Shown one piece after another: positions 1 to 64,000 of a DNA stretch of 64,000 bases. Numbering within the stretch: the first letter of the stretch is position 1; every line of letters starts with the position of its first letter. The stretch is taken from NCBI GenBank assembly GCA_902617975.1, contig CACMYV010000002.1:1-64000 (forward strand), in the 5' to 3' direction. This DNA comes from an uncultured Pelagibacteraceae bacterium. Lineage in GTDB: Bacteria; Pseudomonadota; Alphaproteobacteria; Pelagibacterales; Pelagibacteraceae. Below the pieces are notes generated by a model. That model saw only the letters and a list, made by a program, of their open reading frames with translations. It did not search any database and was not told the origin of the DNA. The position numbers and the translations under genes are program-made.

Positions 1-784
1 TATTTAAGGAGGTAAATAAATTTTCATAATAATCTAAATTTTGTTGATTATCATAAATATCAGAAACTAAATTTATCTTTGACTTTATTTTTAATTTTTC
101 TTGGAATTCATCATGTCTTTTTAGTGCAAGGTTTGTCCAATTATCCATGTAATTTTTAAAATTTGGAAACTCATTTATATTTTTTGGATGAAATTTAGAT
201 ATACCATTTTGAAAAAGATTTCCTTTAATTGCGGCTTTATAATTATACATGTAACTAACCCAGACTAATTTACCACTAGACGTTACATAGAGATGATCAC
301 TTTTAAGAACAGTATCGTTAATTTTTATAGAATTATTTTTGAAAAGAGATTTAAATACACTCCTTACCTCTGGAAAATCATCTGATCTTTTAACAAATTT
401 TTCTAAATTAAATTCTTTTATTTGAAGTGCATTACTTTTTTTTTTATCAGTTATATAAAGATATGAATCGTCTTTATTAAAAACAGAATTTTTATTATTA
501 AAAAAATAATCTAAAAAAAAATTTCTTATGTCTATACCAAATTTATCACCTTTGCTCTCTACAATCAAAATAATCGGCCCAACATTTTCATCATCAATTT
601 TTTCTGCAAAAACATTAAATTTTACTTGCACAAATCCTTCACTAATAGCTTTAAAGCTTTTTATTTGTTTATTTTTATCAAAGAGATCAATTTCCAGGTC
701 TTTAATTTTAAATTTATTTGCATTTGCGTAACTAAAAAAACAAAAAAATAAAACTAAAGTTAGAATAGTATGTTTTTTTATCAT
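1..784 (-). CDS. Secreted protein of unknown function, partial (C-terminus outside window)
   Basis: This gene is absent from the ORF track because it runs off the left edge. The minus strand stays open from an ATG at 784 to base 2, giving 261 codons with no stop. The product starts MIKKHTILTLVLFFCFFSYANA, written here as a description of a classic signal peptide: a lysine pair, a hydrophobic stretch and an ANA-type cleavage site. The mature part is Lys/Asn-rich and I do not recognise a family. It lies 6 bases after the histidine phosphatase gene on the same strand, so it is probably the tail of the ugp/glp operon. The + strand ORF 528-731 is its shadow. Confidence 0.75.
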   Translation of the reverse strand, partial: MIKKHTILTLVLFFCFFSYANANKFKIKDLEIDLFDKNKQIKSFKAISEGFVQVKFNVFAEKIDDENVGPIILIVESKGDKFGIDIRNFFLDYFFNNKNSVFNKDDSYLYITDKKKSNALQIKEFNLEKFVKRSDDFPEVRSVFKSLFKNNSIKINDTVLKSDHLYVTSSGKLVWVSYMYNYKAAIKGNLFQNGISKFHPKNINEFPNFKNYMDNWTNLALKRHDEFQEKLKIKSKINLVSDIYDNQQNLDYYENLFTSLN

Positions 785-790
785 AGCTTT

Positions 791-1345
791 TTATTTAGCA
801 ATAATATTACCATATATTTTATAGTTTTTATCTGAAACTATCATCTCTCCAGAACTTACGCCAACATTGAATATTTCAGAAATAACCACAAAATGTGTTA
901 CTAAAATTAGGTTTTTCTCACTACTCCAACTAGATATATATTTTTTTAAACTCTTAATTTGTTCATCTTTATATTTATAAAACTTTTCTTGATAAAAAGA
1001 GTTTAAACCTTTGAAAGTTTCATAATTATTAAAGGCAAATCTTGCAGTATCTTTGCATCTACACCATTCACTAGATAATACTTTATCAATTTGAATATTA
1101 TTTTCACTAAATAATTTTCCAATTTTTTTTGATTGCTCTATACCTTCTTGATTTAAATTTCTTTGAGTATCACATTTTTTTAAATCAATATTATCAGGAT
1201 CTCCATTTCCAGGTGCAAGTGAATGTCTTATAAATACAATTTTCCCACCCTTCTGCAGTTCGCTTATTACTAAATCATTAGCCTGTGAATAATTTGAATT
1301 AAAAATACTTAGCAAAAATAAAAGAATAAAATTTATATATTTCAT
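791..1345 (-). CDS. Secreted histidine phosphatase family protein
   Basis: The protein belongs to the histidine phosphatase (phosphoglycerate mutase-like) superfamily, which removes phosphate through a phosphohistidine. The N-terminal motif FIRHS corresponds to the RHG motif with Ser in place of Gly. LSSEWCRCKDTA and LVTHFVV supply the second Arg and His of the pocket. An N-terminal hydrophobic stretch ending in SQA indicates export to the periplasm. The ORF track starts at a TTG at 1354; the in-frame ATG at 1345 gives a normal signal peptide and is preferred. It follows glpK by about 20 bases, so it may dephosphorylate an organic phosphate handled by the same operon, but the substrate is unknown. 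Confidence 0.8.
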   Translation of the reverse strand: MKYINFILLFLLSIFNSNYSQANDLVISELQKGGKIVFIRHSLAPGNGDPDNIDLKKCDTQRNLNQEGIEQSKKIGKLFSENNIQIDKVLSSEWCRCKDTARFAFNNYETFKGLNSFYQEKFYKYKDEQIKSLKKYISSWSSEKNLILVTHFVVISEIFNVGVSSGEMIVSDKNYKIYGNIIAK

Positions 1346-1375
1346 AAACGACAATTAAATTTTTATCTGTATTTT

Positions 1376-2854
1376 TTATAATAGAGCTTTCTGAACTGAT
1401 AATTTCCAACCATTTATTAAATCGTTCCTAACTTTTCGGTTTATTTTAGGCTTAAAAATTTTATCTTTTTTCCATTTCCTCTTGATTTGATATAATGATT
1501 TAAATAATCCAATTTGATATCCAGCTAGTAAAGCTACTCCTAAACCAGTTGTTTCTAATACCTTTGGTCTTTCTGTATTTATATTTATGATGTCAGATAA
1601 AAATTGCGAAAACCAGTTGTTTTTTACCATGCCTCCATCAATCTTAAGTTTAGTTGGTTTTAAACCATCTTTTTTCATTGCATTAAATAAATCATTACTT
1701 TGATAGGCAACTGACTCTAATACTGCTCTAACTAAGGTTTTCCAATCACTATTTCTTGTTAAACCTGTTATTACCCCTCTTGCATCAGGCCTCCAATAAG
1801 GTGCTCCCATTCCACTGAAGGCAGGCACAACGTATACACCCTCATTATTTTTTTTTGATTGAGCAATTGTTTCCGTATCAAAAGCATTGTTAATAAATTT
1901 TAATTTATCTCTTAACCATTGTACACCTGCACCTGCAATAAAAATAGATCCTTCAAGAGCATAAGTATTTTTTCCATTCAATCTGTAACATATTGTTGTT
2001 AATAATTTATTTTTAGAATAAATTTTTTTTGAACCAGTATTCATTATGACGAAGGCACCAGTTCCATATGTGCTTTTTACTGAACCTCTTTCAAAGCATG
2101 ACTGTCCTACTGCAGCTGCTTGTTGGTCTCCTAGAACTGCTGATATTGGTATTTCACTGCCGACAATTCTCTTACTTGTTAAACCAAAATTATCAGCTGA
2201 ATTTTTAACTTTTGGCAAAATATTTTCAGAAATTTTAAGTTTTTTTAAGATTTCTTTATCCCATTTATTATTATTAATGTTAAATAACATGGTCCTACAA
2301 GCATTAGTTGCTTCTGTTAAATGATGTTGCCCATTAGTAAGTTTCCAAATAAGGAAAGTATCAACAGTACCAAATAATAAATTATTTGATTTTAAAAGTT
2401 TCTTAACATTTTTTACGTTTTCTAGTATCCATTTAATTTTAGTTGCAGAAAAATATGGGTCAATAAATAATCCAGTTTTTTTTCTAAAAATTTTTTCATA
2501 ATTTTTTTTCTTTAACTCTTCACAATAGTCTTGGGTTCTTCTATCTTGCCAAACAATTGCGTTGTAGACTGGTTTTCCTGTTTTCTTATTCCAAAGAATA
2601 GTTGTCTCTCTCTGGTTAGTTATTCCTATACTTAATATTTTTCCTCTTAATAGTGATGCTTTTTTTATTACTTTTTTCAACGCTTTTAGAGTTGTAAGCC
2701 AAATTTCGTTTGGATTATGCTCCACCCATCCATTTTTTGGAAAATATTGATTAAATTCAAACTGGGATGTAAATTTTATATTACCATCTAAATCAAAGAG
2801 AATTGCTCTAGTTGATGTTGTGCCTTGGTCAATAGCAACAAGAAATTTTTTCAC
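1376..2854 (-). CDS. glpK: Glycerol kinase
   Basis: GlpK phosphorylates glycerol to sn-glycerol-3-phosphate with ATP. The 492 residues match the usual length of about 500. The FGGY-kinase N-terminal phosphate motif DQGTTSTRAILFD lies near residues 9-21, and GTVDTFLIWKLTNG and the ATP-domain motif GGMVKNNWFSQF are typical. The gene sits downstream of the Ugp transporter and the glycerophosphodiesterase on the same strand, and glpD is divergent from the operon head, so the cell can feed both free glycerol and glycerol-3-phosphate into dihydroxyacetone phosphate. No glycerol facilitator (GlpF) is visible in the window. Confidence 0.96.
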   Translation of the reverse strand: MKKFLVAIDQGTTSTRAILFDLDGNIKFTSQFEFNQYFPKNGWVEHNPNEIWLTTLKALKKVIKKASLLRGKILSIGITNQRETTILWNKKTGKPVYNAIVWQDRRTQDYCEELKKKNYEKIFRKKTGLFIDPYFSATKIKWILENVKNVKKLLKSNNLLFGTVDTFLIWKLTNGQHHLTEATNACRTMLFNINNNKWDKEILKKLKISENILPKVKNSADNFGLTSKRIVGSEIPISAVLGDQQAAAVGQSCFERGSVKSTYGTGAFVIMNTGSKKIYSKNKLLTTICYRLNGKNTYALEGSIFIAGAGVQWLRDKLKFINNAFDTETIAQSKKNNEGVYVVPAFSGMGAPYWRPDARGVITGLTRNSDWKTLVRAVLESVAYQSNDLFNAMKKDGLKPTKLKIDGGMVKNNWFSQFLSDIININTERPKVLETTGLGVALLAGYQIGLFKSLYQIKRKWKKDKIFKPKINRKVRNDLINGWKLSVQKALL

Positions 2855-2896
2855 AATTTAAGTCTATACTTAAATTTTTTTTTCTAAAAGTAAAAA

Positions 2897-3619
2897 CTAA
2901 TACAAGCTGGAAGGATTAACACTTTTAAATTCTAACATGTTCTCAAAAGTACACATTTCAGGTTTTGAAAAAGTAATTTTTGGAAATTTTTTACTAAAGT
3001 CTAAAAATAGTTTTTTATTAAATTCAATTAAATTACTTATTTCAATCTCACTAAGCTCTCTTAAGATATATGCCAAAGTAATATGAAAAGTATATCTTTG
3101 ATGGTTTTCAAATTTAATTTTTAATAAGCTACTTAGTTCATCTCTACAATTTCTAAGAATTTTTTCATCCTTTTTAGAAAAAGGTTCTAAAATAATACTA
3201 TAACCACCAAAAAATGTTTTTAGTTTAAGATTAAATTCTTTTGGAAAATTATAGTTTTTAATTCTTTTATTTAATTCAAAAGCTATATCTTTGTGATCCA
3301 TATCAAGATCTATATCTGATGGCCAATTATTTGTATTTTTTGTATTTAAATTACAACAATCAAATAACGTCATATGAAAACTAGATTGAGGTAAATAGAA
3401 ATAAGTTTTTTCTGGATTAAAATTTTTAATTTTTTTTTGAAAACTACTAATTTCGTCGGATAAATTGGTATTAAGAGGGATATTACAAATTATTGTACAA
3501 CCTGGAAAGGGTAAAGGATTTCCTTTGTCATCAAATTTATTTTCAGCACCTTTTAAAGTATATCCTTCAAGTTTTCCAGCTAAAAACTTTTCCTCATTAC
3601 TAACTATATTTAAATCCAT
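2897..3619 (-). CDS. 2H phosphoesterase superfamily protein (DUF1868-like)
   Basis: Two HxT motifs, SFHMTLFDCC near residue 82 and YTFHITLAYI near residue 180, define the 2H (2'-5' RNA ligase/cyclic phosphodiesterase-like) fold. The N-terminal segment ending in PFPGCTIICN resembles DUF1868 proteins. There is no signal peptide, so it is probably cytoplasmic. It lies 9 bases after the GDPD gene and about 40 bases before glpK in the same likely operon. Inference: it may open a cyclic phosphodiester such as glycerol 1,2-cyclic phosphate or otherwise process a phosphodiester made during glycerophospholipid breakdown. The substrate is not shown by the sequence. Confidence 0.75.
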   Translation of the reverse strand: MDLNIVSNEEKFLAGKLEGYTLKGAENKFDDKGNPLPFPGCTIICNIPLNTNLSDEISSFQKKIKNFNPEKTYFYLPQSSFHMTLFDCCNLNTKNTNNWPSDIDLDMDHKDIAFELNKRIKNYNFPKEFNLKLKTFFGGYSIILEPFSKKDEKILRNCRDELSSLLKIKFENHQRYTFHITLAYILRELSEIEISNLIEFNKKLFLDFSKKFPKITFSKPEMCTFENMLEFKSVNPSSLY

Positions 3620-3628
3620 TAAAATAAA

Positions 3629-4552
3629 CTAAAACCAGTTTATATTTTCTTTCTCACAAAGTTCTTTAAGCTTCAATGGATAATCTGTCATGATACCATC
3701 TACACCATACTCAACCATTTTTAACATGTCGTAATCTTTGTTTACTGTCCAAACGTTCACTGGCAAATTTTCTTGATGAGAAATATCTACTAGTTTTTTT
3801 GTAATATCTTTATGGTATGGATGCCAAGCTTCTCCGCCTTGTGATTTTATAATTTTCGGTAATTCATGATTTTCAAAAAAGGGCATGTAACTCATCCATG
3901 GAGATCTATTATAAATTGTATTTTTAATTTTAATTCCAGCCTGTTGTTGAAAAGTTAAATAAGCTCTTGAAATTTCAGGGTAAAGTTTTTTCATTTCTGT
4001 CAGTGTTCGCCAATCAAATGATGAAACAATTATTTTATTTTGTAAGGTTGACTTATTTACCTCTTGCATAACTAGTTTAACCATTTCTTCTGGAGTCGGC
4101 GTTAGATTTTCCTCATCAGGTGTAGATTTAATTTCTAAATTTATTAATAGATTTTCAGATATGTTTTTTGAGGATAAATTTAATAATTCAGAAAGTTTCG
4201 GTATCTTTTGATTTTCTAAAGTTTTTTGATTAACAAATCTTCTTCCATATCTAGATAACTTATTTAAAGATCCAACATCAAATTTTAAAAGTTCTTCATA
4301 AGTTAAATCATATATTTTTATATTTTCATCCTCTATCCAATTTCCCTCGTTATCTTTTGTAAGACTTGGATCTAATCTAAAGTCGTGAGTAATCACAGGA
4401 ATAAAATCTTTTGAAATCAAAATATCAGTTTCGTATGCATTAATATTGTTTTCAAATAAGTATTTAAAACCTACTAGAGTGTTTTCGGGAAGATCTCCTC
4501 TTGCTCCTCGGTGACCATAAATTTTTATATGATTTGGTTTGCTTAAAATCAA
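3629..4552 (-). CDS. ugpQ: Glycerophosphodiester phosphodiesterase
   Basis: GDPD enzymes hydrolyse glycerophosphodiesters (for example glycerophosphocholine) to glycerol-3-phosphate and an alcohol. The active-site motifs are present: GHRGARGDLPENT near residue 13, then YETD and THDFRLD, matching the conserved HR...ExD...H set. No signal peptide is seen, so it acts on imported diesters in the cytoplasm, as UgpQ does. No ATG is available near the N-terminus; the frame opens with TTG two bases after the ugpC stop, which is a tightly coupled and plausible start. The next gene down is a 2H phosphoesterase. Confidence 0.92.
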   Translation of the reverse strand: MILSKPNHIKIYGHRGARGDLPENTLVGFKYLFENNINAYETDILISKDFIPVITHDFRLDPSLTKDNEGNWIEDENIKIYDLTYEELLKFDVGSLNKLSRYGRRFVNQKTLENQKIPKLSELLNLSSKNISENLLINLEIKSTPDEENLTPTPEEMVKLVMQEVNKSTLQNKIIVSSFDWRTLTEMKKLYPEISRAYLTFQQQAGIKIKNTIYNRSPWMSYMPFFENHELPKIIKSQGGEAWHPYHKDITKKLVDISHQENLPVNVWTVNKDYDMLKMVEYGVDGIMTDYPLKLKELCEKENINWF

Positions 4553-4554
4553 AA

Positions 4555-5607
4555 TTAATTAACTCTTTTGCCAGTGCTTTTATCAAAAATATAATATTTA
4601 TTGTTCTCAATATTAAGACTTAGATCAGCACCTTTTTCAATAGTTAGATTTCCCGGACACCTATAACAAAAGTCTTTTTTGTCTTTTAATTGACCATAAA
4701 CAAGATTATCCGAACCAAGTTGTTCCACTAAGTCTACTTTTAAATTAATTAAACTATTTTCACTTTGACTTAAATGTTCAGGTCTTATTCCTAATTTTAC
4801 TTCTCCCTCAAAGTCACTATCAATATCTTTAATTTCAAAACCTTCTGCAGATAATGTTTTATTTTTTATATTACCATCTAAAAAATTCATTTGAGGTGAG
4901 CCAATAAAACCAGCAACAAATAATGATTTTGGATTATCATATATCTCAATAGGAGTTCCAAGCTGTTCAATAATTCCATTGTTAATAACTGCTAATCTAT
5001 CAGCAAGTGTCATGGCCTCTACTTGATCATGCGTAACAAATATGCTTGTTACTCCAACTTTCTGCTGAAGTTTTTTGATTTCAAGTCTCATCTGAATTCT
5101 TAATTTTGCATCTAAGTTTGAAAGAGGTTCATCAAATAAGAATATTTTAGGATTTCTAACAATTGCTCTACCCATTGCAACTCTTTGTCTTTGACCTCCG
5201 GATAACATTGAAGGTTTTCTCTGTAAATAATCTGAAATTTGTAGCAGCTTAGCTGCATCATTTACTTTTTGCTCAATTGTTTCTTTGTCAATTCCTCTGT
5301 TTTTTAGACCATAAGCCAAGTTATTATAAACATTCATATGTGGGTATAATGCATAGTTCTGAAACACCATTGCTACATCTCTTTCAGACGGATCTACCTC
5401 ATTAATTAATTTTCCATCAAGATTAATATCACCCTCTGTAATATCCTCTAAGCCTGCAACCATTCTTAATAAAGTTGATTTTCCACATCCACTAGGTCCT
5501 ACAAAAACCATAAACTCACCTTCATCAACACTTAATGAAGTTTCATGAACAGCCTTAGTTCCATTTGGGTAAATCTTAGTCACATTTTTTAAATCTAAAA
5601 AGCTCAT
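4555..5607 (-). CDS. ugpC: sn-Glycerol-3-phosphate ABC transporter ATP-binding protein
   Basis: This is the ATPase of the Ugp importer. Walker A GPSGCGKST lies near residue 38, the Q-loop at FQNYALYPH, the signature LSGGQRQR near 137, Walker B IFLFDEPLS and the H-loop VTHD. The region after about residue 240 is the TOBE-type regulatory domain (IRPEHLS). Its 350 residues are typical for MalK/UgpC. It directly follows the second ugpE (5608) with no spacing and precedes ugpQ, as in enteric ugp operons. MalK-like ATPases can serve more than one importer, so it might also energise another sugar-type system. Confidence 0.93.
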   Translation of the reverse strand: MSFLDLKNVTKIYPNGTKAVHETSLSVDEGEFMVFVGPSGCGKSTLLRMVAGLEDITEGDINLDGKLINEVDPSERDVAMVFQNYALYPHMNVYNNLAYGLKNRGIDKETIEQKVNDAAKLLQISDYLQRKPSMLSGGQRQRVAMGRAIVRNPKIFLFDEPLSNLDAKLRIQMRLEIKKLQQKVGVTSIFVTHDQVEAMTLADRLAVINNGIIEQLGTPIEIYDNPKSLFVAGFIGSPQMNFLDGNIKNKTLSAEGFEIKDIDSDFEGEVKLGIRPEHLSQSENSLINLKVDLVEQLGSDNLVYGQLKDKKDFCYRCPGNLTIEKGADLSLNIENNKYYIFDKSTGKRVN

Positions 5608-6459
5608 TTATTTCTCCGTTTGAATTAATCCTTTTATGAACCATTTTTGTAAAAATACTACCACTAAAACTGGTGGGATCATTGACAAAATGATATACGC
5701 AAATCTTTCTGCAGTTCTTGGCAGAGCAACTCCTTCATAGCTTTCTGTGTAAATAATCTTCATTCCCATTACAACAGTCCAGTATTCTTCTGCAGTTGTC
5801 ATTATTAGTGGCCATAAATATTGGCTGTATCCATATACAAACATAAAGATAAACATTGCTGCTATCATGGTTTTAGATAATGGAACCAAGAAATCTATGA
5901 AAAAACTCCAAGCATTTGCTCCGTCTAATTTTGCTGACTCCAAGAGTTCATCTGGAATTGTTTTATAAAATTGTCTGAAGAAAAATGTTGCTGTAGCTGA
6001 AGCAACTAATGGAAGGATAAGGCCTGTATATGAATTTGTTAAACCTAAATCAGATACAATTTTATAGCTTGGAAAAATCCTTACCTCCAAAGGAACAAGT
6101 AGAGTAATAAAGATTAACCAAAAAATTGGTACAGCTAATTTAAATCTATAATAAACCAAAGCATATGCTGACATTGCTGAAATAACTACCTTAAGTGTTG
6201 CAATTCCTAATGCCATTATAAAACTATTAATAAACATTTTTGCAGCAGTCACTTCTTCTGACCAACCACCTTTTTCATTTAAAACTTCGTTATAGTTTCT
6301 TGCTAGCTGATCACCTATATGAAACTTCATACCTTCGGTTAATATAGTTACAGAGTCATGCGAAGAACTTGCAAAAGATATCCAAATAGGAACTACCATT
6401 AACAAGACTCCTAGTATTAAAATAATATGAGCAATTATTTGAAGTGGTTTAATTTTCAT
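5608..6459 (-). CDS. ugpE: Glycerol-3-phosphate ABC transporter permease, UgpE paralogue 2
   Basis: A six-helix inner membrane permease of the MalG/UgpE type. The EAA loop that docks the ATPase reads DELLESAKLDGANAW, followed by a loop ending PLSKTM. It is clearly a paralogue of the gene just upstream (6456-7277): long blocks such as the EAA loop, FFRQFYKT, QYLWPL and YWTVVMG are shared. The start overlaps the upstream stop by 4 bases (ATGA). Compared with paralogue 1 it has an extra periplasmic stretch (YTESYEGVALPRTAE) before the last helices. Either copy could pair with UgpA. Confidence 0.9.
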   Translation of the reverse strand: MKIKPLQIIAHIILILGVLLMVVPIWISFASSSHDSVTILTEGMKFHIGDQLARNYNEVLNEKGGWSEEVTAAKMFINSFIMALGIATLKVVISAMSAYALVYYRFKLAVPIFWLIFITLLVPLEVRIFPSYKIVSDLGLTNSYTGLILPLVASATATFFFRQFYKTIPDELLESAKLDGANAWSFFIDFLVPLSKTMIAAMFIFMFVYGYSQYLWPLIMTTAEEYWTVVMGMKIIYTESYEGVALPRTAERFAYIILSMIPPVLVVVFLQKWFIKGLIQTEK

Positions 6460-7277
6460 TTATCTTGAAAAACCCCCTTAATAAAATATTTCTGCAACAC
6501 AATTATAATTAAAATTGGTGGCACCATAGACATCATCACGAAAGCAAAACGATGAACAATTGAACCCGACATCATTTTTAATCCCATAACCACTGTCCAA
6601 TATTGTTCTGAAGTTGTTACCAATAATGGCCATAGATACTGATTGTAGCCAAAAACAAACATAAATATTAACATCGCTACAATCATTGTTTTTGACAAAG
6701 GAATTAAAAAATCAACAAAAAATCTCCAGGTATTTGCTCCATCAAGTTTTGCGGATTCAAGTAATTCATCTGGAACGGTTTTATAAAATTGTCGAAAGAA
6801 TAATGTTGCTATAGCTGATGCTGAAATAGGAACTATTAATCCAAAGTAAGAATTCACTAGATTAAGCTCAGCCATTACTGAATAAGTAGGGAAAATTCTT
6901 AACTCTAATGGTACTAAAATTGTAATAAATATAATCCAAAACAATAATGTTGCATATTTTATTCTGTAATAAACCAACGCGTAAGCAGCCATTAAAGATG
7001 TAACAACGGATAATATTGCAACTCCTGTAGCCATGATAAAACTATTAAAAAACATTTTAAATGCTGTTATCTCTTTAAAAAAACCACCCTGATATAATAA
7101 AACTCGTAAGTAATTTTCATAAAAGCTATCTCCTAAAAACATTTGGAGACCATTCATATTAATCATTGAACTCGTGTGCGTCGAGCTAGCAAAAATCATC
7201 CATACAGGAACTACCATGATTAGTATTCCAATGAGTAAAATTAAATGTGAAAAACTTGATGTGATAAATCTAGTCAT
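6456..7277 (-). CDS. ugpE: Glycerol-3-phosphate ABC transporter permease, UgpE paralogue 1
   Basis: MalG/UgpE-type inner membrane permease of 273 residues with about six hydrophobic helices and the EAA motif DELLESAKLDGANTW. It directly follows ugpA (shared base 7277) and overlaps the second ugpE copy. ABC importers of this class normally need one A-type and one E-type permease, so a second E-type gene is a tandem duplication. It lacks the extra insertion seen in paralogue 2. The two copies may form alternative UgpA/UgpE heterodimers or have slightly different substrate range; nothing in the sequence decides this. Confidence 0.9.
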   Translation of the reverse strand: MTRFITSSFSHLILLIGILIMVVPVWMIFASSTHTSSMINMNGLQMFLGDSFYENYLRVLLYQGGFFKEITAFKMFFNSFIMATGVAILSVVTSLMAAYALVYYRIKYATLLFWIIFITILVPLELRIFPTYSVMAELNLVNSYFGLIVPISASAIATLFFRQFYKTVPDELLESAKLDGANTWRFFVDFLIPLSKTMIVAMLIFMFVFGYNQYLWPLLVTTSEQYWTVVMGLKMMSGSIVHRFAFVMMSMVPPILIIIVLQKYFIKGVFQDK

Positions 7278-8155
7278 TAATTATAATGTATTTTCCCTTC
7301 GATATATCTAAATTGAAAAATCGTAATTACTAATACAATCAACATCATCATTATTGATTGAGCTCCTGCACTTCCTAAATCCAGTCCTCTAAATCCATCC
7401 ATGTAAGCTTTATAAACTAGAGTTCTTGTTTCACCGGAAGGAGCACCTATTGTTGTGGTATCAATAATTCCAAATGTATCAAAGAAAGCATACGTTATAT
7501 TAATAATTATTAAAAAGAATGTAGTTGGCATTAATAATGGGAATGTAATTGTCCAAAATCTTCTAAAACTATTTTTACAGTCAATCATTGATGCTTCAAT
7601 TACAGATTTTTGTATAGCTTGAAGTCCAGCCAAGAAGAAAATAAAATTAGCACTGATTTGCTTCCAAGAACCAGCTATGATTACGTAAATATAAGAGTCG
7701 AACACACTTTCGTACCAATTAAATCCCCACAGTTCGTGAAATAAATGATAAAGAAGACCAAATCTTTCACTAAAAAAATAATTTGCCATTACACCGACTA
7801 CCGCAGGCGCAATTGCATAAGGCCAAATTAAAAGTGTTTTGTAAGTGCTTTTACCATGCATTACATTATTAGCCTGAACGGCAAGTAATAATCCAATTGA
7901 GCCTGTAATTAACGTAATAACAAAACTATAAATAATAGTAAATTTGAAAGCTATGAAATAAGCTGGATCATCAAAAATAAATAAAAAATTGTCAAACCAT
8001 ACAAACTTCGATCCAAATCCAAAAGCATCTTGCATTGTAAATGCATCTCTAAAGGTTTGTATGATTGGCCAATATAAAAAAATTAACAATATACCTAGCT
8101 GCGGAGCTAAGAAAAGATATTGTGAATAGCTAGATTTGAATTGGACTTTTTTCAT
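7277..8155 (-). CDS. ugpA: Glycerol-3-phosphate ABC transporter permease UgpA
   Basis: MalF/UgpA-type permease of 292 residues with six predicted membrane segments. The N-terminus has the family-typical hydrophobic stretch (LLIFLYWPIIQTFRDAF) and the EAA-like docking loop IEASMIDCKNSFRRFW. It lies after ugpB, separated by a strong hairpin (8171-8202), and its last base overlaps the ugpE start. The start ATG at 8155 is only about 15 bases beyond the hairpin, so translation initiation probably depends on that structure or on RNA processing near it. Confidence 0.92.
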   Translation of the reverse strand: MKKVQFKSSYSQYLFLAPQLGILLIFLYWPIIQTFRDAFTMQDAFGFGSKFVWFDNFLFIFDDPAYFIAFKFTIIYSFVITLITGSIGLLLAVQANNVMHGKSTYKTLLIWPYAIAPAVVGVMANYFFSERFGLLYHLFHELWGFNWYESVFDSYIYVIIAGSWKQISANFIFFLAGLQAIQKSVIEASMIDCKNSFRRFWTITFPLLMPTTFFLIIINITYAFFDTFGIIDTTTIGAPSGETRTLVYKAYMDGFRGLDLGSAGAQSIMMMLIVLVITIFQFRYIEGKIHYN

Positions 8156-8170
8156 ACTTTTGTAAAAATA

Positions 8171-8202
8171 AATAAGGAGGGTAAATTAATACCCTCCTTA
8201 TT
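8171..8202 (-). terminator. Perfect 13-bp stem hairpin between ugpB and ugpA (partial terminator or mRNA stabiliser)
   Basis: AATAAGGAGGGTA and TACCCTCCTTATT are perfect inverted repeats around a 6-base loop. On the transcribed minus strand the hairpin begins 13 bases after the ugpB stop and is followed by TATTTTT, a short U-rich run, before the ugpA start. This is the classic position for a structure that protects or terminates the binding-protein message so that UgpB is made in excess over the permease. Similar elements occur after dctP, the amino acid binding protein and fbpA in this window. Confidence 0.85.
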
Positions 8203-8215
8203 GTTTTAATTATTC

Positions 8216-9523
8216 TTACAAAGTTTTAGCAAATTGCTTTAACAATTTAGCTGCACCTTTGTCCATATTCTGCAATCCTTTTTCGATTGATATTTTGCCG
8301 TTTAACATTGGCTCAATATTTTCGTAAATTACTTCACGAATTTGGGGCCAGTTACCAGCTCTATATCCACCAGGAATAGTTGAACCTTCTAAGCTTAATT
8401 GTTCACCAACTGCTTTATGATATGGAGAAGCTCTATAGAAATTTATAGTTTCAGCTAACTCTATACCACCTTTAGTCACTGCAGAGTAACCAGTCATATT
8501 GTGATAATACAGATCCATTTCTGGAGAACCCATAAATTCTATAAATTTAGCAAGTCCTTTGTACTCTTCCTCAGTATGACCATTTAAGATCCAGTTAGCA
8601 GCACCACCTATAAAAGTTGGATACTCTTTTCCTTTGGTTACTGAATCCCAGTAAGGAATATGATTAACTGTAAAGTTTGGAACAACACCTTTCATTCCAC
8701 CAAATGATGCAGCAGAACCAAACCAAAATGCAGCTTCACCTGCTATAAATGGTGCTTGATTGTCTCCCCACGCTCTTCCTTTATAGCCATATAAACCTTT
8801 ATCATACCATTCTTTAACTTTCTTCCAATGATAGACAAATGCATCAGTTTCAGCGAATAAAGTTTTTGTAGGAACAGCATCGTAACCATTATTTCCATCT
8901 AACATTAATAAATTATGTCTAGAAAAGAAATTTTCAGTCCAAATCCATGGACTATGACTTTGAACTAAAGGAATGTATCCAGCAGCTTTGATTTTTGGAG
9001 CCATGGCCTCAAATTCTTCATAAGTTTTTGGCACAGATTCAATTCCAACCTCTTTCAAAATGTCCATGTTTGCATACATCAAACAAGTTGAACTATTGAA
9101 AGGTACACCAATCATTTTTCCATCAGAGTCGGCATAGAAATTTTTAATGCCTGGAATATAGTTGTCAGCATCTACATCAATGCCATATTTCTTAGCCATT
9201 TCTTCAAAACCGATAACAACACCATTTTTTACTTGAGCTACCATGATTGCAGCACCAGCATCATAAACCTGTGAATAGTGTGGTTGGTCGCCTGCTCTAA
9301 ATGCAGCAATAGTTGCCGCCATGTTATCTTCATAACTTCCTTTTCCTGTAGGAATGACCGTATATTGATCTTGTGAAGCGTTAAATCTATTTGCAATTTC
9401 AATAATTACATCACCAAGAAAACCACTGTTTCCGTACCACCAATGAATTTCTGTTTTTGAATAACTGTGTGATGTAAAAGAGAAAGTAAATAGAATTGTT
9501 AAAACACTAAGTATTTTTTTCAT
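8216..9523 (-). CDS. ugpB: Glycerol-3-phosphate ABC transporter substrate-binding protein
   Basis: Periplasmic family 1 (sugar/G3P) binding protein of 435 residues with a signal peptide (MKKILSVLTILFTFSFTSHSYSK). The mature start EIHWWYGNSG and the blocks SHSPWIWTENFFSRHN and GGAANWILNGH resemble UgpB. It captures glycerol-3-phosphate and probably glycerophosphodiesters for UgpAEC. An AGAAGGA ribosome site lies just upstream of the ATG. It is the first gene of the minus-strand operon and is divergent from glpD. UgpB homologues can also bind glycerophosphocholine or other diesters, so the exact ligand is open. Confidence 0.92.
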   Translation of the reverse strand: MKKILSVLTILFTFSFTSHSYSKTEIHWWYGNSGFLGDVIIEIANRFNASQDQYTVIPTGKGSYEDNMAATIAAFRAGDQPHYSQVYDAGAAIMVAQVKNGVVIGFEEMAKKYGIDVDADNYIPGIKNFYADSDGKMIGVPFNSSTCLMYANMDILKEVGIESVPKTYEEFEAMAPKIKAAGYIPLVQSHSPWIWTENFFSRHNLLMLDGNNGYDAVPTKTLFAETDAFVYHWKKVKEWYDKGLYGYKGRAWGDNQAPFIAGEAAFWFGSAASFGGMKGVVPNFTVNHIPYWDSVTKGKEYPTFIGGAANWILNGHTEEEYKGLAKFIEFMGSPEMDLYYHNMTGYSAVTKGGIELAETINFYRASPYHKAVGEQLSLEGSTIPGGYRAGNWPQIREVIYENIEPMLNGKISIEKGLQNMDKGAAKLLKQFAKTL

Positions 9524-9663
9524 ATCTATCCTTCTGTTAAGTTTATTTTATTTTTTATTAATAATTTATTAATGTTAAGATATTATGAAATTGTAAATAA
9601 TTGCATTTAAAAATTTTAAATTTCTAAAAGAGGTTGTATATTTTAAAACAAATCATAATTTAA
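9524..9663. promoter_or_regulatory. Divergent ugpB/glpD promoter region with a 17-base AT palindrome
   Basis: The 140-base gap separates the divergent ugpB operon and glpD and must carry both promoters. It contains the perfect palindrome ATTTAAAAATTTTAAAT at 9605-9621, about 40 bases before the glpD start. In DNA this AT-rich, a palindrome of A/T only can arise by chance, so an operator role is only a suggestion. No PhoB-like direct repeats were recognised. Confidence 0.4.
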
Positions 9664-10815
9664 ATGTCTAAAATATTTGATTTATTCATAATAGGTGGCG
9701 GTATAAACGGTGCAGGTATTGCAAGAGATGCTGCAGGTAGAGGTTTATCAGTTTGTTTAGCTGACAAAGGTGAGATTGGAGGAGCAACCTCATCTTGGTC
9801 GACGAAATTAGTACATGGTGGTCTTCGTTATTTAGAAAATTATGAATTCAAACTAGTTAGAGAATCTCTGAAAGAAAGAGAAATAGTTTATAAAATTGCC
9901 AGACATATTTCCAAACCGATTCCTTTTATAATTCCTTATGCAGATAAAATTCGACCAGCCTGGTTAATTAAAATTGGTTTATTTTTGTATGATAATTTAG
10001 GTGGCAAAAGCAATATACCAAAATCAAAAACGTTTGATCTTACAAAAAAATTTTCAAATATTCTTAAGCAAAAATACAAAACTGGTTTTCAATATTTTGA
10101 CATACAAATTGACGATAAAAAATTAACGAAACTAAATGCTAAAGATGCAAAAAGAAATAAAGCTAAAATACTAGAATATAACAAAGTTAAAAAAGCTGAA
10201 ATTATTGACAATGAATGGATTATTAGTCTTGAAAAAGGTGAAAAAGTAAAATCAAAAATTTTAATTAATGCATCTGGACCATGGATAAACGAAACCTTAA
10301 ATAAAAATATAAAAATTAAATCTAAGAAAAAAATAAGATTAGTTAAAGGAAGTCATATTATTACAAAAAAATTGTACAAAGAAAATGTTGCATTCACATT
10401 TCAAAATACTGATAAAAGAATAATATTTGTGATACCTTATAAAGGGAAGTTTTCTTTAATTGGAACTACAGAAGTTGAGGTTAAATCACCAGAAAATAAA
10501 GGAATATCAAAAAAAGAAATTACATATTTAATTCGTTCAGTAAATAATTACTTAAAAAAACAAATCAGAACAAAGGACATTGTAGATACTTATTCAGGGA
10601 TAAGACCTCTAATTGAAGATTTTAATACAGCTTCAAAAGTCACAAGAGATTATGTTTTTGATTTAAAAATTATAAAAAAATTACCTTTATTGAATATATA
10701 TGGAGGAAAACTAACCACCTACAGAAAATTGTCTGAAAAAGTCCTTTTTGACCTTAGAAAGTTTTTACCTAAAACAAAAAAAGGTCCATGGACACACAAA
10801 AAGAAGCTTCTCTAA
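9664..10815 (+). CDS. glpD: FAD-dependent glycerol-3-phosphate dehydrogenase, lacking the C-terminal cap domain
   Basis: GlpD oxidises glycerol-3-phosphate to dihydroxyacetone phosphate and passes electrons to ubiquinone at the inner membrane. The FAD-binding motif GGGINGAGIARDAAGRG is at residues 11-27. TSSWSTKLVHGGLRYLE, the IRPLIED block and GGKLTTYRKL are characteristic. At 383 residues it is about 120 shorter than E. coli GlpD: it ends just after the GGKLTTYRKL helix, so the C-terminal helical DAO_C domain is missing. The stop is clean and the following DNA is taken up by the glycosylase gene, so this looks like a compact enzyme rather than a recent frameshift. It is divergent from the ugp operon. 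Confidence 0.9.
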   Translation: MSKIFDLFIIGGGINGAGIARDAAGRGLSVCLADKGEIGGATSSWSTKLVHGGLRYLENYEFKLVRESLKEREIVYKIARHISKPIPFIIPYADKIRPAWLIKIGLFLYDNLGGKSNIPKSKTFDLTKKFSNILKQKYKTGFQYFDIQIDDKKLTKLNAKDAKRNKAKILEYNKVKKAEIIDNEWIISLEKGEKVKSKILINASGPWINETLNKNIKIKSKKKIRLVKGSHIITKKLYKENVAFTFQNTDKRIIFVIPYKGKFSLIGTTEVEVKSPENKGISKKEITYLIRSVNNYLKKQIRTKDIVDTYSGIRPLIEDFNTASKVTRDYVFDLKIIKKLPLLNIYGGKLTTYRKLSEKVLFDLRKFLPKTKKGPWTHKKKLL

Positions 10816-10820
10816 ACTTA

Positions 10821-11495
10821 ATGACCGTTAAATTTGAAAAATTAAAAAAAACAATAATTAAATGTAATAAATGCCCTAGACTTGTGAGGTTTAGAAAAAA
10901 AATATCTACGGAAAAAAGAAAACAATATATGGACCAAACTTATTGGGGAAAACCAGTTACAGGTTTTGGAGATATAAATGGAAAAATAATGATTGTTGGT
11001 CTAGCACCAGCTGCTCATGGTGGAACAAGAACAGGCAGAGTATTTACAGGCGATAAATCATCGGACTTTTTATATAAATGTTTACACAATGTAAAAATTG
11101 CCAATCAAAGCAATTCAGATCATATAAATGATGGATTGAAAATAAAAAATACTTTCATAACTCCAGCTTTAAAGTGTGTTCCTCCAGGAGATAAGCCGTT
11201 AAATGATGAGTTAAAAAATTGTTTTGGTTATTTTAAATCTGAATTTGAAATACTTAAAAATCTCAAAATTGTTGTAGCTCTAGGTAAAATTGCCTTTGAT
11301 ACTTGCGTAAAATTTTATAGAGAAAATTTTGACTACACTGAAAGAGTAAAATTTGGTCATGGAACATATTATAAATTACCTAACAATGTATTGTTAATGG
11401 GGTGTTATCATCCAAGTCCAAGGAATGTAAATACTGGACGAATTAATGAAAAACAAATGACTAAACTATTTAAAAAAGTAAAAGAATTAGTTTAA
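10821..11495 (+). CDS. Uracil-DNA glycosylase, family 5 (UDGb type)
   Basis: The enzyme removes uracil (and some other deaminated bases) from DNA. Family 5 motifs are clear: GLAPAAHGGTRTGRVFTGD near residue 60 and CYHPSPRNVNTGR near the C-terminus. Four Cys suited to a 4Fe-4S cluster are present: CNKC near the N-terminus and a C-x14-C pair starting at LKCVPPGD. The ORF track begins at 10788 inside glpD; the ATG at 10821, five bases after the glpD stop, gives a normal-length protein and avoids the overlap, so it is preferred. The 3' end overlaps the convergent thioesterase gene by 9 bases. Confidence 0.9.
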   Translation: MTVKFEKLKKTIIKCNKCPRLVRFRKKISTEKRKQYMDQTYWGKPVTGFGDINGKIMIVGLAPAAHGGTRTGRVFTGDKSSDFLYKCLHNVKIANQSNSDHINDGLKIKNTFITPALKCVPPGDKPLNDELKNCFGYFKSEFEILKNLKIVVALGKIAFDTCVKFYRENFDYTERVKFGHGTYYKLPNNVLLMGCYHPSPRNVNTGRINEKQMTKLFKKVKELV

Positions 11496-11879
11496 TTTAT
11501 TAATAAGTTCTTTTGGAAGTTTTACTGGTTTTCCCAACTTATTTAGAGATACCAATTTAATCTCTGCATCACATAAAATATCTGATTTTCTTTTAATTTT
11601 TTGTGACATTGTAATTGTAGTCAAAGTATTAGATTTTACTTTTGTGAAAACAGTAATTTTATCCTCAAATTTTGCTGGTTTTTTAAAGTCTAAATTGCAA
11701 GTTTTTACCGCAATTAAAACATTATATTTATCTAATAACTTTTTATTTGAATATCCTATTGAATAAATAAGCTCAGATCTTGCTCTTTCAAAGTACTTTA
11801 AATAATTTGCGTGGTAAACAATTCCACCAAAATCAGTATCCTCATAGTATACTTTTAAATTATACTTAAATACTTTCAT
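11487..11879 (-). CDS. ybgC: YbgC-type acyl-CoA thioesterase (hotdog fold)
   Basis: A 130-residue 4-hydroxybenzoyl-CoA thioesterase family protein. The motif YYEDTDFGGIVYHANYLKYFERAR near residue 8 carries the catalytic Asp and the YbgC pattern. Such enzymes hydrolyse short-chain acyl-CoAs and are usually encoded with tol-pal genes, which are not present here. The start is taken as the ATG at 11879 rather than the TTG one codon earlier. The stop lies inside the end of the convergent glycosylase gene. Confidence 0.88.
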   Translation of the reverse strand: MKVFKYNLKVYYEDTDFGGIVYHANYLKYFERARSELIYSIGYSNKKLLDKYNVLIAVKTCNLDFKKPAKFEDKITVFTKVKSNTLTTITMSQKIKRKSDILCDAEIKLVSLNKLGKPVKLPKELINKLN

Positions 11880-11898
11880 CAATTGATATTAATAAAAT

Positions 11899-12552
11899 TT
11901 ATTGAGAAGAAAAATAGATATTTTGATAGTAAGTAATTGATTTTTTCTTTGAATTATCTGTATCTGACATGATCGCTATACCATCTAGCTCATTAACATC
12001 TAAATTATGGAATTTCTTGAAATCTTCTTTAACGTTTGCTTTGACAGTTACCCATTCATTTAAATTTGTTTTGGTAGTAGCAAGGACATTATCTATGGAC
12101 TTTTTAGTATATGGGCTTGGAAAGTTGCTTCCAACTTCTTGATTACTCGAAAAAACGTAATTTATTGCTCTATTGGATAAAGGTGTTGCCCCAGTTTTTT
12201 TAATGACGAATACTCTTCCTGCAAAGTCATGACCTTTTTTAGTTGTTTCATCTATCCCAGGTATATCTTTCTCAATTTTCCAGGTAATATTTATGAAAGG
12301 TGTTTTATCTAAATCAATTTTAATCTCCTTACCTAAGCCAGAAGCGGCGTTATCTGCAATAGCTTTTAAGTAATTACCATTCTCATTAGATCCAACTGAA
12401 TATGTAGTCTTATTATCTGCTCCTCTTACTTTTCTCACAGTTAATTCTGATAATTCTTTGTCTGTAAACTCAAATACTTTTACTTCCTCGGCATACAATA
12501 TTGTTTGTAACAATGCAGTAACTAAAATTAATTTAAATAAAAATCTAAACAT
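11899..12552 (-). CDS. DUF3047 family secreted protein
   Basis: A 217-residue exported protein with a hydrophobic N-terminus and a YAEEVKVFEF mature start. ITWKIEKDIPG, AGRVFVIKK and the C-terminal block NELDGIAIMSDTDNSKKKSITYYQNIYF match DUF3047, a family of unknown function with a likely jelly-roll carbohydrate-binding-like fold. It lies 16 bases upstream of ybgC on the same strand. No catalytic residues can be named. Confidence 0.8.
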   Translation of the reverse strand: MFRFLFKLILVTALLQTILYAEEVKVFEFTDKELSELTVRKVRGADNKTTYSVGSNENGNYLKAIADNAASGLGKEIKIDLDKTPFINITWKIEKDIPGIDETTKKGHDFAGRVFVIKKTGATPLSNRAINYVFSSNQEVGSNFPSPYTKKSIDNVLATTKTNLNEWVTVKANVKEDFKKFHNLDVNELDGIAIMSDTDNSKKKSITYYQNIYFSSQ

Positions 12553-12647
12553 GTCCTCTCTATATAAAAGATAAAATAATTTTCAAATTCAAAATTTTGA
12601 CATTATTTAAACATGCATAAATCATTATTGTTCTCTACTTAGATGAT

Positions 12648-12779
12648 ATGAAGTTGGCAGTTCTTTTTGGTTTGATGATTTATTGGTCTATAATTATAAC
12701 TGCGCCTGTAATTTCAAAAAATTCTGAAAAATTTGGAGAAAAAAAGGTATTAATACCTCTTAAAAAACCAAGAATTTAA
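12648..12779 (+). CDS. Small single-span membrane protein, 43 residues
   Basis: This reading frame is too short for the ORF track. It begins MKLAVLFGLMIYWSIIITAPVI, one hydrophobic span, followed by a charged tail ending PLKKPRI. It fills most of the 223-base gap between the DUF3047 gene and the convergent alcohol dehydrogenase, and its stop overlaps the stop of that gene by 4 bases, the same packing seen for real genes here. No clear ribosome site was found, and no family is recognised. Membrane-like composition and tight fit are the evidence that it is coding. Confidence 0.5.
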   Translation: MKLAVLFGLMIYWSIIITAPVISKNSEKFGEKKVLIPLKKPRI

Positions 12780-13780
12780 GGCAGAAGCACTATCTTTGGA
12801 GCCGAACAGGTTCCATCATGAATTTCTTTAAAAGCTCCCCATCCATCTTTAAGATTTCTGTACTCAATCCACTCTATCTTGCCTAGTTTGTTATTGGTTA
12901 AAATATCAATAGTTTCTCCAAACTCTTTATTTGTATAACAATAAGTCCCAATAAAAGTGACTTCTTGAAGAGTTGCTTTTCTAAAATTAAAAGATCCTGC
13001 AGGCTGAGTTAGTCCAATATGAACTATTATTCCACCTGGTTTTACTACACTGATTGCCTGTTGTCGTGAAACTTCAAGTCCAACAGTATCAAAAACTAGA
13101 TCAAAGCTGCTCTCTTTTATATCTTTATGATCTGGCGACACTGTTTTTGCATCTACATATTTGGAGCATTCATTCAATCTTTTTTGATTAGGATCAGAAA
13201 TTGTTAAATTTGTATTTCCTTGGATCTTGGATAAAATTAATGCACATAATAGCCCAATTGCTCCACCACCCTGAACAAGGGTTCTGCATTCAGTTAATGG
13301 TTTTTTTGATGCTTCTACTGCTAATAATACTGCATGATATGAAACTGCTGTTGGTTCTGCAACTGCAGCCTCTTTTACATCAAGCTTTTCAGGAACCTTG
13401 AATATATTGTGATCTGGAACTGTAATGAGTTCAGCAAACGCTCCTTGTCTTTCATAAGGTCTATTCATTCCTAGAAGAACTCTATCTGGACATAAATGTT
13501 CTCTTCCACTCTTGCAGTATTCGCAATTTCTACAAGTTATTAACGGATTAAGAACTGAAATTTGATCTTTAAGTTTACCGTTAATTATTTGACCACTAAC
13601 TTCATGACCTAAAATTAACGGTGGAATTCTTCTCTCATCTTTTCCGTGGTAAGCATGCATATCTGAGCCACAGATACCTGATGCATGTACTTTAAGAATA
13701 CTTTCTCCAGGTTTTTCAGAAGGCTCTTTTTCTTCTCTGAATTCCATTTCCTCAACACCAGTGTAGACAAGGGCTTTCAT
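12776..13780 (-). CDS. Zinc-dependent medium-chain alcohol/polyol dehydrogenase
   Basis: A 334-residue MDR-family dehydrogenase. The catalytic zinc motif GICGSDMHAYHG with GHEVSG and the structural zinc cluster CRNCEYCKSGREHLC (residues about 83-97) are intact, and the NAD(P) loop is GGGAIGLLCA. The pattern is closest to threonine, sorbitol or galactitol-phosphate dehydrogenases; the substrate cannot be fixed. It follows an NCS1 permease by 2 bases and a TRAP transporter upstream, so it may oxidise a compound brought in by one of them. Confidence 0.88.
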   Translation of the reverse strand: MKALVYTGVEEMEFREEKEPSEKPGESILKVHASGICGSDMHAYHGKDERRIPPLILGHEVSGQIINGKLKDQISVLNPLITCRNCEYCKSGREHLCPDRVLLGMNRPYERQGAFAELITVPDHNIFKVPEKLDVKEAAVAEPTAVSYHAVLLAVEASKKPLTECRTLVQGGGAIGLLCALILSKIQGNTNLTISDPNQKRLNECSKYVDAKTVSPDHKDIKESSFDLVFDTVGLEVSRQQAISVVKPGGIIVHIGLTQPAGSFNFRKATLQEVTFIGTYCYTNKEFGETIDILTNNKLGKIEWIEYRNLKDGWGAFKEIHDGTCSAPKIVLLP

Positions 13781-13782
13781 TA

Positions 13783-15237
13783 TTACTTATTATTTAATAA
13801 ATAATATACTAAATAGGATGCGAATGCTCCAATAATCCATCCAAAAGATTGATATTGTATTAAATTTTCATTTAGCAAAGATGATAAAGAAAAAATTGAT
13901 CCTATAAAAAGAGCATACAATGCTTTGAGGTTCCAGCCGTTGCTATAAATATATTCAGTATGTTCTTTAGGATAAAAAAGCTCTTTATGATTAATTTGTT
14001 GTTTTTTAAATAAATAATAGTCTGCTACTAATACACCAAAAATTGGCCCAAAAGTCGTCGCTACGGCTTCAACAAATATTAAAACATTAGCTTTACTGAA
14101 AATTGAAAGCCAAAATGTTGAAATAATTAATCCAATAATTGATATTACAATTCCTGTTTTTTTTAACGTTAAAGAGTTAGGAAAAAAATTTATCAATGTA
14201 TTTTGCGAAGGAATATAATTTGCTATCAAATTAGTTGATAACGAAGAGATAATAATAAATATCAAACAAAAGAAAGTTAGAAAATTATTATTAAATTTTC
14301 CAACTATATCATTTGGATTAGTAAGTAGACTTGAAGCATTTAAACCTTTACTGGTGAGAATAATATCTGAACCTAATGTGATTAATACCGAGAAAAAAGA
14401 AAAGAATATTAAATTTAATATTATACTTAAGTTACCTTTGGTCATCTCTTTATAATTCATTGAGTATCTTGAAAAATCACCAAATGTGAGGAGAACTATA
14501 GCAAAATAAGCAAATAAAGTTCCTGTGATTGATATTATCGGAGCGATATTTGACTGAATTGCAAAATTGCTAAAGACTAAGCTTAGTTTTATTCCATTTA
14601 GGAGTTCATTGTAATACTCAGATAAAATAACAATTAATAAAACAGATAGCCCTAAATATATTGAAAGACCTGAAAAATTAATAAATGATTTTAGAAAATT
14701 CTGTCCTTTTGTAAAAAGGATGTATTGAAATATTAAAGTTAAAAATAAACAAACCCAATCAATTAAATTCAAGCCAAAAAAGAATAATAAAAATATTTCA
14801 TTCTGTAACAATTGATTGTCTATTTTAAATATTATGATCCTAGCAATGTAACCTAGTGACTTAGATATAAAGAATGTTTGTACACCAAACATGAATAAAC
14901 CAACTAACCCCCTGATCATTCCTACATATCTGGCACCAGTAAAACCCATTGAAAGTCTGAGAATTGTTGGAAAACTTAATCCGCTACTTTGAGAAATTTT
15001 TCCAATAATATTAGCAAAAAAGAATACTAATAATCCTGCTAACAATGATCCTGTTAAGACAACGAAAAAATTTAGATCATAGAATAAATATAAAGCTGAT
15101 ATTAAAGAAAACCCAACTATTGTTTGAATATTTATAGCCCAAAAGTTAAAGTAATTTTTCCAACTCCAGTCTCTATTATTAGGATTTATTGAAACTAGTT
15201 CCCAATTCCTTAATTGAAATTTTTCGCTTTGATTCAC
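13783..15237 (-). CDS. NCS1 family nucleobase/cation symporter
   Basis: A 484-residue polytopic membrane protein with about twelve hydrophobic segments. The N-terminal pattern LVSINPNNRDWSWKNYFNFW and the SGLSFPTILRLSMGFTGARY block are typical of the NCS1 (purine-related) transporters, which import nucleobases, allantoin, hydantoins or similar with Na+ or H+. It is placed between TRAP dctM (22-base gap) and the alcohol dehydrogenase (2-base gap) on the same strand. The substrate is unknown. Confidence 0.85.
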   Translation of the reverse strand: MNQSEKFQLRNWELVSINPNNRDWSWKNYFNFWAINIQTIVGFSLISALYLFYDLNFFVVLTGSLLAGLLVFFFANIIGKISQSSGLSFPTILRLSMGFTGARYVGMIRGLVGLFMFGVQTFFISKSLGYIARIIIFKIDNQLLQNEIFLLFFFGLNLIDWVCLFLTLIFQYILFTKGQNFLKSFINFSGLSIYLGLSVLLIVILSEYYNELLNGIKLSLVFSNFAIQSNIAPIISITGTLFAYFAIVLLTFGDFSRYSMNYKEMTKGNLSIILNLIFFSFFSVLITLGSDIILTSKGLNASSLLTNPNDIVGKFNNNFLTFFCLIFIIISSLSTNLIANYIPSQNTLINFFPNSLTLKKTGIVISIIGLIISTFWLSIFSKANVLIFVEAVATTFGPIFGVLVADYYLFKKQQINHKELFYPKEHTEYIYSNGWNLKALYALFIGSIFSLSSLLNENLIQYQSFGWIIGAFASYLVYYLLNNK

Positions 15238-15259
15238 TTAGATAATATTAATCAATTAT

Positions 15260-16597
15260 TTACTGCTGTCCATATAAGAGAGTTGGCAACCATAGTACTA
15301 TTTTTGGATACGCTATGATTATAATTAATCCAATTATCTGTAATACCATGAACTGCATCATTCCAAGATAAATATCTTTTAAATCCCAACTTGGAACTAC
15401 TCCTTTTAAAAAATACGCAGATAACGCTACGGGGGGTGAGAGCCAGGCGGTTTGCAAATTAACAGCAACAAGAATTGCAAACCAAGTTAAATTAAATCCT
15501 AATGCTTCTACCAATGGTAAAATAATAGGAACGACTATCATAACAATAGGTACCCACTCTAAAGGCCATCCTAAAAGAAAAATCATAATCATGATTATTC
15601 CTAAAATTAAATATTTGTTCATCTCTAGAGATAAAAGAAAATCTGTTAAAACCATTGGGGTTCCTAATCTTGCAAACACTGCTCCAAAGAAATTAGACGC
15701 AGCTACTAAAACCATAATTAGTGCAGAAATTTCTAAAGTTTTAACTAATGCATCTTGTAATTTTTTTAATGTTAATTTTTTGTAAGCTAATGAAAGTAAT
15801 AATGCACCACCTGCACCACATCCTGCAGCCTCTGTTGGCGTAGCAAATCCAAATAAAATACTACCTAATGCAGCAAATACTAATGCAGCGGGTGGCACTA
15901 ATCCTAAGAAAAATTCTAGCCATAATTTTTTTAAATCTGTTGTTCTTAATTCTTCTGGTATGGGTGGCCCTAATTTTGGGTTCATCATACATCTGAATGT
16001 AGTGTATGCAGCATATAAGCATGCCAACAATATTCCTGGAACAATTGCTGCAGCAAATAAATCAGTTACGGGAATTTCCATAATTGGACCCATAACTACA
16101 AGCATAATGCTCGGTGGAATTAGAATACCTAAAGTTCCTCCAGCAGTAATTGTACCAGCAGCTAATTTTACATCATAGTTTGATCTATTCATTGATTTTG
16201 CAGCCATAATTCCAAGAATTGTAACTGATGCACCAACTATTCCAGTTGCGGCAGCAAATATTACCGAAACAAATAAAACTGCATAATATAAAGAGCCTCT
16301 AACTCTTGCCAACATCATTTGGAAAGCTGAGAATAATCTTTCCATTAAACCTGCTTGTTCCATCATTATTCCCATAAATACAAATAAGGGGACGGCGGCG
16401 AGAGTTTGTTCGGTCATAACCATAGAAAATTGTAGTGTCATTAAATAGAAAACTAATTTTCCAAACCCTAAGTATCCAAAGACAAATCCTAAAAAAATAA
16501 GAGTAAATGAAATTGGAAATCCTATAAATATTGCAAACAACATCACACCAATAAGTATGAAACCTAAAATTGCAGGATCTATTAAATGTGAAAGCAT
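15260..16597 (-). CDS. dctM: TRAP transporter large permease subunit DctM
   Basis: A 445-residue polytopic protein with about twelve helices. Family motifs include VPLFVFMGIMMEQAG, GGTLGILIPPSIMLV near residue 155 and TPTEAAGCGAGGAL. DctM is the Na+-coupled transport channel of TRAP systems. The start ATG shares a base with the dctQ stop. It belongs with dctQ and dctP upstream; together they import an organic acid or related small solute. Confidence 0.95.
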   Translation of the reverse strand: MLSHLIDPAILGFILIGVMLFAIFIGFPISFTLIFLGFVFGYLGFGKLVFYLMTLQFSMVMTEQTLAAVPLFVFMGIMMEQAGLMERLFSAFQMMLARVRGSLYYAVLFVSVIFAAATGIVGASVTILGIMAAKSMNRSNYDVKLAAGTITAGGTLGILIPPSIMLVVMGPIMEIPVTDLFAAAIVPGILLACLYAAYTTFRCMMNPKLGPPIPEELRTTDLKKLWLEFFLGLVPPAALVFAALGSILFGFATPTEAAGCGAGGALLLSLAYKKLTLKKLQDALVKTLEISALIMVLVAASNFFGAVFARLGTPMVLTDFLLSLEMNKYLILGIIMIMIFLLGWPLEWVPIVMIVVPIILPLVEALGFNLTWFAILVAVNLQTAWLSPPVALSAYFLKGVVPSWDLKDIYLGMMQFMVLQIIGLIIIIAYPKIVLWLPTLLYGQQ

Positions 16598-17202
16598 TAA
16601 CTACCTGGCCATTTACCTTTGACGGCTGCGTAATAACTTTTAAAAAGTTCTGAAACACCTTGGATTAGAAGGAAAACAATTCCAATCCATAGACAAGATT
16701 TAATTGGCCACATATATGGCATCCATGTTGTGTCCATCCCTCTTTCGTTTCTCATTATACTTTCTTGGACAAAGCCTGTTGTCATATACAAAAAAACTAT
16801 TAATCCTGGAAAATAAAATAATAAGTAAAGCCAAAAATCTATTCTGCCTTGAGTTTTTACTTTAAAATTTCTATATAAAAAATCTGCTCTAATATGAACA
16901 CCTTTTGAAAGAGCGTATCCTGCTCCTAACATAAATAATGCTCCATAAAAAAATCTGCTCATATCATAAGCCCAGATTGTAGGAGCTAAAAATAATTTTC
17001 TTGCTAAAACTTCATAAACCATCCCAAGCATTAGTGGGATCGTAATCCAGCAAACAATATTTCCTATTAATTTACTAAATCTATCTATATTAACTATAGT
17101 TTTAGCCATCCAAGTTGGCATATCATCAGGCATCTTTCCTGATCCTGATCGCCTTTCAGCTATCATTTCATCTGAAATATCTAACTTTGGATTATCCGAC
17201 AT
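16597..17202 (-). CDS. dctQ: TRAP transporter small permease subunit DctQ
   Basis: A 201-residue protein with four hydrophobic helices, the usual DctQ layout, including GYALSKGVHIRADFLY and WPIKSCLWIGIVFLLIQG. The roughly 40-residue hydrophilic N-terminal tail is longer than in minimal DctQ proteins. It is separated from dctP by a terminator-like hairpin and overlaps dctM by one base. Confidence 0.92.
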   Translation of the reverse strand: MSDNPKLDISDEMIAERRSGSGKMPDDMPTWMAKTIVNIDRFSKLIGNIVCWITIPLMLGMVYEVLARKLFLAPTIWAYDMSRFFYGALFMLGAGYALSKGVHIRADFLYRNFKVKTQGRIDFWLYLLFYFPGLIVFLYMTTGFVQESIMRNERGMDTTWMPYMWPIKSCLWIGIVFLLIQGVSELFKSYYAAVKGKWPGS

Positions 17203-17220
17203 ATAAATTTTAGAAAAAAA

Positions 17221-17244
17221 AAGCGGGCTTATAAAAGCCCGCTT
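17221..17244 (-). terminator. Rho-independent-type hairpin between dctP and dctQ
   Basis: AAGCGGGCTT and AAGCCCGCTT form a perfect 10-bp stem with a 4-base loop (ATAA on the plus strand). On the transcribed minus strand the stem is followed by seven further Ts, so this is a textbook intrinsic terminator. It lies about 11 bases after the dctP stop and about 20 bases before the dctQ start. Because dctQ and dctM have no other obvious promoter, it is probably leaky and keeps binding protein in excess over permease. Confidence 0.88.
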
Positions 17245-17255
17245 AATAACTTTAT

Positions 17256-18353
17256 TTATTTCTTCAACGAATTAGCATAAGCCATTCCTAGCTTAGCATT
17301 CGATGTTTGTGCACCTGACCAGAATGGTACAGCAGTATTAGCAAAGCTTATCATTGAGTCATAAACTTCTTTAAAGAATGCGTTTTCTTTTGCATTTTTC
17401 TCTAAAGTTGCTTTTGCTGCAGCCATATAAGCTGGGAAATAATCAGCTGGTGTATCTTCAAGTATCACACCATGATTTTCAGTTAGATCTTTAAGTGCTA
17501 ATCCATTAGTGTTGATTCTGTAAGCTAAAGCTCTCATCAACGATGCATCAGCAGCCATTTTCATTGAAAATTTCTCATGGTCAGTGAACTTATCGTAAGT
17601 GCTTTTATTTAAGTAAAAGTCAGCATTTACGACTACTTGGTGTAAACCTTGTAGATAGTAGTGTTTTAATACTTTATGTATACCAAACACTTTATCTGGT
17701 TGAGGACAACACCACTCAGCAGCATCAATAGTTCCTGCTTCCAATGCTGGAAGAATATCTCCACCACCCATTGCAACTGAAGCTATTCCAATGTCTTTAT
17801 ATGTTTGACCTGGAATTCCTGGAGGAGTTCTGAATTTAAATGTTCTGAAATCATCCATATCTTTGATTTTTCTTGGGAACCATCCTAGAGCTTCTGGACC
17901 TACTGGTTGAAGCATGAAACCTTTAATGTCTCTTTTCATTTCTCCCCAAAGTCTATCATATAGTTGTTCTCCACCACCATATAAAAACCATGATAAGAAT
18001 GCGATGTTATCAATTCCTACACCACCACCTGCTACTGGCGAACCAAATAACATAGCAGCTGGATGTTCTCCAGACCAATAGTGAGTCCAAGCAAATCCGC
18101 AATCAATCAAACCTTTATCAACAGCATCAAGAGTTTCTTTAACTCCAACTACTGTTCCCGCTGGCATAATTTCAAATTTTAGAGATCCACCTGTTAGTTT
18201 TGTTACGTTGTCAGTAAAGTCTTTTAACATTACCGCTTCATCACCTTTAGCGCTAATAACCGTCTGACACTTTAACGTTTTTGCAGCATTCGCATTTGAA
18301 ATAAATCCAAATACTAAGAAAGCAGCAAACAACGCTGAAACGATTTTTTTCAT
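17256..18353 (-). CDS. dctP: TRAP transporter substrate-binding protein DctP
   Basis: A 365-residue periplasmic TRAP binding protein with a signal peptide ending SNANAA. Conserved blocks include LDAVDKGLIDCGFAWTHYW, KFRTPPGIPGQTYKDIG with the ligand-binding Arg, and EAGTIDAAEWCCPQPDK. The last resembles the mannitol/chloroaromatic or 2-oxoacid (TakP-like) branch rather than C4-dicarboxylate DctP. It is the first gene of the minus-strand TRAP unit and is divergent from the GMC oxidoreductase gene. Confidence 0.92.
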   Translation of the reverse strand: MKKIVSALFAAFLVFGFISNANAAKTLKCQTVISAKGDEAVMLKDFTDNVTKLTGGSLKFEIMPAGTVVGVKETLDAVDKGLIDCGFAWTHYWSGEHPAAMLFGSPVAGGGVGIDNIAFLSWFLYGGGEQLYDRLWGEMKRDIKGFMLQPVGPEALGWFPRKIKDMDDFRTFKFRTPPGIPGQTYKDIGIASVAMGGGDILPALEAGTIDAAEWCCPQPDKVFGIHKVLKHYYLQGLHQVVVNADFYLNKSTYDKFTDHEKFSMKMAADASLMRALAYRINTNGLALKDLTENHGVILEDTPADYFPAYMAAAKATLEKNAKENAFFKEVYDSMISFANTAVPFWSGAQTSNAKLGMAYANSLKK

Positions 18354-18488
18354 AATATCCCTCTCTTTTTATTTATAATGTTAAGATCCTCTCAAAAATC
18401 AAAGCCACATACAAGTGTCATTTCGACGTTTTTATGAGAAAAATGTTTAAAATCATTAAATATTCATTAAAGATTATTTATAAAAAAT

Positions 18489-20093
18489 ATGGATAAATTT
18501 GATTACATAATTATTGGTGCAGGTTCAGCTGGATGTGTTTTAGCTAATAGATTAACATCAAATCCTGACATAAAAGTTCTTTTACTTGAAGCTGGAGGAA
18601 AAGATACCAATCCTTGGATCCATATCCCGGGGGGTTATTTTAAAACCATGCACAATCCAAATACTGACTGGTGTTTTAATACTGAAAAAGAACCAAACTG
18701 CGATAACAGACAAATGGTTTACCCTAGGGGTAAAACACTAGGTGGAAGCTCTTCGATTAATGGAATGCTTTATATTAGAGGTCAATCGAATGATTATAAT
18801 TATTGGAGACAATTAGGTAATGTTGGTTGGTCGTGGGATGATGTTCTACCCTATTTTAAAAAATCTGAAGATTTTCAATTTGGAGAAAATGAATTTCATG
18901 GTTCTGGAGGGCCTATTGCAGTTGAGAAAATTAGGGCAACATTTAAAGTTCTAGATTTATTTTTAGAAGCTGCTGAAGAACATGGTTATAAAAGAACTGA
19001 TGATTTTAACAACGGTGATAATGAAGGAATGGGATATTTTCCCTTTACAATTAAAAATGGATTTAGATGTAGTACAGCTGTAGGTTATTTAAATCCAGTT
19101 AAGAGTAGAAAAAATTTAAAAATTATAACTAAAGCGCATATTAAAAATATAGAATTTGAGAATAAAAAAGCAAAAAAAGTAAATTATTGGATAGATGGTA
19201 AAGAATTTTCTGTTGAGACTAATAAAGAAATTATATTAAGTGCAGGTACAATTGGTTCGCCTCATATATTACAAGCATCAGGTATTGGACCAGGAGAACT
19301 TCTAAAAGAAAACAATATTAATGTTTTAAAAGATCATCAAGGAGTTGGAAGAAATCTAACTGATCATTTAATGCTAAGACCTGTTTACAAAATTAAAAAT
19401 TTAGAAACTTTAAATGATATTTACTACAGCTTTACTAAAAAAATGTTATCTGGTTTAAAGTTTCTTCTCTTAAGAAAAGGACCTTTAACAGTTGGAGCTA
19501 GTTATGTTTGTGGTTTTGTTAAAAGTGATGAACATTTAGAAACTCCAAATCTTCAATTTCATATTTCACCAGCAAGCACAGATCTTTTGGGTAAATCAGC
19601 TTTACATAAATTTCCTGCCTTCACTCCAACAATTACAAATGTTAGACCAACAAGTAGAGGGTCTATTGAATTAAAATCTCCAGATACTAGAGTTTCACCA
19701 AAAATAAAAATGAATTATTTATCAACTGATGAAGATCGTGAGATTGCTGGAAAAGCATTAAAGATTGTAAGAAAAATTGTTATGGAGTCTAAAGCTTATA
19801 AAGATTATCAACCTGAAGAGCTTAGACCGGGAATCAATATTACAGATAATGAAGAATTAGCAACAGAAGCAGGAAAATTTGCGAATACCATATTCCATCC
19901 TGTGAGCACATGTAGAATGGGTAAAGATGAAAATGCTGTTGTTAACGATCGATTAGTCGCTCATGGACTAGAAAATTTAAGGGTTGTAGATGCCTCTGTT
20001 ATGCCTCATATCACATCAGGAAATACAAATGCACCGACAATAATGATTGCGGAAAAAGCAGCTGATATGATAATTGAGGATAGTAGAAGATGA
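18489..20093 (+). CDS. GMC family oxidoreductase (choline dehydrogenase-like)
   Basis: An FAD-dependent alcohol oxidoreductase of 534 residues. The dinucleotide motif GAGSAGCVLANRL is at residues 10-22, the GMC signature GRKTLGGSSSINGMLYIRG-like block (here PRGKTLGGSSSINGM) near 80, and the catalytic pair lies in HPVSTCRMG (His near 470) and SGNTNAPT (Asn near 514). It resembles BetA, which oxidises choline to betaine aldehyde, but many marine homologues use other alcohols, and no betaine aldehyde dehydrogenase is adjacent. It overlaps the TerC gene by 4 bases. Confidence 0.88.
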   Translation: MDKFDYIIIGAGSAGCVLANRLTSNPDIKVLLLEAGGKDTNPWIHIPGGYFKTMHNPNTDWCFNTEKEPNCDNRQMVYPRGKTLGGSSSINGMLYIRGQSNDYNYWRQLGNVGWSWDDVLPYFKKSEDFQFGENEFHGSGGPIAVEKIRATFKVLDLFLEAAEEHGYKRTDDFNNGDNEGMGYFPFTIKNGFRCSTAVGYLNPVKSRKNLKIITKAHIKNIEFENKKAKKVNYWIDGKEFSVETNKEIILSAGTIGSPHILQASGIGPGELLKENNINVLKDHQGVGRNLTDHLMLRPVYKIKNLETLNDIYYSFTKKMLSGLKFLLLRKGPLTVGASYVCGFVKSDEHLETPNLQFHISPASTDLLGKSALHKFPAFTPTITNVRPTSRGSIELKSPDTRVSPKIKMNYLSTDEDREIAGKALKIVRKIVMESKAYKDYQPEELRPGINITDNEELATEAGKFANTIFHPVSTCRMGKDENAVVNDRLVAHGLENLRVVDASVMPHITSGNTNAPTIMIAEKAADMIIEDSRR

Positions 20094-20668
20094 CCGAACA
20101 AATAGTAATTTTTTTTCAAATAGTTTTTATCGATTTAGTTTTAGCAGGTGATAATGCAATTATAATTGGAATGGTTGCTTCTCAATTTCCAACCGAGCAA
20201 AGAAAAAAAATTATTTTTTGGGGAATTGGAGCAGCAGTAGTTTTAAGAATTATATTTACTCTGATCACCGCTTATCTATTACAAATCACAGGACTTAGAC
20301 TTATAGGTGGAATATTACTTCTTTATATATGTTACAGACTTTATGAAGATGTAATAAAAATGAATGGTAATGCTGAAGAAAATGTAAAAAAAGTAGATAA
20401 CAGTTCATTCATGAAAGCTATATCAACTGTAATTCTTGCAGATGTAACAATGAGTTTAGATAATGTCTTAGGAGTAGCAGGTGCAGCTAGAGATCACTAT
20501 ATGTTATTAATATTTGGTCTAGTTTTATCTATAGTTTTAATGGCCACTGCAGCAACATTGATATCTGGCTGGATTAAAAAGTATAAATGGATAGGATGGG
20601 TTGGATTATTAGCAATATTATTTGTTGCAATAGAGTTAATATATACAGACGTAAAACTATTTATATAA
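20090..20668 (+). CDS. TerC/YjbE family integral membrane protein
   Basis: A 192-residue protein with about six or seven helices. The paired acidic motifs FIDLVLAGDNAIIIG (near residue 15) and LADVTMSLDNVLGV (near 118) are the family signature and are thought to contact metal ions. TerC-family proteins are linked to metal (Mn2+) export or metallation. It is coupled to the upstream GMC gene by an ATGA overlap and the SDR gene starts directly after its stop, so it is co-transcribed with metabolic genes. Confidence 0.88.
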   Translation: MTEQIVIFFQIVFIDLVLAGDNAIIIGMVASQFPTEQRKKIIFWGIGAAVVLRIIFTLITAYLLQITGLRLIGGILLLYICYRLYEDVIKMNGNAEENVKKVDNSSFMKAISTVILADVTMSLDNVLGVAGAARDHYMLLIFGLVLSIVLMATAATLISGWIKKYKWIGWVGLLAILFVAIELIYTDVKLFI

Positions 20669-21427
20669 ATGTATTTAAAAAAAATTAATTTAAAAAATAA
20701 AGTTGCCTTAGTAACTGGTGCAGGAAAAGGTATTGGTAGAGCTTGTTCAATTGCTCTTGCGGAAGCTGGTGCAACTATAATTGGTATAAGTAGAACTACT
20801 TCTGATCTTAATAAACTTCAAAAAGATATAAAAAAAGTTAAAGGAAAATTAGTTAAAATAACTTGCGATATAATGGATTATGAGGATCTTTCTTCTAAAT
20901 TAAAAAAAATTAAGAAAGTTGATATACTTGTAAATAATGCTGGCACAAACATTCCTGAGCCTTTTGAAAAAATAAAACAAACAAGTATGAATTATCTTGT
21001 AGATTTAAATATGAAAGCAGCATTCAATGTTGCGCAATTAGTAGTCCTAAAAATGTTAAAAAATAAAAAAAAAGGTGGATCTATAATTAATATGTCCTCA
21101 CAATTAGGGCATGTCGGTATGTCAGGTAGAAATATTTATAACATGACAAAATTTGGAATTGAGGGATTAACAAAAGGAATGGGAGTTGAACTTGCAACAA
21201 AAAATATTAGAGTAAATACAGTTGCACCTACATTTGTTGAAACTCCAATGGTTAAAAAATTCTTTAAAAATAAAAAATTTAAACAACTAGCTTTAAGTAA
21301 TATACCCATGGGAAAAGTTGCAACAGAGTCTGATGTGGCTACAGCAGTATGTTTTTTAGCTTCAGATGCTGCGAGTATGATAACTGGTACATCAATTGTA
21401 ATTGATGGGGGTTGGACAGCAAAATAA
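20669..21427 (+). CDS. Short-chain dehydrogenase/reductase
   Basis: A classical SDR of 252 residues. The cofactor motif TGAGKGIG is near residue 16, NNAGTN near 89, and the catalytic Ser-Tyr-Lys set is in NMSSQLG and YNMTK. The C-terminal block GTSIVIDGGWTAK is typical. The substrate is unknown; similarity to gluconate 5-dehydrogenase or 3-oxoacyl reductase types is general only. The ATG directly follows the TerC stop, and its stop overlaps the M23 peptidase start (TAATG). Confidence 0.92.
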   Translation: MYLKKINLKNKVALVTGAGKGIGRACSIALAEAGATIIGISRTTSDLNKLQKDIKKVKGKLVKITCDIMDYEDLSSKLKKIKKVDILVNNAGTNIPEPFEKIKQTSMNYLVDLNMKAAFNVAQLVVLKMLKNKKKGGSIINMSSQLGHVGMSGRNIYNMTKFGIEGLTKGMGVELATKNIRVNTVAPTFVETPMVKKFFKNKKFKQLALSNIPMGKVATESDVATAVCFLASDAASMITGTSIVIDGGWTAK

Positions 21428-22215
21428 TGAAAAAATTGTTGCTTTTTATAGCAATTATATTTTCTACACACTCTCATGCTTTAGAGTTTCAAGGTAAATT
21501 TTTACAAGGACATTTTATTTTAGGTAAAGCGGAGGCTGGATCGAAGGTATTTGTAGATAAAACACAAGTTAAAGTATCTGAGGATGGATATTTCGTATTC
21601 GGTATAGATAGAGATCGAAAATTCGATGTTGCTATTACTGAAATAAATAATGGAAAAAAAAACAAAATTATAAAAAAAGTTTTTAAAAGAAAATATAAAA
21701 TTCAAAGAATAGATGGTCTGCCTGAAAATAAAGTTACACCACCTGAATCTGTTTATAAAAGAATTAAAGAAGAAAATGGGAGAATTGGAAAAGCAAGAGC
21801 AATAAATTCAGATTTAACTTTCTTTACTGAGCAATTTATTATGCCTGTTAAAGGAATAATTAGTGGAGTTTACGGTAGCCAAAGAATTCTAAATGGTAAA
21901 CCAAAGTGGCCTCACTATGGGATTGATATTGCAGCTAAACAGGGAACTGAAATAAAATCATCTGGAACTGGAATAGTGACTATGGCGGAAGATGATCTTT
22001 ATTATACAGGTGGTACTGTAATAATGGACCATGGACATGGTATTTCAACGATATATTCACATTTAGAAAATGTAATGGTTAAAGTTGGTGATGAAGTTAA
22101 ACAAGGAGAAATTATTGGAACTGTTGGATCTACTGGTAGATCAACTGGTCCTCATTTAGATTTTAGAATAAATTGGTTTCAAACTAGACTTGATCCTATG
22201 AGCATTCTTCAATAA
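21427..22215 (+). CDS. M23 family (LytM) peptidase with altered metal-ligand motif
   Basis: A secreted protein of about 262 residues with a signal peptide (MKKLLLFIAIIFSTHSHA) and a C-terminal LytM domain: HYGIDIAAKQGTEIKSSGTG provides the first His and Asp ligands, and the second motif reads GPHLDFRINW. In most M23 peptidases this is HxH; here the second His is Asp. The fold suggests peptidoglycan cross-bridge hydrolysis or a regulator of it. The ORF track starts at a TTG at 21412 inside the SDR gene; the ATG at 21427, overlapping the SDR stop, opens with the signal peptide and is chosen. Confidence 0.88.
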   Translation: MKKLLLFIAIIFSTHSHALEFQGKFLQGHFILGKAEAGSKVFVDKTQVKVSEDGYFVFGIDRDRKFDVAITEINNGKKNKIIKKVFKRKYKIQRIDGLPENKVTPPESVYKRIKEENGRIGKARAINSDLTFFTEQFIMPVKGIISGVYGSQRILNGKPKWPHYGIDIAAKQGTEIKSSGTGIVTMAEDDLYYTGGTVIMDHGHGISTIYSHLENVMVKVGDEVKQGEIIGTVGSTGRSTGPHLDFRINWFQTRLDPMSILQ

Positions 22216-22224
22216 GTTCAGGCT

Positions 22225-22998
22225 ATGAAAAATGAAATTAATCGTATTGCTGGAAGACTTGTAAAAGCTTACAACACAAACACTGTCATTAATCCTATCC
22301 CAGTAAAATATTGTAAAAATATTAATTTAGCTAATAAACTTAGAAAATTGTGTGAAGATCAAATTAAAGATGAAACAATTGGAATAAAAGCTGGTGGAAC
22401 TGGAATTCAAGCTTTAAAAAAATTAAAAGAAAAAGAACCTTTTACAGCAAAAGTATTTAAAAAAAGATTAGTCAAATCTGGTCAAAAGGTAAAAATAAAC
22501 CAACATGCTAAAGGTATAGAGGTTGAAGTTTATTATTTTATTAAGAAATCTTTCTTTGATTTCAAAGGAAAGGTTACAAAATTAAATGTCACTAAATTTA
22601 TTAAATTTATGGGACCTTGTTTTGAAATAGTTGGATTTAGACAAAGAAATAAGAAGTTTACATATTTGGGAGATATTTGTGGAGATTTTGGATTTAACAT
22701 CAAATTTGTTGTTGGAAGAAAGACAAAATTTAAAAAATTGAATTTAAATAATTTAAAAACATCATTGGTTAGTAAGAAGAATGGAGTAAAAGTAAATGGT
22801 AATACAAATATTGTTTATATTAATCCATTAAATTCTTTAAGATTTGTTTTAAATAAAGTTAAGAAAGAAAAGATAAACCTAAACAAAGATTTTTATGTTT
22901 TCACAGGTTCAACTGTGGGAGTAGTTCCATTTAAAGGAAAAGGATTATACAAAGGAACAGTTGATAAAATTGGTTCTGTTAGTGTTAACATTCGTTAA
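22225..22998 (+). CDS. Fumarylacetoacetase/2-oxopent-4-enoate hydratase (MhpD-like) family protein
   Basis: A 257-residue protein. GIKAGGTGIQALKKL resembles the GYKVGLTS segment of MhpD/XylJ hydratases, and the C-terminus TGSTVGVVPFKGKGLYKGTVDKIGSVSVNI matches the conserved end of the family. The usual acidic metal-binding EIE-type triad is not obvious in the middle section, so the activity may differ. It lies 9 bases after the peptidase gene and its stop overlaps the creatinase-like gene. It is Lys-rich like its neighbours, so no sign of recent transfer. Confidence 0.7.
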   Translation: MKNEINRIAGRLVKAYNTNTVINPIPVKYCKNINLANKLRKLCEDQIKDETIGIKAGGTGIQALKKLKEKEPFTAKVFKKRLVKSGQKVKINQHAKGIEVEVYYFIKKSFFDFKGKVTKLNVTKFIKFMGPCFEIVGFRQRNKKFTYLGDICGDFGFNIKFVVGRKTKFKKLNLNNLKTSLVSKKNGVKVNGNTNIVYINPLNSLRFVLNKVKKEKINLNKDFYVFTGSTVGVVPFKGKGLYKGTVDKIGSVSVNIR

Positions 22999-24149
22999 TG
23001 GGTCTTCATTTTAGTAAAGAAGAATTCTCAAATAGAAAAGAGAAGACACTAAACTCTATGAAAAATGAGAGTATAGATGCTCTTATTATATTTAGACAGG
23101 AGTCTATGTATTGGCTCACTGGTTATGACACTTTCGGATATGTTTTTTTTCAAGCATTAGTTTTAGATCAAAAAGGTAACGTAATATTATTAACTAGAGC
23201 TCCTGATTTAAGGCAAGCTCAAAACACATCTAATATTAGTGATATCAGAATTTGGGTTGATAAAGATGGTGCTAATCCTGCTGATGATCTCAAAATAATT
23301 TTAGATGAACTTAATTTAAAAGGTAAAAAAATTGGTGTTGAATATGAAGCCTACGGTCTAACAGGAAGAAATGCATTAAGACTTAACACAGTATTACAAA
23401 ACTATTGCTCAATTGAGGATAAGTCAGAATTAATCACAAAACTAAGAGTAATTAAATCTAATGAAGAAATTAGTTATGTTAAAAAAGCAGCAAATTTAGC
23501 TGACAAGGCTTTGGATGAAGTTTGGAAGTATGCAAAAGCAGGAGTAAGTGAGTCTAAAATTTTAGCTGAAATGAATAGAGTTATATTTGAAGGAGGTGGA
23601 GATTATCCTGCTAATGAATTTATCATAGGGTCTGGAAAGAATGCCCTACTCTGTCGATATCAAGCAGAAAAACAAATACTTAATAATCAAGATCAGTTAA
23701 CCATTGAATGGGCTGGAACCTATAGGCACTATCATTCAGCTATGTTTAGAACAATACCCATAGGAAAAGCAGATCCGAAACATCATAAAATGCATGAAGC
23801 ATGTGTTGAAGCTCTTACAAATTGTGAAAATAAATTAAAGCCTGGAAATAAAATAGGAGAAGTTTTTGATGTTCATGCAAAAACTTTTGATGATCATGGC
23901 TTTAAGAATTCAAGAATGAATGCATGTGGTTATTCTTTAGGTGCAACTTTTTCTCCAAACTGGATGGATTGGCCGATGCTTTACACAGGAAATCAATATG
24001 AGATCCAACAAGGAAATGTATTTTTTATGCACATGATATTAATGGACTCTGAAAATCAATTAGCCATGAATTTAGGCGAAACATATCTTGTTACTGAAAA
24101 AGGTAATGAAAGATTAGGTAAGCAGAAATTTGACCTGGTTGTCCTATAA
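22998..24149 (+). CDS. Creatinase/M24-fold hydrolase lacking the usual metal ligands (ectoine hydrolase/creatinase-like)
   Basis: A 383-residue two-domain pita-bread protein: an N-terminal creatinase domain (QESMYWLTGYDTFGY) and a C-terminal M24 domain. In metal-dependent M24 peptidases the first motif carries Asp ligands; here it reads TIEWAGTYRHYHSAMFRT, with Glu and His in their places. That is the creatinase situation, in which catalysis uses His rather than metal. Creatinase and ectoine hydrolase (DoeA/EutD) act on small amidine or cyclic compounds, so a C-N hydrolase for a compatible solute is more likely than a peptidase. The start overlaps the hydratase stop. Confidence 0.8.
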   Translation: MGLHFSKEEFSNRKEKTLNSMKNESIDALIIFRQESMYWLTGYDTFGYVFFQALVLDQKGNVILLTRAPDLRQAQNTSNISDIRIWVDKDGANPADDLKIILDELNLKGKKIGVEYEAYGLTGRNALRLNTVLQNYCSIEDKSELITKLRVIKSNEEISYVKKAANLADKALDEVWKYAKAGVSESKILAEMNRVIFEGGGDYPANEFIIGSGKNALLCRYQAEKQILNNQDQLTIEWAGTYRHYHSAMFRTIPIGKADPKHHKMHEACVEALTNCENKLKPGNKIGEVFDVHAKTFDDHGFKNSRMNACGYSLGATFSPNWMDWPMLYTGNQYEIQQGNVFFMHMILMDSENQLAMNLGETYLVTEKGNERLGKQKFDLVVL

Positions 24150-24197
24150 TAAAGATATTATGAATAAAAAAACTATGGTGCTAATATACAAAAAATA

Positions 24198-25034
24198 ATG
24201 TTAAATTTTTTAACAAACAAAACGCCTTTAGTTATTTGTGACGTTGGAGCAAGCCCTATAGATAAAACAGAATTTATTGATGACCTCTTTAATAACACTA
24301 AAAGCAAATTATTAGGATTTGAGCCAAACAAAGATGAATTTGAAAAAATAGATAAAACAAATCAGAATAAAAAATTTTATAATTACGCCTTAGGAGATGG
24401 AAATGATAAAAAATTGAATATTTGTAAGGCTCCAGGGATGTCTTCTTTTTTAAAACCTAATTTGGATTATTTAAAACTTTTTTATGGATTTGAAGAATGG
24501 GCAAAAATTGAAAAGGAGGAAACTGTTAAAACAAAAAAATTAAATGATATCGACGAAGAAATTGATTTTATCAAAATTGATGTTCAAGGATATGAATATG
24601 AAGTTTTAACTAATGGCACTAATAAACTTAAAAATGCTAAAGTTGTTCAATTTGAAAGTTCACCCTTTCCTTTATATATCAATGAAAAATCGATTTCAGA
24701 GATAATAAATTTGCTTGAAAAGAATGGATTTATGCTTCACATGTTTAATAAAATTCATACTAGAGCATTTAAACCAATGAAATTTTCTAATAATAAACTC
24801 GTTGGACTTAATCACTTATTTCAACTTGATTGTGTAATGATAAAAAATTTTAAAGAAATAAAAGAATATGATCAAAATGAGCTAATTAAATTAATTCTAA
24901 TTATGTTTTACTCTTTTAAATCATACGATTTTGTAGATTATTTAATTAACCTTTTAGACAAAAAAAATGGCACTTCATATATAGTTAAATATAGAAATCT
25001 AATAAAAGATTTAAAAATATCAAAAAAATATTGA
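24198..25034 (+). CDS. FkbM family SAM-dependent methyltransferase
   Basis: A 278-residue protein. VICDVGASPIDKTEF gives the SAM-binding loop, LLGFEPNKDEF the acidic residue at the end of strand 2, and IDFIKIDVQGYEYEVL is the FkbM hallmark. The second half (after about residue 190) is less conserved. FkbM enzymes O-methylate sugars or natural products, but the target here is unknown. It ends the plus-strand run, about 50 bases after the creatinase-like gene, and is convergent with the next gene. Confidence 0.85.
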   Translation: MLNFLTNKTPLVICDVGASPIDKTEFIDDLFNNTKSKLLGFEPNKDEFEKIDKTNQNKKFYNYALGDGNDKKLNICKAPGMSSFLKPNLDYLKLFYGFEEWAKIEKEETVKTKKLNDIDEEIDFIKIDVQGYEYEVLTNGTNKLKNAKVVQFESSPFPLYINEKSISEIINLLEKNGFMLHMFNKIHTRAFKPMKFSNNKLVGLNHLFQLDCVMIKNFKEIKEYDQNELIKLILIMFYSFKSYDFVDYLINLLDKKNGTSYIVKYRNLIKDLKISKKY

Positions 25035-25043
25035 TATATTGGT

Positions 25044-25502
25044 TTAAAGCTCTTTAGTGCATCTAAAGAAAGAAATATATTTTTCATTATCTTTAGTATT
25101 CATATTTTTTGTGACTTCGTGAATTAATTCACCAGTTGATCTATTTAAAAATACTGACTCCGAATATCTTTTTTTTTTATCTATATTTTTAAATAAAATG
25201 GTGTCGTTTTTAGCAATTCTGACATCATCTTTACTAATATCTGAGTAAGTATCGATAAATTTTGATAAACCATTAATAGTAAGTTTACTTGGTTGTGCTG
25301 CTACAACTTTTAATACTTTGTTTTTATCAACTTCAATATTGTCTGCAGTAAAAGTTTGATAATTAAAATCTTTATTTTTGATCATTATTTTTTCTAATTT
25401 ACAATCAAATGTGATTTTAAAATCATGGATGATATCTGTATTTTTTGAATAGGTAATGGATGTTGAAAAAAGTAAAATTACTATTGAAAATATAATTTTC
25501 AT
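25044..25502 (-). CDS. Exported protein of unknown function
   Basis: A 152-residue protein starting with a signal peptide (MKIIFSIVILLFSTSITYS). The mature part contains KNDTILFKN and ends with a pattern in which the third-last residues are CTKEL; two Cys (in FDCKLEK and FRCTKEL) could form a disulphide. No family is recognised. It directly follows the renalase-like flavoprotein gene (stop-to-start contact at 25502/25503), so the two are probably co-transcribed. Confidence 0.7.
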   Translation of the reverse strand: MKIIFSIVILLFSTSITYSKNTDIIHDFKITFDCKLEKIMIKNKDFNYQTFTADNIEVDKNKVLKVVAAQPSKLTINGLSKFIDTYSDISKDDVRIAKNDTILFKNIDKKKRYSESVFLNRSTGELIHEVTKNMNTKDNEKYISFFRCTKEL

Positions 25503-26480
25503 TTATTTACCATATCGTATTTTATTATGTAAATCGTGTGCACTTTGCCACCCATTTTCTAATCTTGGTCCTCCAAAATAATCACCACATAAACCTAATT
25601 TTAAAGACTTATTCCACAAAGATAATTGTTTAAGTGGTTTTGAATTAGATGAATACATCCACCCATGAATTATTGAGTGATAAATTTTTTTGATTTTTAA
25701 ATTTGTTAATTTTTCAAATTTTTTAACTATTTGATTAGTATAGTATTTTCTTTTGTTTCTATAATCTTTAGTAAATTTATTACCATATTTGTATGTGCTT
25801 TGAAGTGTCCATAAATCATACTTATAGTTAAACCTTTTCTTACTATTTTCGTATGAGGCCCAACCAAGCATATCATCATTAAAAAAGTAGCTACTATTAG
25901 ATTGCTTAAGCTTATTTGTAACAATCATAACTGTTAAATTGGCATCCATCTTAACTTTTTGATTTAAATAAGATTTATTTAAATATTTTTGTCCTAATTT
26001 CTTACTTTGAGGAAAAGGACAGGTCAAAATAAGGTTTTTACATTTTTGTTTTACATCATTTTTAAAAGTTAATTCCCAATAATCGTTTAATCTCTTTAAG
26101 TTTGTAAGCTCATGTTCAAAATTACAATTAATTTTCTTTAATAAATGTTTGCTAATAGAGTTGTTTCCTTTTGTTCCAATTAATTTTAAATGATTTTTAA
26201 TTTCTTTGACTGTTTTATGCAGAAATAAATGATTTCCTCTCCACTTTTTTAAAACTTTTTTGTTAATAAGTTGATTAGTAAATGTTTTAAATTTTGTGGA
26301 TTTTGGAGAGATATATTGAAGTCCGTGATCAAATCCGACTTTATCTTTAAATTTTTTAAATGAACTTCTTCCACCATAACCTCTTGCTTTATCATAAACT
26401 GCAACGGAATATTTTTTATTTAATAAGTTTGCTATCGTTGATCCAGAAATTCCCGATCCTATTATGCAAAAATCAAGCAT
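25503..26480 (-). CDS. NAD(P)/FAD-dependent oxidoreductase, renalase-like
   Basis: A 325-residue flavoprotein of the amine-oxidase/renalase superfamily. The FAD motif GSGISGSTIANLL is at residues 8-20, followed by KARGYGGRSSFKK, a standard second FAD motif. The C-terminal GLCGDYFGGPRLENGWQSAHDL closes the FAD site. Bacterial homologues oxidise reduced or isomeric pyridine nucleotides or remain uncharacterised. It lies 18 bases after the aminotransferase gene and is followed by a small exported protein. Confidence 0.82.
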   Translation of the reverse strand: MLDFCIIGSGISGSTIANLLNKKYSVAVYDKARGYGGRSSFKKFKDKVGFDHGLQYISPKSTKFKTFTNQLINKKVLKKWRGNHLFLHKTVKEIKNHLKLIGTKGNNSISKHLLKKINCNFEHELTNLKRLNDYWELTFKNDVKQKCKNLILTCPFPQSKKLGQKYLNKSYLNQKVKMDANLTVMIVTNKLKQSNSSYFFNDDMLGWASYENSKKRFNYKYDLWTLQSTYKYGNKFTKDYRNKRKYYTNQIVKKFEKLTNLKIKKIYHSIIHGWMYSSNSKPLKQLSLWNKSLKLGLCGDYFGGPRLENGWQSAHDLHNKIRYGK

Positions 26481-26498
26481 GATTTGTAACTTGATTGA

Positions 26499-27671
26499 TT
26501 AACAAAGATACTCAAGTGCTTTAAGTATTCCACCTTTTTTATAAGGTATTTTAGATTTCATTAAACCCATTTCAACACCTGCCAATGTTCCGGCTAACAT
26601 TAGTTCGTTAAAATCACCTAAGTGGCCAATTCTAAAAATTTTGCCTGCAACTTTTGCAAGTCCTGTTCCTAATGACATGTTGTAATGATCTAAAATAGTT
26701 TTTCTTAAAAAATCAGCATCATGACCTTCTGGAACCATTACAGCTGTTAGTGAGTCTGAGTATTCTTCTGGATTTTTACAAAGTATTTCTAATCCCCACG
26801 AGTTAACTGCAATTCTTGTGGCTTCTGCAAATCTTTTGTGTCTTTTGAAAACATTATCTAAACCCTCTTCAGTAAGCATATTGATTGCTTCATCCAAACC
26901 ATAAAATAAATTTGTGGCTGGCGTGTATGGAAAGTAACCTTTTTTATTGTTTTCTAACATCGGTCCCCAATCCCAATATGATTTTGGTAATTCAGATGTT
27001 TTATATGCCTCTAAAGCTTTAGAACTTATTGCATTAAAAGAAAGTCCTGGTGGTAATAGTAATCCTTTTTGGGATCCTCCTACTGTTACATCAACTTTCC
27101 ACTCTTCATGTCTATAATCTATAGAACCTAATGAAGATATAGTATCAACAAATAATAAAGCTGGATGTTCCGCATTATCCATAGCTTTTCTAATTTCTCC
27201 AATTCTACTTGTTACTCCAGTAGAAGTTTCATTATGTACAGCACAAACTGCTTTAATTTTTTTATCTTTGTCTTCTTTTAATTTTTGTTCAACAATGTTT
27301 GGGTCTACACCTGTTCTCCAATCACCTCCTACAAAGTCGACTTCAATTTTAAATTTTTGCGCAATATCCCACCAAAGAGTTGAGAAATGTCCAGTTTCAA
27401 ACATCAAGATTTTATCACCAGCACTTAATGTGTTTACAAGTGCAGCTTCCCAAGCTCCTGTTCCTGAAGCTGGAAAAATTATTACAGGTTCTGAAGTTTT
27501 AAAAATTAATTTTATTCGGTCTAAAACTCTTAATCCTAATTCAGCAAAGTCAGGTCCTCTATGATCTATAGTAGGATAATCCATAGCTCTTAGAACTCTA
27601 TCTGGAACGTTTGTTGGTCCTGGAATTTGTAAAAAATGTCGACCAGGTCTTATATTATTTGAAATTGCCAT
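26499..27671 (-). CDS. Class V aminotransferase, serine-glyoxylate/alanine-glyoxylate type
   Basis: A 390-residue PLP enzyme. IPGPTNVPDRVLRAM at the N-terminus, FVDTISSLGSIDY near 175 and the PLP lysine in GGSQKGLLLPPG (about Lys202) match serine-glyoxylate aminotransferases, which convert serine and glyoxylate to hydroxypyruvate and glycine. This would tie glycolate/glyoxylate metabolism to one-carbon flow. It is divergent from the enolase-superfamily gene, only 45 bases away, and upstream of the renalase-like gene. Confidence 0.9.
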   Translation of the reverse strand: MAISNNIRPGRHFLQIPGPTNVPDRVLRAMDYPTIDHRGPDFAELGLRVLDRIKLIFKTSEPVIIFPASGTGAWEAALVNTLSAGDKILMFETGHFSTLWWDIAQKFKIEVDFVGGDWRTGVDPNIVEQKLKEDKDKKIKAVCAVHNETSTGVTSRIGEIRKAMDNAEHPALLFVDTISSLGSIDYRHEEWKVDVTVGGSQKGLLLPPGLSFNAISSKALEAYKTSELPKSYWDWGPMLENNKKGYFPYTPATNLFYGLDEAINMLTEEGLDNVFKRHKRFAEATRIAVNSWGLEILCKNPEEYSDSLTAVMVPEGHDADFLRKTILDHYNMSLGTGLAKVAGKIFRIGHLGDFNELMLAGTLAGVEMGLMKSKIPYKKGGILKALEYLC

Positions 27672-27716
27672 ACCGCTGTATATGCTAAAGAAATTATATA
27701 AGCAAATTTATAATGT

Positions 27717-28871
27717 ATGACAAATAGTAGTAATTTAATTGATAGCTTAGAAGTTTATGTTCTTAATAATCCAGATGAAGTGAAGCCACATTGGGTTAGC
27801 CACTTCATCGTGCCAACAGCTAATGAACTCTTGATTAAAATTAAAACTAAAGATGGTCATTCAGGCTTTGGTTTAGCAACAAGCTACACTGATATTGCTC
27901 CAATCATCAAACCATTTTCAAATGGCTTACAAGATTTAATAATTGGTGAAGATCCATTTTGCTCTGAAAAAATTTATGAGAAAATTTTCAACTTAACTGA
28001 TACTCGAACCAGTAGTGAAAAAGGTTGGAGCAGAGAAGCATTAATCAGAATTTCAGCAGCTTTAGATATTGCTTGTTGGGATTTGATAGGAAAAGCTTCA
28101 AACATCCCATTGTACAAATTATTTGGTGGATACAGAAATAAAATTCCTGTTTATGTAACATGTGCTTACTACAGAGATGGTAAAGATGAAAAAGAACTAA
28201 GAGATGAAATACAAAAATTAGTAAAAATTGGTCATCAAAGTTTTAAAGTTAAAGTTGGGGGACTTAGTATCAAAGAGGATGCTAAGAGATTAGACATTAT
28301 TAGAGATGAAATTGGAGATCAAAAAGGTTTAATGATTGATGTCAATAGAGCATGGGATCTAAAAACTGCAATTGAAGGTGTAAAAGAATTTGAGAGATTT
28401 AATCCTACATGGATTGAAGAACCTGTTAGATGGGAAGATGATAGAAGGACTTTAAAACTTTTATCAAAACAAACTAAAATTCCATTATCAGGTGGTGAAA
28501 GTGAAATAACTATTTATGGATGTAGGTCCATGATTGAAGAAGAAGCAATTCAAATTTTACAATTTGATTGCACAATGTTTGGTGGTTTTACTAATGGAAA
28601 AAAACTTTCTGCATTGTGTGAATTAAATCATATAGATGTAGCTCCACATCATGATTGTTATATTCATGCACCATTAGTAGCATCAACTCCAGCTGGGAGA
28701 ATTGTTGAGTCATTTGATGATGAAAGAGATCCTTTACAGGCACAATTATTTGAAAATCCACACAAAATGAGTGATGGATGGATACATTTAAATGAAAAAC
28801 CTGGTTTAGGTTTAGAGATTTCAGAGGCCGCGTTAAAAAAGTTCGGTAAACTGGTTTACAAAAATAAATAA
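27717..28871 (+). CDS. Mandelate racemase/muconate lactonizing enzyme family (enolase superfamily) dehydratase
   Basis: A 384-residue TIM-barrel enzyme. The KxK base is in SFKVKVGG, the three metal-binding acids in LMIDVNRAW, TWIEEPV and LSGGESE, and the second base His in VAPHHDCYIHAPL, so the mandelate racemase-type active site is complete. Such enzymes dehydrate sugar acids or racemise 2-hydroxy acids. It is followed 17 bases later by the FAD/Fe-S dehydrogenase gene, which suggests joint catabolism of a hydroxy acid. Confidence 0.88.
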   Translation: MTNSSNLIDSLEVYVLNNPDEVKPHWVSHFIVPTANELLIKIKTKDGHSGFGLATSYTDIAPIIKPFSNGLQDLIIGEDPFCSEKIYEKIFNLTDTRTSSEKGWSREALIRISAALDIACWDLIGKASNIPLYKLFGGYRNKIPVYVTCAYYRDGKDEKELRDEIQKLVKIGHQSFKVKVGGLSIKEDAKRLDIIRDEIGDQKGLMIDVNRAWDLKTAIEGVKEFERFNPTWIEEPVRWEDDRRTLKLLSKQTKIPLSGGESEITIYGCRSMIEEEAIQILQFDCTMFGGFTNGKKLSALCELNHIDVAPHHDCYIHAPLVASTPAGRIVESFDDERDPLQAQLFENPHKMSDGWIHLNEKPGLGLEISEAALKKFGKLVYKNK

Positions 28872-28888
28872 ACCTTTAATTAAGTTTT

Positions 28889-31792
28889 ATGCGGTTTAAT
28901 TCAGATCAGATACAAAAAATTGGTAAAGAAATTAGCAGTAAAGTTTATGGAAAAACTTTATTCGATGAATTCTCACGAGGAAGATACAGTACTGATGCTT
29001 CTGTATATCAAATTAAACCACTTGGTGTAGTTCTTCCAAAAGATACCAACGATATATTAAGTTTAATGGAATATTCGCAAAAGAATTCCGTTCCTCTATT
29101 AGCTAGAGGTGGTGGAAGTTCTCAATGTGGCCAGACTGTTGGAGAAAGTGTTGTGCTAGATTACAGTAAACATCAAAACAAAATTTTAGAACTTAATGTT
29201 GAAGAAAAATATGTATGGGTTCAGCCTGGTGTCGTATTAGATCATCTAAATGCTTATTTGAAGCCTCATGGTCTCTGGTTTCCAGTGGATGTTTCAACAA
29301 GCAGTAGAGCAACTATTGGAGGAATGTCAGCTAACAATTCCTGTGGATCTAGATCATTATATTATGGCAACATGGTTCATAACGTATTAGCAATTGAAGC
29401 AATATTAGATGATGGCTCTATATTTAACTTTGATCAAATAAATAAAAATTATTTAGCTACTAAAAACAACCAAGATAGACTGTATAAAATTATAGATAAA
29501 TTCATAGATGTAAGACAACAGGTTGGAAGTGAGATTGATGCTAATTGGCCAACAACACAAAGAAGAGTTGGAGGATATAACATTGATTTAATTAACCCTG
29601 AAGGCTTTAACTCATCAAATCTTCTTGTTGGATCTGAAGGAACACTATCTTTATTCAACAAAATAAAATTAAAATTATCAGAAATACCAAAGAATAAAAT
29701 ATTAGGTGTCTGTTACTTTGATAATTTCCATCAAGCAATGGAATTATCAAAAGAGATCGTAAAATTAAAACCTACTTGTGTAGAGTTGATGGACCAAAAT
29801 TTATTAAATTTGGCAAAAGAAATACCAATGTATGCTGGAGGTATAAAAAAATACATCAAAGGAAATCCTGAAGCTGTTTTGATGGTAGAATTTATTGATA
29901 CTGAAAAAAGTGTATATGAAAAGAAAATAAAGGATCTAGAATATTTAGTTTTAAATCAAAACAAAAAAAATCAGTTTTCACATTACTCAGATTTATCAGA
30001 GCAGAAAGAAGTTTTTGAAATAAGAAAAGCTGGATTAAATATTTTGATGTCGATGAAAGGTGATAGAAAACCAGTTGCCTTCATTGAAGATTGTGCAGTT
30101 TCTCTGGAACACTTAGCTGACTACACAGCTAGATTAAAAGAAATATTTAAAAAATATGGAACAAGTGGAATGTTTTATGCTCATGCATCTGTTGGAACTC
30201 TTCATGTAAGACCAGTTTTAAATATGAAATCTGACAAGGATATACAAAATATGAGATCTATATCTGAAGAAGCTTTTGAAATGGTTAAGGATTATAAAGG
30301 TTCCCACTCAGGTGAACATGGTGATGGAATTGTTAGATCAGAATTTCATGAGATGATGTTTGGTAAAAAAATCACAAATGCATTTGAAGAAATAAAAGAT
30401 ACATTCGATAGTAAAAACCTTTTAAATCCTGGTAAAATTGTTCGGCCATTTAAATCAAATGATAGATCTCTAATGAGATACAAGTCAGGTTATCAAACTG
30501 AAAATATAGATACACATTATGATTGGTCTAATTGGGGTCAATTCTCTGATGCAGTTGAGATGTGTAATAACAATGGAGCTTGTAGAAAATTAGATTCTGG
30601 TGTGATGTGCCCATCATACAGAGTAACTAAAGAAGAAAAAGATTTAGTTCGAGGTAGAGCAAATACTTTAAGATTAGCTTTATCTAATCAACTTCCAGAG
30701 GGTTCATTTGCATCAAAAGAAATGTATGAAACCATGGAATTATGTGTGAGCTGTAAAGCTTGTCAAAGAGAATGTCCTATGTCGGTTGATATGGCTAAGA
30801 TGAAATCTGAGTTTCTTTCTCATTACTATAAAAAATTTAGTATGCGTATTAAAGATAGAGTTATCTCAGATATGCCAAGACTTATATGGTTATTAAAGAT
30901 TGTTGCTCCTATTTTCAATAAGGTTAAAAACCTACCTCTAATCTCTACAATTGTTGAAAAGTTTGGTTTTGCAACAGCAAGGACTATGCCTGAAGTTCAA
31001 AACCAGAACGCATTACGAGAGATTTACGACAGTCAGACAGTATCAGAAAATAAAGTAATTTTGTTTGCAGATACTTTTAACATTAACTTTGAAAATGAAA
31101 ATTTAGTTTATGCAATTAAAGTACTAAATAAATTTGGTTATCAGGCAATTATACCAAGTTTTGGTAAAGATAAATTAAAGAGACCCCTATGTTGTGGCAG
31201 AACTTATATATCTTACGGTCAATTAGACAAAGCCTCTGAGGAGCTAAATAGATTTAATGATTACGTTATCCAAAATAATTATATTGATTTACCAGTTGTA
31301 GGTATCGAACCATCTTGTTTATTAACTTTTAACGATGAATATCAAACTTTAAAAAATGTGAATAATAAAGAACAAATTAAAAATAAATTTTATCTGCTTG
31401 AGGAATTTATTTTAGAACAAATAAGAAATAACAATAATATTAAAGCTAATAAGTTCGATCAAAATGTATTAATCCACGGGCACTGTCATCAAAAATCACA
31501 GGATAGAATGAAAGGTCTAACTAGTCTTTTATCAGAATTAAATATTAATAATAAAATGATAGAGTCTAGTTGTTGTGGAATGGCAGGTTCATTTGGATAT
31601 GACAGTAAGACTTATGAAGTCTCCAAAAAAATGGCTAATCTTTCTTTAATACCTGCAATCAATAATAGTAGTGAAAAAGATTTTATAGTTGCAAATGGTA
31701 CAAGCTGTAGACATCAAATATCTGATTTATCTGAGAAAAAAGGTAAACATGTGTCAGAGTTATTATTTAAAATTTTTGAAACAGTTAATTAA
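28889..31792 (+). CDS. FAD-linked and Fe-S oxidoreductase fusion (YdiJ/GlcD-GlcF type 2-hydroxyacid dehydrogenase)
   Basis: A 967-residue fusion. Residues about 35-270 form the FAD-binding PCMH domain (LARGGGSSQCGQ, ATIGGMSANNSCGSRS), about 270-540 the FAD-linked oxidase C domain (HSGEHGDGIVRSE), then two 4Fe-4S motifs (CNNNGACRK and CVSCKACQRECP), and two CCG domains (PLCCGRTY and ESSCCGMAGSFG). YdiJ-like enzymes oxidise D-2-hydroxyglutarate or D-lactate and pass electrons to a carrier. With the upstream enolase-superfamily gene it may form a hydroxyacid pathway. The stop overlaps the convergent nitrilase by 4 bases. Confidence 0.9.
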   Translation: MRFNSDQIQKIGKEISSKVYGKTLFDEFSRGRYSTDASVYQIKPLGVVLPKDTNDILSLMEYSQKNSVPLLARGGGSSQCGQTVGESVVLDYSKHQNKILELNVEEKYVWVQPGVVLDHLNAYLKPHGLWFPVDVSTSSRATIGGMSANNSCGSRSLYYGNMVHNVLAIEAILDDGSIFNFDQINKNYLATKNNQDRLYKIIDKFIDVRQQVGSEIDANWPTTQRRVGGYNIDLINPEGFNSSNLLVGSEGTLSLFNKIKLKLSEIPKNKILGVCYFDNFHQAMELSKEIVKLKPTCVELMDQNLLNLAKEIPMYAGGIKKYIKGNPEAVLMVEFIDTEKSVYEKKIKDLEYLVLNQNKKNQFSHYSDLSEQKEVFEIRKAGLNILMSMKGDRKPVAFIEDCAVSLEHLADYTARLKEIFKKYGTSGMFYAHASVGTLHVRPVLNMKSDKDIQNMRSISEEAFEMVKDYKGSHSGEHGDGIVRSEFHEMMFGKKITNAFEEIKDTFDSKNLLNPGKIVRPFKSNDRSLMRYKSGYQTENIDTHYDWSNWGQFSDAVEMCNNNGACRKLDSGVMCPSYRVTKEEKDLVRGRANTLRLALSNQLPEGSFASKEMYETMELCVSCKACQRECPMSVDMAKMKSEFLSHYYKKFSMRIKDRVISDMPRLIWLLKIVAPIFNKVKNLPLISTIVEKFGFATARTMPEVQNQNALREIYDSQTVSENKVILFADTFNINFENENLVYAIKVLNKFGYQAIIPSFGKDKLKRPLCCGRTYISYGQLDKASEELNRFNDYVIQNNYIDLPVVGIEPSCLLTFNDEYQTLKNVNNKEQIKNKFYLLEEFILEQIRNNNNIKANKFDQNVLIHGHCHQKSQDRMKGLTSLLSELNINNKMIESSCCGMAGSFGYDSKTYEVSKKMANLSLIPAINNSSEKDFIVANGTSCRHQISDLSEKKGKHVSELLFKIFETVN

Positions 31793-32574
31793 ACTAAACT
31801 AGGTATAATTTTTCTTAAATCCATAGAAAGTTTAGGATTAATTTTTGAATAAATTACGCCCTTCCCTAATTTTTTTAATGCTAATATTTTTCCGTCTGGT
31901 GAAATAATTGCTGTATGACCAAATGTTTCTCTTTTGGGGGTATTTTTACCAGTTTGAGCTGGTGCAAAAATATAACAGAAATTTTCAATCGCCCTTGCTC
32001 TTAAAAGTGTTAACCAATGTTTTTGTCCCGTAAACTTTGTGAAAGCTGATGGAACGGCTATAAAACTTAAATTTTTTTTTGATAAATTCCTATAAAGTTC
32101 AGGAAATCTCAGATCAAAACAGATTGTAAAACCTATTTTACCCCAAGGTAAATTAGCCGTGACTAATTTATTTCCTGCTTTAAAAGTTTTACTTTCTTTA
32201 TGTTGTTCTTTATTTGGAATTTTAACATCAAACATATTAATTTTATCATAATATTTGACAATTTTTCCATTTGGTCCGACCAATATAGATCTATTTCTGA
32301 GTTTGTTTTTAACTTTAACGCAAATTGATCCGAGTAAAATCCATTTCTTATATTTTTTTGAAACTTCCTTAATTTTTTTCAAAATTGGATCTTTATCCAT
32401 TTCAAATGAATATTTAAAAAGTGTTTCTCTACTACTAGACATCAAAGAAGAAGTTTCAGGTGTAATAATTAAATCAGATTTATTTTTTATAGCTTGATTT
32501 ACGTATTTAATGATATCTTTAAAATTATTTTGATAATTTTCTCCACTAGATAATTGTATGCAAGCTATTTTCAT
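31789..32574 (-). CDS. Carbon-nitrogen hydrolase (nitrilase superfamily, Nit1-like amidase)
   Basis: A 261-residue amidase. The catalytic triad is visible: Glu40 in TPETS, Lys111 in YYDKINMFDV and Cys152 in FTICFDLRFPELY. The NMFDV and LRARAIEN blocks fit the Nit1 (deaminated glutathione amidase) branch; omega-amidase is the alternative. It overlaps the amino acid permease gene by 4 bases (ATGA) and so is the last gene of a transport operon; by family and context it could hydrolyse an imported or derived amide. Confidence 0.87.
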   Translation of the reverse strand: MKIACIQLSSGENYQNNFKDIIKYVNQAIKNKSDLIITPETSSLMSSSRETLFKYSFEMDKDPILKKIKEVSKKYKKWILLGSICVKVKNKLRNRSILVGPNGKIVKYYDKINMFDVKIPNKEQHKESKTFKAGNKLVTANLPWGKIGFTICFDLRFPELYRNLSKKNLSFIAVPSAFTKFTGQKHWLTLLRARAIENFCYIFAPAQTGKNTPKRETFGHTAIISPDGKILALKKLGKGVIYSKINPKLSMDLRKIIPSLV

Positions 32575-33248
32575 GTTTGAAACCCATATTTTTTTTCTAA
32601 ATATTTAATTACATTATGAATTATAAAAGTCATAAACAAGTAAATACCTCCCGCCACAATAAATACCTCGACAGGCTTAAATGTTGTTGAAATTATATAT
32701 TTAGCAACACCAGTTAAGTCCATAAGTGTGACTGTACTTGCCAAGGATGTACCTTTAAGCATTAAAATAATTTCATTACCATAAGCCGGTAAAGATTGTT
32801 TTATTGCAATAGGAATTTGTATTTTTGTAAAAATAATTTTAGAAGGTATCCCTAGGCTTCTGCCAGCTTCTAAATATCCAGGCTTTATAGTTTGAAATGC
32901 TGATCTCAATATTTCTGATGTATAAGCACCAGTATTTAATGAAAATGCTATTATCGCGCACCAATATGGTTCTTTTAAAACTATCCACAAAAATGTTGTT
33001 CTTAAATATTCAATTTGACCTAATCCAAAATATATTATGAAGATTTGAACCAATAAGGGTGTTCCTCTAAAAATATATGAATACCCGTAAGCAAATTTAT
33101 TAATCAACTTATTATTATTCATTCTCAAGATTGCAAAACCTAATCCAATAAAAAGACCAAGAATTAAAGATACAGATAATAGTTTAAGAGTAATCAAAGT
33201 TGCATTCAGCAACTTAGGAAAACTACTAATCATTAATTCAATATCCAT
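32571..33248 (-). CDS. Polar amino acid ABC transporter permease (HisM/OccM type)
   Basis: A 225-residue inner membrane permease with about five helices. The His/Glu/Gln/Arg/opine family motif SAFQTIKPGYLEAGRSLGIPS is the EAA docking loop. It pairs with the HisQ-type permease just upstream, with which it shares base 33248. No ATPase gene is present in this cluster, so the energising subunit must be encoded elsewhere or borrowed. Confidence 0.92.
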   Translation of the reverse strand: MDIELMISSFPKLLNATLITLKLLSVSLILGLFIGLGFAILRMNNNKLINKFAYGYSYIFRGTPLLVQIFIIYFGLGQIEYLRTTFLWIVLKEPYWCAIIAFSLNTGAYTSEILRSAFQTIKPGYLEAGRSLGIPSKIIFTKIQIPIAIKQSLPAYGNEIILMLKGTSLASTVTLMDLTGVAKYIISTTFKPVEVFIVAGGIYLFMTFIIHNVIKYLEKKYGFQT

Positions 33249-33940
33249 TAATAACCTTTGCTATATTTTGTCTCTAATCTATTTAATAATTGCATACTTA
33301 AAAATGTAAGCATTAAGTATAGAACTGCTGCAAATGAGTAAAAAAATAATGGATCTCTAGTCGAACCAGCTGCAATATAAGATTGTCTCATTATTTCAAC
33401 TAAACCAGTTACAGATATAAGTGAAGTATCTTTTAATGTAATTTGCCAAACATTACTTAAGTTTGGAATTGCTAATCTTAGCATTTGAGGCAAAATAATT
33501 TTAAAGAAGTAAATATATTTTTTAAAACCTAAAACTTTTGCAGCTTCAAATTGACCTTTATCAATTGATTGAAGGGCTCCTCTAAATACTTCGGTTGAAT
33601 ATGCTCCCGATATTATCCCTATTGAAAATGAACCAGTTAAAAAAGCATTAATTTCGATGTAATCATTATAACCAAATATTGAAGCAACAAACATAATTGC
33701 TCCACTTCCACCAAAGAAAAATAAATAAATTACAAGAAGCTCTGGTACACCTCTAATAACAGTGGTGTATGCATTGCCAATAGAATTAAGAAATTTATTA
33801 TTAGATAATTTTAATGGAGTAAATAAAGCAGCAAATATAAAGCCAATTATCATTGCAGTTATGGAAACTGCAATTGTCATTAATGTTGCAAAGAATAACT
33901 CGTCTCCCCAACCTTTATCACCAAAATATAGAAGTTCCAT
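33248..33940 (-). CDS. Polar amino acid ABC transporter permease (HisQ/OccQ type)
   Basis: A 230-residue permease with about five helices and the docking loop GALQSIDKGQFEAAKVLGF. RGVPELLVIYLFFFGG is typical of the HisQ side of basic amino acid and opine importers. It lies after the binding-protein gene and a small hairpin (33947-33966), and its start ATG is 7 bases from that hairpin. It forms the membrane channel with the HisM-type subunit. Confidence 0.92.
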   Translation of the reverse strand: MELLYFGDKGWGDELFFATLMTIAVSITAMIIGFIFAALFTPLKLSNNKFLNSIGNAYTTVIRGVPELLVIYLFFFGGSGAIMFVASIFGYNDYIEINAFLTGSFSIGIISGAYSTEVFRGALQSIDKGQFEAAKVLGFKKYIYFFKIILPQMLRLAIPNLSNVWQITLKDTSLISVTGLVEIMRQSYIAAGSTRDPLFFYSFAAVLYLMLTFLSMQLLNRLETKYSKGY

Positions 33941-33946
33941 AATATA

Positions 33947-33966
33947 GGTGGCTAATTATAGCCACC
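33947..33966 (-). terminator. 8-bp hairpin between amino acid binding protein and permease genes
   Basis: GGTGGCTA and TAGCCACC form a perfect stem around a 4-base loop. It lies 14 bases after the binding-protein stop and 7 bases before the permease ATG. There is no T-run after it, so it is more likely an mRNA 3'-end stabiliser or translation modulator than a true terminator. Its position matches the hairpins after ugpB, dctP and fbpA. Confidence 0.65.
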
Positions 33967-33979
33967 CATAAATAATTTA

Positions 33980-34807
33980 TTACATAGAAGCGTCAAAACC
34001 AAAATGTTTTATAGCAAGCTTACTGATAATGCCATCATCTCTAGCTTTATCAATTGCTGCATTAAAATCATTTAAAAGTTTAGAGTCACCTTTTCTAATA
34101 CCTACACCAACACCATTTCCAAAATCTCCACCTGCAAATGTTGGTCCAGTTAATACTACTCCTTTACCAGATTTTTCTGCGTAATCTGTAAAAGCAACAG
34201 CTGCAGCTAGTGCCGCATCTATTCTACCTGCAGATAAATCTAAGTTTACTTCATCTTGAGTTTTGTAAGTTCTTATTTTTACATTACCCATTAATCCAGA
34301 TTCTAAGAAGTTCTGGTGAATTGTAGCAGTTTGCACACCAATAGTTTTACCTTTAAATGCTTTTGTCAAAACATCTAGTGTTGCTTGTTCATCAGCACTC
34401 ACATCAGATAAATTTATAGCTGACATTGTTTTAAGGCCTTCGTTTTTCGATCCTTTCATTACAGCTAGTGATGCAACTTCATCAGCATAACCTTGAGAAA
34501 AGTTTATTGTTTTCATTCTCTCACCAGTTATTGACATTCCAGCCATAATAGCATCAAATTTTCTTGAGACTAAAGCTGGTATCATTCCATCCCAATCTTG
34601 CTCAACAATTGTGCAATCATGTTTCATAATTTTGCATAATTCATTTGCTAATTCGACTTCAAAGCCAATCAAATTTCCTGCTGAGTCTTTAGAATTCCAA
34701 GGTGGATATGCACCTTCAGTTCCTATTTTAATTTGATCTGCAATAGAAGAAATTGTTAGAAATGATGATATTAAAATACCAAGTCCTAATACTTTTAATT
34801 TTTTCAT
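33980..34807 (-). CDS. Polar amino acid (lysine/arginine/ornithine/opine-type) ABC substrate-binding protein
   Basis: A 275-residue periplasmic family 3 binding protein with a signal peptide ending SSIADQ. The mature motifs IGTEGAYPPWNSKDSAGNLIGFEVEL, AIMAGMSITGERMKTINFS and the disulphide-type pair ELCKIMKHDC resemble ArgT/HisJ/NocT. Upstream genes make spermidine, so import of ornithine or arginine as a polyamine precursor is a reasonable inference but not shown. The start is preceded by a strong GGAGG site that lies within a perfect palindrome. Confidence 0.9.
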   Translation of the reverse strand: MKKLKVLGLGILISSFLTISSIADQIKIGTEGAYPPWNSKDSAGNLIGFEVELANELCKIMKHDCTIVEQDWDGMIPALVSRKFDAIMAGMSITGERMKTINFSQGYADEVASLAVMKGSKNEGLKTMSAINLSDVSADEQATLDVLTKAFKGKTIGVQTATIHQNFLESGLMGNVKIRTYKTQDEVNLDLSAGRIDAALAAAVAFTDYAEKSGKGVVLTGPTFAGGDFGNGVGVGIRKGDSKLLNDFNAAIDKARDDGIISKLAIKHFGFDASM

Positions 34808-34814
34808 TTTTTTC

Positions 34815-34830
34815 CTCCAAAATTTTGGAG
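34815..34830 (-). promoter_or_regulatory. Perfect 16-base palindrome covering the ribosome site of the amino acid binding-protein gene
   Basis: CTCCAAAATTTTGGAG is its own reverse complement and reads into the GGAGG Shine-Dalgarno 7 bases before the start ATG. As RNA it can fold into a 6-bp stem with an AAUU loop that pairs the upstream CUCC with GGAG, hiding the ribosome site. It may instead be a protein operator. Observed directly; the function is inferred. Confidence 0.55.
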
Positions 34831-34865
34831 ATTATTTCATAAAATTATTGTTTTAAAAAGTAAAA

Positions 34866-35906
34866 TTAATGATTTATTGACGAGGAAAAATTCCAAGAAC
34901 AATCGAAACTTGGTATGTAAACTCTTGAAAGTTTTGTATTTCCAAAATTTTTGTTAAAAACATTTAACCAATTTTCAACTTGTTTTGGTTTTTTATCTTG
35001 GCTTCCAACTTGAGCAGTAATTACACCTTTAGGTTTTAATATTCTTTCTAAAGATGACATATTTTTTGCAGCTAAATCTATGCAAAATTGATCATCGTTA
35101 AGATCAACAAAAATTTGATCATAGGTATTATCTTTGACTGATTTGATGCTCTCAAATGCATCACCCCAAACACATTTAACTGAATTTTTTTCTGTAGCCT
35201 TTTCTCCTATTTTGCTTAAATGTTTATCGCATACATCAACAACTTCAGGATCTAATTCATACCAATCTATAAATCCAAAATTTTGTGAAATACATTCTCT
35301 TGCAACACCACCGTCACCTCCACCAATAATTGCAGCTTTCTCTTTATTTGAATTCAAACTAAGACCAGAATTTACAAAAGTTGAGCTATATAAATGCTCA
35401 TCACTCTCAGCAACTTGTATTTCATTATCAATAAATAAAGCTTTTCCAAACTGTTCTAAATCTAATATTTCAATATATTGACCTGCTTTGGATTTAAAAT
35501 TTTCTAATACTTTATTTACAACATAAGATTTTTTTAATCCTGGTGAACTATAGTTATCATGATATAGATCAATCGTATCTCTGTTAAATTCCTTAATAAT
35601 GATTTGTTTGTGTTCTATTTCTTCTTTAATTACTTTAAGAGCAACTGATGGTGAAACTTTACCACAAGTAAAAAAATCAAAGCTTATAATTTCATTTTCC
35701 GGGAAAGTGTGAAAGCTTATATGGCTTTCTGCTAACAGAGCTACCAATGTAAAACCTTGAGGCTCAAATTTATATTTTGAGATCTTTAAAACTGTTACTT
35801 TTGCTAATTTTGCAATTTTATAAACTAACTTTTCATAAAATGAGGGATCATATTCTTTTTTAGTTCCAATGATATCTAGAGTTATATGTTCACCAACTTT
35901 TGTCAC
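34866..35906 (-). CDS. speD-speE: SpeD-SpeE fusion: S-adenosylmethionine decarboxylase plus polyamine aminopropyltransferase
   Basis: A 346-residue bifunctional protein. Residues 1 to about 120 are a prokaryotic AdoMet decarboxylase: the self-cleavage site that makes the pyruvoyl group is in LLAESHISFHTFPE (Ser61), and Cys81 lies in FFTCGK. Residues about 125-346 are a spermidine synthase: EILDLEQFGKALFIDNE, IIGGGDGGVARE, the acidic YELDPEVVD and the DQIFVDLNDD loop. The fusion would decarboxylate SAM and use the product to add aminopropyl groups, releasing methylthioadenosine. Such fusions, including one from Pelagibacter, are known. Downstream is an amino acid importer; upstream are the genes that consume methylthioadenosine. 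Confidence 0.93.
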   Translation of the reverse strand: MTKVGEHITLDIIGTKKEYDPSFYEKLVYKIAKLAKVTVLKISKYKFEPQGFTLVALLAESHISFHTFPENEIISFDFFTCGKVSPSVALKVIKEEIEHKQIIIKEFNRDTIDLYHDNYSSPGLKKSYVVNKVLENFKSKAGQYIEILDLEQFGKALFIDNEIQVAESDEHLYSSTFVNSGLSLNSNKEKAAIIGGGDGGVARECISQNFGFIDWYELDPEVVDVCDKHLSKIGEKATEKNSVKCVWGDAFESIKSVKDNTYDQIFVDLNDDQFCIDLAAKNMSSLERILKPKGVITAQVGSQDKKPKQVENWLNVFNKNFGNTKLSRVYIPSFDCSWNFSSSINH

Positions 35907-35909
35907 CTA

Positions 35910-36554
35910 TTAACCTCTTTTATAGTTTTTAGCTTTTTTTAAAACTTTATTCATTTCATTTATAGAAAGAATTTTTGGCTTTCCAAGCTTAAGAGCGGTT
36001 ATATACTGTAAACTCAAATTTTCAACTTCTTGTGCCAATTCAAAAGCATCAGGTAAATTTTTATCAAATGCAATCTGACCGTGATTTGCAATCAAGCAGG
36101 CTTTTCTATTATTCAAAGCTTTTAAAATGTTTTTTGAAAGCTCTCTTGTTCCATAAGTTGCGTATTTCGCACATTTAATATCATTACCTCCCGCGAGTGC
36201 AACCATGTAATGAAAAGCTGGAATAGGTTTTTTGTGAACAGATAGAGCTGTTGCATTAGTTGAATGTGTATGAACTATTGCTTGAGCATCTTTCTTTTTG
36301 ATATAAATATCTTGATGAAATCTCCATTCTGACGAAGGTTTATATTTTTTTTCATATTTTCCATCTAGACTTACAAACACTATATCTTTTACTTTTAGTG
36401 ATGAGTATTTTTTTCCTGAAGGGGTAATAAGAAAACCATTGTTATGTCTGACTGATATATTGCCTGATCTTAAAGCTGATAATTTTTTGTCATTAAGCAT
36501 TTTTGAAAACTTAATAACATCATTTTTCTTTTTATTAGTTTTTGAAGAGACCAT
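35910..36554 (-). CDS. Class II aldolase/adducin family protein (Ald2/FucA-like or MtnB)
   Basis: A 214-residue zinc aldolase-fold protein. GNISVRHNNGFLITPSG near residue 32, PSSEWRFHQDIY with the catalytic Glu, VHTHSTNATALS and ANHGQIAF supply the metal-binding His residues. It is flanked by mtnA (20-base overlap) and the SpeD-SpeE gene, so its substrate is very probably 5-methylthioribulose-1-phosphate. Two reactions fit: dehydration (MtnB) or aldol cleavage to dihydroxyacetone phosphate and a methylthio-aldehyde (Ald2 of the MTA-DHAP shunt). The FucA-like pattern and lack of later mtn genes favour the second; this is inference. Confidence 0.85.
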   Translation of the reverse strand: MVSSKTNKKKNDVIKFSKMLNDKKLSALRSGNISVRHNNGFLITPSGKKYSSLKVKDIVFVSLDGKYEKKYKPSSEWRFHQDIYIKKKDAQAIVHTHSTNATALSVHKKPIPAFHYMVALAGGNDIKCAKYATYGTRELSKNILKALNNRKACLIANHGQIAFDKNLPDAFELAQEVENLSLQYITALKLGKPKILSINEMNKVLKKAKNYKRG

Positions 36555-37614
36555 TTAAACCTTCAGTAGAGGCTTCGCATATTCCTTTTTCTGTTATTAA
36601 TGCTGTAACATATTTAGCTGGAGTTACATCAAAAGCCAAATTTAATGATTTGCTTTTCTCTGGATAAATTAAAACTTTATCAACTTTATTATCTTTGTTA
36701 ATTCCATCCACATGAGAAAGTTCTTTTGGATCTCTTTCTTCAATTGGAATATCTTTGGAGTTTTTTAAATTCCAATCTATTGTTGAACTTGGTAAAGCAA
36801 CATAAAAAGGAACATTATTATCATGAGCTGCAAGAGCTTTTAAATATGTACCAATTTTATTGCACACATCTCCGTTAGATAATGTTCTATCTGTTCCAAC
36901 AATACACATATCAACCTGTCCTCTTTGCATTAATATTCCACCTGTATTATCTGCTATAATTGTATTCGGAATTTCTTCTTCATTAAGTTCATATGATGTA
37001 AGGTTTGCTCCTTGATTTCTTGGTCTAGTTTCATCTACCCAAACATGTATTGGTATTCCTTTTTTATGTGCATGATAAATAGGAGAAGTTGCTGTTCCCC
37101 AATCTATTGTAGCTAACCAACCTGCATTACAATGTGTGAGAATATTTACAGTATCTTTCTTTTTATTATATATATCCTCAATAATATTTAATCCATTTTT
37201 ACCAATACTTTCACAAAATGCCTCATCTTCTTTACAAATTTCTTTAGCTTCATTAAGTGCAACATTAAATAAATTTCCAGGTTCAACAAATGATACTTTG
37301 TTATTCATTCTATGAACTGCCCACTGAAGATTTATAGCCGTCGGTCTGGAAGCAACTAATTCCTCTGAACTTTTTTTTATAAAATCTAAACTGTTATTTT
37401 CTTTTATAGCTAAAACTAAGCCAAATGCAGCAGTGCCTCCGATTAAGGGTGCCCCCCTAACTTCCATCGTTTTGATAGCATTTATCGCGTCTTTAACTGA
37501 ACTTAATTCTTTTATTATAAATTTATGTGGAAGCTTTGTTTGATCTATTATTTTTACAACTTGTTTTTCTTCATCAAACCAAATTGTTTTATATTCAACA
37601 TCATTAATTTTCAT
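36535..37614 (-). CDS. mtnA: S-methyl-5-thioribose-1-phosphate isomerase
   Basis: MtnA isomerises methylthioribose-1-phosphate to methylthioribulose-1-phosphate. The 359 residues show the eIF2B-like fold with RGAPLIGGTAAFG near 53, the catalytic Cys in ILTHCNAGWLAT near 162, and the catalytic Asp in VGTDRTLSNGDVCNKIGT near 240. It overlaps mtnP upstream by 4 bases and the aldolase downstream by 20, so the three genes are translationally coupled. Confidence 0.95.
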   Translation of the reverse strand: MKINDVEYKTIWFDEEKQVVKIIDQTKLPHKFIIKELSSVKDAINAIKTMEVRGAPLIGGTAAFGLVLAIKENNSLDFIKKSSEELVASRPTAINLQWAVHRMNNKVSFVEPGNLFNVALNEAKEICKEDEAFCESIGKNGLNIIEDIYNKKKDTVNILTHCNAGWLATIDWGTATSPIYHAHKKGIPIHVWVDETRPRNQGANLTSYELNEEEIPNTIIADNTGGILMQRGQVDMCIVGTDRTLSNGDVCNKIGTYLKALAAHDNNVPFYVALPSSTIDWNLKNSKDIPIEERDPKELSHVDGINKDNKVDKVLIYPEKSKSLNLAFDVTPAKYVTALITEKGICEASTEGLNGLFKN

Positions 37615-38483
37615 TTATTAAGAACTCTTCCTGCAATTGTTTTTAATTTATCTTTAGTTTTTTGAGTTCTTTTTTCTGGAGCTGTAATTATTGCTACATC
37701 TAAACAATTATTAGTTGGATCATTTGGATCAATGTGATTTTCAAAGTTCTCTATCAAATTTTTAATCATATTTTTAGCTTTTGCAGCATTATCTAAAAGT
37801 ACTTTAATAACTTGTTGAACATCAACATTTTCATGATCTGGATGCCAGCAATCATAATCTGTTACCATCGATACTGAAGCATATCTAATTTCAGCTTCTC
37901 TTGCCAGCTTAGCTTCTGGCATATTTGTCATTCCAATAACATCTGCTTTCCAAGATCTATATAGATTTGACTCTGCTAATGTGGAGAATTGTGGGCCTTC
38001 CATTACAACATAAGTTCCACCTCTTTGATAAGGTATATTTTCTTTTTTAATGGCATCTTCGCAAGCATTCATCAGCCCACTTGAAGTTGGATGCGCCATT
38101 GATACATGCGCAACAATTTCATCATCAAAAAAAGATTTGTTTCTTGCAAAAGTTCTGTCAATGAACTGATCAACGATAACAAATTTACCTGGGGGCAAAT
38201 CTTCTTTTAAAGATCCAACGGCTGAAACAGAAACTATGTCTGTGATACCTAGTTGTTTAAGAGCATCAATATTTGCTCTAAAATTTATTTTTGATGGAGA
38301 AATAAAATGACCTTTTCCATGTCTTGGTAGAAAATAAATTTCTTTATTATTATATTTGGCCTTTAATATTAAGTCTGAGGGTTTTCCCCATGGAGTATTT
38401 ATACCGAGTGTCTCTCTATCTTTAAACTCCTCAACATCATATAGCCCACTTCCACCAATAATTGCTAATTTATTATTTGCCAT
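37611..38483 (-). CDS. mtnP: S-methyl-5'-thioadenosine phosphorylase
   Basis: MtnP cleaves methylthioadenosine to adenine and methylthioribose-1-phosphate. The 290 residues carry GGSGLYDVEEF at the N-terminus, LPRHGKGH near 52, MEGPQFSTLAES near 167 and MTNMPEAKLAREAEI near 192. A divergent apt gene 28 bases away would rescue the adenine. It is the first gene of the minus-strand run mtnP-mtnA-aldolase-speDE. Confidence 0.95.
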   Translation of the reverse strand: MANNKLAIIGGSGLYDVEEFKDRETLGINTPWGKPSDLILKAKYNNKEIYFLPRHGKGHFISPSKINFRANIDALKQLGITDIVSVSAVGSLKEDLPPGKFVIVDQFIDRTFARNKSFFDDEIVAHVSMAHPTSSGLMNACEDAIKKENIPYQRGGTYVVMEGPQFSTLAESNLYRSWKADVIGMTNMPEAKLAREAEIRYASVSMVTDYDCWHPDHENVDVQQVIKVLLDNAAKAKNMIKNLIENFENHIDPNDPTNNCLDVAIITAPEKRTQKTKDKLKTIAGRVLNK

Positions 38484-38511
38484 AATACATTTTAGATTAT
38501 AATTAAGTTTT

Positions 38512-39039
38512 ATGGATTTAAAAGAACATATTAGATCAATTCAAGATTACCCAAAAAAAGGAATTCTGTTTAGAGATATAACAACCCTTATAAAAAATGA
38601 AAAAGCTTTCAAGGAATGTATAAATCAAATAGTAGAGAGATCAAAAAAATTTAAATTTGATAAAATAGCTGCTGTTGAATCAAGAGGTTTTGTTTTTGCT
38701 TCAGCTATTTCATATATTTTAGATAAACCATTTATAATGCTCAGAAAAAAAAATAAGCTCCCTGCAGAGGTTCATTCTATTGATTTTGAATTGGAATATG
38801 GAACAGCTACTATTGAGGTTCATAAAGACTCTTTTGACAAGAACGATAATGTATTAATTATTGATGATTTAATAGCAACTGGAGGCACAGCAGAAGCTGC
38901 GGCTAAATTAATTGAAATTTCAGAAAGTAATGTAGCTGGATTTATATTTGTAATTAATCTTTTTGATTTAGGTGGAACTGATAGTTTGCTAAAAAAAGGA
39001 TATAAAGTTGAAAATTTATTAGATTTTCCTGGTCACTGA
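38512..39039 (+). CDS. apt: Adenine phosphoribosyltransferase
   Basis: Apt converts adenine and PRPP to AMP. The 175-residue protein begins DLKEHIRSIQDYPKKGILFRDITTL, the typical Apt N-terminus, and has the PRPP loop VLIIDDLIATGGTAEAA near residue 122. It is divergent from mtnP, with only 28 bases between, so both may share a control region. Its stop abuts the 3' end of the tRNA gene on the opposite strand. Confidence 0.96.
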   Translation: MDLKEHIRSIQDYPKKGILFRDITTLIKNEKAFKECINQIVERSKKFKFDKIAAVESRGFVFASAISYILDKPFIMLRKKNKLPAEVHSIDFELEYGTATIEVHKDSFDKNDNVLIIDDLIATGGTAEAAAKLIEISESNVAGFIFVINLFDLGGTDSLLKKGYKVENLLDFPGH

Positions 39040-39116
39040 TGGTAGCGGGAAGTGGGATCGAACCACTGACCTCGGGCTTATGAGTCCCGCGCTCTAACCA
39101 ACTGAGCTACCCCGCC
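39040..39116 (-). tRNA. tRNA-Met (anticodon CAT)
   Basis: On the minus strand the sequence begins GGCGGGGTAGCTCAGTTGG and ends in CCCGCTACCA, with the CCA encoded. The 77-base molecule folds with a GCTC D-stem, a CGGGACTCATAAGCCCG anticodon arm (anticodon CAT at 39080-39082) and a GGTTCGATCC T-arm. The first acceptor pair is G-U, unlike the unpaired first position of initiator tRNA, so it is most likely elongator tRNA-Met; a lysidine-modified tRNA-Ile is the alternative. Confidence 0.93.
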
Positions 39117-39167
39117 TTAAATAATTGTTGGTTTATACTACTTTTATTTTTTGATGCAAACAAGATT

Positions 39168-39281
39168 TCACTTGTTCTTTTTCTTATCTTTTTTAATTTT
39201 TCTTTTTTCCTTTAGAGAAAGTTTAGCTTTTTTCATTACACTAGAGTCTTTAAATGATTTTCCACTATATCTTTTTGACAT
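39168..39281 (-). CDS. Small, highly basic protein, 37 residues
   Basis: Missed by the ORF track because of length. It starts MSKRYSGKSFKDSSV and ends in a run of Lys and Arg (LKEKRKIKKDKKKNK); about 16 of 37 residues are Lys or Arg. The ATG at 39281 directly abuts the stop of the upstream exported protein gene (39282), so it is likely translated by coupling. Composition suggests RNA or ribosome binding, but low-complexity Lys runs also arise in A-rich DNA, so confidence is moderate. Confidence 0.5.
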   Translation of the reverse strand: MSKRYSGKSFKDSSVMKKAKLSLKEKRKIKKDKKKNK

Positions 39282-39731
39282 TTAATTTAATTGTTCAAAG
39301 AACTTATCTTTTAATTGATAGGTAAAAGGATATTCTTTTCCAAGTGGTTGGAATTTAGTCTTAATTACTATTACGTTTTGCTTATCAAGTTTAAATTTCC
39401 ATGTTAATTTGATGTCTCCTGAAAACACTCTTAACTTGCCTAAGTTTGTAAATCTCCATCCATCTTCTGAAATAACTTTTCCATCTTGGTATCTTTTGTA
39501 ATTTTTTTCATCAAATATATATGTTACAACACCTTGATTTCTCTCATCTTCAAGAGTTATTGCATAATTATTTAAAAATTCTGCCGTTTGAGACTTATTC
39601 AAACTTTTCTTAGTTATAGATTTTAAAAAATCAGTAGTTTTATCAATGGTATCATCTATTTTATCTTTAGCTATTGAGATCGATGATAAAAAAAGAAAAA
39701 TGGAAAGAATGCTAAATATTTTTTTAAACAT
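39282..39731 (-). CDS. Exported protein of unknown function, 149 residues
   Basis: The N-terminus (MFKKIFSILSIFLFLSSISIAKD) is a signal peptide. The mature part has a helical segment rich in Asp, Lys and Thr, then TYIFDEKNYKRYQDGKVISEDGWRFTN and a beta-rich C-terminus. No family is recognised; the layout resembles small periplasmic lipocalin- or beta-barrel-like proteins. It lies 3 bases after the AEC transporter gene and directly before the 37-residue basic protein. Confidence 0.75.
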   Translation of the reverse strand: MFKKIFSILSIFLFLSSISIAKDKIDDTIDKTTDFLKSITKKSLNKSQTAEFLNNYAITLEDERNQGVVTYIFDEKNYKRYQDGKVISEDGWRFTNLGKLRVFSGDIKLTWKFKLDKQNVIVIKTKFQPLGKEYPFTYQLKDKFFEQLN

Positions 39732-39734
39732 ACT

Positions 39735-40661
39735 TTAATAATTTAATAAATTTATTGTAAATAAAAAGGTAAATATTGAAGCAAATGTTGAAATAAATAT
39801 TGCCTTAATAATATTTTCTGGACTTACATTATATGCAGAACACATAACAATTGAGGTAGCTCCACATGGGCCAACACTAACCAACAAAGCTCCAGCAAAA
39901 TTTATTGGATTTGATAAGCTAAAGAATGTGTACCCTAAAATTAGCAAAATCAGTGGTGATATAATAAGTTTTAATATTGAAATAGTAATTGTTAATTTAT
40001 TGAAAACTTTTTTTGAGTAAAAAGATAGAATAATACCAATTGCAAATAGCCCAACTGGCATCACACATGCTGCTAGTCTTTGAAGAATATATTCAAAAGG
40101 GGTTTCGTCTATATTAATCTTTGAAATTCTTATAATCAATCCAATTAATATTGCTAATATCATCGGATTTAATATTAAATTTCTTAAAAACTGAAATAAT
40201 TTAATTCTTTTTTTTACAGTAAGTTCTAAAAAGAAACTAACTATGGATAGTAAAACTACACTATCCATTAAAATAATACCTGATATTTGAGTTATCGTAC
40301 TTCCTGCAAAAAATATTTCCGCAATAGGTAAGACTAATATTACGTGATTGGATAAAGCAACAGTTAAAGCCCAAATAATAGACTCCTGAATTGACCTTTT
40401 AAAAGTATTTTTAGTTAATAAAAAAGCAAATATTCCACTTGTTAACTGCATTAAAAAATATGATGAAATTTGAGATACATCTATTTCACCAATATCACTT
40501 TGCGCAACTAGTTTTATGATTAAAGCTGGTACCGCTATATAAAATGAAAATAAATTAAATATTCTAGCCTTCTGTAAATCGAATATTTTAATATATCCTA
40601 AAATATAACCAATAAGAGTGACACCAATAAATGGAGTTAATCCTAGGAATACTTGAAACAT
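39735..40661 (-). CDS. AEC family (auxin efflux carrier-like) transporter
   Basis: A 308-residue membrane protein with about ten helices. Family features include FSFYIAVPALIIKLVAQ near residue 40 and the second-half motif LLVSVGPCGATSIVMCSAYN. Bacterial members carry malate, malonate or other organic acids. It shares one base with the TauD-family gene upstream, so it probably moves a substrate or product of that dioxygenase or the neighbouring hydrolase. Confidence 0.85.
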   Translation of the reverse strand: MFQVFLGLTPFIGVTLIGYILGYIKIFDLQKARIFNLFSFYIAVPALIIKLVAQSDIGEIDVSQISSYFLMQLTSGIFAFLLTKNTFKRSIQESIIWALTVALSNHVILVLPIAEIFFAGSTITQISGIILMDSVVLLSIVSFFLELTVKKRIKLFQFLRNLILNPMILAILIGLIIRISKINIDETPFEYILQRLAACVMPVGLFAIGIILSFYSKKVFNKLTITISILKLIISPLILLILGYTFFSLSNPINFAGALLVSVGPCGATSIVMCSAYNVSPENIIKAIFISTFASIFTFLFTINLLNY

Positions 40662-41449
40662 TATTGGACAGTAATTCTATGCATAATTCTATTACCTTTA
40701 AAAGCTGTTGCTTGATGAAGCATAGATCTATTATCCCAAATGGCTAATTGGTTCTTTTCCCATTCTAAAGAATATTGAAAACTTTTTTTTAATTGGTGTT
40801 TAAATAAATAAGTTTTTAATTTTTTGTCAATTTTGCTGTTATTAAAACGAATAAAGTGTCCAGGACTACAGTATAAAGTATATTTACTATTTATTTTTCT
40901 AATTAATTTATGCTTTGAAATAAGTTCTTTAGCTTTTTTCCCCTTTTCTTTCTCTCTTTCTAATCTTGTTACAGAAATAGGTCCTTCTGATGAAAATATA
41001 CATTTTTCGTTTTTAAACCTTCTTTTAAATTTAGTTGGTAATTTTTCATAAGCTAAATATTGGGAACAGAAATCTGTGTTTGCCTGACCTTTTTTTGGAA
41101 CTAATTTAGAAAGTAACATAGTAAATCTAGGCGGTTTTTTAGTATAAATTGAATCAGTATGAAATTGCTCTCCAAAACTAGGGCCTTTGTCAGTTGATTT
41201 TCTTTGAACAACAGTTATTTGAGGATATTTTTTATTCAATCCTTTAAGTCTTGGATAGTTTGCTAGTTTTCCAAATTTTTTTGCAAATTTTACATAATGA
41301 TTAGAGCTTAATTTTTGGTTTCTAAAATAAATCATTCCATATTTCGATAAGGCAGATTTAATTTTTTTTAGTGAAGAATTATTAATTTTATTTAAATCGC
41401 AGACTAATTCTGCGCCTATATTTTTTTTATTAGGAATAATTTTAAGCAT
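40661..41449 (-). CDS. TauD/TfdA family 2-oxoglutarate-dependent dioxygenase
   Basis: A 262-residue Fe(II)/2OG dioxygenase. Iron ligands are in EQFHTDSIY (HxD, near residue 98) and NRSMLHQATAF (near 245), with the 2OG-binding Arg in MHRITV at the C-terminus. The family hydroxylates taurine, alkyl sulfates, 2,4-D, carnitine-type betaines and others. The gene overlaps the dehalogenase-like hydrolase by 8 bases and the AEC transporter by 1, forming a three-gene unit for an unknown organic compound. Confidence 0.88.
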   Translation of the reverse strand: MLKIIPNKKNIGAELVCDLNKINNSSLKKIKSALSKYGMIYFRNQKLSSNHYVKFAKKFGKLANYPRLKGLNKKYPQITVVQRKSTDKGPSFGEQFHTDSIYTKKPPRFTMLLSKLVPKKGQANTDFCSQYLAYEKLPTKFKRRFKNEKCIFSSEGPISVTRLEREKEKGKKAKELISKHKLIRKINSKYTLYCSPGHFIRFNNSKIDKKLKTYLFKHQLKKSFQYSLEWEKNQLAIWDNRSMLHQATAFKGNRIMHRITVQ

Positions 41450-42317
41450 TTTTTAAAAAAAAACTTTTTAATTGTTTAATTGTTTCTTTGGGATTTTGCT
41501 CTGGTATAAAATGTCCAGATTTAACAGCAACTCCAACAACTTTTTTATTTGAATATTTTTGCCAAATTTTAATCGGTTTAAATTGTTTGCCTATAACACC
41601 ATTTTTTCCCCATAATACTTGAACTGGAATATTTAATTTTTTCTTTCTATCATGTCTGTCATGATCAAGATCAATTGTAGCAGATGCTCTATAATCTTCA
41701 CATGATCCATGTATTCTCTTTGGTTGTTTAAAGCACTTTATGTAACCCTCTTCAACTTTTCCAAATTTATGATTGCCAGACCATTTATCCAAGCAATACT
41801 TCATCCATTTTCTTGGATCACTCATTATCATTCTTTCAGGTAGCCATTTTGGTTGAATTAAGAAAAACCAATGGAAGTAAGCTTTTGCAAAATCTCTTGT
41901 TGTTAATTCATACATATCTAAAGTTGGACAAATATCTAATACACTTAGAGCAAGCACGTTTTTTCTGTGATCTCTTGCCAATCTATGAGCAACTCTTCCA
42001 CCCCTATCATGGCCTGCAACAAAAAACTTGGCATACCCCAATTTTACCATCATTTGTTTCATGTCACTCGCCATTTCTCTTTTAGAATAATTAAAATGTT
42101 TACTGTCAGATGGTGGAGCTAAACTATTTCCATAACCTCTAAGATCTGCTGCAACCACTGTAAAACTTTTAGATAACTCTGGAGCTGTTTTATGCCACAT
42201 TAAATGCGTTTGAGGGTAACCATGGAGCAATAATAAAGGAGGACCATCTCCTTTAACTTTGCAAAAGACTTTACCTTTTTTTACTTTTACGTATTTACTC
42301 TTAAAACCTTCAAACAT
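41442..42317 (-). CDS. Alpha/beta hydrolase, haloacetate (fluoroacetate) dehalogenase-like
   Basis: A 291-residue alpha/beta hydrolase. LLHGYPQTHLMWHK forms the oxyanion region, and the nucleophile elbow reads VAGHDRGGRVAHRLA with Asp (not Ser), as in haloacetate dehalogenases and epoxide hydrolases. DLRGYGNS and the Arg pair of that family are present; the final His is in VKSGHFIPEQNP. It could hydrolyse a halogenated or ester-like acid, and its operon partners are TauD and AEC proteins. Actual dehalogenation is not proven by motif alone. Confidence 0.85.
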   Translation of the reverse strand: MFEGFKSKYVKVKKGKVFCKVKGDGPPLLLLHGYPQTHLMWHKTAPELSKSFTVVAADLRGYGNSLAPPSDSKHFNYSKREMASDMKQMMVKLGYAKFFVAGHDRGGRVAHRLARDHRKNVLALSVLDICPTLDMYELTTRDFAKAYFHWFFLIQPKWLPERMIMSDPRKWMKYCLDKWSGNHKFGKVEEGYIKCFKQPKRIHGSCEDYRASATIDLDHDRHDRKKKLNIPVQVLWGKNGVIGKQFKPIKIWQKYSNKKVVGVAVKSGHFIPEQNPKETIKQLKSFFLKNA

Positions 42318-42439
42318 TTATTTATCTTAATTTATATTTTTATAATTCAATAAATAATTTTAAAATTGTTCAAATACAACGTTAATAAGCTTAATTATTA
42401 AATTGAATTATCATTCATTGGATGTATACCTTCATTTTT

Positions 42440-43474
42440 GTGAGAATTGAAGAAGAGCTAAAACTAGATTATTCCGACGTACTTTTTAGACCTAAAAGAA
42501 GCACTCTTAAAAGTAGAAAAGATGTTAATTTAAAGAGAACCTATCGTTTTAAATACAGTAAAAACGAATGGTCTGGAATTCCTATAATGGCAGCTAACAT
42601 GGATGGTGTAGGCGTACTTGGTGTAGCCGAAAAATTATCTGATTACGGAATGATTACATGTTTAACAAAACAACATGATGTAAAAAAAATTAAACAATTT
42701 AAAAAAATTAAATCAATATATCCAAATGTAGCTTTAAGTATTGGAACAAAAAAAGAAGATTTTCAAAATTTAGATAAAGTTTTAAAAGAATTTAGTTTCA
42801 TAAAATTCATCTGTATAGATGTTGCAAATGGTTACTCTGAACATTTTAGTAAATTTTTAAAATCTGTTAGAGATAAATACCCAACAAAAACAATTATTGC
42901 AGGTAATGTTGTTACTGCAGATATGACTCAAGAATTAATTTTATCAGGAGCAGATATTGTGAAAGTTGGAATTGGACCAGGGAGTGTGTGTACAACAAGA
43001 ATACAAACTGGGGTTGGCTATCCTCAGTTAAGTGCAGTTATAGAATGTGCTGATGCAGCGCATGGATTAGGTGCACATATAATTGCAGATGGCGGATGTA
43101 CATGTCCAGGTGATGTTGCTAAAGCATTTGGTGGAGGAGCTGATTTTGTTATGCTTGGAGGAATGTTTGCAGGTCATGATGAAGGTAAAGGAAAATTAGT
43201 AAAATCTAATGGTTCTAAATATGTCGAATTTTATGGATCGAGTTCTGAAACAGCTAACAATAAACATTACGGCGGACTATCAGATTACAGAAGTAGCGAA
43301 GGAAGAACAGTCAGAGTGAAGTACCGTGGTAAAATTAATGATACCATTTTAAATATTTTAGGTGGTGTTAGAAGTAGTTGTACATATGTTGGCGCACCCT
43401 CTTTAAAACAATTAAGTAAGTGCACAACTTTTGTCAGAGTTACTAAGCAATTTAACGATACATTCACTAAATAG
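42440..43474 (+). CDS. guaC: GMP reductase
   Basis: GuaC reduces GMP to IMP with NADPH. From the GTG at 42440 the protein begins (M)[24 protein letters not shown], which lines up residue for residue with the start of E. coli GuaC, so this start is preferred over the ATG at 42422 used by the ORF track. Other features are [22 protein letters not shown] with the catalytic Cys, [23 protein letters not shown] and [12 protein letters not shown]. The next gene starts directly after its stop. Confidence 0.93.
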
Positions 43475-44548
43475 ATGAAAGAATATTCAATAGCTTCTAT
43501 TGCTGGTGACGGCATTGGAAAAGAAGTTGTGCCTGAAGCCCAAAAAATATTAAAAGAAATTTCTCAACAACATCAATTTAAATTAAATATAGAAGATTAT
43601 GATTTTGCATCATGTGATTATTATGAAAAGCATGGAAAAATGATGCCAGATGACTGGAAAGATAAATTAACTAAACACGATGCAATTTTCTTTGGTGCGG
43701 TTGGTATGCCAGATAAATATCCAGATCACATAACACTTTGGGGATCATTGTTAAAATTTAGAAGAGAGTTTGATCAATTTATTAACTTAAGACCTGTAAA
43801 ACTTTTTGAAGGTGTAAATGCTCCATTAGCTAATAAAAAGCCAGGTGATATTGACATGATAATCGTTAGAGAAAATACCGAAGGAGAATATTCATCAGTC
43901 GGTGGAAGAATGTATCAGGGAAGTGATAGAGAAGTGGTTATTCAAGAAACAATAATGTCAAAATATGGAATAGATAGAGTTCAACAATTTGCATTTGAAT
44001 TAGCTAAAAAAAGAAAAAGAAAAAAACTAACAAGTGCTACAAAATCAAATGGAATATCTATTACAATGCCTTATTGGGATGAAAGATTTAATGAAAATAA
44101 AAAAAATTATCCTGATGTTGAAACTGATCAATACCATATCGATATATTAGCTGCTAGATTTGTTTTAAGTCCTGAACGCTTTGATGTGATAGTCGCATCG
44201 AACCTTTTTGGGGATATTCTATCTGATCTAGGACCAGCTTGTACTGGAACTATTGGAATTGCACCGTCTGGAAATATAAATCCAACTAATAAGTATCCAT
44301 CATTATTTGAACCCGTTCATGGATCGGCACCAGATATTGCGGGACAAGGGATAGCTAATCCAGTAGGTCAAATTTGGTCAGCTGCAATGATGTTAGATTA
44401 CTTAGGTGAAAGAGAAGCTTCTGATAGAATAGTTAAATCAATTGAATTAACTCTTAAAGATAAAGACAGTCGAACAAAAGATCTTCAAGGCTCTAGTAAT
44501 ACAGAACAGTGCTCAAAAAAAATTTTAGATAATCTTAGTTCAGTTTAA
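43475..44548 (+). CDS. Tartrate/D-malate dehydrogenase-like (isocitrate/isopropylmalate dehydrogenase family)
   Basis: A 357-residue beta-decarboxylating dehydrogenase. AGDGIGKEVVPEA at the N-terminus, IVRENTEGEYSSVGGRMY near 128 and NLFGDILSDLGPACTGTIGIAPSGNI near 242 are family hallmarks; HITLWGSLLKFRREFDQFINLRP fits the tartrate dehydrogenase/D-malic enzyme branch rather than LeuB or Icd. The usual Arg residues for substrate binding are present. It follows guaC without a gap. Confidence 0.9.
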   Translation: MKEYSIASIAGDGIGKEVVPEAQKILKEISQQHQFKLNIEDYDFASCDYYEKHGKMMPDDWKDKLTKHDAIFFGAVGMPDKYPDHITLWGSLLKFRREFDQFINLRPVKLFEGVNAPLANKKPGDIDMIIVRENTEGEYSSVGGRMYQGSDREVVIQETIMSKYGIDRVQQFAFELAKKRKRKKLTSATKSNGISITMPYWDERFNENKKNYPDVETDQYHIDILAARFVLSPERFDVIVASNLFGDILSDLGPACTGTIGIAPSGNINPTNKYPSLFEPVHGSAPDIAGQGIANPVGQIWSAAMMLDYLGEREASDRIVKSIELTLKDKDSRTKDLQGSSNTEQCSKKILDNLSSV

Positions 44549-44563
44549 AATTTAATCAAAATT

Positions 44564-45445
44564 ATGAATTTTCTTAAAAATAAATCTATTACCAAAGTTA
44601 TAATTTTATCTATATCCGGATTTTTTATTTTAGTTTGCCAAGATTCTACTGCAAAATATCTGGGAACATTAATGCCATTAAATCAAGTAATTTGGGGCAG
44701 ATTTTTTTTTCACTTTGTGATTATTTTAATTTTATTCGCGATATTTAAACCTAAGTTAAACTTAAAAAGCAATTTCAATATTAATATTATTAGATCTATA
44801 TTAATGGTTTTTGCTACTTTTTTTTTCATTCATTCTTTACAAAAATTTGACCTTGTCGATATATATGTAGTTTTCTTCTCAGCTCCATTAATAGTATCAA
44901 TTTTAACGGCATTGTTTTTAAAAGATATTCTTTCATCTAAAGGTATAATTTTAATGTTATTAAGCTTTGGGTGTATAATTTATTCAATGAGTCCTAGTAT
45001 GAAAGTCTTAAGTTTAGACTTAATTTTTCCTTTGGTACCACCAGTATGTTGGGCTTTATATCAATTTTTTACAAAATTTATTTCTGGTAATAATGATCCT
45101 TTAGTGGCGTTATTTTATGCTGCTGTTGTTGGGGCCATTGTTTTCTCTATTTATGTAATGTTAGACTGGACACCTATTGAGAATAAAAAGTTATGGATTT
45201 GGTTAATATTTCTAGGTGTATTAGGTTTTACTAGTCATCTTTTAATTATATTTGCAATTCAACTATCAAATTTATCTTTTGTAACTAATTTTCAATATTC
45301 ACAATTAATTTGGTCGACATTAATTAATTTTTATATTTTTGGTGTACCTTTTGATTTTAATAAAACTTTTGGAGTTATTGGAATAATAGTTTTTGGAGTT
45401 TTATTTGTTCAAGCCGAAAGTAGAAAAAAGAAAATTAGTTCTTAA
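44564..45445 (+). CDS. EamA/DMT family transporter
   Basis: A 293-residue protein with ten hydrophobic helices in two repeats, the drug/metabolite transporter layout. Motifs such as NQVIWGRFFFHF and SAPLIVSILTALFLKD in the first half are typical of EamA. Substrate is unknown. It follows the dehydrogenase gene by 15 bases and its stop overlaps the convergent DMGDH gene by about 10 bases. Confidence 0.88.
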   Translation: MNFLKNKSITKVIILSISGFFILVCQDSTAKYLGTLMPLNQVIWGRFFFHFVIILILFAIFKPKLNLKSNFNINIIRSILMVFATFFFIHSLQKFDLVDIYVVFFSAPLIVSILTALFLKDILSSKGIILMLLSFGCIIYSMSPSMKVLSLDLIFPLVPPVCWALYQFFTKFISGNNDPLVALFYAAVVGAIVFSIYVMLDWTPIENKKLWIWLIFLGVLGFTSHLLIIFAIQLSNLSFVTNFQYSQLIWSTLINFYIFGVPFDFNKTFGVIGIIVFGVLFVQAESRKKKISS

Positions 45446-47873
45446 AATCTTTATTGTTTAAAGGTTTTTCCAACACCTCAACTGGATATTTTTGTTTTTC
45501 AATTTCAATATATATATTTTTGTCTTTTAATGTTTCAACTGTATTTCCAGAATTGACATATCCAAAAGAAAGATTTTTATCATAACAAAAAGAATAATTT
45601 CCTGAAGTTGTTCTACCAATTATTTTGTCATCCATATAAATAGGTTCTTCATGTAGTAAAAGTGGCTCACCAGGTTTGCTGTCTTTAAGAGTAAACATCA
45701 TCATTCTCTTATCTAATTTTTGGTCTTTAATTTTTAATAGAGAATCTTTTCCAATAAAGTTTACATTTTTCTTATAACTAATTGCAAATTTTAAACCTGC
45801 TTGATACTGATTTTCTTCTGGCGAAATATCATGTCCCCAGTGAACAAATCCATTTTCCATTCTCATAATATCCATTGCATGCATTCCACAATGAGATAGT
45901 TCGAAGTTTTTACCCTCTTCAATTAGAATTTTATATAAATCCTTAGCTAAACTTGAGTCAACATAAAGCTCAAATCCTAATTCACCAACGTAAGAAAGTC
46001 TTTGAGCCCAAACTTTAACACCATTTATCATTATAAATTTTCCAGTTCCAAACTTAAATTTATCTTTACTAAAATCATCATTGCTTATTTTCGAGATCAT
46101 CTCTCTACTCTTTGGACCAAACAATCCTAGACAACAAATATCCTCTGTTACATCTTTAAAAGATACGTCTTCATCTAAATATTTTAAGATATGGTATTTA
46201 TCGTGTTCTCTTGTAGCTGCAGAGCTTACAACTCTAAAAAAGTTTTTATCAATACATACAACAGTTAAATCTGTTTCTATTCCACCATCTTCATTCAGCA
46301 TATGAGTATATGTTGTTTTACCAATTTCGTTTTTAATGTTAGCGGTACATAACTTTTGAAGTTCTTGATGAGTTTTTTCCCCTTTTAAATCAAACTTTGA
46401 AAAAGTTGAAAAATCAAAAAGTCCAACATTTTTTCTTGCATTTAAAGTTTCATGCTTTGCTGATGGGTACCAATTTTGATAATTAAAACTATATTCATAC
46501 TTAGGCTCTTTACCATTTAATGAATACCACATTGGTCTTTCAAAACCTCCTGCAACTCCAAAACAAGCTCCAGCATTTTTTAATTCCTCGTGATAAGGTA
46601 AAAGCTTTTGATTTCTTGATGTATTGTGCTGTTTAAATGGCCAATGCATTCCATACAAATCACCGAGTGTTTCTGTAACTCTTTCCATAATAAAGTTTTT
46701 TGAAGAGTGAAATTTCTGAAATCTTTTAATATCTAATGAAAATAAATCCTCATTTATATGTCCGTTCATCATCCATTCAGCTGTTACTCTGCCCGCTCCT
46801 CCTGAGCTAGCAATTCCTATGCTATTAAAACCACAACACGTGTAAAGGTTTTTAACTTCAGGAGTTTCACCTAATAAGTATTGCGTATCTGGAGTAAAAG
46901 ATTCTGGGCCTGAGAAAAATTTTCTAATTCCTGCACTCTCTAACATTGGTAATCTATGAAATGATTTTTCTAAATATGGTTCAAAATGGTCAAAATCATC
47001 AGGAAGTTCACCAAATGAAAAATTATCTGGAACTCTTCCTGTGTCTTTAAATGCTGGTTTTGCCTTTGGTTCAAAAATACCTACGAGCATTTTTCCTGCA
47101 TCTTCTTTTAAATATAAACAAGCATTATAATCTCTCAGAACTGGAAGATTTTGAGGTAAATCTTTTATTGGTTCAGTGATGATATAGAAATGCTCGTTTG
47201 GATATAATGGCACACTTACATTTATTTCTTCGCCTAATTGTCTTGACCACATTCCTGTTGCCATAACAACGTATTCACAATCGATGACACCTTTATCAGT
47301 TTCTACTCCACTTATTCTAGAATTTTTAATTAAAATTTTTTTTACAGGTGTTTTTTCAAAAATCTTTGCACCTTCCATTCTTGCAGCTTTTGCAAGCACA
47401 TTAGTTACTCCAACTGGATCTGCCTGACCATCTTTCGGCATGTAAACACCACCTAGAATATCTTCAGTATGTAATACAGGATACAATTCCTTTAAACGAT
47501 TTTTATTAAGAACTTCTACTTCAACATCTGATAATTGAGCAGTTGTTGCTTGTCTTAGTAGTTCTTGCATTCTTTCTTTGGTAGATGCAACTGTGATTGC
47601 ACCATTTTGCTTCATTCCAGTTGATAGACCTGTAGTCTTTTCTAAATCTTTATAAAGATCTAAAGAATATTTTCTTATTTTTGTAATTGTTGATGATGCA
47701 CCTAATTGACCTAGAAGACCTGCTGCATGCCAAGTAGTTCCTGAAGTAAGTAAATCTCTTTCAAGCAAAACAACATCTTTCCATCCGAATTTTGCCAGAT
47801 GATAAGTGCATGATGTTCCAGCAACACCACCACCTATAACAACTACTTTAGTACTTTTAGGTAACTCTTTCAT
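45435..47873 (-). CDS. Dimethylglycine/sarcosine dehydrogenase family flavoprotein (DAO + GcvT), copy 1
   Basis: An 812-residue two-part enzyme. The N-terminal FAD oxidase domain has VVIGGGVAGTSCTYHLAKFG (residues 10-30) and the covalent-flavin His in [13 protein letters not shown] (His49). The C-terminal half is a GcvT-like aminomethyl/folate domain (about 430-800; GELGFELYVDSS). Such enzymes oxidatively demethylate dimethylglycine or sarcosine, passing the methyl to tetrahydrofolate. A second copy lies at 59376-61808 beside etfAB. This copy is 26 bases after the iron ABC ATPase gene. Confidence 0.9.
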   Translation of the reverse strand: MKELPKSTKVVVIGGGVAGTSCTYHLAKFGWKDVVLLERDLLTSGTTWHAAGLLGQLGASSTITKIRKYSLDLYKDLEKTTGLSTGMKQNGAITVASTKERMQELLRQATTAQLSDVEVEVLNKNRLKELYPVLHTEDILGGVYMPKDGQADPVGVTNVLAKAARMEGAKIFEKTPVKKILIKNSRISGVETDKGVIDCEYVVMATGMWSRQLGEEINVSVPLYPNEHFYIITEPIKDLPQNLPVLRDYNACLYLKEDAGKMLVGIFEPKAKPAFKDTGRVPDNFSFGELPDDFDHFEPYLEKSFHRLPMLESAGIRKFFSGPESFTPDTQYLLGETPEVKNLYTCCGFNSIGIASSGGAGRVTAEWMMNGHINEDLFSLDIKRFQKFHSSKNFIMERVTETLGDLYGMHWPFKQHNTSRNQKLLPYHEELKNAGACFGVAGGFERPMWYSLNGKEPKYEYSFNYQNWYPSAKHETLNARKNVGLFDFSTFSKFDLKGEKTHQELQKLCTANIKNEIGKTTYTHMLNEDGGIETDLTVVCIDKNFFRVVSSAATREHDKYHILKYLDEDVSFKDVTEDICCLGLFGPKSREMISKISNDDFSKDKFKFGTGKFIMINGVKVWAQRLSYVGELGFELYVDSSLAKDLYKILIEEGKNFELSHCGMHAMDIMRMENGFVHWGHDISPEENQYQAGLKFAISYKKNVNFIGKDSLLKIKDQKLDKRMMMFTLKDSKPGEPLLLHEEPIYMDDKIIGRTTSGNYSFCYDKNLSFGYVNSGNTVETLKDKNIYIEIEKQKYPVEVLEKPLNNKDFKN

Positions 47874-47899
47874 ACATATTTGGATTTATATAATTAAAT

Positions 47900-48955
47900 T
47901 TAAAAGCAAACAATATGATCGATATGGATGGGTCTTTTTATACCAAATTTTTCATCGACTTCATGTTGATGAATATGATGAGAATGCACAAAAACTGGTA
48001 TTAATTTATTACTTAATGTTTTTAATGTATAAATAAAATTTGATCCTCTGAATTTTCTATCTACTACTTCAAGTTTAAGATTGCTCGCATCATCATGCTG
48101 TAAGTCCTCTGGCTGTATTAATAGTTTTACTTTAGATCCTATTGGGAACGGTCTAGCGAAATTTCCAGTTATTGTACCTAAATCTTCATTTTCAAGACTT
48201 TTCGGACTGGTAACTTCTGCTGGTATTAATGTGCCTCTATTTAAAAAATTAACTACCTCTACTGAATTTGGCAAATGATAAACATTATATGGATCATCAT
48301 ATTGCTTTAATTCACCATCTAATATTATTCCACATTTACTGCCTAAATAAAAAGCTTCATAAGAATCGTGTGTTACAATTATTGTAGTTATTTTAGAATT
48401 TGTTAAAATTTGTTTTAATTCAACTTGAATTTCCTCCTTAAAACTTTGATCTACATTAGATAATGGCTCATCAAGCATTAATAAATCAGGTTGAGAAACT
48501 AAAGATCTTGCTAGAGATGCTCTTTGGGCTTCGCCAGCACTTATCTCATGCGGAAATTTATTTAATATTTTGTTTAAGTTTAAAAAATTAATTACTTCTT
48601 TAGTTTGTATTTTTTTATCATCTTTCACTCTATCTGAGCCAAGATTAATATTTTTTTCTATATTGTAATGAGGAAATAAGCTGTTCTCTTGAAATGATAG
48701 AGCAATATTACGATTTTCTGGTTCAATATGAATATTTTCAGAAGAAATTGTTCTACCTTTTAGATTAATTTTACCTTTATTAATTTTTTCTAAACCTGCA
48801 ATAGTTCTTAATATTGTGGTTTTACCTATTCCAGATGGACCAAGTAAACATACTATTTCACCTTCATTTTCAATTTTTAATGAAACATTATTAACTTTAT
48901 TTTTCCCGCCAGCAGCAAAAGATACATTTTCAATTTCAAAAAAATTATTAGCCAT
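47900..48955 (-). CDS. fbpC: Fe(III) ABC transporter ATP-binding protein with unusual signature and His-rich tail
   Basis: A 351-residue ATPase of the FbpC/PotA group. Walker A GPSGIGKTT is near residue 38, Q-loop SFQENSLFPH, Walker B LLMLDEPLS and H-loop VTHD. The signature reads ISAGEAQRAS rather than the usual LSGGQ. The C-terminal regulatory domain ends in a His cluster (HSHHIHQHE). It shares a base with the permease gene and completes an FbpABC ferric iron importer together with the binding protein upstream. Confidence 0.88.
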   Translation of the reverse strand: MANNFFEIENVSFAAGGKNKVNNVSLKIENEGEIVCLLGPSGIGKTTILRTIAGLEKINKGKINLKGRTISSENIHIEPENRNIALSFQENSLFPHYNIEKNINLGSDRVKDDKKIQTKEVINFLNLNKILNKFPHEISAGEAQRASLARSLVSQPDLLMLDEPLSNVDQSFKEEIQVELKQILTNSKITTIIVTHDSYEAFYLGSKCGIILDGELKQYDDPYNVYHLPNSVEVVNFLNRGTLIPAEVTSPKSLENEDLGTITGNFARPFPIGSKVKLLIQPEDLQHDDASNLKLEVVDRKFRGSNFIYTLKTLSNKLIPVFVHSHHIHQHEVDEKFGIKRPIHIDHIVCF

Positions 48956-50565
48956 TAGTCTTTCAAAATAAATTTAGACGTAATCAAAATAAATGTACTT
49001 GCAATTAATATCAAGAATAATGATGGAACCGCTGCAGCCTCTAAAAGATCTTGAGATGCAAAAATATATGCTGTTGTAGCGAATGTTTCAAAGTTAAATG
49101 GTCTCAATATTAATGTGATAGGTAATTCTTTTATTACTTCTATTGTAATTAATATTCCTATTAGAAAAACAGAATTTTTTAAATAAGGAACATGAATTCC
49201 TAAAAAGGTTTTTATTTTCGAGTAACCAAGAAGATAAGAACTTTCATCAATTGACCTATTTATTCTTTCATAACCAGTTTTCAATCCATTATAAGCTAAT
49301 GAATAAAATCTGATAAAATAAACTATTACTAAACCAAAAATAGATCCTATAAATACTCTCTTTATAGAATTAAATTCAAAGGCTTTTATAAAAGTATTAT
49401 CAAACCAAGCAATAAAAGTGATGAATGCTACAGCTAAAATTACACCAGGGATTGCATAGCCAGTAATAGAAAATGTTGTAAGATAATTTAAGAATTTACT
49501 TTTAGTTACTCTGTTTCCATAATTTGAAATAAATGAAAAAATTACGAGAACAAGACTTGATAAAAATACCAAGTAAATTGTATTTATAAATAATTGAAAA
49601 GTATTTAAATCAAATAAATTTTTTGGAAAAATTATTGTCCAATACAACATTTGTAAAACAGGGAATAAAAAGCTGACTAAAAAAACTAAAAAACAAAATC
49701 CGAATGCTAAAGAACCTTTTGAAAAGTTTAATTTAATTTTCTTCTTTTCTTTAATTCCTCCCTTAACTGGAGAATGATATTGAGCTTTTTTTCTTGAGAT
49801 ATTCTCAATAAAAAAAAGTCCTAATATAAATAATAGCAAAAAAAATGAGAGTTGATTTGCAAAAGCTAAATCATCAAAAGATATCCATGAATCATATATT
49901 CCAGTAGTAAGGGTTGCTATTCCAAAAAATGATACTGCTCCAAAATCTGATAATGTTTCCATAGCAACTAATGCCAAACCCGCTACTATAGCTGGTCTTG
50001 CTGATGGTAAAATGATTTTAAAGAAAGATTTATATTTTGAAAAACCTAGATTTTGTCCTAATTCAATTAAATTTTGAGACTGATAATGAAAAGATGCTCT
50101 AGTTAAAACGTAAACATATCCAAATAGTGAAAAAGAAATAGATAAAATAGCACCAAGCATACCATCAAATTTTGGAATGGATTGATTATATTCACCAGGT
50201 CCAAATAAAGATTTCAATATTGAGTATAGTGTTCCAAAGTTTTCAAAAAAAGCAGTTAATGAATAAGCATAAATGTAAGCAGGTACTGCAAAAGATAATA
50301 TTAAAGCCCATTTAAAAAATTTAACGCATGGAAAATCATAAAATGAAACTACATATGCACTGCCAACACCTAAGAATAATGTAAGAACTAAAACTCCTAA
50401 AAGTAATATTAAGGAATTATAAATATATTCAATTAAAAATGTATTTTTTAAAATATCAAAGTAATTAGTTGTTTCTTGGAAGAAACTTGCAAACACAGTT
50501 AAAATTGGAATTGCAACAACAAATGAAACTATAAAAGATGATAAGTACCAGGAATTAAATTTCAT
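48955..50565 (-). CDS. fbpB: Fe(III) ABC transporter permease, double-length
   Basis: A 536-residue membrane protein with two MetI-like permease halves (about 1-260 and 290-536), the usual FbpB arrangement in which one chain forms the whole channel. Each half has its own docking loop, LIELGQNLGFSKYKSFF and IDESSYLLGYSKIKTFL. A charged linker (SRKKAQYHSPVKGG) separates them. It lies after the binding-protein gene, a 57-residue Cys protein and a hairpin, and is coupled to fbpC by one shared base. Confidence 0.92.
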   Translation of the reverse strand: MKFNSWYLSSFIVSFVVAIPILTVFASFFQETTNYFDILKNTFLIEYIYNSLILLLGVLVLTLFLGVGSAYVVSFYDFPCVKFFKWALILSFAVPAYIYAYSLTAFFENFGTLYSILKSLFGPGEYNQSIPKFDGMLGAILSISFSLFGYVYVLTRASFHYQSQNLIELGQNLGFSKYKSFFKIILPSARPAIVAGLALVAMETLSDFGAVSFFGIATLTTGIYDSWISFDDLAFANQLSFFLLLFILGLFFIENISRKKAQYHSPVKGGIKEKKKIKLNFSKGSLAFGFCFLVFLVSFLFPVLQMLYWTIIFPKNLFDLNTFQLFINTIYLVFLSSLVLVIFSFISNYGNRVTKSKFLNYLTTFSITGYAIPGVILAVAFITFIAWFDNTFIKAFEFNSIKRVFIGSIFGLVIVYFIRFYSLAYNGLKTGYERINRSIDESSYLLGYSKIKTFLGIHVPYLKNSVFLIGILITIEVIKELPITLILRPFNFETFATTAYIFASQDLLEAAAVPSLFLILIASTFILITSKFILKD

Positions 50566-50601
50566 ATATTATAATCCGCCTTATAATCATGAAAATCAAA
50601 A

Positions 50602-50635
50602 GTGCCCATGGCTTAGGAGACCAAACCATAGGCAC
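50602..50635 (-). terminator. Hairpin between the fbpA/small-protein genes and fbpB
   Basis: GTGCCCATGG and CCATAGGCAC pair over 10 bp with one G-U pair on the minus-strand RNA and a 14-base loop. The stem is followed on the minus strand by TTTTGATTTT. It lies 13 bases after the stop of the 57-residue ORF and about 35 bases before fbpB. It is positioned like a leaky terminator or message stabiliser that limits permease expression relative to the binding protein. Confidence 0.7.
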
Positions 50636-50648
50636 AAACTTTAGAAAA

Positions 50649-50822
50649 TCAAAAATTAAATACTTTTAGGATATGCGGAACCTCCTTAGTTTTAATTTCA
50701 GTCAATTTTCTATTATTTACACGTTTATTGATTTTTTCACACTCCGAAGCACATGCAGGACAGGCTTTGGAAGATTTATTATAATCAATTTCCGTAGTAA
50801 ATTTTTTTTTAACAGCTATCAT
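50649..50822 (-). CDS. Small Cys-containing protein (57 residues) inside the iron transporter operon
   Basis: Not in the ORF track. The ATG at 50822 directly abuts the fbpA stop (TAA-ATG), with GGAAG a few bases upstream as a likely ribosome site. The protein starts MIAVKKKFTTEID, carries the Cys cluster KACPACASECEK (CxxC with a third Cys three residues later) and ends HILKVFNF. It fills the gap between fbpA and the hairpin. No signal peptide or family is recognised. The Cys spacing suggests binding of iron, zinc or an Fe-S cluster, which is inference. Confidence 0.6.
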   Translation of the reverse strand: MIAVKKKFTTEIDYNKSSKACPACASECEKINKRVNNRKLTEIKTKEVPHILKVFNF

Positions 50823-51845
50823 TTACTTCCAACCTGCAGCCAACATTACTTCTAATGCATCTGCTTGTTTTGCACCGTATGACTTAACACTTGTTTTAGT
50901 ATCCATTACAAAGTTCATCTCTTTGCCTGGAACTAAATCATTAGGTGTTACACCACCGATCATTGGATACTCAAAAGTATTATTTACAATATGATTTTGA
51001 GCCTCTGTTGATAATAAAAACTCAACTAATTTTACAGCATTAGCTTTGTTTGGTGCATGTTTAAGCATACCAGCTCCACTAATATTAATGTGCGTTCCTC
51101 TATCTTGTTGATTAGGGAAAAAAGGTATTACTTTTTTTGCTGCTTCTTGTTGTTCAGCACCTTTTTTTCCAGATAACATCAATGCATGGTAATATGTGTT
51201 TGCAACAGCTATATCAGCTTCTCCAGCCGCAACAGCCATGATTTGAGCACGGTCGTTACCTTTTGGAGTTCTAGCCATGTTTGCTACAACAGCTTTAGAC
51301 CATTCTGCAGTTTTAGCTTTACCATTATTCTTAACTAGTGAAGCAACTAAAGACTGGTTATAAATGTTATTAGATTTTCTTATTACTAGTCTACCTTTCC
51401 ATTTTGGATCAGCTAGACCTTCGTAAGTCATGCCATTTAGTTCATTTGCATTTACTCTTTCAGGTGAATAATAAATTATTCTTGCTCTCTTAGCTATTCC
51501 AGTCCATTTAGCAGATCTAAATTGTGCAGGTACAGCATCCTTAATAGCTTTTGACCAACCAGCGTTTTGCATCATGCCTTTGGCTGCAAATGCACCTAAT
51601 CTTCCAGCATCAGCTGTGATGTATAAATCTCCAACACAGTCTGCTCCCTCTTCTGTAATTCTTTTTTGCAGGGCTTTATCTTTACCTGATACTACGTTTA
51701 CTTTAATTCCTGTTGCTGCTGTGAACTTTTCATATAATTGAATGTCAGAATCGTAGTGTCTTGCACTAAAAATATTGACCTCAGCTGCAATCGTAAAACT
51801 TGAAATTAAAGCAAAAAACAATGAAATTATTGTCAATTTTCTCAT
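50823..51845 (-). CDS. fbpA: Fe(III) ABC transporter substrate-binding protein
   Basis: A periplasmic ferric-iron binding protein of about 340 residues. From the ATG at 51845, with AAGGAG 6 bases upstream, it opens with a signal peptide (MRKLTIISLFFALISSFTIAA) and the mature start EVNIFSARHYDSD, the FbpA/FutA pattern. Tyr residues in NTYYHALM provide the family's iron ligands. The track start at 51914 adds 23 residues that read through the promoter and is rejected. Fur-box-like sites lie upstream. Confidence 0.92.
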   Translation of the reverse strand: MRKLTIISLFFALISSFTIAAEVNIFSARHYDSDIQLYEKFTAATGIKVNVVSGKDKALQKRITEEGADCVGDLYITADAGRLGAFAAKGMMQNAGWSKAIKDAVPAQFRSAKWTGIAKRARIIYYSPERVNANELNGMTYEGLADPKWKGRLVIRKSNNIYNQSLVASLVKNNGKAKTAEWSKAVVANMARTPKGNDRAQIMAVAAGEADIAVANTYYHALMLSGKKGAEQQEAAKKVIPFFPNQQDRGTHINISGAGMLKHAPNKANAVKLVEFLLSTEAQNHIVNNTFEYPMIGGVTPNDLVPGKEMNFVMDTKTSVKSYGAKQADALEVMLAAGWK

Positions 51846-51898
51846 TCTACTCCTTAAATTTATATTTATATTAAACGTAATTTGTCCTGCAATGCGGA

Positions 51899-51913
51899 TG
51901 ATAACTATTCTCA
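51899..51913. promoter_or_regulatory. Fur-box-like site 1 upstream of fbpA
   Basis: TGATAACTATTCTCA differs at two positions from the 7-1-7 Fur consensus TGATAATnATTATCA. It is one base away from a second, better site, and both lie 54 to 84 bases upstream of the fbpA start. Tandem Fur boxes at an iron importer promoter make iron repression very plausible. Confidence 0.65.
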
Positions 51914-51914
51914 A

Positions 51915-51929
51915 TGAAAATGATTATCA
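51915..51929. promoter_or_regulatory. Fur-box-like site 2 upstream of fbpA
   Basis: TGAAAATGATTATCA matches TGATAATnATTATCA at all but one position. It overlaps the left arm of a 14-bp perfect inverted repeat (51921-51934 with 51944-51957). Position and sequence support iron-responsive control of fbpABC by Fur or a relative. Confidence 0.7.
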
Positions 51930-51957
51930 ATTGCAATATTGTCGCAATTGATAATCA
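51921..51957 (-). repeat. 14-bp perfect inverted repeat downstream of the LysR gene and upstream of fbpA
   Basis: TGATTATCAATTGC and GCAATTGATAATCA are exact reverse complements separated by 9 bases. On the minus strand the stem comes about 33 bases after the LysR stop and is followed by TTTTC, so it could end the LysR message. Its arms also contain half Fur boxes, so it could equally be an operator. Both may apply. Confidence 0.65.
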
Positions 51958-51989
51958 ATCGCAATTAGTGCTGTTTTTTTATGATTTAT

Positions 51990-52880
51990 TTAAAATTCCC
52001 ACTCAGAAATTTTACTGTAAAGGAAATTCCTAAAAGCTTGAACTCTAGCAACATTTTTAAGTGATTGAGGGTATACAAAGTGTGCCTCTGTTGTTGGACC
52101 TTGAACACTTGGTAAAACTTTAACAATATTTGGTTGTTTGACAGTTAAGTAATCTGGTATCGCAGCTAATCCTACACCGCTTTGAACAGCTAATAGTAAA
52201 CCATAAACACTATTCACTCTCATTACAGTTTTTCTTTTTTTATTATCTTTCATTCCAAGTTTTAATGCCCAATCTGGATTATAAACTGGAGATGGAGCTC
52301 CTCTGCCGAATGAAATAAAGTTGTGCTTATTTAAGTCATTAATTGTCTTAGGATATCCGTATTTTTCTAGGTATTTTGGTGATCCGTAGATGTGATAATT
52401 AATATCTATGAGCTTTTTTTGAATATAATTAAGTTGTTTTGGTCTTCTCATAAATATACCAATATCCGCTTGTCTTGTACTTAAATCTAGTTCTCTATCA
52501 TCAAATATCAGTTCAACTTCAATTTCAGGATTGAGTTGCATAAATTCTTGGATTCTTGGTGTTAACCAGGTTGTTCCAAAACTAACAACTGTTGTTACTG
52601 ACAGTTTTCCGGAAGGTTTGTGTTTTTTATCTCCTAAAGTTGTTTCTACCTCTTTTAATTTAGAAATAACTTCATGTGCTGTTTTAAAAACATATTCTCC
52701 ATTTTCAGTAAGTGTTAAACCTCTAGCATGACGTTCAAATAATTTAACTTTTAAATCTTCTTCTAAAGATTGAATTTGTCTACTAATTGCAGATTGGCTA
52801 AGGTTTAGAATAACAGTTGCGCTTGTAAAACTACCTGCCTCAGCAACTGCATGAAATATCTTTAATTTATCCCAATCCAT
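51990..52880 (-). CDS. LysR family transcriptional regulator
   Basis: A 296-residue LysR protein. The winged HTH is at residues 1-60 (LKIFHAVAEAGSFTSA, LNLSQSAISRQIQSLEEDL, LFERHARGLTLTENG), followed by the effector domain (VTTVVSFGTTWLTPRI, VQSGVGLAAIPDYL). Its start shares a base with the stop of acuI, so acuI is read into it. Targets may include acuI itself or the downstream iron genes; none is shown by the sequence. Confidence 0.93.
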   Translation of the reverse strand: MDWDKLKIFHAVAEAGSFTSATVILNLSQSAISRQIQSLEEDLKVKLFERHARGLTLTENGEYVFKTAHEVISKLKEVETTLGDKKHKPSGKLSVTTVVSFGTTWLTPRIQEFMQLNPEIEVELIFDDRELDLSTRQADIGIFMRRPKQLNYIQKKLIDINYHIYGSPKYLEKYGYPKTINDLNKHNFISFGRGAPSPVYNPDWALKLGMKDNKKRKTVMRVNSVYGLLLAVQSGVGLAAIPDYLTVKQPNIVKVLPSVQGPTTEAHFVYPQSLKNVARVQAFRNFLYSKISEWEF

Positions 52881-53881
52881 TATTTATTTACATCCACTAC
52901 TATTTTATGTTTTAAATTTCCTTTTAATATATCTGAATAGACATTTAATAATTCATCTAATCCAATAGTATTTACTGATTTTTCTAAAATATTAAAATCT
53001 AACAAAGCAGGAAATTCTCCCCATACAAACTCTTTTCTTTTTTTACTGATGTTAACAGAGTCTACTCCCCATAATTTTACTGCTCTTAATATAAATGGGA
53101 TTACTGATGTATTTAATTTATTACCACTAGCATTTCCACATATGGCAACAATTCCTTTTGGTTTAGTTTGAGCAATAGCATTCGATAAAATGTTACCACC
53201 AACGGTATCTACAACGCCATCCCATGTTCCTTTATCTATTAATCTTGCTTCTCCCTCAAATTCTTTACGATCTATAACGTTTTTTGCACCAAGTTCTTTT
53301 AAATATTCAGCTTTATCTGGTTTACCAGTTATAGCTGTTACATTAATTCCCATTTTAGCAAGAACCATTACTGCAACCATTCCAACACCTCCTGTAGAAC
53401 CAGTTACTAATACATCATTAACTTTTGACTGCATCAATAGTTCCTCTCTTGCTTTAACTGCAAAAGCACATAACAAACCTGTAAGACCAGCAGTTCCCAA
53501 AATCATAGCTTGTTTATTTGTCATTCCCTCAGGTGTCTTTGTAATATGATCCTTTTTAACTTTTGCGTATTGAGAATATCCACCATCAAAAAGTTCTCCT
53601 GCTCTACAACCTGTTAATATAACTCTGTCTCCTTCTTTAAATTCTTCACCATCTCCTTGTGCAACAGTTCCAGAAAAATCAATACCAGGTATTCTTGGAT
53701 ACTCTTTTACTAATTTACCACCATCTTTTAATATCATTGCATCTTTCCAATTGAGATCAGAATAATCTATCTTAACTAGCACCTCACCATCTTTAAAATG
53801 GTCTAAACTTAGTTCTTTGACTTCTCTTGTAAAATTTTCGTTCTGATTGTTTATTACAACTGCTTTAAATGAGTCCGCCAT
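52880..53881 (-). CDS. acuI: Acrylyl-CoA reductase family MDR oxidoreductase
   Basis: A 333-residue zinc-free medium-chain reductase. SDLNWKDAMILKDGGKLV, RIPGIDFSGTV, LTGCRAGELFDGGYSQYAKV and the NADPH loop TGSTGGVGMVAVMVLAKMG match AcuI/YhdH. AcuI reduces acryloyl-CoA to propionyl-CoA, which in marine bacteria detoxifies the acrylate released from DMSP. No DMSP lyase gene is in the window. It lies 15 bases after folE and is coupled to the LysR gene. Confidence 0.9.
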   Translation of the reverse strand: MADSFKAVVINNQNENFTREVKELSLDHFKDGEVLVKIDYSDLNWKDAMILKDGGKLVKEYPRIPGIDFSGTVAQGDGEEFKEGDRVILTGCRAGELFDGGYSQYAKVKKDHITKTPEGMTNKQAMILGTAGLTGLLCAFAVKAREELLMQSKVNDVLVTGSTGGVGMVAVMVLAKMGINVTAITGKPDKAEYLKELGAKNVIDRKEFEGEARLIDKGTWDGVVDTVGGNILSNAIAQTKPKGIVAICGNASGNKLNTSVIPFILRAVKLWGVDSVNISKKRKEFVWGEFPALLDFNILEKSVNTIGLDELLNVYSDILKGNLKHKIVVDVNK

Positions 53882-53896
53882 GTTTATCAGTAAATA

Positions 53897-54499
53897 TTAT
53901 TTTGCAATAAATCGCAAATATCTATTTTGATAACTTAAATCGTCCTTAAACTGTCCAAGATAAAAATTTGTAACTGTGGTAGCTTGCTCTTTTTTTATAC
54001 CTCTCATAGTCATACACTGATGAGTTGAATCTATTGTTACCGCAACACCTTTTGCATCCAATGACTCCATTAAAGTATTAGCGATCTGAACAGTTAATCT
54101 TTCTTGTGTTTGTAATCTTTTTGAAAACACTTCTACAACTCTTGCTATTTTACTTAATCCTACGACTCTTTGATTTGGAATATATGCTACATGAGCAATT
54201 CCTATAATTGGTGCCATGTGATGTTCGCAATGACTTTGAACTGAAATATTTTTTTGAACAACCATATCGCTATAGCCTTCAACATCACCAAAAGTTTTGT
54301 CTAAAACTGCTTTTGGATCTTCTTTGTAGCCTTTGAAATATTCTTTAAATGCTTTTGTTACTCTTTTTGGAGTTTCCAATAAACCTTCTCTGGTAGGATC
54401 TTCACCTAACCACTTAAGAATTTTAACGAAAGCTTCTTCAGCTTCCTTGTCTGTTACTTCGTTAATTTTTTTTTCGTTTTCGTTTTTTACTAATTTCAT
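53897..54499 (-). CDS. folE: GTP cyclohydrolase I
   Basis: FolE makes dihydroneopterin triphosphate, the first step of folate synthesis. The 200 residues contain the zinc and active-site motifs SHCEHHMAPI near 112, NQRVVGLSKIARVV, and HQCMTMRG near 162. The N-terminus (EDPTREGLLETPKRV) is standard. It is divergent from hisI, 57 bases away. Folate supply fits the tetrahydrofolate-linked demethylation in the flanking DMGDH genes, though that may be coincidence. Confidence 0.96.
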   Translation of the reverse strand: MKLVKNENEKKINEVTDKEAEEAFVKILKWLGEDPTREGLLETPKRVTKAFKEYFKGYKEDPKAVLDKTFGDVEGYSDMVVQKNISVQSHCEHHMAPIIGIAHVAYIPNQRVVGLSKIARVVEVFSKRLQTQERLTVQIANTLMESLDAKGVAVTIDSTHQCMTMRGIKKEQATTVTNFYLGQFKDDLSYQNRYLRFIAK

Positions 54500-54556
54500 G
54501 ACGTGCTTTTATATATATAAAACCTTAATTTTAAAATATTTATTATATTTATTATT

Positions 54557-55045
54557 ATGTTAGATAATTCCACATATATGTTTAAAAAAAGAGAAAATGT
54601 AGCAGAAATAGAAGAAGGCAAGCTTTTATCTCCTAAATTCGATAATGATGGATTGATTCCAGTCATTACAACATGCTCAAAAACAAAAGAAATATTAATG
54701 CATGGGTATATGAATGTCGAAGCCTTCAAGTTAACTATTGAAACCAAAGAAGCTCACTACTGGAGCAGATCAAGACAATCAATTTGGCACAAAGGAAAAA
54801 CAAGTGGATTTGTTCAAAAAGTAAAAGAGATTCGAATTGATGATGATCAAGATGCTGTATGGATGAGTGTAGATATTGGCGAAGGTGCTAGTTGTCACGT
54901 TGGTTACAGATCTTGTTTTTATAGATCTGTCCCTTTGGGTAAAATTGATAATGCAAGACAAATTGAAATGAAATTTGAAGAAGAAGAAAAAAAATTTGAC
55001 CCAGAAGTTGTTTATAAAGGACAACCTAATCCAACAAAAATATAA
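54557..55045 (+). CDS. hisI: Phosphoribosyl-AMP cyclohydrolase
   Basis: HisI opens the purine ring of phosphoribosyl-AMP in histidine synthesis. AHYWSRSRQSIWHKGKTSG near residue 73, the acidic metal site in RIDDDQDAVWMSV and ASCHVGYRSCFYRSV with two Cys are characteristic. At 162 residues it is longer than most HisI proteins (about 120-130), with extra residues at both ends. No other his genes are nearby. The next gene starts 8 bases after its stop. Confidence 0.93.
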   Translation: MLDNSTYMFKKRENVAEIEEGKLLSPKFDNDGLIPVITTCSKTKEILMHGYMNVEAFKLTIETKEAHYWSRSRQSIWHKGKTSGFVQKVKEIRIDDDQDAVWMSVDIGEGASCHVGYRSCFYRSVPLGKIDNARQIEMKFEEEEKKFDPEVVYKGQPNPTKI

Positions 55046-55052
55046 AAAATTG

Positions 55053-55661
55053 ATGAAAGTTTTAAGTCCTTTTGGACCAAAAATTGCTGTTATTAAAATT
55101 CCATCAAATTTAGTAAAAAAAATTAATGACGAGGTTGAAAGTATTATTAAAGATAAGAAAAAATTGAAATCAAATGACTATTCAAAAAAGTTAGTAGGTC
55201 AAGTTGAGCAAGAAATCGAATTAAAAAATAAATTTATAAAAAAAAATTTAAAAAGTTTTATTTCTAAAAGTGTAAATAAATATTTAAAAAAAAATCTTAA
55301 TAAAAAGTCTAAAAATATAAAAATTAAAAATTTATGGGTCGTAAGACAATTTAAAAATGATTATAACCCTGTACATTTTCATGATGGCAATGTTTCTGGA
55401 GTTGGTTATTTAAAAATTCCAAACAATTTAACAAAGGGACATAAAAAAATTAAAACTAATGGAACAATTGATTTTATTTATGGTTCTAAATCTTTTTTAA
55501 ATAATTCTATATTTAATCATAAACCAAGAGTTGGTGATCTTATCTTATTCCCAAATAATTTAATGCATACTGCATATCCATTTAAATCTGATGGTGAAAG
55601 AAGATCATTTTCTTTTAACATAGATATTGATAAAAAATTAACAAGATTGTTTCATGCCTGA
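55053..55661 (+). CDS. Putative 2-oxoglutarate/Fe(II) oxygenase
   Basis: From the ATG at 55053 the protein has about 202 residues. A possible HxD pair is in PVHFHDGNVSG and the distal His and Arg are in LMHTAYPFKSDGERRSFSF, the 2OG-Fe(II) oxygenase pattern. The first half is very Lys-rich. The track start at 54975 would overlap hisI by 71 bases; the chosen ATG falls 7 bases after the hisI stop. Substrate unknown. It overlaps the DUF2237 gene by 8 bases. Confidence 0.78.
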   Translation: MKVLSPFGPKIAVIKIPSNLVKKINDEVESIIKDKKKLKSNDYSKKLVGQVEQEIELKNKFIKKNLKSFISKSVNKYLKKNLNKKSKNIKIKNLWVVRQFKNDYNPVHFHDGNVSGVGYLKIPNNLTKGHKKIKTNGTIDFIYGSKSFLNNSIFNHKPRVGDLILFPNNLMHTAYPFKSDGERRSFSFNIDIDKKLTRLFHA

Positions 55662-56028
55662 TAAACAAAAAAACGTTTTAGACGAAGACTTGGAGTTATG
55701 TTCTAATGATCCTTTAACAGGATGGTATAGAGACGGATGTTGCAATACAGATGAAAATGATCATGGTGTGCACACTGTTTGTGCAAAAGTAAATACTGAA
55801 TTTTTAGAATGGTGTAAAGAAGCAGGCAATGATTTAATTACACCTCATCCTGAGTTTGGTTTTCCAGGTTTAAAAGATGGAGATAGTTGGTGCGTGTGTG
55901 CAGGCTGGTATGCTCGAGCTTTAGAAGCTGGAAAAGGATGTCCAATTTATTTAAAAAAAACTCATAAAAACACTTTAAAGCTTATTCCAATTGAAACTTT
56001 GAAAAAGTTTGCAATCGATTTATCTTAA
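55654..56028 (+). CDS. DUF2237 family protein
   Basis: A 124-residue Cys-rich protein of the DUF2237 family, whose function is unknown. Typical blocks are LTGWYRDGCCNTDENDHGVHTVCA, FGFPGLKDGDSWCVCAGWYARAL and a C-terminal PIETLKKFA. Conserved Cys residues could bind metal. It overlaps the oxygenase gene by 8 bases and ends one base before the convergent ETF-QO gene. Confidence 0.88.
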   Translation: MPDKQKNVLDEDLELCSNDPLTGWYRDGCCNTDENDHGVHTVCAKVNTEFLEWCKEAGNDLITPHPEFGFPGLKDGDSWCVCAGWYARALEAGKGCPIYLKKTHKNTLKLIPIETLKKFAIDLS

Positions 56029-57648
56029 TTACATATTTCCGTATTTAGGTCCGCCTCCACCTTCTGGGGTTACCCAAGTAATATTTTGAGACGGCTCTTT
56101 AATATCACACGTTTTACAATGTATGCAATTTTGAGCATTGATTACAAATTTTTGAACAGAATTTACTTCTTGAACTTCATAAACTCCTGCTGGACAATAT
56201 CTTTGTGCGGGCTCATCAAATTTCTCTAAAGTATATTTTATAGGCAAATCTGGATCTTTAAGCTTTAAGTGGACTGGTTGATTATCGTCATGAATTGTGC
56301 CTGTTAAATAAACCGAACTAGTTTTATCAAATGTAATAACGTTATCAGGCTTAGGATAATCAATTTTTGGCATTTTATCTGCTGGTTTTAAAGCTTCATG
56401 ATCGGCATGTTTATGCTTTAATGTGAAAGGAAGCTTTCCTCTAAATAAAATCTGGTCAATTCCAGTAAATAATATACCTAGAATTAAACCCCAAGAGAAA
56501 CTTGGTTTTACATTTCTCGCCTCATATAATTCTTTGTAAACCCAACTTTCTTTAAATTTTTGCTCATATGTAGATAAATTTATATTTTTTGTAAGATGCT
56601 CATAAATTGTTTCAGCAGCGATCATTCCACTTTTCATTGCAGTATGAGACCCTTTTATTTTAGGCATATTTAATGTTCCCGCATCACATCCAACTAACAA
56701 AGCACCTGGCATAAACATCTGAGGTAAACTCTGTATACCTCCCTCAATTAAAGCTCTTGCGCCATAAGTAATTCTTTTTCCACCTTCAATTATTTTTTTT
56801 ATATCTGGATGAGTTTTAAATCTTTGGAATTCATCGAAAGGTGAGAGATGAGGATTTTGGTAATCTAATCCAATTACGTAACCAAGAAAAACTTGTTTAT
56901 TTTCTGCATGATACATAAAACTTCCACCGTAGGTGTTATTGTCTAAAGGCCATCCAGCAGTATGCATTACTAAACCTTCTGTATGATTTTTTTCATCTAT
57001 CTCCCAAATTTCTTTAAAACCAATTCCATATTGTTGAGGATTTTTACCTTTATCCAACTCAAACTTCTTAATTAATTCTTTTCCTAAGTGACCTCTGCAT
57101 CCTTCTGCAAAGACTGTAACTTTTGCATGTAATTCCATTCCTGGTTCATAAGTATCTTTTTTATTTCCCTCTTTGTCGATACCCATATCTTGAGTTGCAA
57201 TACCTTTAACTGATCCATCATCATTATATAAAACTTCACTTGCTGGAAATCCTGGGAATATTTCAACTCCTAATCCTTCAGCCTTCTCTGCTAACCATCT
57301 ACAAAGATTTGCAAGACTTATAATATAATTGTTATGATTTTGTTGAACCTTAGGAAGCAGCCATGTTGGCCAACTTAATGATTTTTGTTTTCCTAAAAAT
57401 AAAAATTTTTCTTTTGTAACTTTTGTTTTAATGGGAGCATCTAATTCTTTCCAATTAGGTATTAGTTCGTCTAAAGCACGTGTTTCAAACACGTTCCCTG
57501 ATAAAATGTGTGCACCTATTTCAGATGCTTTCTCTAAAAGGCAGACATTAATATCTGGATTTAACTGCTTTAATTTAATTGCAGTTGAAAGTCCTGATGG
57601 TCCGCCACCTACGATGACAACATCGTATTCCATCACTTCTCTGGACAT
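56029..57648 (-). CDS. Electron-transfer flavoprotein:ubiquinone oxidoreductase
   Basis: A 539-residue inner-membrane-associated flavoprotein that passes electrons from ETF to ubiquinone. The FAD motif VIVGGGPSGLSTAIKL is at residues 10-25. The C-terminal 4Fe-4S motif is in NAQNCIHCKTCDIKEPSQNI, and the protein ends in the family pattern PEGGGGPKYGNM. It is encoded in the order DMGDH, EtfB, EtfA, ETF-QO, which gives a full route from methylamine oxidation to the respiratory chain. Confidence 0.95.
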   Translation of the reverse strand: MSREVMEYDVVIVGGGPSGLSTAIKLKQLNPDINVCLLEKASEIGAHILSGNVFETRALDELIPNWKELDAPIKTKVTKEKFLFLGKQKSLSWPTWLLPKVQQNHNNYIISLANLCRWLAEKAEGLGVEIFPGFPASEVLYNDDGSVKGIATQDMGIDKEGNKKDTYEPGMELHAKVTVFAEGCRGHLGKELIKKFELDKGKNPQQYGIGFKEIWEIDEKNHTEGLVMHTAGWPLDNNTYGGSFMYHAENKQVFLGYVIGLDYQNPHLSPFDEFQRFKTHPDIKKIIEGGKRITYGARALIEGGIQSLPQMFMPGALLVGCDAGTLNMPKIKGSHTAMKSGMIAAETIYEHLTKNINLSTYEQKFKESWVYKELYEARNVKPSFSWGLILGILFTGIDQILFRGKLPFTLKHKHADHEALKPADKMPKIDYPKPDNVITFDKTSSVYLTGTIHDDNQPVHLKLKDPDLPIKYTLEKFDEPAQRYCPAGVYEVQEVNSVQKFVINAQNCIHCKTCDIKEPSQNITWVTPEGGGGPKYGNM

Positions 57649-57672
57649 AATGATAATTTCTTACAGTATTTG

Positions 57673-58626
57673 CTATTTTTGTATAGTGTTTAATTTGTTC
57701 AATTCTGACAAAAACTGAGGAAGAGCCTCAAAAAGATCTGCTTCTAATCCGTAATCTGCGACACTAAAAATTGGAGCTTCACCGTCTTTATTTATAGCCA
57801 CAATAACTTTGCTTTCTTTCATTCCTGCTAAGTGCTGTATCGCACCTGAAATTCCAACTGCAATATATAAATCTGGGACTACCACTTTACCCGTTTGTCC
57901 TACTTGATGATCATTCGTAATATAACCTGCATCAACTGCTGCTCTAGATGCACCAATTGCTGCATTAAGTTTATCCGCAATATCACTTATTAATTTGAAA
58001 TTTTCGCCATTTTGCATTCCTCTGCCACCAGAAATAACTATTCTAGCTGTTCCAAGCTCTGGTCTGTCTGACTTAACTTCTTCTTTCTTTAGAAATTTAG
58101 TTGATGAACTAGCTTCTGCTGGATCAGATTTTGTAATTTCAGCAGATCCACCACTCTTATCAGCAGGGTCAAACGACGTCGGTCTAATAGTAACACATTT
58201 TTTTTTGTCATTACTTTTAACCGTAGCAAAAGCATTTCCTGCATAAATTGGTCTTAAAAAAGTATCCTCAGAAATAACTTTAATTATATCGCTCACTTGC
58301 GAAGTATCTAGTAATGCTGCAATTCTTGGCATTAAATTTTTGCCAAATGTATTTGCTGAGCTTACAATATGTGAATAACTTTCTGCATGCTTAATTATTG
58401 CTGCTGTATAATTTTCAGCAATGTAGTTTTCATAAATTTTATTATCAACGTGAATAACTTTTTTTACATTTGGAACTTCAGATAAAGATTTTGCAACATC
58501 ATCAGCTTGATGACCTAAAACCAAAACATGAAGATCCTCATTTATTTGAGAAGCTGCAGTTATAGCATTATAGGTAAATGGTCTAACCTCTTTATTATTA
58601 TGTTCTGCAATTAATAATACTGACAT
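57673..58626 (-). CDS. etfA: Electron transfer flavoprotein alpha subunit
   Basis: A 317-residue ETF alpha chain. The C-terminal FAD domain shows [11 protein letters not shown] near 200, [36 protein letters not shown] and [19 protein letters not shown]. It binds FAD together with EtfB and carries electrons from flavin dehydrogenases. Its start is one base from the etfB stop and ETF-QO follows 24 bases downstream. Confidence 0.96.
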
Positions 58627-59376
58627 TTAAATTACCTTAGCCTCATTTTTTAATTTTTGCACTAATTCTTCTACACTAGCGACTTTTATTCCAGCTTTTC
58701 TTTTTGGTGGTTCCTCAACTTTAATTTGTTCGATTCTAGGATTAATATCAACTCCTAAATCTGAAGCATTTAACTGTTCTATTGGTTTTTTCTTCGCTTT
58801 CATAATATTTGGAAGCGAAGCATATCTTGGTTCATTTAGTCTTAAATCACATGTAACAATAGCTGGAACATTTACTTCAATAGTTTCTAAACCTTCATCA
58901 ATTTCACGAGTTACTTCTAATGCATTATCTTTAACTTCAATTTTCGATGCAAAAGTTGCTTGAGGCCAATTTAATAAAGCTGCAAGCATCTGACCAGTTT
59001 GATTACAATCATCGTCAATTGCTTGTTTTCCCATAAACACCAAATCAGGATTTTCTTTTTCTACAATTTTTTTCAAAATTTTTGAAACTGCTAATGGCTC
59101 AATCACATTATCAACTTTGACATGTATTCCTCTATCTGCTCCAACAGCTAATGCTTTTCTAACAGTTTCTTGAGCTTTTTCTTCACCGATTGTAATTGCA
59201 ACTATTTCTTTGGCTTTGCCAGCCTCTTTAATTTTTACTGCTTCTTCTATTGCATTATCATCTGGTGGATTTGTTGACATTTTAACGTTGTCAGTAACAA
59301 CACCAGAACCATCTTCTTTAACTCTTATTTGAACGTTGTAATCAATAACTCTTTTAACTGCGACTAATATTTTCAT
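58627..59376 (-). CDS. etfB: Electron transfer flavoprotein beta subunit
   Basis: A 249-residue ETF beta chain. [19 protein letters not shown] at the start, [21 protein letters not shown] near residue 30 and the docking/AMP region [21 protein letters not shown] are diagnostic. It shares base 59376 with the DMGDH gene upstream, so a common message makes the dehydrogenase and its electron acceptor together. Confidence 0.97.
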
Positions 59377-61808
59377 TAAGCTCTTAATAAATTGTTTTCT
59401 GGATCGTAAGGACTTTCATCTAAAATTGTAGCATCATATTTCTCACCTAATATTTCAATTTTAAGTTTTTGTCCAACATTTGCTAATTCTGGTTTAACCA
59501 TACCTAATGCTAATGATTTTCCAATTCTAAAACCAAAATCTCCTCCTGTAGCTCTTCCTATAACACTTCCATTTTCATAAATTGGATTGTTGCCTAATAC
59601 ATCTGCATCTTTTGGATTATGAACCTCCAAGGTAACAAGTTTGTTATCAAAACCTTTTTCTCTCCACTTGTTTAATGCTTCAAGTCCAATAAAACTTCCT
59701 TTATTAGGATGTATAAATCTATCAAGACCACTTTCATAAGGTGAGTATTCTATTGATAGTTCTGTTCCAACCAATTTATACGATTTTTCTACTCTCAAAC
59801 TATTCATTGCTCTAATACCATATGGCTTTAGTCCAAGATCTTGTCCTGCTTCCATAAGTTTATCAAAAATGTGATTTTGATATTCAATTGGATGATGAAG
59901 TTCCCATCCTAATTCACCAACAAAATTAACTCTCATAGCATTTACTGGTGCGTACCCTACATCAACCATTTTTGCACTTAGCCATTTAAAGTTTTCATTT
60001 GAAAAATCATCTTTTGAAACTCTTTGCATTAACTCTCTTGCTTTTGGACCTGAAACAACCAAAACTCCATTACTATTAGTTAAATTTTCAAACTGCACTG
60101 AACCGTCTGAAGGCATCCATTTTAAAATCCAATCATGATCTAATCTTTGGAAAGCTCCTGCTGATACTAAATAAAAGCTATCATGTGACTCTCTCATAAT
60201 AGTAAATTCAGAATGAACTCCGCCTTTAGTATTTAAAGCATGACATAAAGTAATTCTTCCAACTTTTTTTGGTAATTTGTTTGCAACTAAATTATCTAAA
60301 AATTCCTCAGCACCAGGTCCTTTAATTCTACATTTTGCAAATGCAGTCATATCCAAAAGACCAACATTTTCTTTTACGTTTTTGCATTCTTTTTCCATTG
60401 CATTGAACCATTTTGATCTTCTAAATGACCAATCATCTTTTTGCTCCATTCCATCAGTTGCAAAAAAATTAGGTCGTTCCCATCCAAATTTTTGACCAAA
60501 CACTGCTCCTAAATTTTTCATTCTGTCATAACATGGCGCTGTTCTTAATGGTCTTGCTGCTGGTCTTTCTTCATCAGGAAAGTGAGTTATGAAAACGTGA
60601 CTGTAGGCTTCTTCATTTTTAGCTTTTAAATATGATTTAGAGCAATAATCTCCATACCTTCTTGGTTCAACACCAAGCATATCAATTGTGGGTTCACCAT
60701 CTACAATCCATTCAGCAAGTTGCCATCCTGCTCCACCTGCTGCAGTGATACCAAAACTATGACCTTCATTTATCCAAAAATTTTTCAATCCCCAAGCAGG
60801 ACCAACAATTGGGTTACCATCAGGTGTATAACAAATTGCACCGTTATAAACTTTCTTAACTCCTACCTCTCCAAACGCAGGGACTCTATGTATTGCACCT
60901 TCAATGTGTGGAGCCAATCTATCCAAATCTTCCTGAAATAATTCATATTCAGAATCTTTTGATGGTCCATCTACATAACAAGCTGGTGCTCCATCTTCAT
61001 ATGGTCCTAAAATTAATCCACCTGCTTCTTCTCTCATGTACCATCTGCTATCACTATCTCTTAAAACTCCCATCTCTGGTAGTCCATCTTTTTTTCTTTT
61101 TTGAATTTCTGGATGAGGTTCAGTAACAATGTATTGATGTTCTACTGGGATTACTGGAATATCTAAACCAACCATCTTTCCAGTTTGTCTTGCAAAATTT
61201 CCTGAACAAGAAATAATATGTTCACACTCTATAGATCCTTTATCTGTTTCAACAACCCAACCATCTTTGGTTTGTTTCATTCCAACAACATTTGTATTTC
61301 TATAAATTTCTGCTCCTCTATTTCTTGCGCCTGTAGCAAGAGCTTGTGTTAAATCTGCTGGTTGAATATATCCATCTTCAGGGTGTTGTATTGCACCTAC
61401 TAAATCTGATGTATTACATAATGGCCAGATTTCCTTAACTTGGTCTGGAGTTAAAAATTTTACATCAACACCTATTGTTTGAGCAACACCTGCGTATTGA
61501 AAGTATTCATCCATTCTATCTTTAGTGCTTGCTAATCTAATATTTGATACAACGCTGAAACCTACATTCTTACCTGTCTCTTCCTCTAAAGTTTTATATA
61601 AATTGACAGCATACTTATGAAGTTGTCCTACAGAATAACTCATATTAAATAGTGGTAATAAGCCCGCTGCATGCCAAGTTGAACCTGATGTTAGTTCTTT
61701 TCTTTCAATTAAAGCAACATCTGACCAACCTTTTTTTGCTAAGTGATAGAGTGCGCTAACCCCTACTACTCCACCACCAACTACAACAACTTTTGCTTTG
61801 GATTTCAT
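59376..61808 (-). CDS. Dimethylglycine/sarcosine dehydrogenase family flavoprotein (DAO + GcvT), copy 2
   Basis: An 810-residue enzyme with the same layout as the gene at 45435-47873. The FAD motif is [21 protein letters not shown] near residue 7, with the likely covalent-flavin His in [14 protein letters not shown] (His46), and a GcvT-like domain follows ([10 protein letters not shown]). Its operon with etfBA and ETF-QO shows the electron route. Whether it uses dimethylglycine or sarcosine cannot be decided by eye; the paralogue may take the other substrate. Confidence 0.92.
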
Positions 61809-61854
61809 TCTCAGATTCCTACTAAATTTTAATTACTAACGAAACAAAATTCTA

Positions 61855-62058
61855 TTATTCATCATCTGCGTCACGCCAGCCCATTCTGAACATTAAATAA
61901 GCGGCAACTATAACGGAAATTGTACCTACTGCCATGCCAATATTAATCCCAACTTCACTTCCCCAAAAATACCACCCAAGTTGAGTAGATGAAATTGTTG
62001 GAAAGCATAATATAAACATTAGAATTGCGTACCTAATATACATTGGAGGCTTTTTCAT
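61855..62058 (-). CDS. Small membrane protein, 67 residues
   Basis: The ORF track begins at 62112, but the ATG at 62058 overlaps the stop of the DUF4864 gene (TAATG) and gives MKKPPMYIRYAILMFILCFP, a sensible start. Two hydrophobic segments follow (about residues 8-25 and 38-58), ending in RMGWRDADDE, so it is a two-span membrane protein. No family is recognised. It is probably co-translated with the exported DUF4864 protein. Confidence 0.7.
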   Translation of the reverse strand: MKKPPMYIRYAILMFILCFPTISSTQLGWYFWGSEVGINIGMAVGTISVIVAAYLMFRMGWRDADDE

Positions 62059-62518
62059 TATATTGATGATCCCATTGGTATTGGTTGTGAAACCGCTGTT
62101 GTTAGCCAGCAATCTAAAAGATTGCCTTCTTTATTATTCTTTTCAACTTTCCATTTAAATTTAAAATATTGTTTGTCCTTATCCAAGACAACAACTTCAT
62201 AAGTTGCCATTGTACTTGATTTGTAAATTTCAGTTACTGTATTTTCTTTGTGATCAATCAGCATCGAGTATGAAGCCCCTTTTAACATTCTTTTAAATCT
62301 ATCTAATGGACCTGTCATCCTTTGATTATTTGGATGTGCAAATTCCCATGTTTGCTCAATCCCTCTATCTTTATATGGACTGTCATTTTTCATTAATGCC
62401 TTTAATTGAATTAAAACAACTTGTTTTGGATCTATATTCACACTTGGTTTTAAAACATCGGCAAATGAAGAATTAAAATAAAAAAATGTAATTAAAAAAA
62501 TAAAATTTTGAATTTCAT
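62058..62518 (-). pseudogene. DUF4864-like exported protein gene with an apparent -1 frameshift in the signal peptide
   Basis: The open frame in the track (62058-62441, GTG start, 127 residues, beginning NIDPKQVVLIQLKAL) matches DUF4864 proteins but lacks a signal peptide. Just upstream an ATG at 62518 with the start MKFKILFF enters a hydrophobic stretch and hits a stop at a run of seven Ts (minus strand, 62494-62500). Adding one T would join it in frame to LITFFYFNSSFADVLKPS and the rest, a perfect signal peptide. So the gene is either frameshifted, misread in the homopolymer, or relies on slippage there. Confidence 0.65.
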
Positions 62519-62584
62519 ATTTTAAATTTATCTTAAATTTAAAATGAAATAAAAGGTCTTAATATCACACTTAATAATTTGATA

Positions 62585-63010
62585 TTATATAGTTTTGAAT
62601 AATCTATCGTATTCGTTTTTAATACATTTATTAGAGATATAATAAATTTTATTTTGAGAGACTAATTTAGCTGCATTTTCGTTGTGAATTCCTAATTGCA
62701 ACCATAATACATTTGCACCAATTTCTATTGTTTGTTTTGCTATTTCCTCAGCCTCCTCACTAGGTCTAAAAACATTAACAATTCCAACATGATCTTTAAT
62801 ATCCGTTAGTTTTTTATAAACTGTTTCACCATGTATAATTTTATTATCTGTTACTGGATTAACGGGAAAAACTTTGTAACCTGTATTTCTTAAATATTTC
62901 ATTATTATATTGGAAGTTTTTTTTGAGTCTGGGCTTGCTCCGACAATTGCTATCGTCCTATAACTTAAATATAGTTCTTTTATTTTTTCATCTAAGAGTG
63001 TTGTATCCAT
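62585..63010 (-). CDS. CoA-binding (YccU-like) protein, copy 1
   Basis: A 141-residue Rossmann protein of the succinyl-CoA synthetase CoA-binding domain family. IAIVGASPDSKKTSNIIMKYL near residue 18, GYKVFPVNPV and VLWLQLGIHNENAA are typical. Function of stand-alone YccU proteins is not established. It lies 8 bases after a second copy (63019-63468) with which it is clearly homologous, and Cys in SNKCIKNEYDRLF near the end matches a Cys in the other copy. Confidence 0.88.
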   Translation of the reverse strand: MDTTLLDEKIKELYLSYRTIAIVGASPDSKKTSNIIMKYLRNTGYKVFPVNPVTDNKIIHGETVYKKLTDIKDHVGIVNVFRPSEEAEEIAKQTIEIGANVLWLQLGIHNENAAKLVSQNKIYYISNKCIKNEYDRLFKTI

Positions 63011-63018
63011 AATTTAAT

Positions 63019-63468
63019 TTAAATTTTAAGATCTAGTCGCGGTTTCCAAAATGGTCTGAAGAGTTCAATTTTTGGACATCTATTCATAACTACTTTTAAA
63101 CCTGCATTTTCAGCAATTTTTGCTGCATCATGATTAATTACACCGATTTGTCCCCATAATACTTTTGCTCCAATTGATATTGCCTCTTCAGCAATTCCAT
63201 AAAGATCCTCAGATTTTCTAAATACTTCAACCATATCAACAGGTCTATCGATAGCAGATAAATTTGGATAAACTTTTAAATTTCTAATTTCCTTTATACC
63301 TGGTTTAGGATTTACAGGTATCATGTCATAACCAGTTTCATGCAAAACTCTTAGCACACCATAACTAAATTTAGTTTTATCTGGGCTAGCACCAACCATA
63401 GCAATTGTCTTAACTGAGCTTAAAATATCTTTTAAATATTCAGCGCTATAAGGTTCGTTGTGGTTCAT
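63019..63468 (-). CDS. CoA-binding (YccU-like) protein, copy 2
   Basis: A 149-residue CoA-binding domain protein: IAMVGASPDKTKFSYGVLRVL near 18, GYDMIPVNPK, VDMVEVFRKSEDLYGIAEEA and VLWGQIGVINHDAA. It is close to the YccU consensus; the C-terminal MNRCPKIE carries the conserved Cys. The gene sits 2 bases after the ferredoxin gene and 8 before copy 1, so the three form a small operon with the partial gene at the window edge. Confidence 0.9.
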   Translation of the reverse strand: MNHNEPYSAEYLKDILSSVKTIAMVGASPDKTKFSYGVLRVLHETGYDMIPVNPKPGIKEIRNLKVYPNLSAIDRPVDMVEVFRKSEDLYGIAEEAISIGAKVLWGQIGVINHDAAKIAENAGLKVVMNRCPKIELFRPFWKPRLDLKI

Positions 63469-63470
63469 GT

Positions 63471-63836
63471 TTATTTTTTTTCTTCCTTTTTACTCGCGAT
63501 ATCTGCTTTTAATTCATGAGGTTCTAAAGGATCTAGGAAAGGATTTCGATACAATTTATCATGACTTTCAACTCCTATCTCAATTGTGCAATCTGTTTTT
63601 GCTTTAGCAACACATAAAATAATATATCCATCATTGATTTGTCTATTGTTTAAAGCAACTTGAGAACGTTGATCTACTTCTCCATTAATTAGTTTAGCTG
63701 CACATGTAATACATCCCCCATACTGACATCCGTATGGAAGATCGACACCTTGATCTCTTAATTCGTTTAATAAAGGTTTTTTTCCACTGACTTCAAATGC
63801 ACTGTTATTTCTGTTTGAGATTGTAATCTTTGTCAT
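63471..63836 (-). CDS. 2Fe-2S plant-type ferredoxin domain protein
   Basis: A soluble electron carrier of about 121 residues. Cys ligands are in YGCQYGGCITCAAK (CxxxxCxxC near residue 37) and YIILCVAKA. The ATG at 63836 overlaps the stop of the upstream partial gene (ATGA) and is preferred over the TTG at 63857 used in the track. A Lys/Glu-rich tail ends the protein. It likely serves an oxygenase or reductase encoded by the upstream partial gene. Confidence 0.9.
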   Translation of the reverse strand: MTKITISNRNNSAFEVSGKKPLLNELRDQGVDLPYGCQYGGCITCAAKLINGEVDQRSQVALNNRQINDGYIILCVAKAKTDCTIEIGVESHDKLYRNPFLDPLEPHELKADIASKKEEKK

Positions 63837-64000
63837 AGCCAGATGTCGCTTGTGCAATCTCCACCTGGATATCTACTTTCATGGCACCTACTAGGTCCAT
63901 TTGGTTCTTTACCAAAATCAACAATAAAATCTTTATTAATTTTCATCCCACCATTTTCAACATCACAATCAATCATAATCATTGCTCCACCCTGCTTTCT
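63833..64000 (-). CDS. C-terminal end of an unidentified protein (partial; N-terminus outside window)
   Basis: The minus strand is open from base 64000 to a TGA at 63833-63835, giving 55 residues that include AMIMIDCDVENGGMKINKD, GPSRCHESRYPGG and end DCTSDIWL. Three Cys are present. I do not recognise the family from this tail. The stop overlaps the ferredoxin start (ATGA), so the two are translationally coupled and the partial protein may be the partner of that ferredoxin. Confidence 0.7.
   Translation of the reverse strand, partial: RKQGGAMIMIDCDVENGGMKINKDFIVDFGKEPNGPSRCHESRYPGGDCTSDIWL

Follow-up and report, generated by a model that had tools for sequence, protein, structure and literature searches.

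Strong hairpins mark the 3' ends of binding-protein genes in SAR11 bacteria and probably act as partial terminators

The window analyzed here (64,000 nucleotides, positions 1 to 64,000 of contig CACMYV010000002.1) comes from a member of the Pelagibacteraceae (SAR11, the most numerous bacteria of the ocean), and the nearest named relatives of its amino-acid binding-protein locus all belong to the Pelagibacteraceae. Family searches identified four periplasmic, nutrient-catching substrate-binding proteins (SBPs) in the window, exactly those beside four intergenic hairpins, and the transport genes flanking all four hairpins lie on the minus strand (Table 1). Pfam matches back the identities of the SBPs and of three permeases, giving the neighborhoods SBP_bac_8, DctP and DctQ, SBP_bac_3 and BPD_transp_1, and SBP_bac_6/8 and BPD_transp_1; the ugpA-like permease was matched by a whole-genome search. 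The four dyads, which the original prediction had placed at these junctions, are all present in the DNA at exactly the positions it gave, with stems as it described them.

Table 1. Transport genes, hairpins and a small ORF at the four binding-protein loci of the window.
Feature	Position	Strand	Description or basis
Permease gene, ugpA-like	7277..8155	-	PF00528 match from genome search
Terminator-like hairpin, ugpB-type SBP/permease	8171..8202	-	Perfect 13-bp stem, 6-nt loop, T-rich coding-strand tail
SBP gene, SBP_bac_8, ugpB-like	8216..9523	-	Pfam
TRAP small permease gene dctQ	16597..17202	-	Pfam
Terminator-like hairpin, dctP/dctQ	17221..17244	-	Perfect 10-bp stem, 4-nt loop, coding-strand T run
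TRAP SBP gene dctP	17256..18353	-	Pfam
hisQ-type permease gene, BPD_transp_1	33248..33940	-	Pfam
Hairpin, amino-acid SBP/hisQ-type permease	33943..33970	-	8-bp perfect core at 33947-33966; 12 bp with one G.U
Amino-acid SBP gene, SBP_bac_3	33980..34807	-	Pfam
fbpB-type permease gene, BPD_transp_1	48955..50565	-	Pfam
Hairpin upstream of fbpB	50602..50635	-	10-bp stem with one G.U, 14-nt loop, T-rich tail
57-codon ORF with CxxC motif	50649..50822	-	Begins directly after the fbpA stop codon (TAAATG junction)
fbpA-type SBP gene, SBP_bac_6/8	50823..51845 (ATG start; 51914 with TTG start)	-	Pfam

A U-rich tract is present in three of the four window hairpins. Read on the coding strand, the ugpB/ugpA hairpin is AATAAGGAGGGTA-loop-TACCCTCCTTATT with the tail TATTTTTA; the dctP/dctQ hairpin, which in form appears to be a textbook terminator, is AAGCGGGCTT-loop-AAGCCCGCTT with the tail TTTTTTTTCTA; and the hairpin between fbpA plus a small ORF and fbpB (-24.3 kcal/mol in a 45-nt window) is GTGCCTATGG-loop-CCATGGGCAC with the tail TTTTGATTTT. 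The exception is the amino-acid SBP/hisQ hairpin (-19.1 kcal/mol), which has no T-run and adjoins the hisQ ATG: its coding strand reads TATGGGTGGCTA-TAAT-TAGCCACCTATA, followed directly by TTATG, the hisQ start. An Rfam scan of the window for a known RNA family, such as a riboswitch or attenuator, returned one tRNA and nothing else.

At the fbpA locus, the 187 nt between fbpA and the hairpin hold a conserved 57-codon ORF. Relatives of this ORF occupy the same place in other SAR11 genomes (G003 and G002, with a partial match in G035), and it is absent in G017 and G026; it represents an unannotated small protein of a transporter operon of the Fe(III)/SBP_bac_6 type. Across the fbpA group, a strong hairpin is found in three of seven genomes, sited after the small ORF. 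A long inverted repeat (TGATTATCAATTGC...GCAATTGATAATCA, ~51921-51957) lies between a LysR-type regulator gene and fbpA and may be the operator of that regulator; orthologous LysR/fbpA gaps showed no dyad of equal strength.

We surveyed 11 SAR11 genomes, in which SBP genes were located by five Pfam families (DctP, SBP_bac_8, SBP_bac_3, Peripla_BP_6, and OpuAC). Genes were called in 2.4 Mb around the SBP genes, giving 2,322 gene ends (141 SBP and 2,181 other), and each end was scored by its lowest 40-nt fold energy in the stretch from 13 nt ahead of the last stop-codon base to 110 nt past it, a measure that under-scores hairpins longer than 40 nt; dinucleotide shuffles served as the null. Under the strict rule, a strong hairpin has a 40-nt fold energy of -15 kcal/mol or lower and lies inside the gap; the looser cut-off was -12 kcal/mol or lower.

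By the strict rule, 115 of the 141 SBP ends carried a strong hairpin versus 36 of the 2,181 others, the control genes being drawn from 20-kb stretches around SBPs (Fisher p ~4e-135). At gene ends 5 kb or more from any SBP, the non-SBP figure was 22 of 1,015 junctions. The difference persisted in same-strand gaps matched for length (20-150 nt), with strong hairpins in 96/103 SBP gaps versus 20/399 others (p ~1e-73); this enrichment of SBP-permease junctions over other gaps is the very comparison on which the original prediction had staked itself, and it came out in its favor. Junctions between an SBP and a membrane protein reached -12 kcal/mol in 89% of cases (n = 94, median -18.7; shuffles 2%), as against 6% of non-SBP same-strand ends (n = 1494, median -6.8) and 5% of non-SBP convergent ends (n = 687). 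Within the convergent set, gaps of 20-200 nt stood at 18% of 104, some of these being mirror images of SBP hairpins. The effect was seen in all 11 genomes and was alike in the five SBP families (medians -17.6 to -19.3), and the hairpins span TRAP, amino-acid, sugar/polyol, osmolyte-type, and branched-chain families, in line with the proposal that unrelated transporter classes share them.

The position of the element points to the SBP gene itself. Immediately upstream of SBP genes, a hairpin at the -12 threshold was present in just one of 79 junctions, which places the element on the 3' side of the SBP gene. SBPs that have no co-directional gene downstream mostly carry a hairpin too, so the element is more than a junction device. 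The proposed tie to the SBP/permease junction as such is not supported; the element marks the SBP 3' end, and some AmtB, rhodopsin, and outer-membrane-protein genes carry it as well. The 36 carriers of a hairpin that fall outside the five families include at least seven genes for SBPs of other families (SBP_bac_1, SBP_bac_5, NMT1-like, and TctC); the rest include genes for three AmtB orthologues, one bacteriorhodopsin-like protein, and outer-membrane proteins, as well as mirror images from convergent genes. The ammonium transporter genes with a strong hairpin are at G009:C1:14870, G022:C1:932782, and G040:C1:233069, and the bacteriorhodopsin-like gene is at G035:C1:530458. A chance origin of the SBP hairpins is ruled out by the shuffles, the matched gaps, and the control upstream of SBP genes.

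Regarding INDEPENDENCE, position, and exceptions, 35 of 43 SBP orthologue clusters have a hairpin in most members. The eight exceptional clusters comprise four of Peripla_BP_6 (12, 28, 39, and 42), the fbpA group, one SBP_bac_3 group with weak A/T-rich stems only, and two singletons. The claim that every SBP operon carries a hairpin holds for the four SBPs of the window and fails beyond it, as the fbpA family shows, together with a dctP gene of the same genome (G000:C5:10357) that reaches only -9.1 kcal/mol. In clusters 12, 28, 39, and 42 the gene of the Peripla_BP_6 protein overlaps a convergent gene; judging by its neighbor, we suspect an LpoA-like cell-wall protein, not a transport SBP. A Peripla_BP_6 gene of this description at G000:C5:54828 and its relatives in other SAR11 genomes never carry a hairpin.

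The SBP hairpins of SAR11 have a median of 13 pairs, six G-C pairs, and a 4-nt loop, and their GC core starts at a tight offset from the stop codon (median 18 nt). The stem is followed by a T-tract (five or more T among the 8 nt past the GC stem) in 76% of cases versus 20% in the background, and T after the stem exceeds A before it in 79 cases, with the reverse in 16, an asymmetry oriented as in a terminator that acts on the SBP transcript. The gaps are mostly shorter than 100 nt and follow directly on the stop codon, leaving little room for an antiterminator structure. With gene starts assigned mechanically, 83 of 102 GC stems are followed by the next ATG at under 40 nt; a promoter of its own would hardly fit there, so that the permease should rely on read-through. 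A promoter scan did no better than expectation at 30% GC, with 106 sites where 109 were expected.

Roughly 24% of the SBP hairpins have no good T-tract, the clearest of them being the one at the amino-acid SBP/hisQ junction. This hairpin was present in all 81 loci examined, which represent 36 distinct gap sequences, and its position relative to the hisQ ATG is kept in every one despite the sequence change. Stem variants include GGTGGC/GCCACC, GGCGAC/GTCGCC, and GGCGGT/ACCGCC; among 22 distinct SAR11 sequences, 99.4% of cells are paired and three pairs have changed on both sides, that is, by compensatory changes.

Taken together, we consider it probable (about 0.7) that most SBP hairpins are partial terminators that yield an excess of monocistronic SBP mRNA, each defining and protecting the 3' end of its message. 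Most would be inefficient intrinsic (Rho-independent) terminators: polymerase leaving the SBP gene would mostly halt at the hairpin and T-tract, releasing plentiful monocistronic SBP mRNA whose 3' end is protected, while a minority of polymerases would go on to transcribe the permease (and ATPase) genes. The hairpin thus probably stops most transcripts, which would provide far more SBP than membrane transporter, and the efficiency of termination could fix the SBP:transporter ratio with no regulator needed. Because SBPs without a downstream gene also have the hairpin, a ratio function alone is insufficient, and the hairpin may also set and protect the 3' end of an SBP message made at a high level. 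From the sequence we infer termination, read-through, RNA stability, and the ratio of SBP to permease protein; the quarter or so of hairpins with no good T-tract and the SBP operons that have no hairpin count against partial termination. Where the T-tract is missing and the stem stands at the permease start, as at amino-acid SBP/hisQ junctions, 3'-end protection after processing, masking of the start, or both would probably do the same work, and we propose that SAR11 meets a single need in two ways, by partial termination in most cases and by protection and/or masking in the hisQ subclass.

A less probable reading is that the hairpins terminate nothing but, once the polycistronic mRNA has been cut, stand in the way of 3'-to-5' exonucleases, so that the SBP part outlives the permease part in the manner of malE-malF. 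The hairpins that lack a T-tract would fit such a block, as would those after AmtB, rhodopsin, and outer-membrane-protein genes, and SBPs at operon ends carry a hairpin where most other operon ends have none, as expected of stabilized, abundant messages. Against it, the T-tract on the coding-strand side occurs far above background and would be unneeded for a pure block, and the hairpins have no REP-like repeat in common. Somewhat more doubtful still is the idea that they chiefly hide the start region of the permease and so lower its translation, instead of acting on RNA. Of 102 GC stems, 28 stop no more than 9 nt short of the ATG, Shine-Dalgarno-like motifs are rarer before these permeases (11% vs 22%), and the constant placement of the hisQ hairpin amid changing sequence would suit masking as well; yet the stem ends further off in the other 74, of which 64 have a T-tract, and SBPs with no gene downstream have hairpins too. 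That the hairpins are ordinary end-of-gene terminators or chance dyads unlinked to SBPs, with permeases using their own promoters, is very improbable: terminator-like sites in positions 1-20000 of the window barely exceed shuffles (12 vs 7.5, sd 3.2), but other gene ends stay near the shuffled level while matched SBP gaps do not, most permease ATGs are too close to the stem, and the structure is conserved with compensatory changes.

In Escherichia coli, a REP intercistronic hairpin lies between the binding-protein gene malE and the permease gene malF and is thought to raise SBP over permease. The SAR11 hairpins occupy the same kind of position, but the malE-malF element belongs to a repeated sequence family, whereas the SAR11 hairpins share no common sequence and mostly have T-tracts. 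Membership in a REP/BIME family was rejected, since GC cores of different SBP clusters are hardly more alike within one genome than between genomes (mean score 1.46 vs 1.29). The malE-malF comparison drawn in the original prediction is therefore a poor one, and the terminators of Clostridia are closer (PMC9045158). In cellulolytic Clostridia, experiments have shown that ABC importer operons carry internal intrinsic terminators downstream of the SBP gene; in R. cellulolyticum they stop 20.7-96.1% of transcripts by measurement, and a wide occurrence has been suggested, with no fewer than 15 stem-loops in E. coli (PMC9045158). As in Clostridia, a single GC-rich stem-loop stands between the SBP and same-strand translocator genes (at fbpA displaced behind the 57-codon ORF), the SBP comes first in the operon, and the stem is followed by a U-rich tract of variable quality, weak-U cases included (PMC9045158). 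In Clostridia termination and ratio were measured (PMC9045158), whereas in SAR11 they are predicted from sequence; in addition, the SAR11 elements serve TRAP transporters as well, follow almost every SBP gene and few other genes, and include a conserved subclass that has no U-tract and adjoins the permease start.

Meyer et al. (2009; PMC2704228) likewise looked at SAR11 intergenic regions in their search for candidate structured RNAs of Cand. Pelagibacter ubique. They targeted long, relatively GC-rich regions and reported a bulged hairpin near rhtB/livK with poly-U after about half of the examples; the parts consulted describe no SBP-linked class, and the SAR11 SBP gaps are mostly ~40-90 nt. 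The openly accessible literature yielded no SAR11-specific report of an association between SBPs and hairpins. Nor is the element confined to SAR11 or peculiar to streamlined genomes: outside the Pelagibacteraceae, 31 of 48 dctP genes have a significant hairpin (two in the same order but another family, 46 elsewhere in Alphaproteobacteria). The effect is weaker in this outgroup than in SAR11, where 47 of 48 dctP genes have one, suggesting a habit that is wider than SAR11 and near fixed there. This is a known kind of element that is unusually pervasive in SAR11, and the original interpretation is partly supported.

Ordinary SAR11 gene ends (convergent ends in the 11 genomes) show nearly no hairpin excess over shuffles, so most SAR11 operons must end otherwise, by Rho or weak signals. 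More tentatively, SAR11 may come close to reserving strong intrinsic hairpins for the genes of SBPs and of a handful of further envelope proteins that are probably abundant, with hairpin efficiency setting the SBP:transporter ratio in a hard-wired way that needs no regulator and with ordinary operon ends terminating by other means. Theory takes this ratio to set the nanomolar uptake affinity of oligotrophs, and the hairpins are a candidate genetic means to hold it where a genome encodes few regulators. Any SAR11 genome sequence reveals them and, given the SBPs among the extra carriers (at least 7/36), they may help to find unannotated SBP genes.
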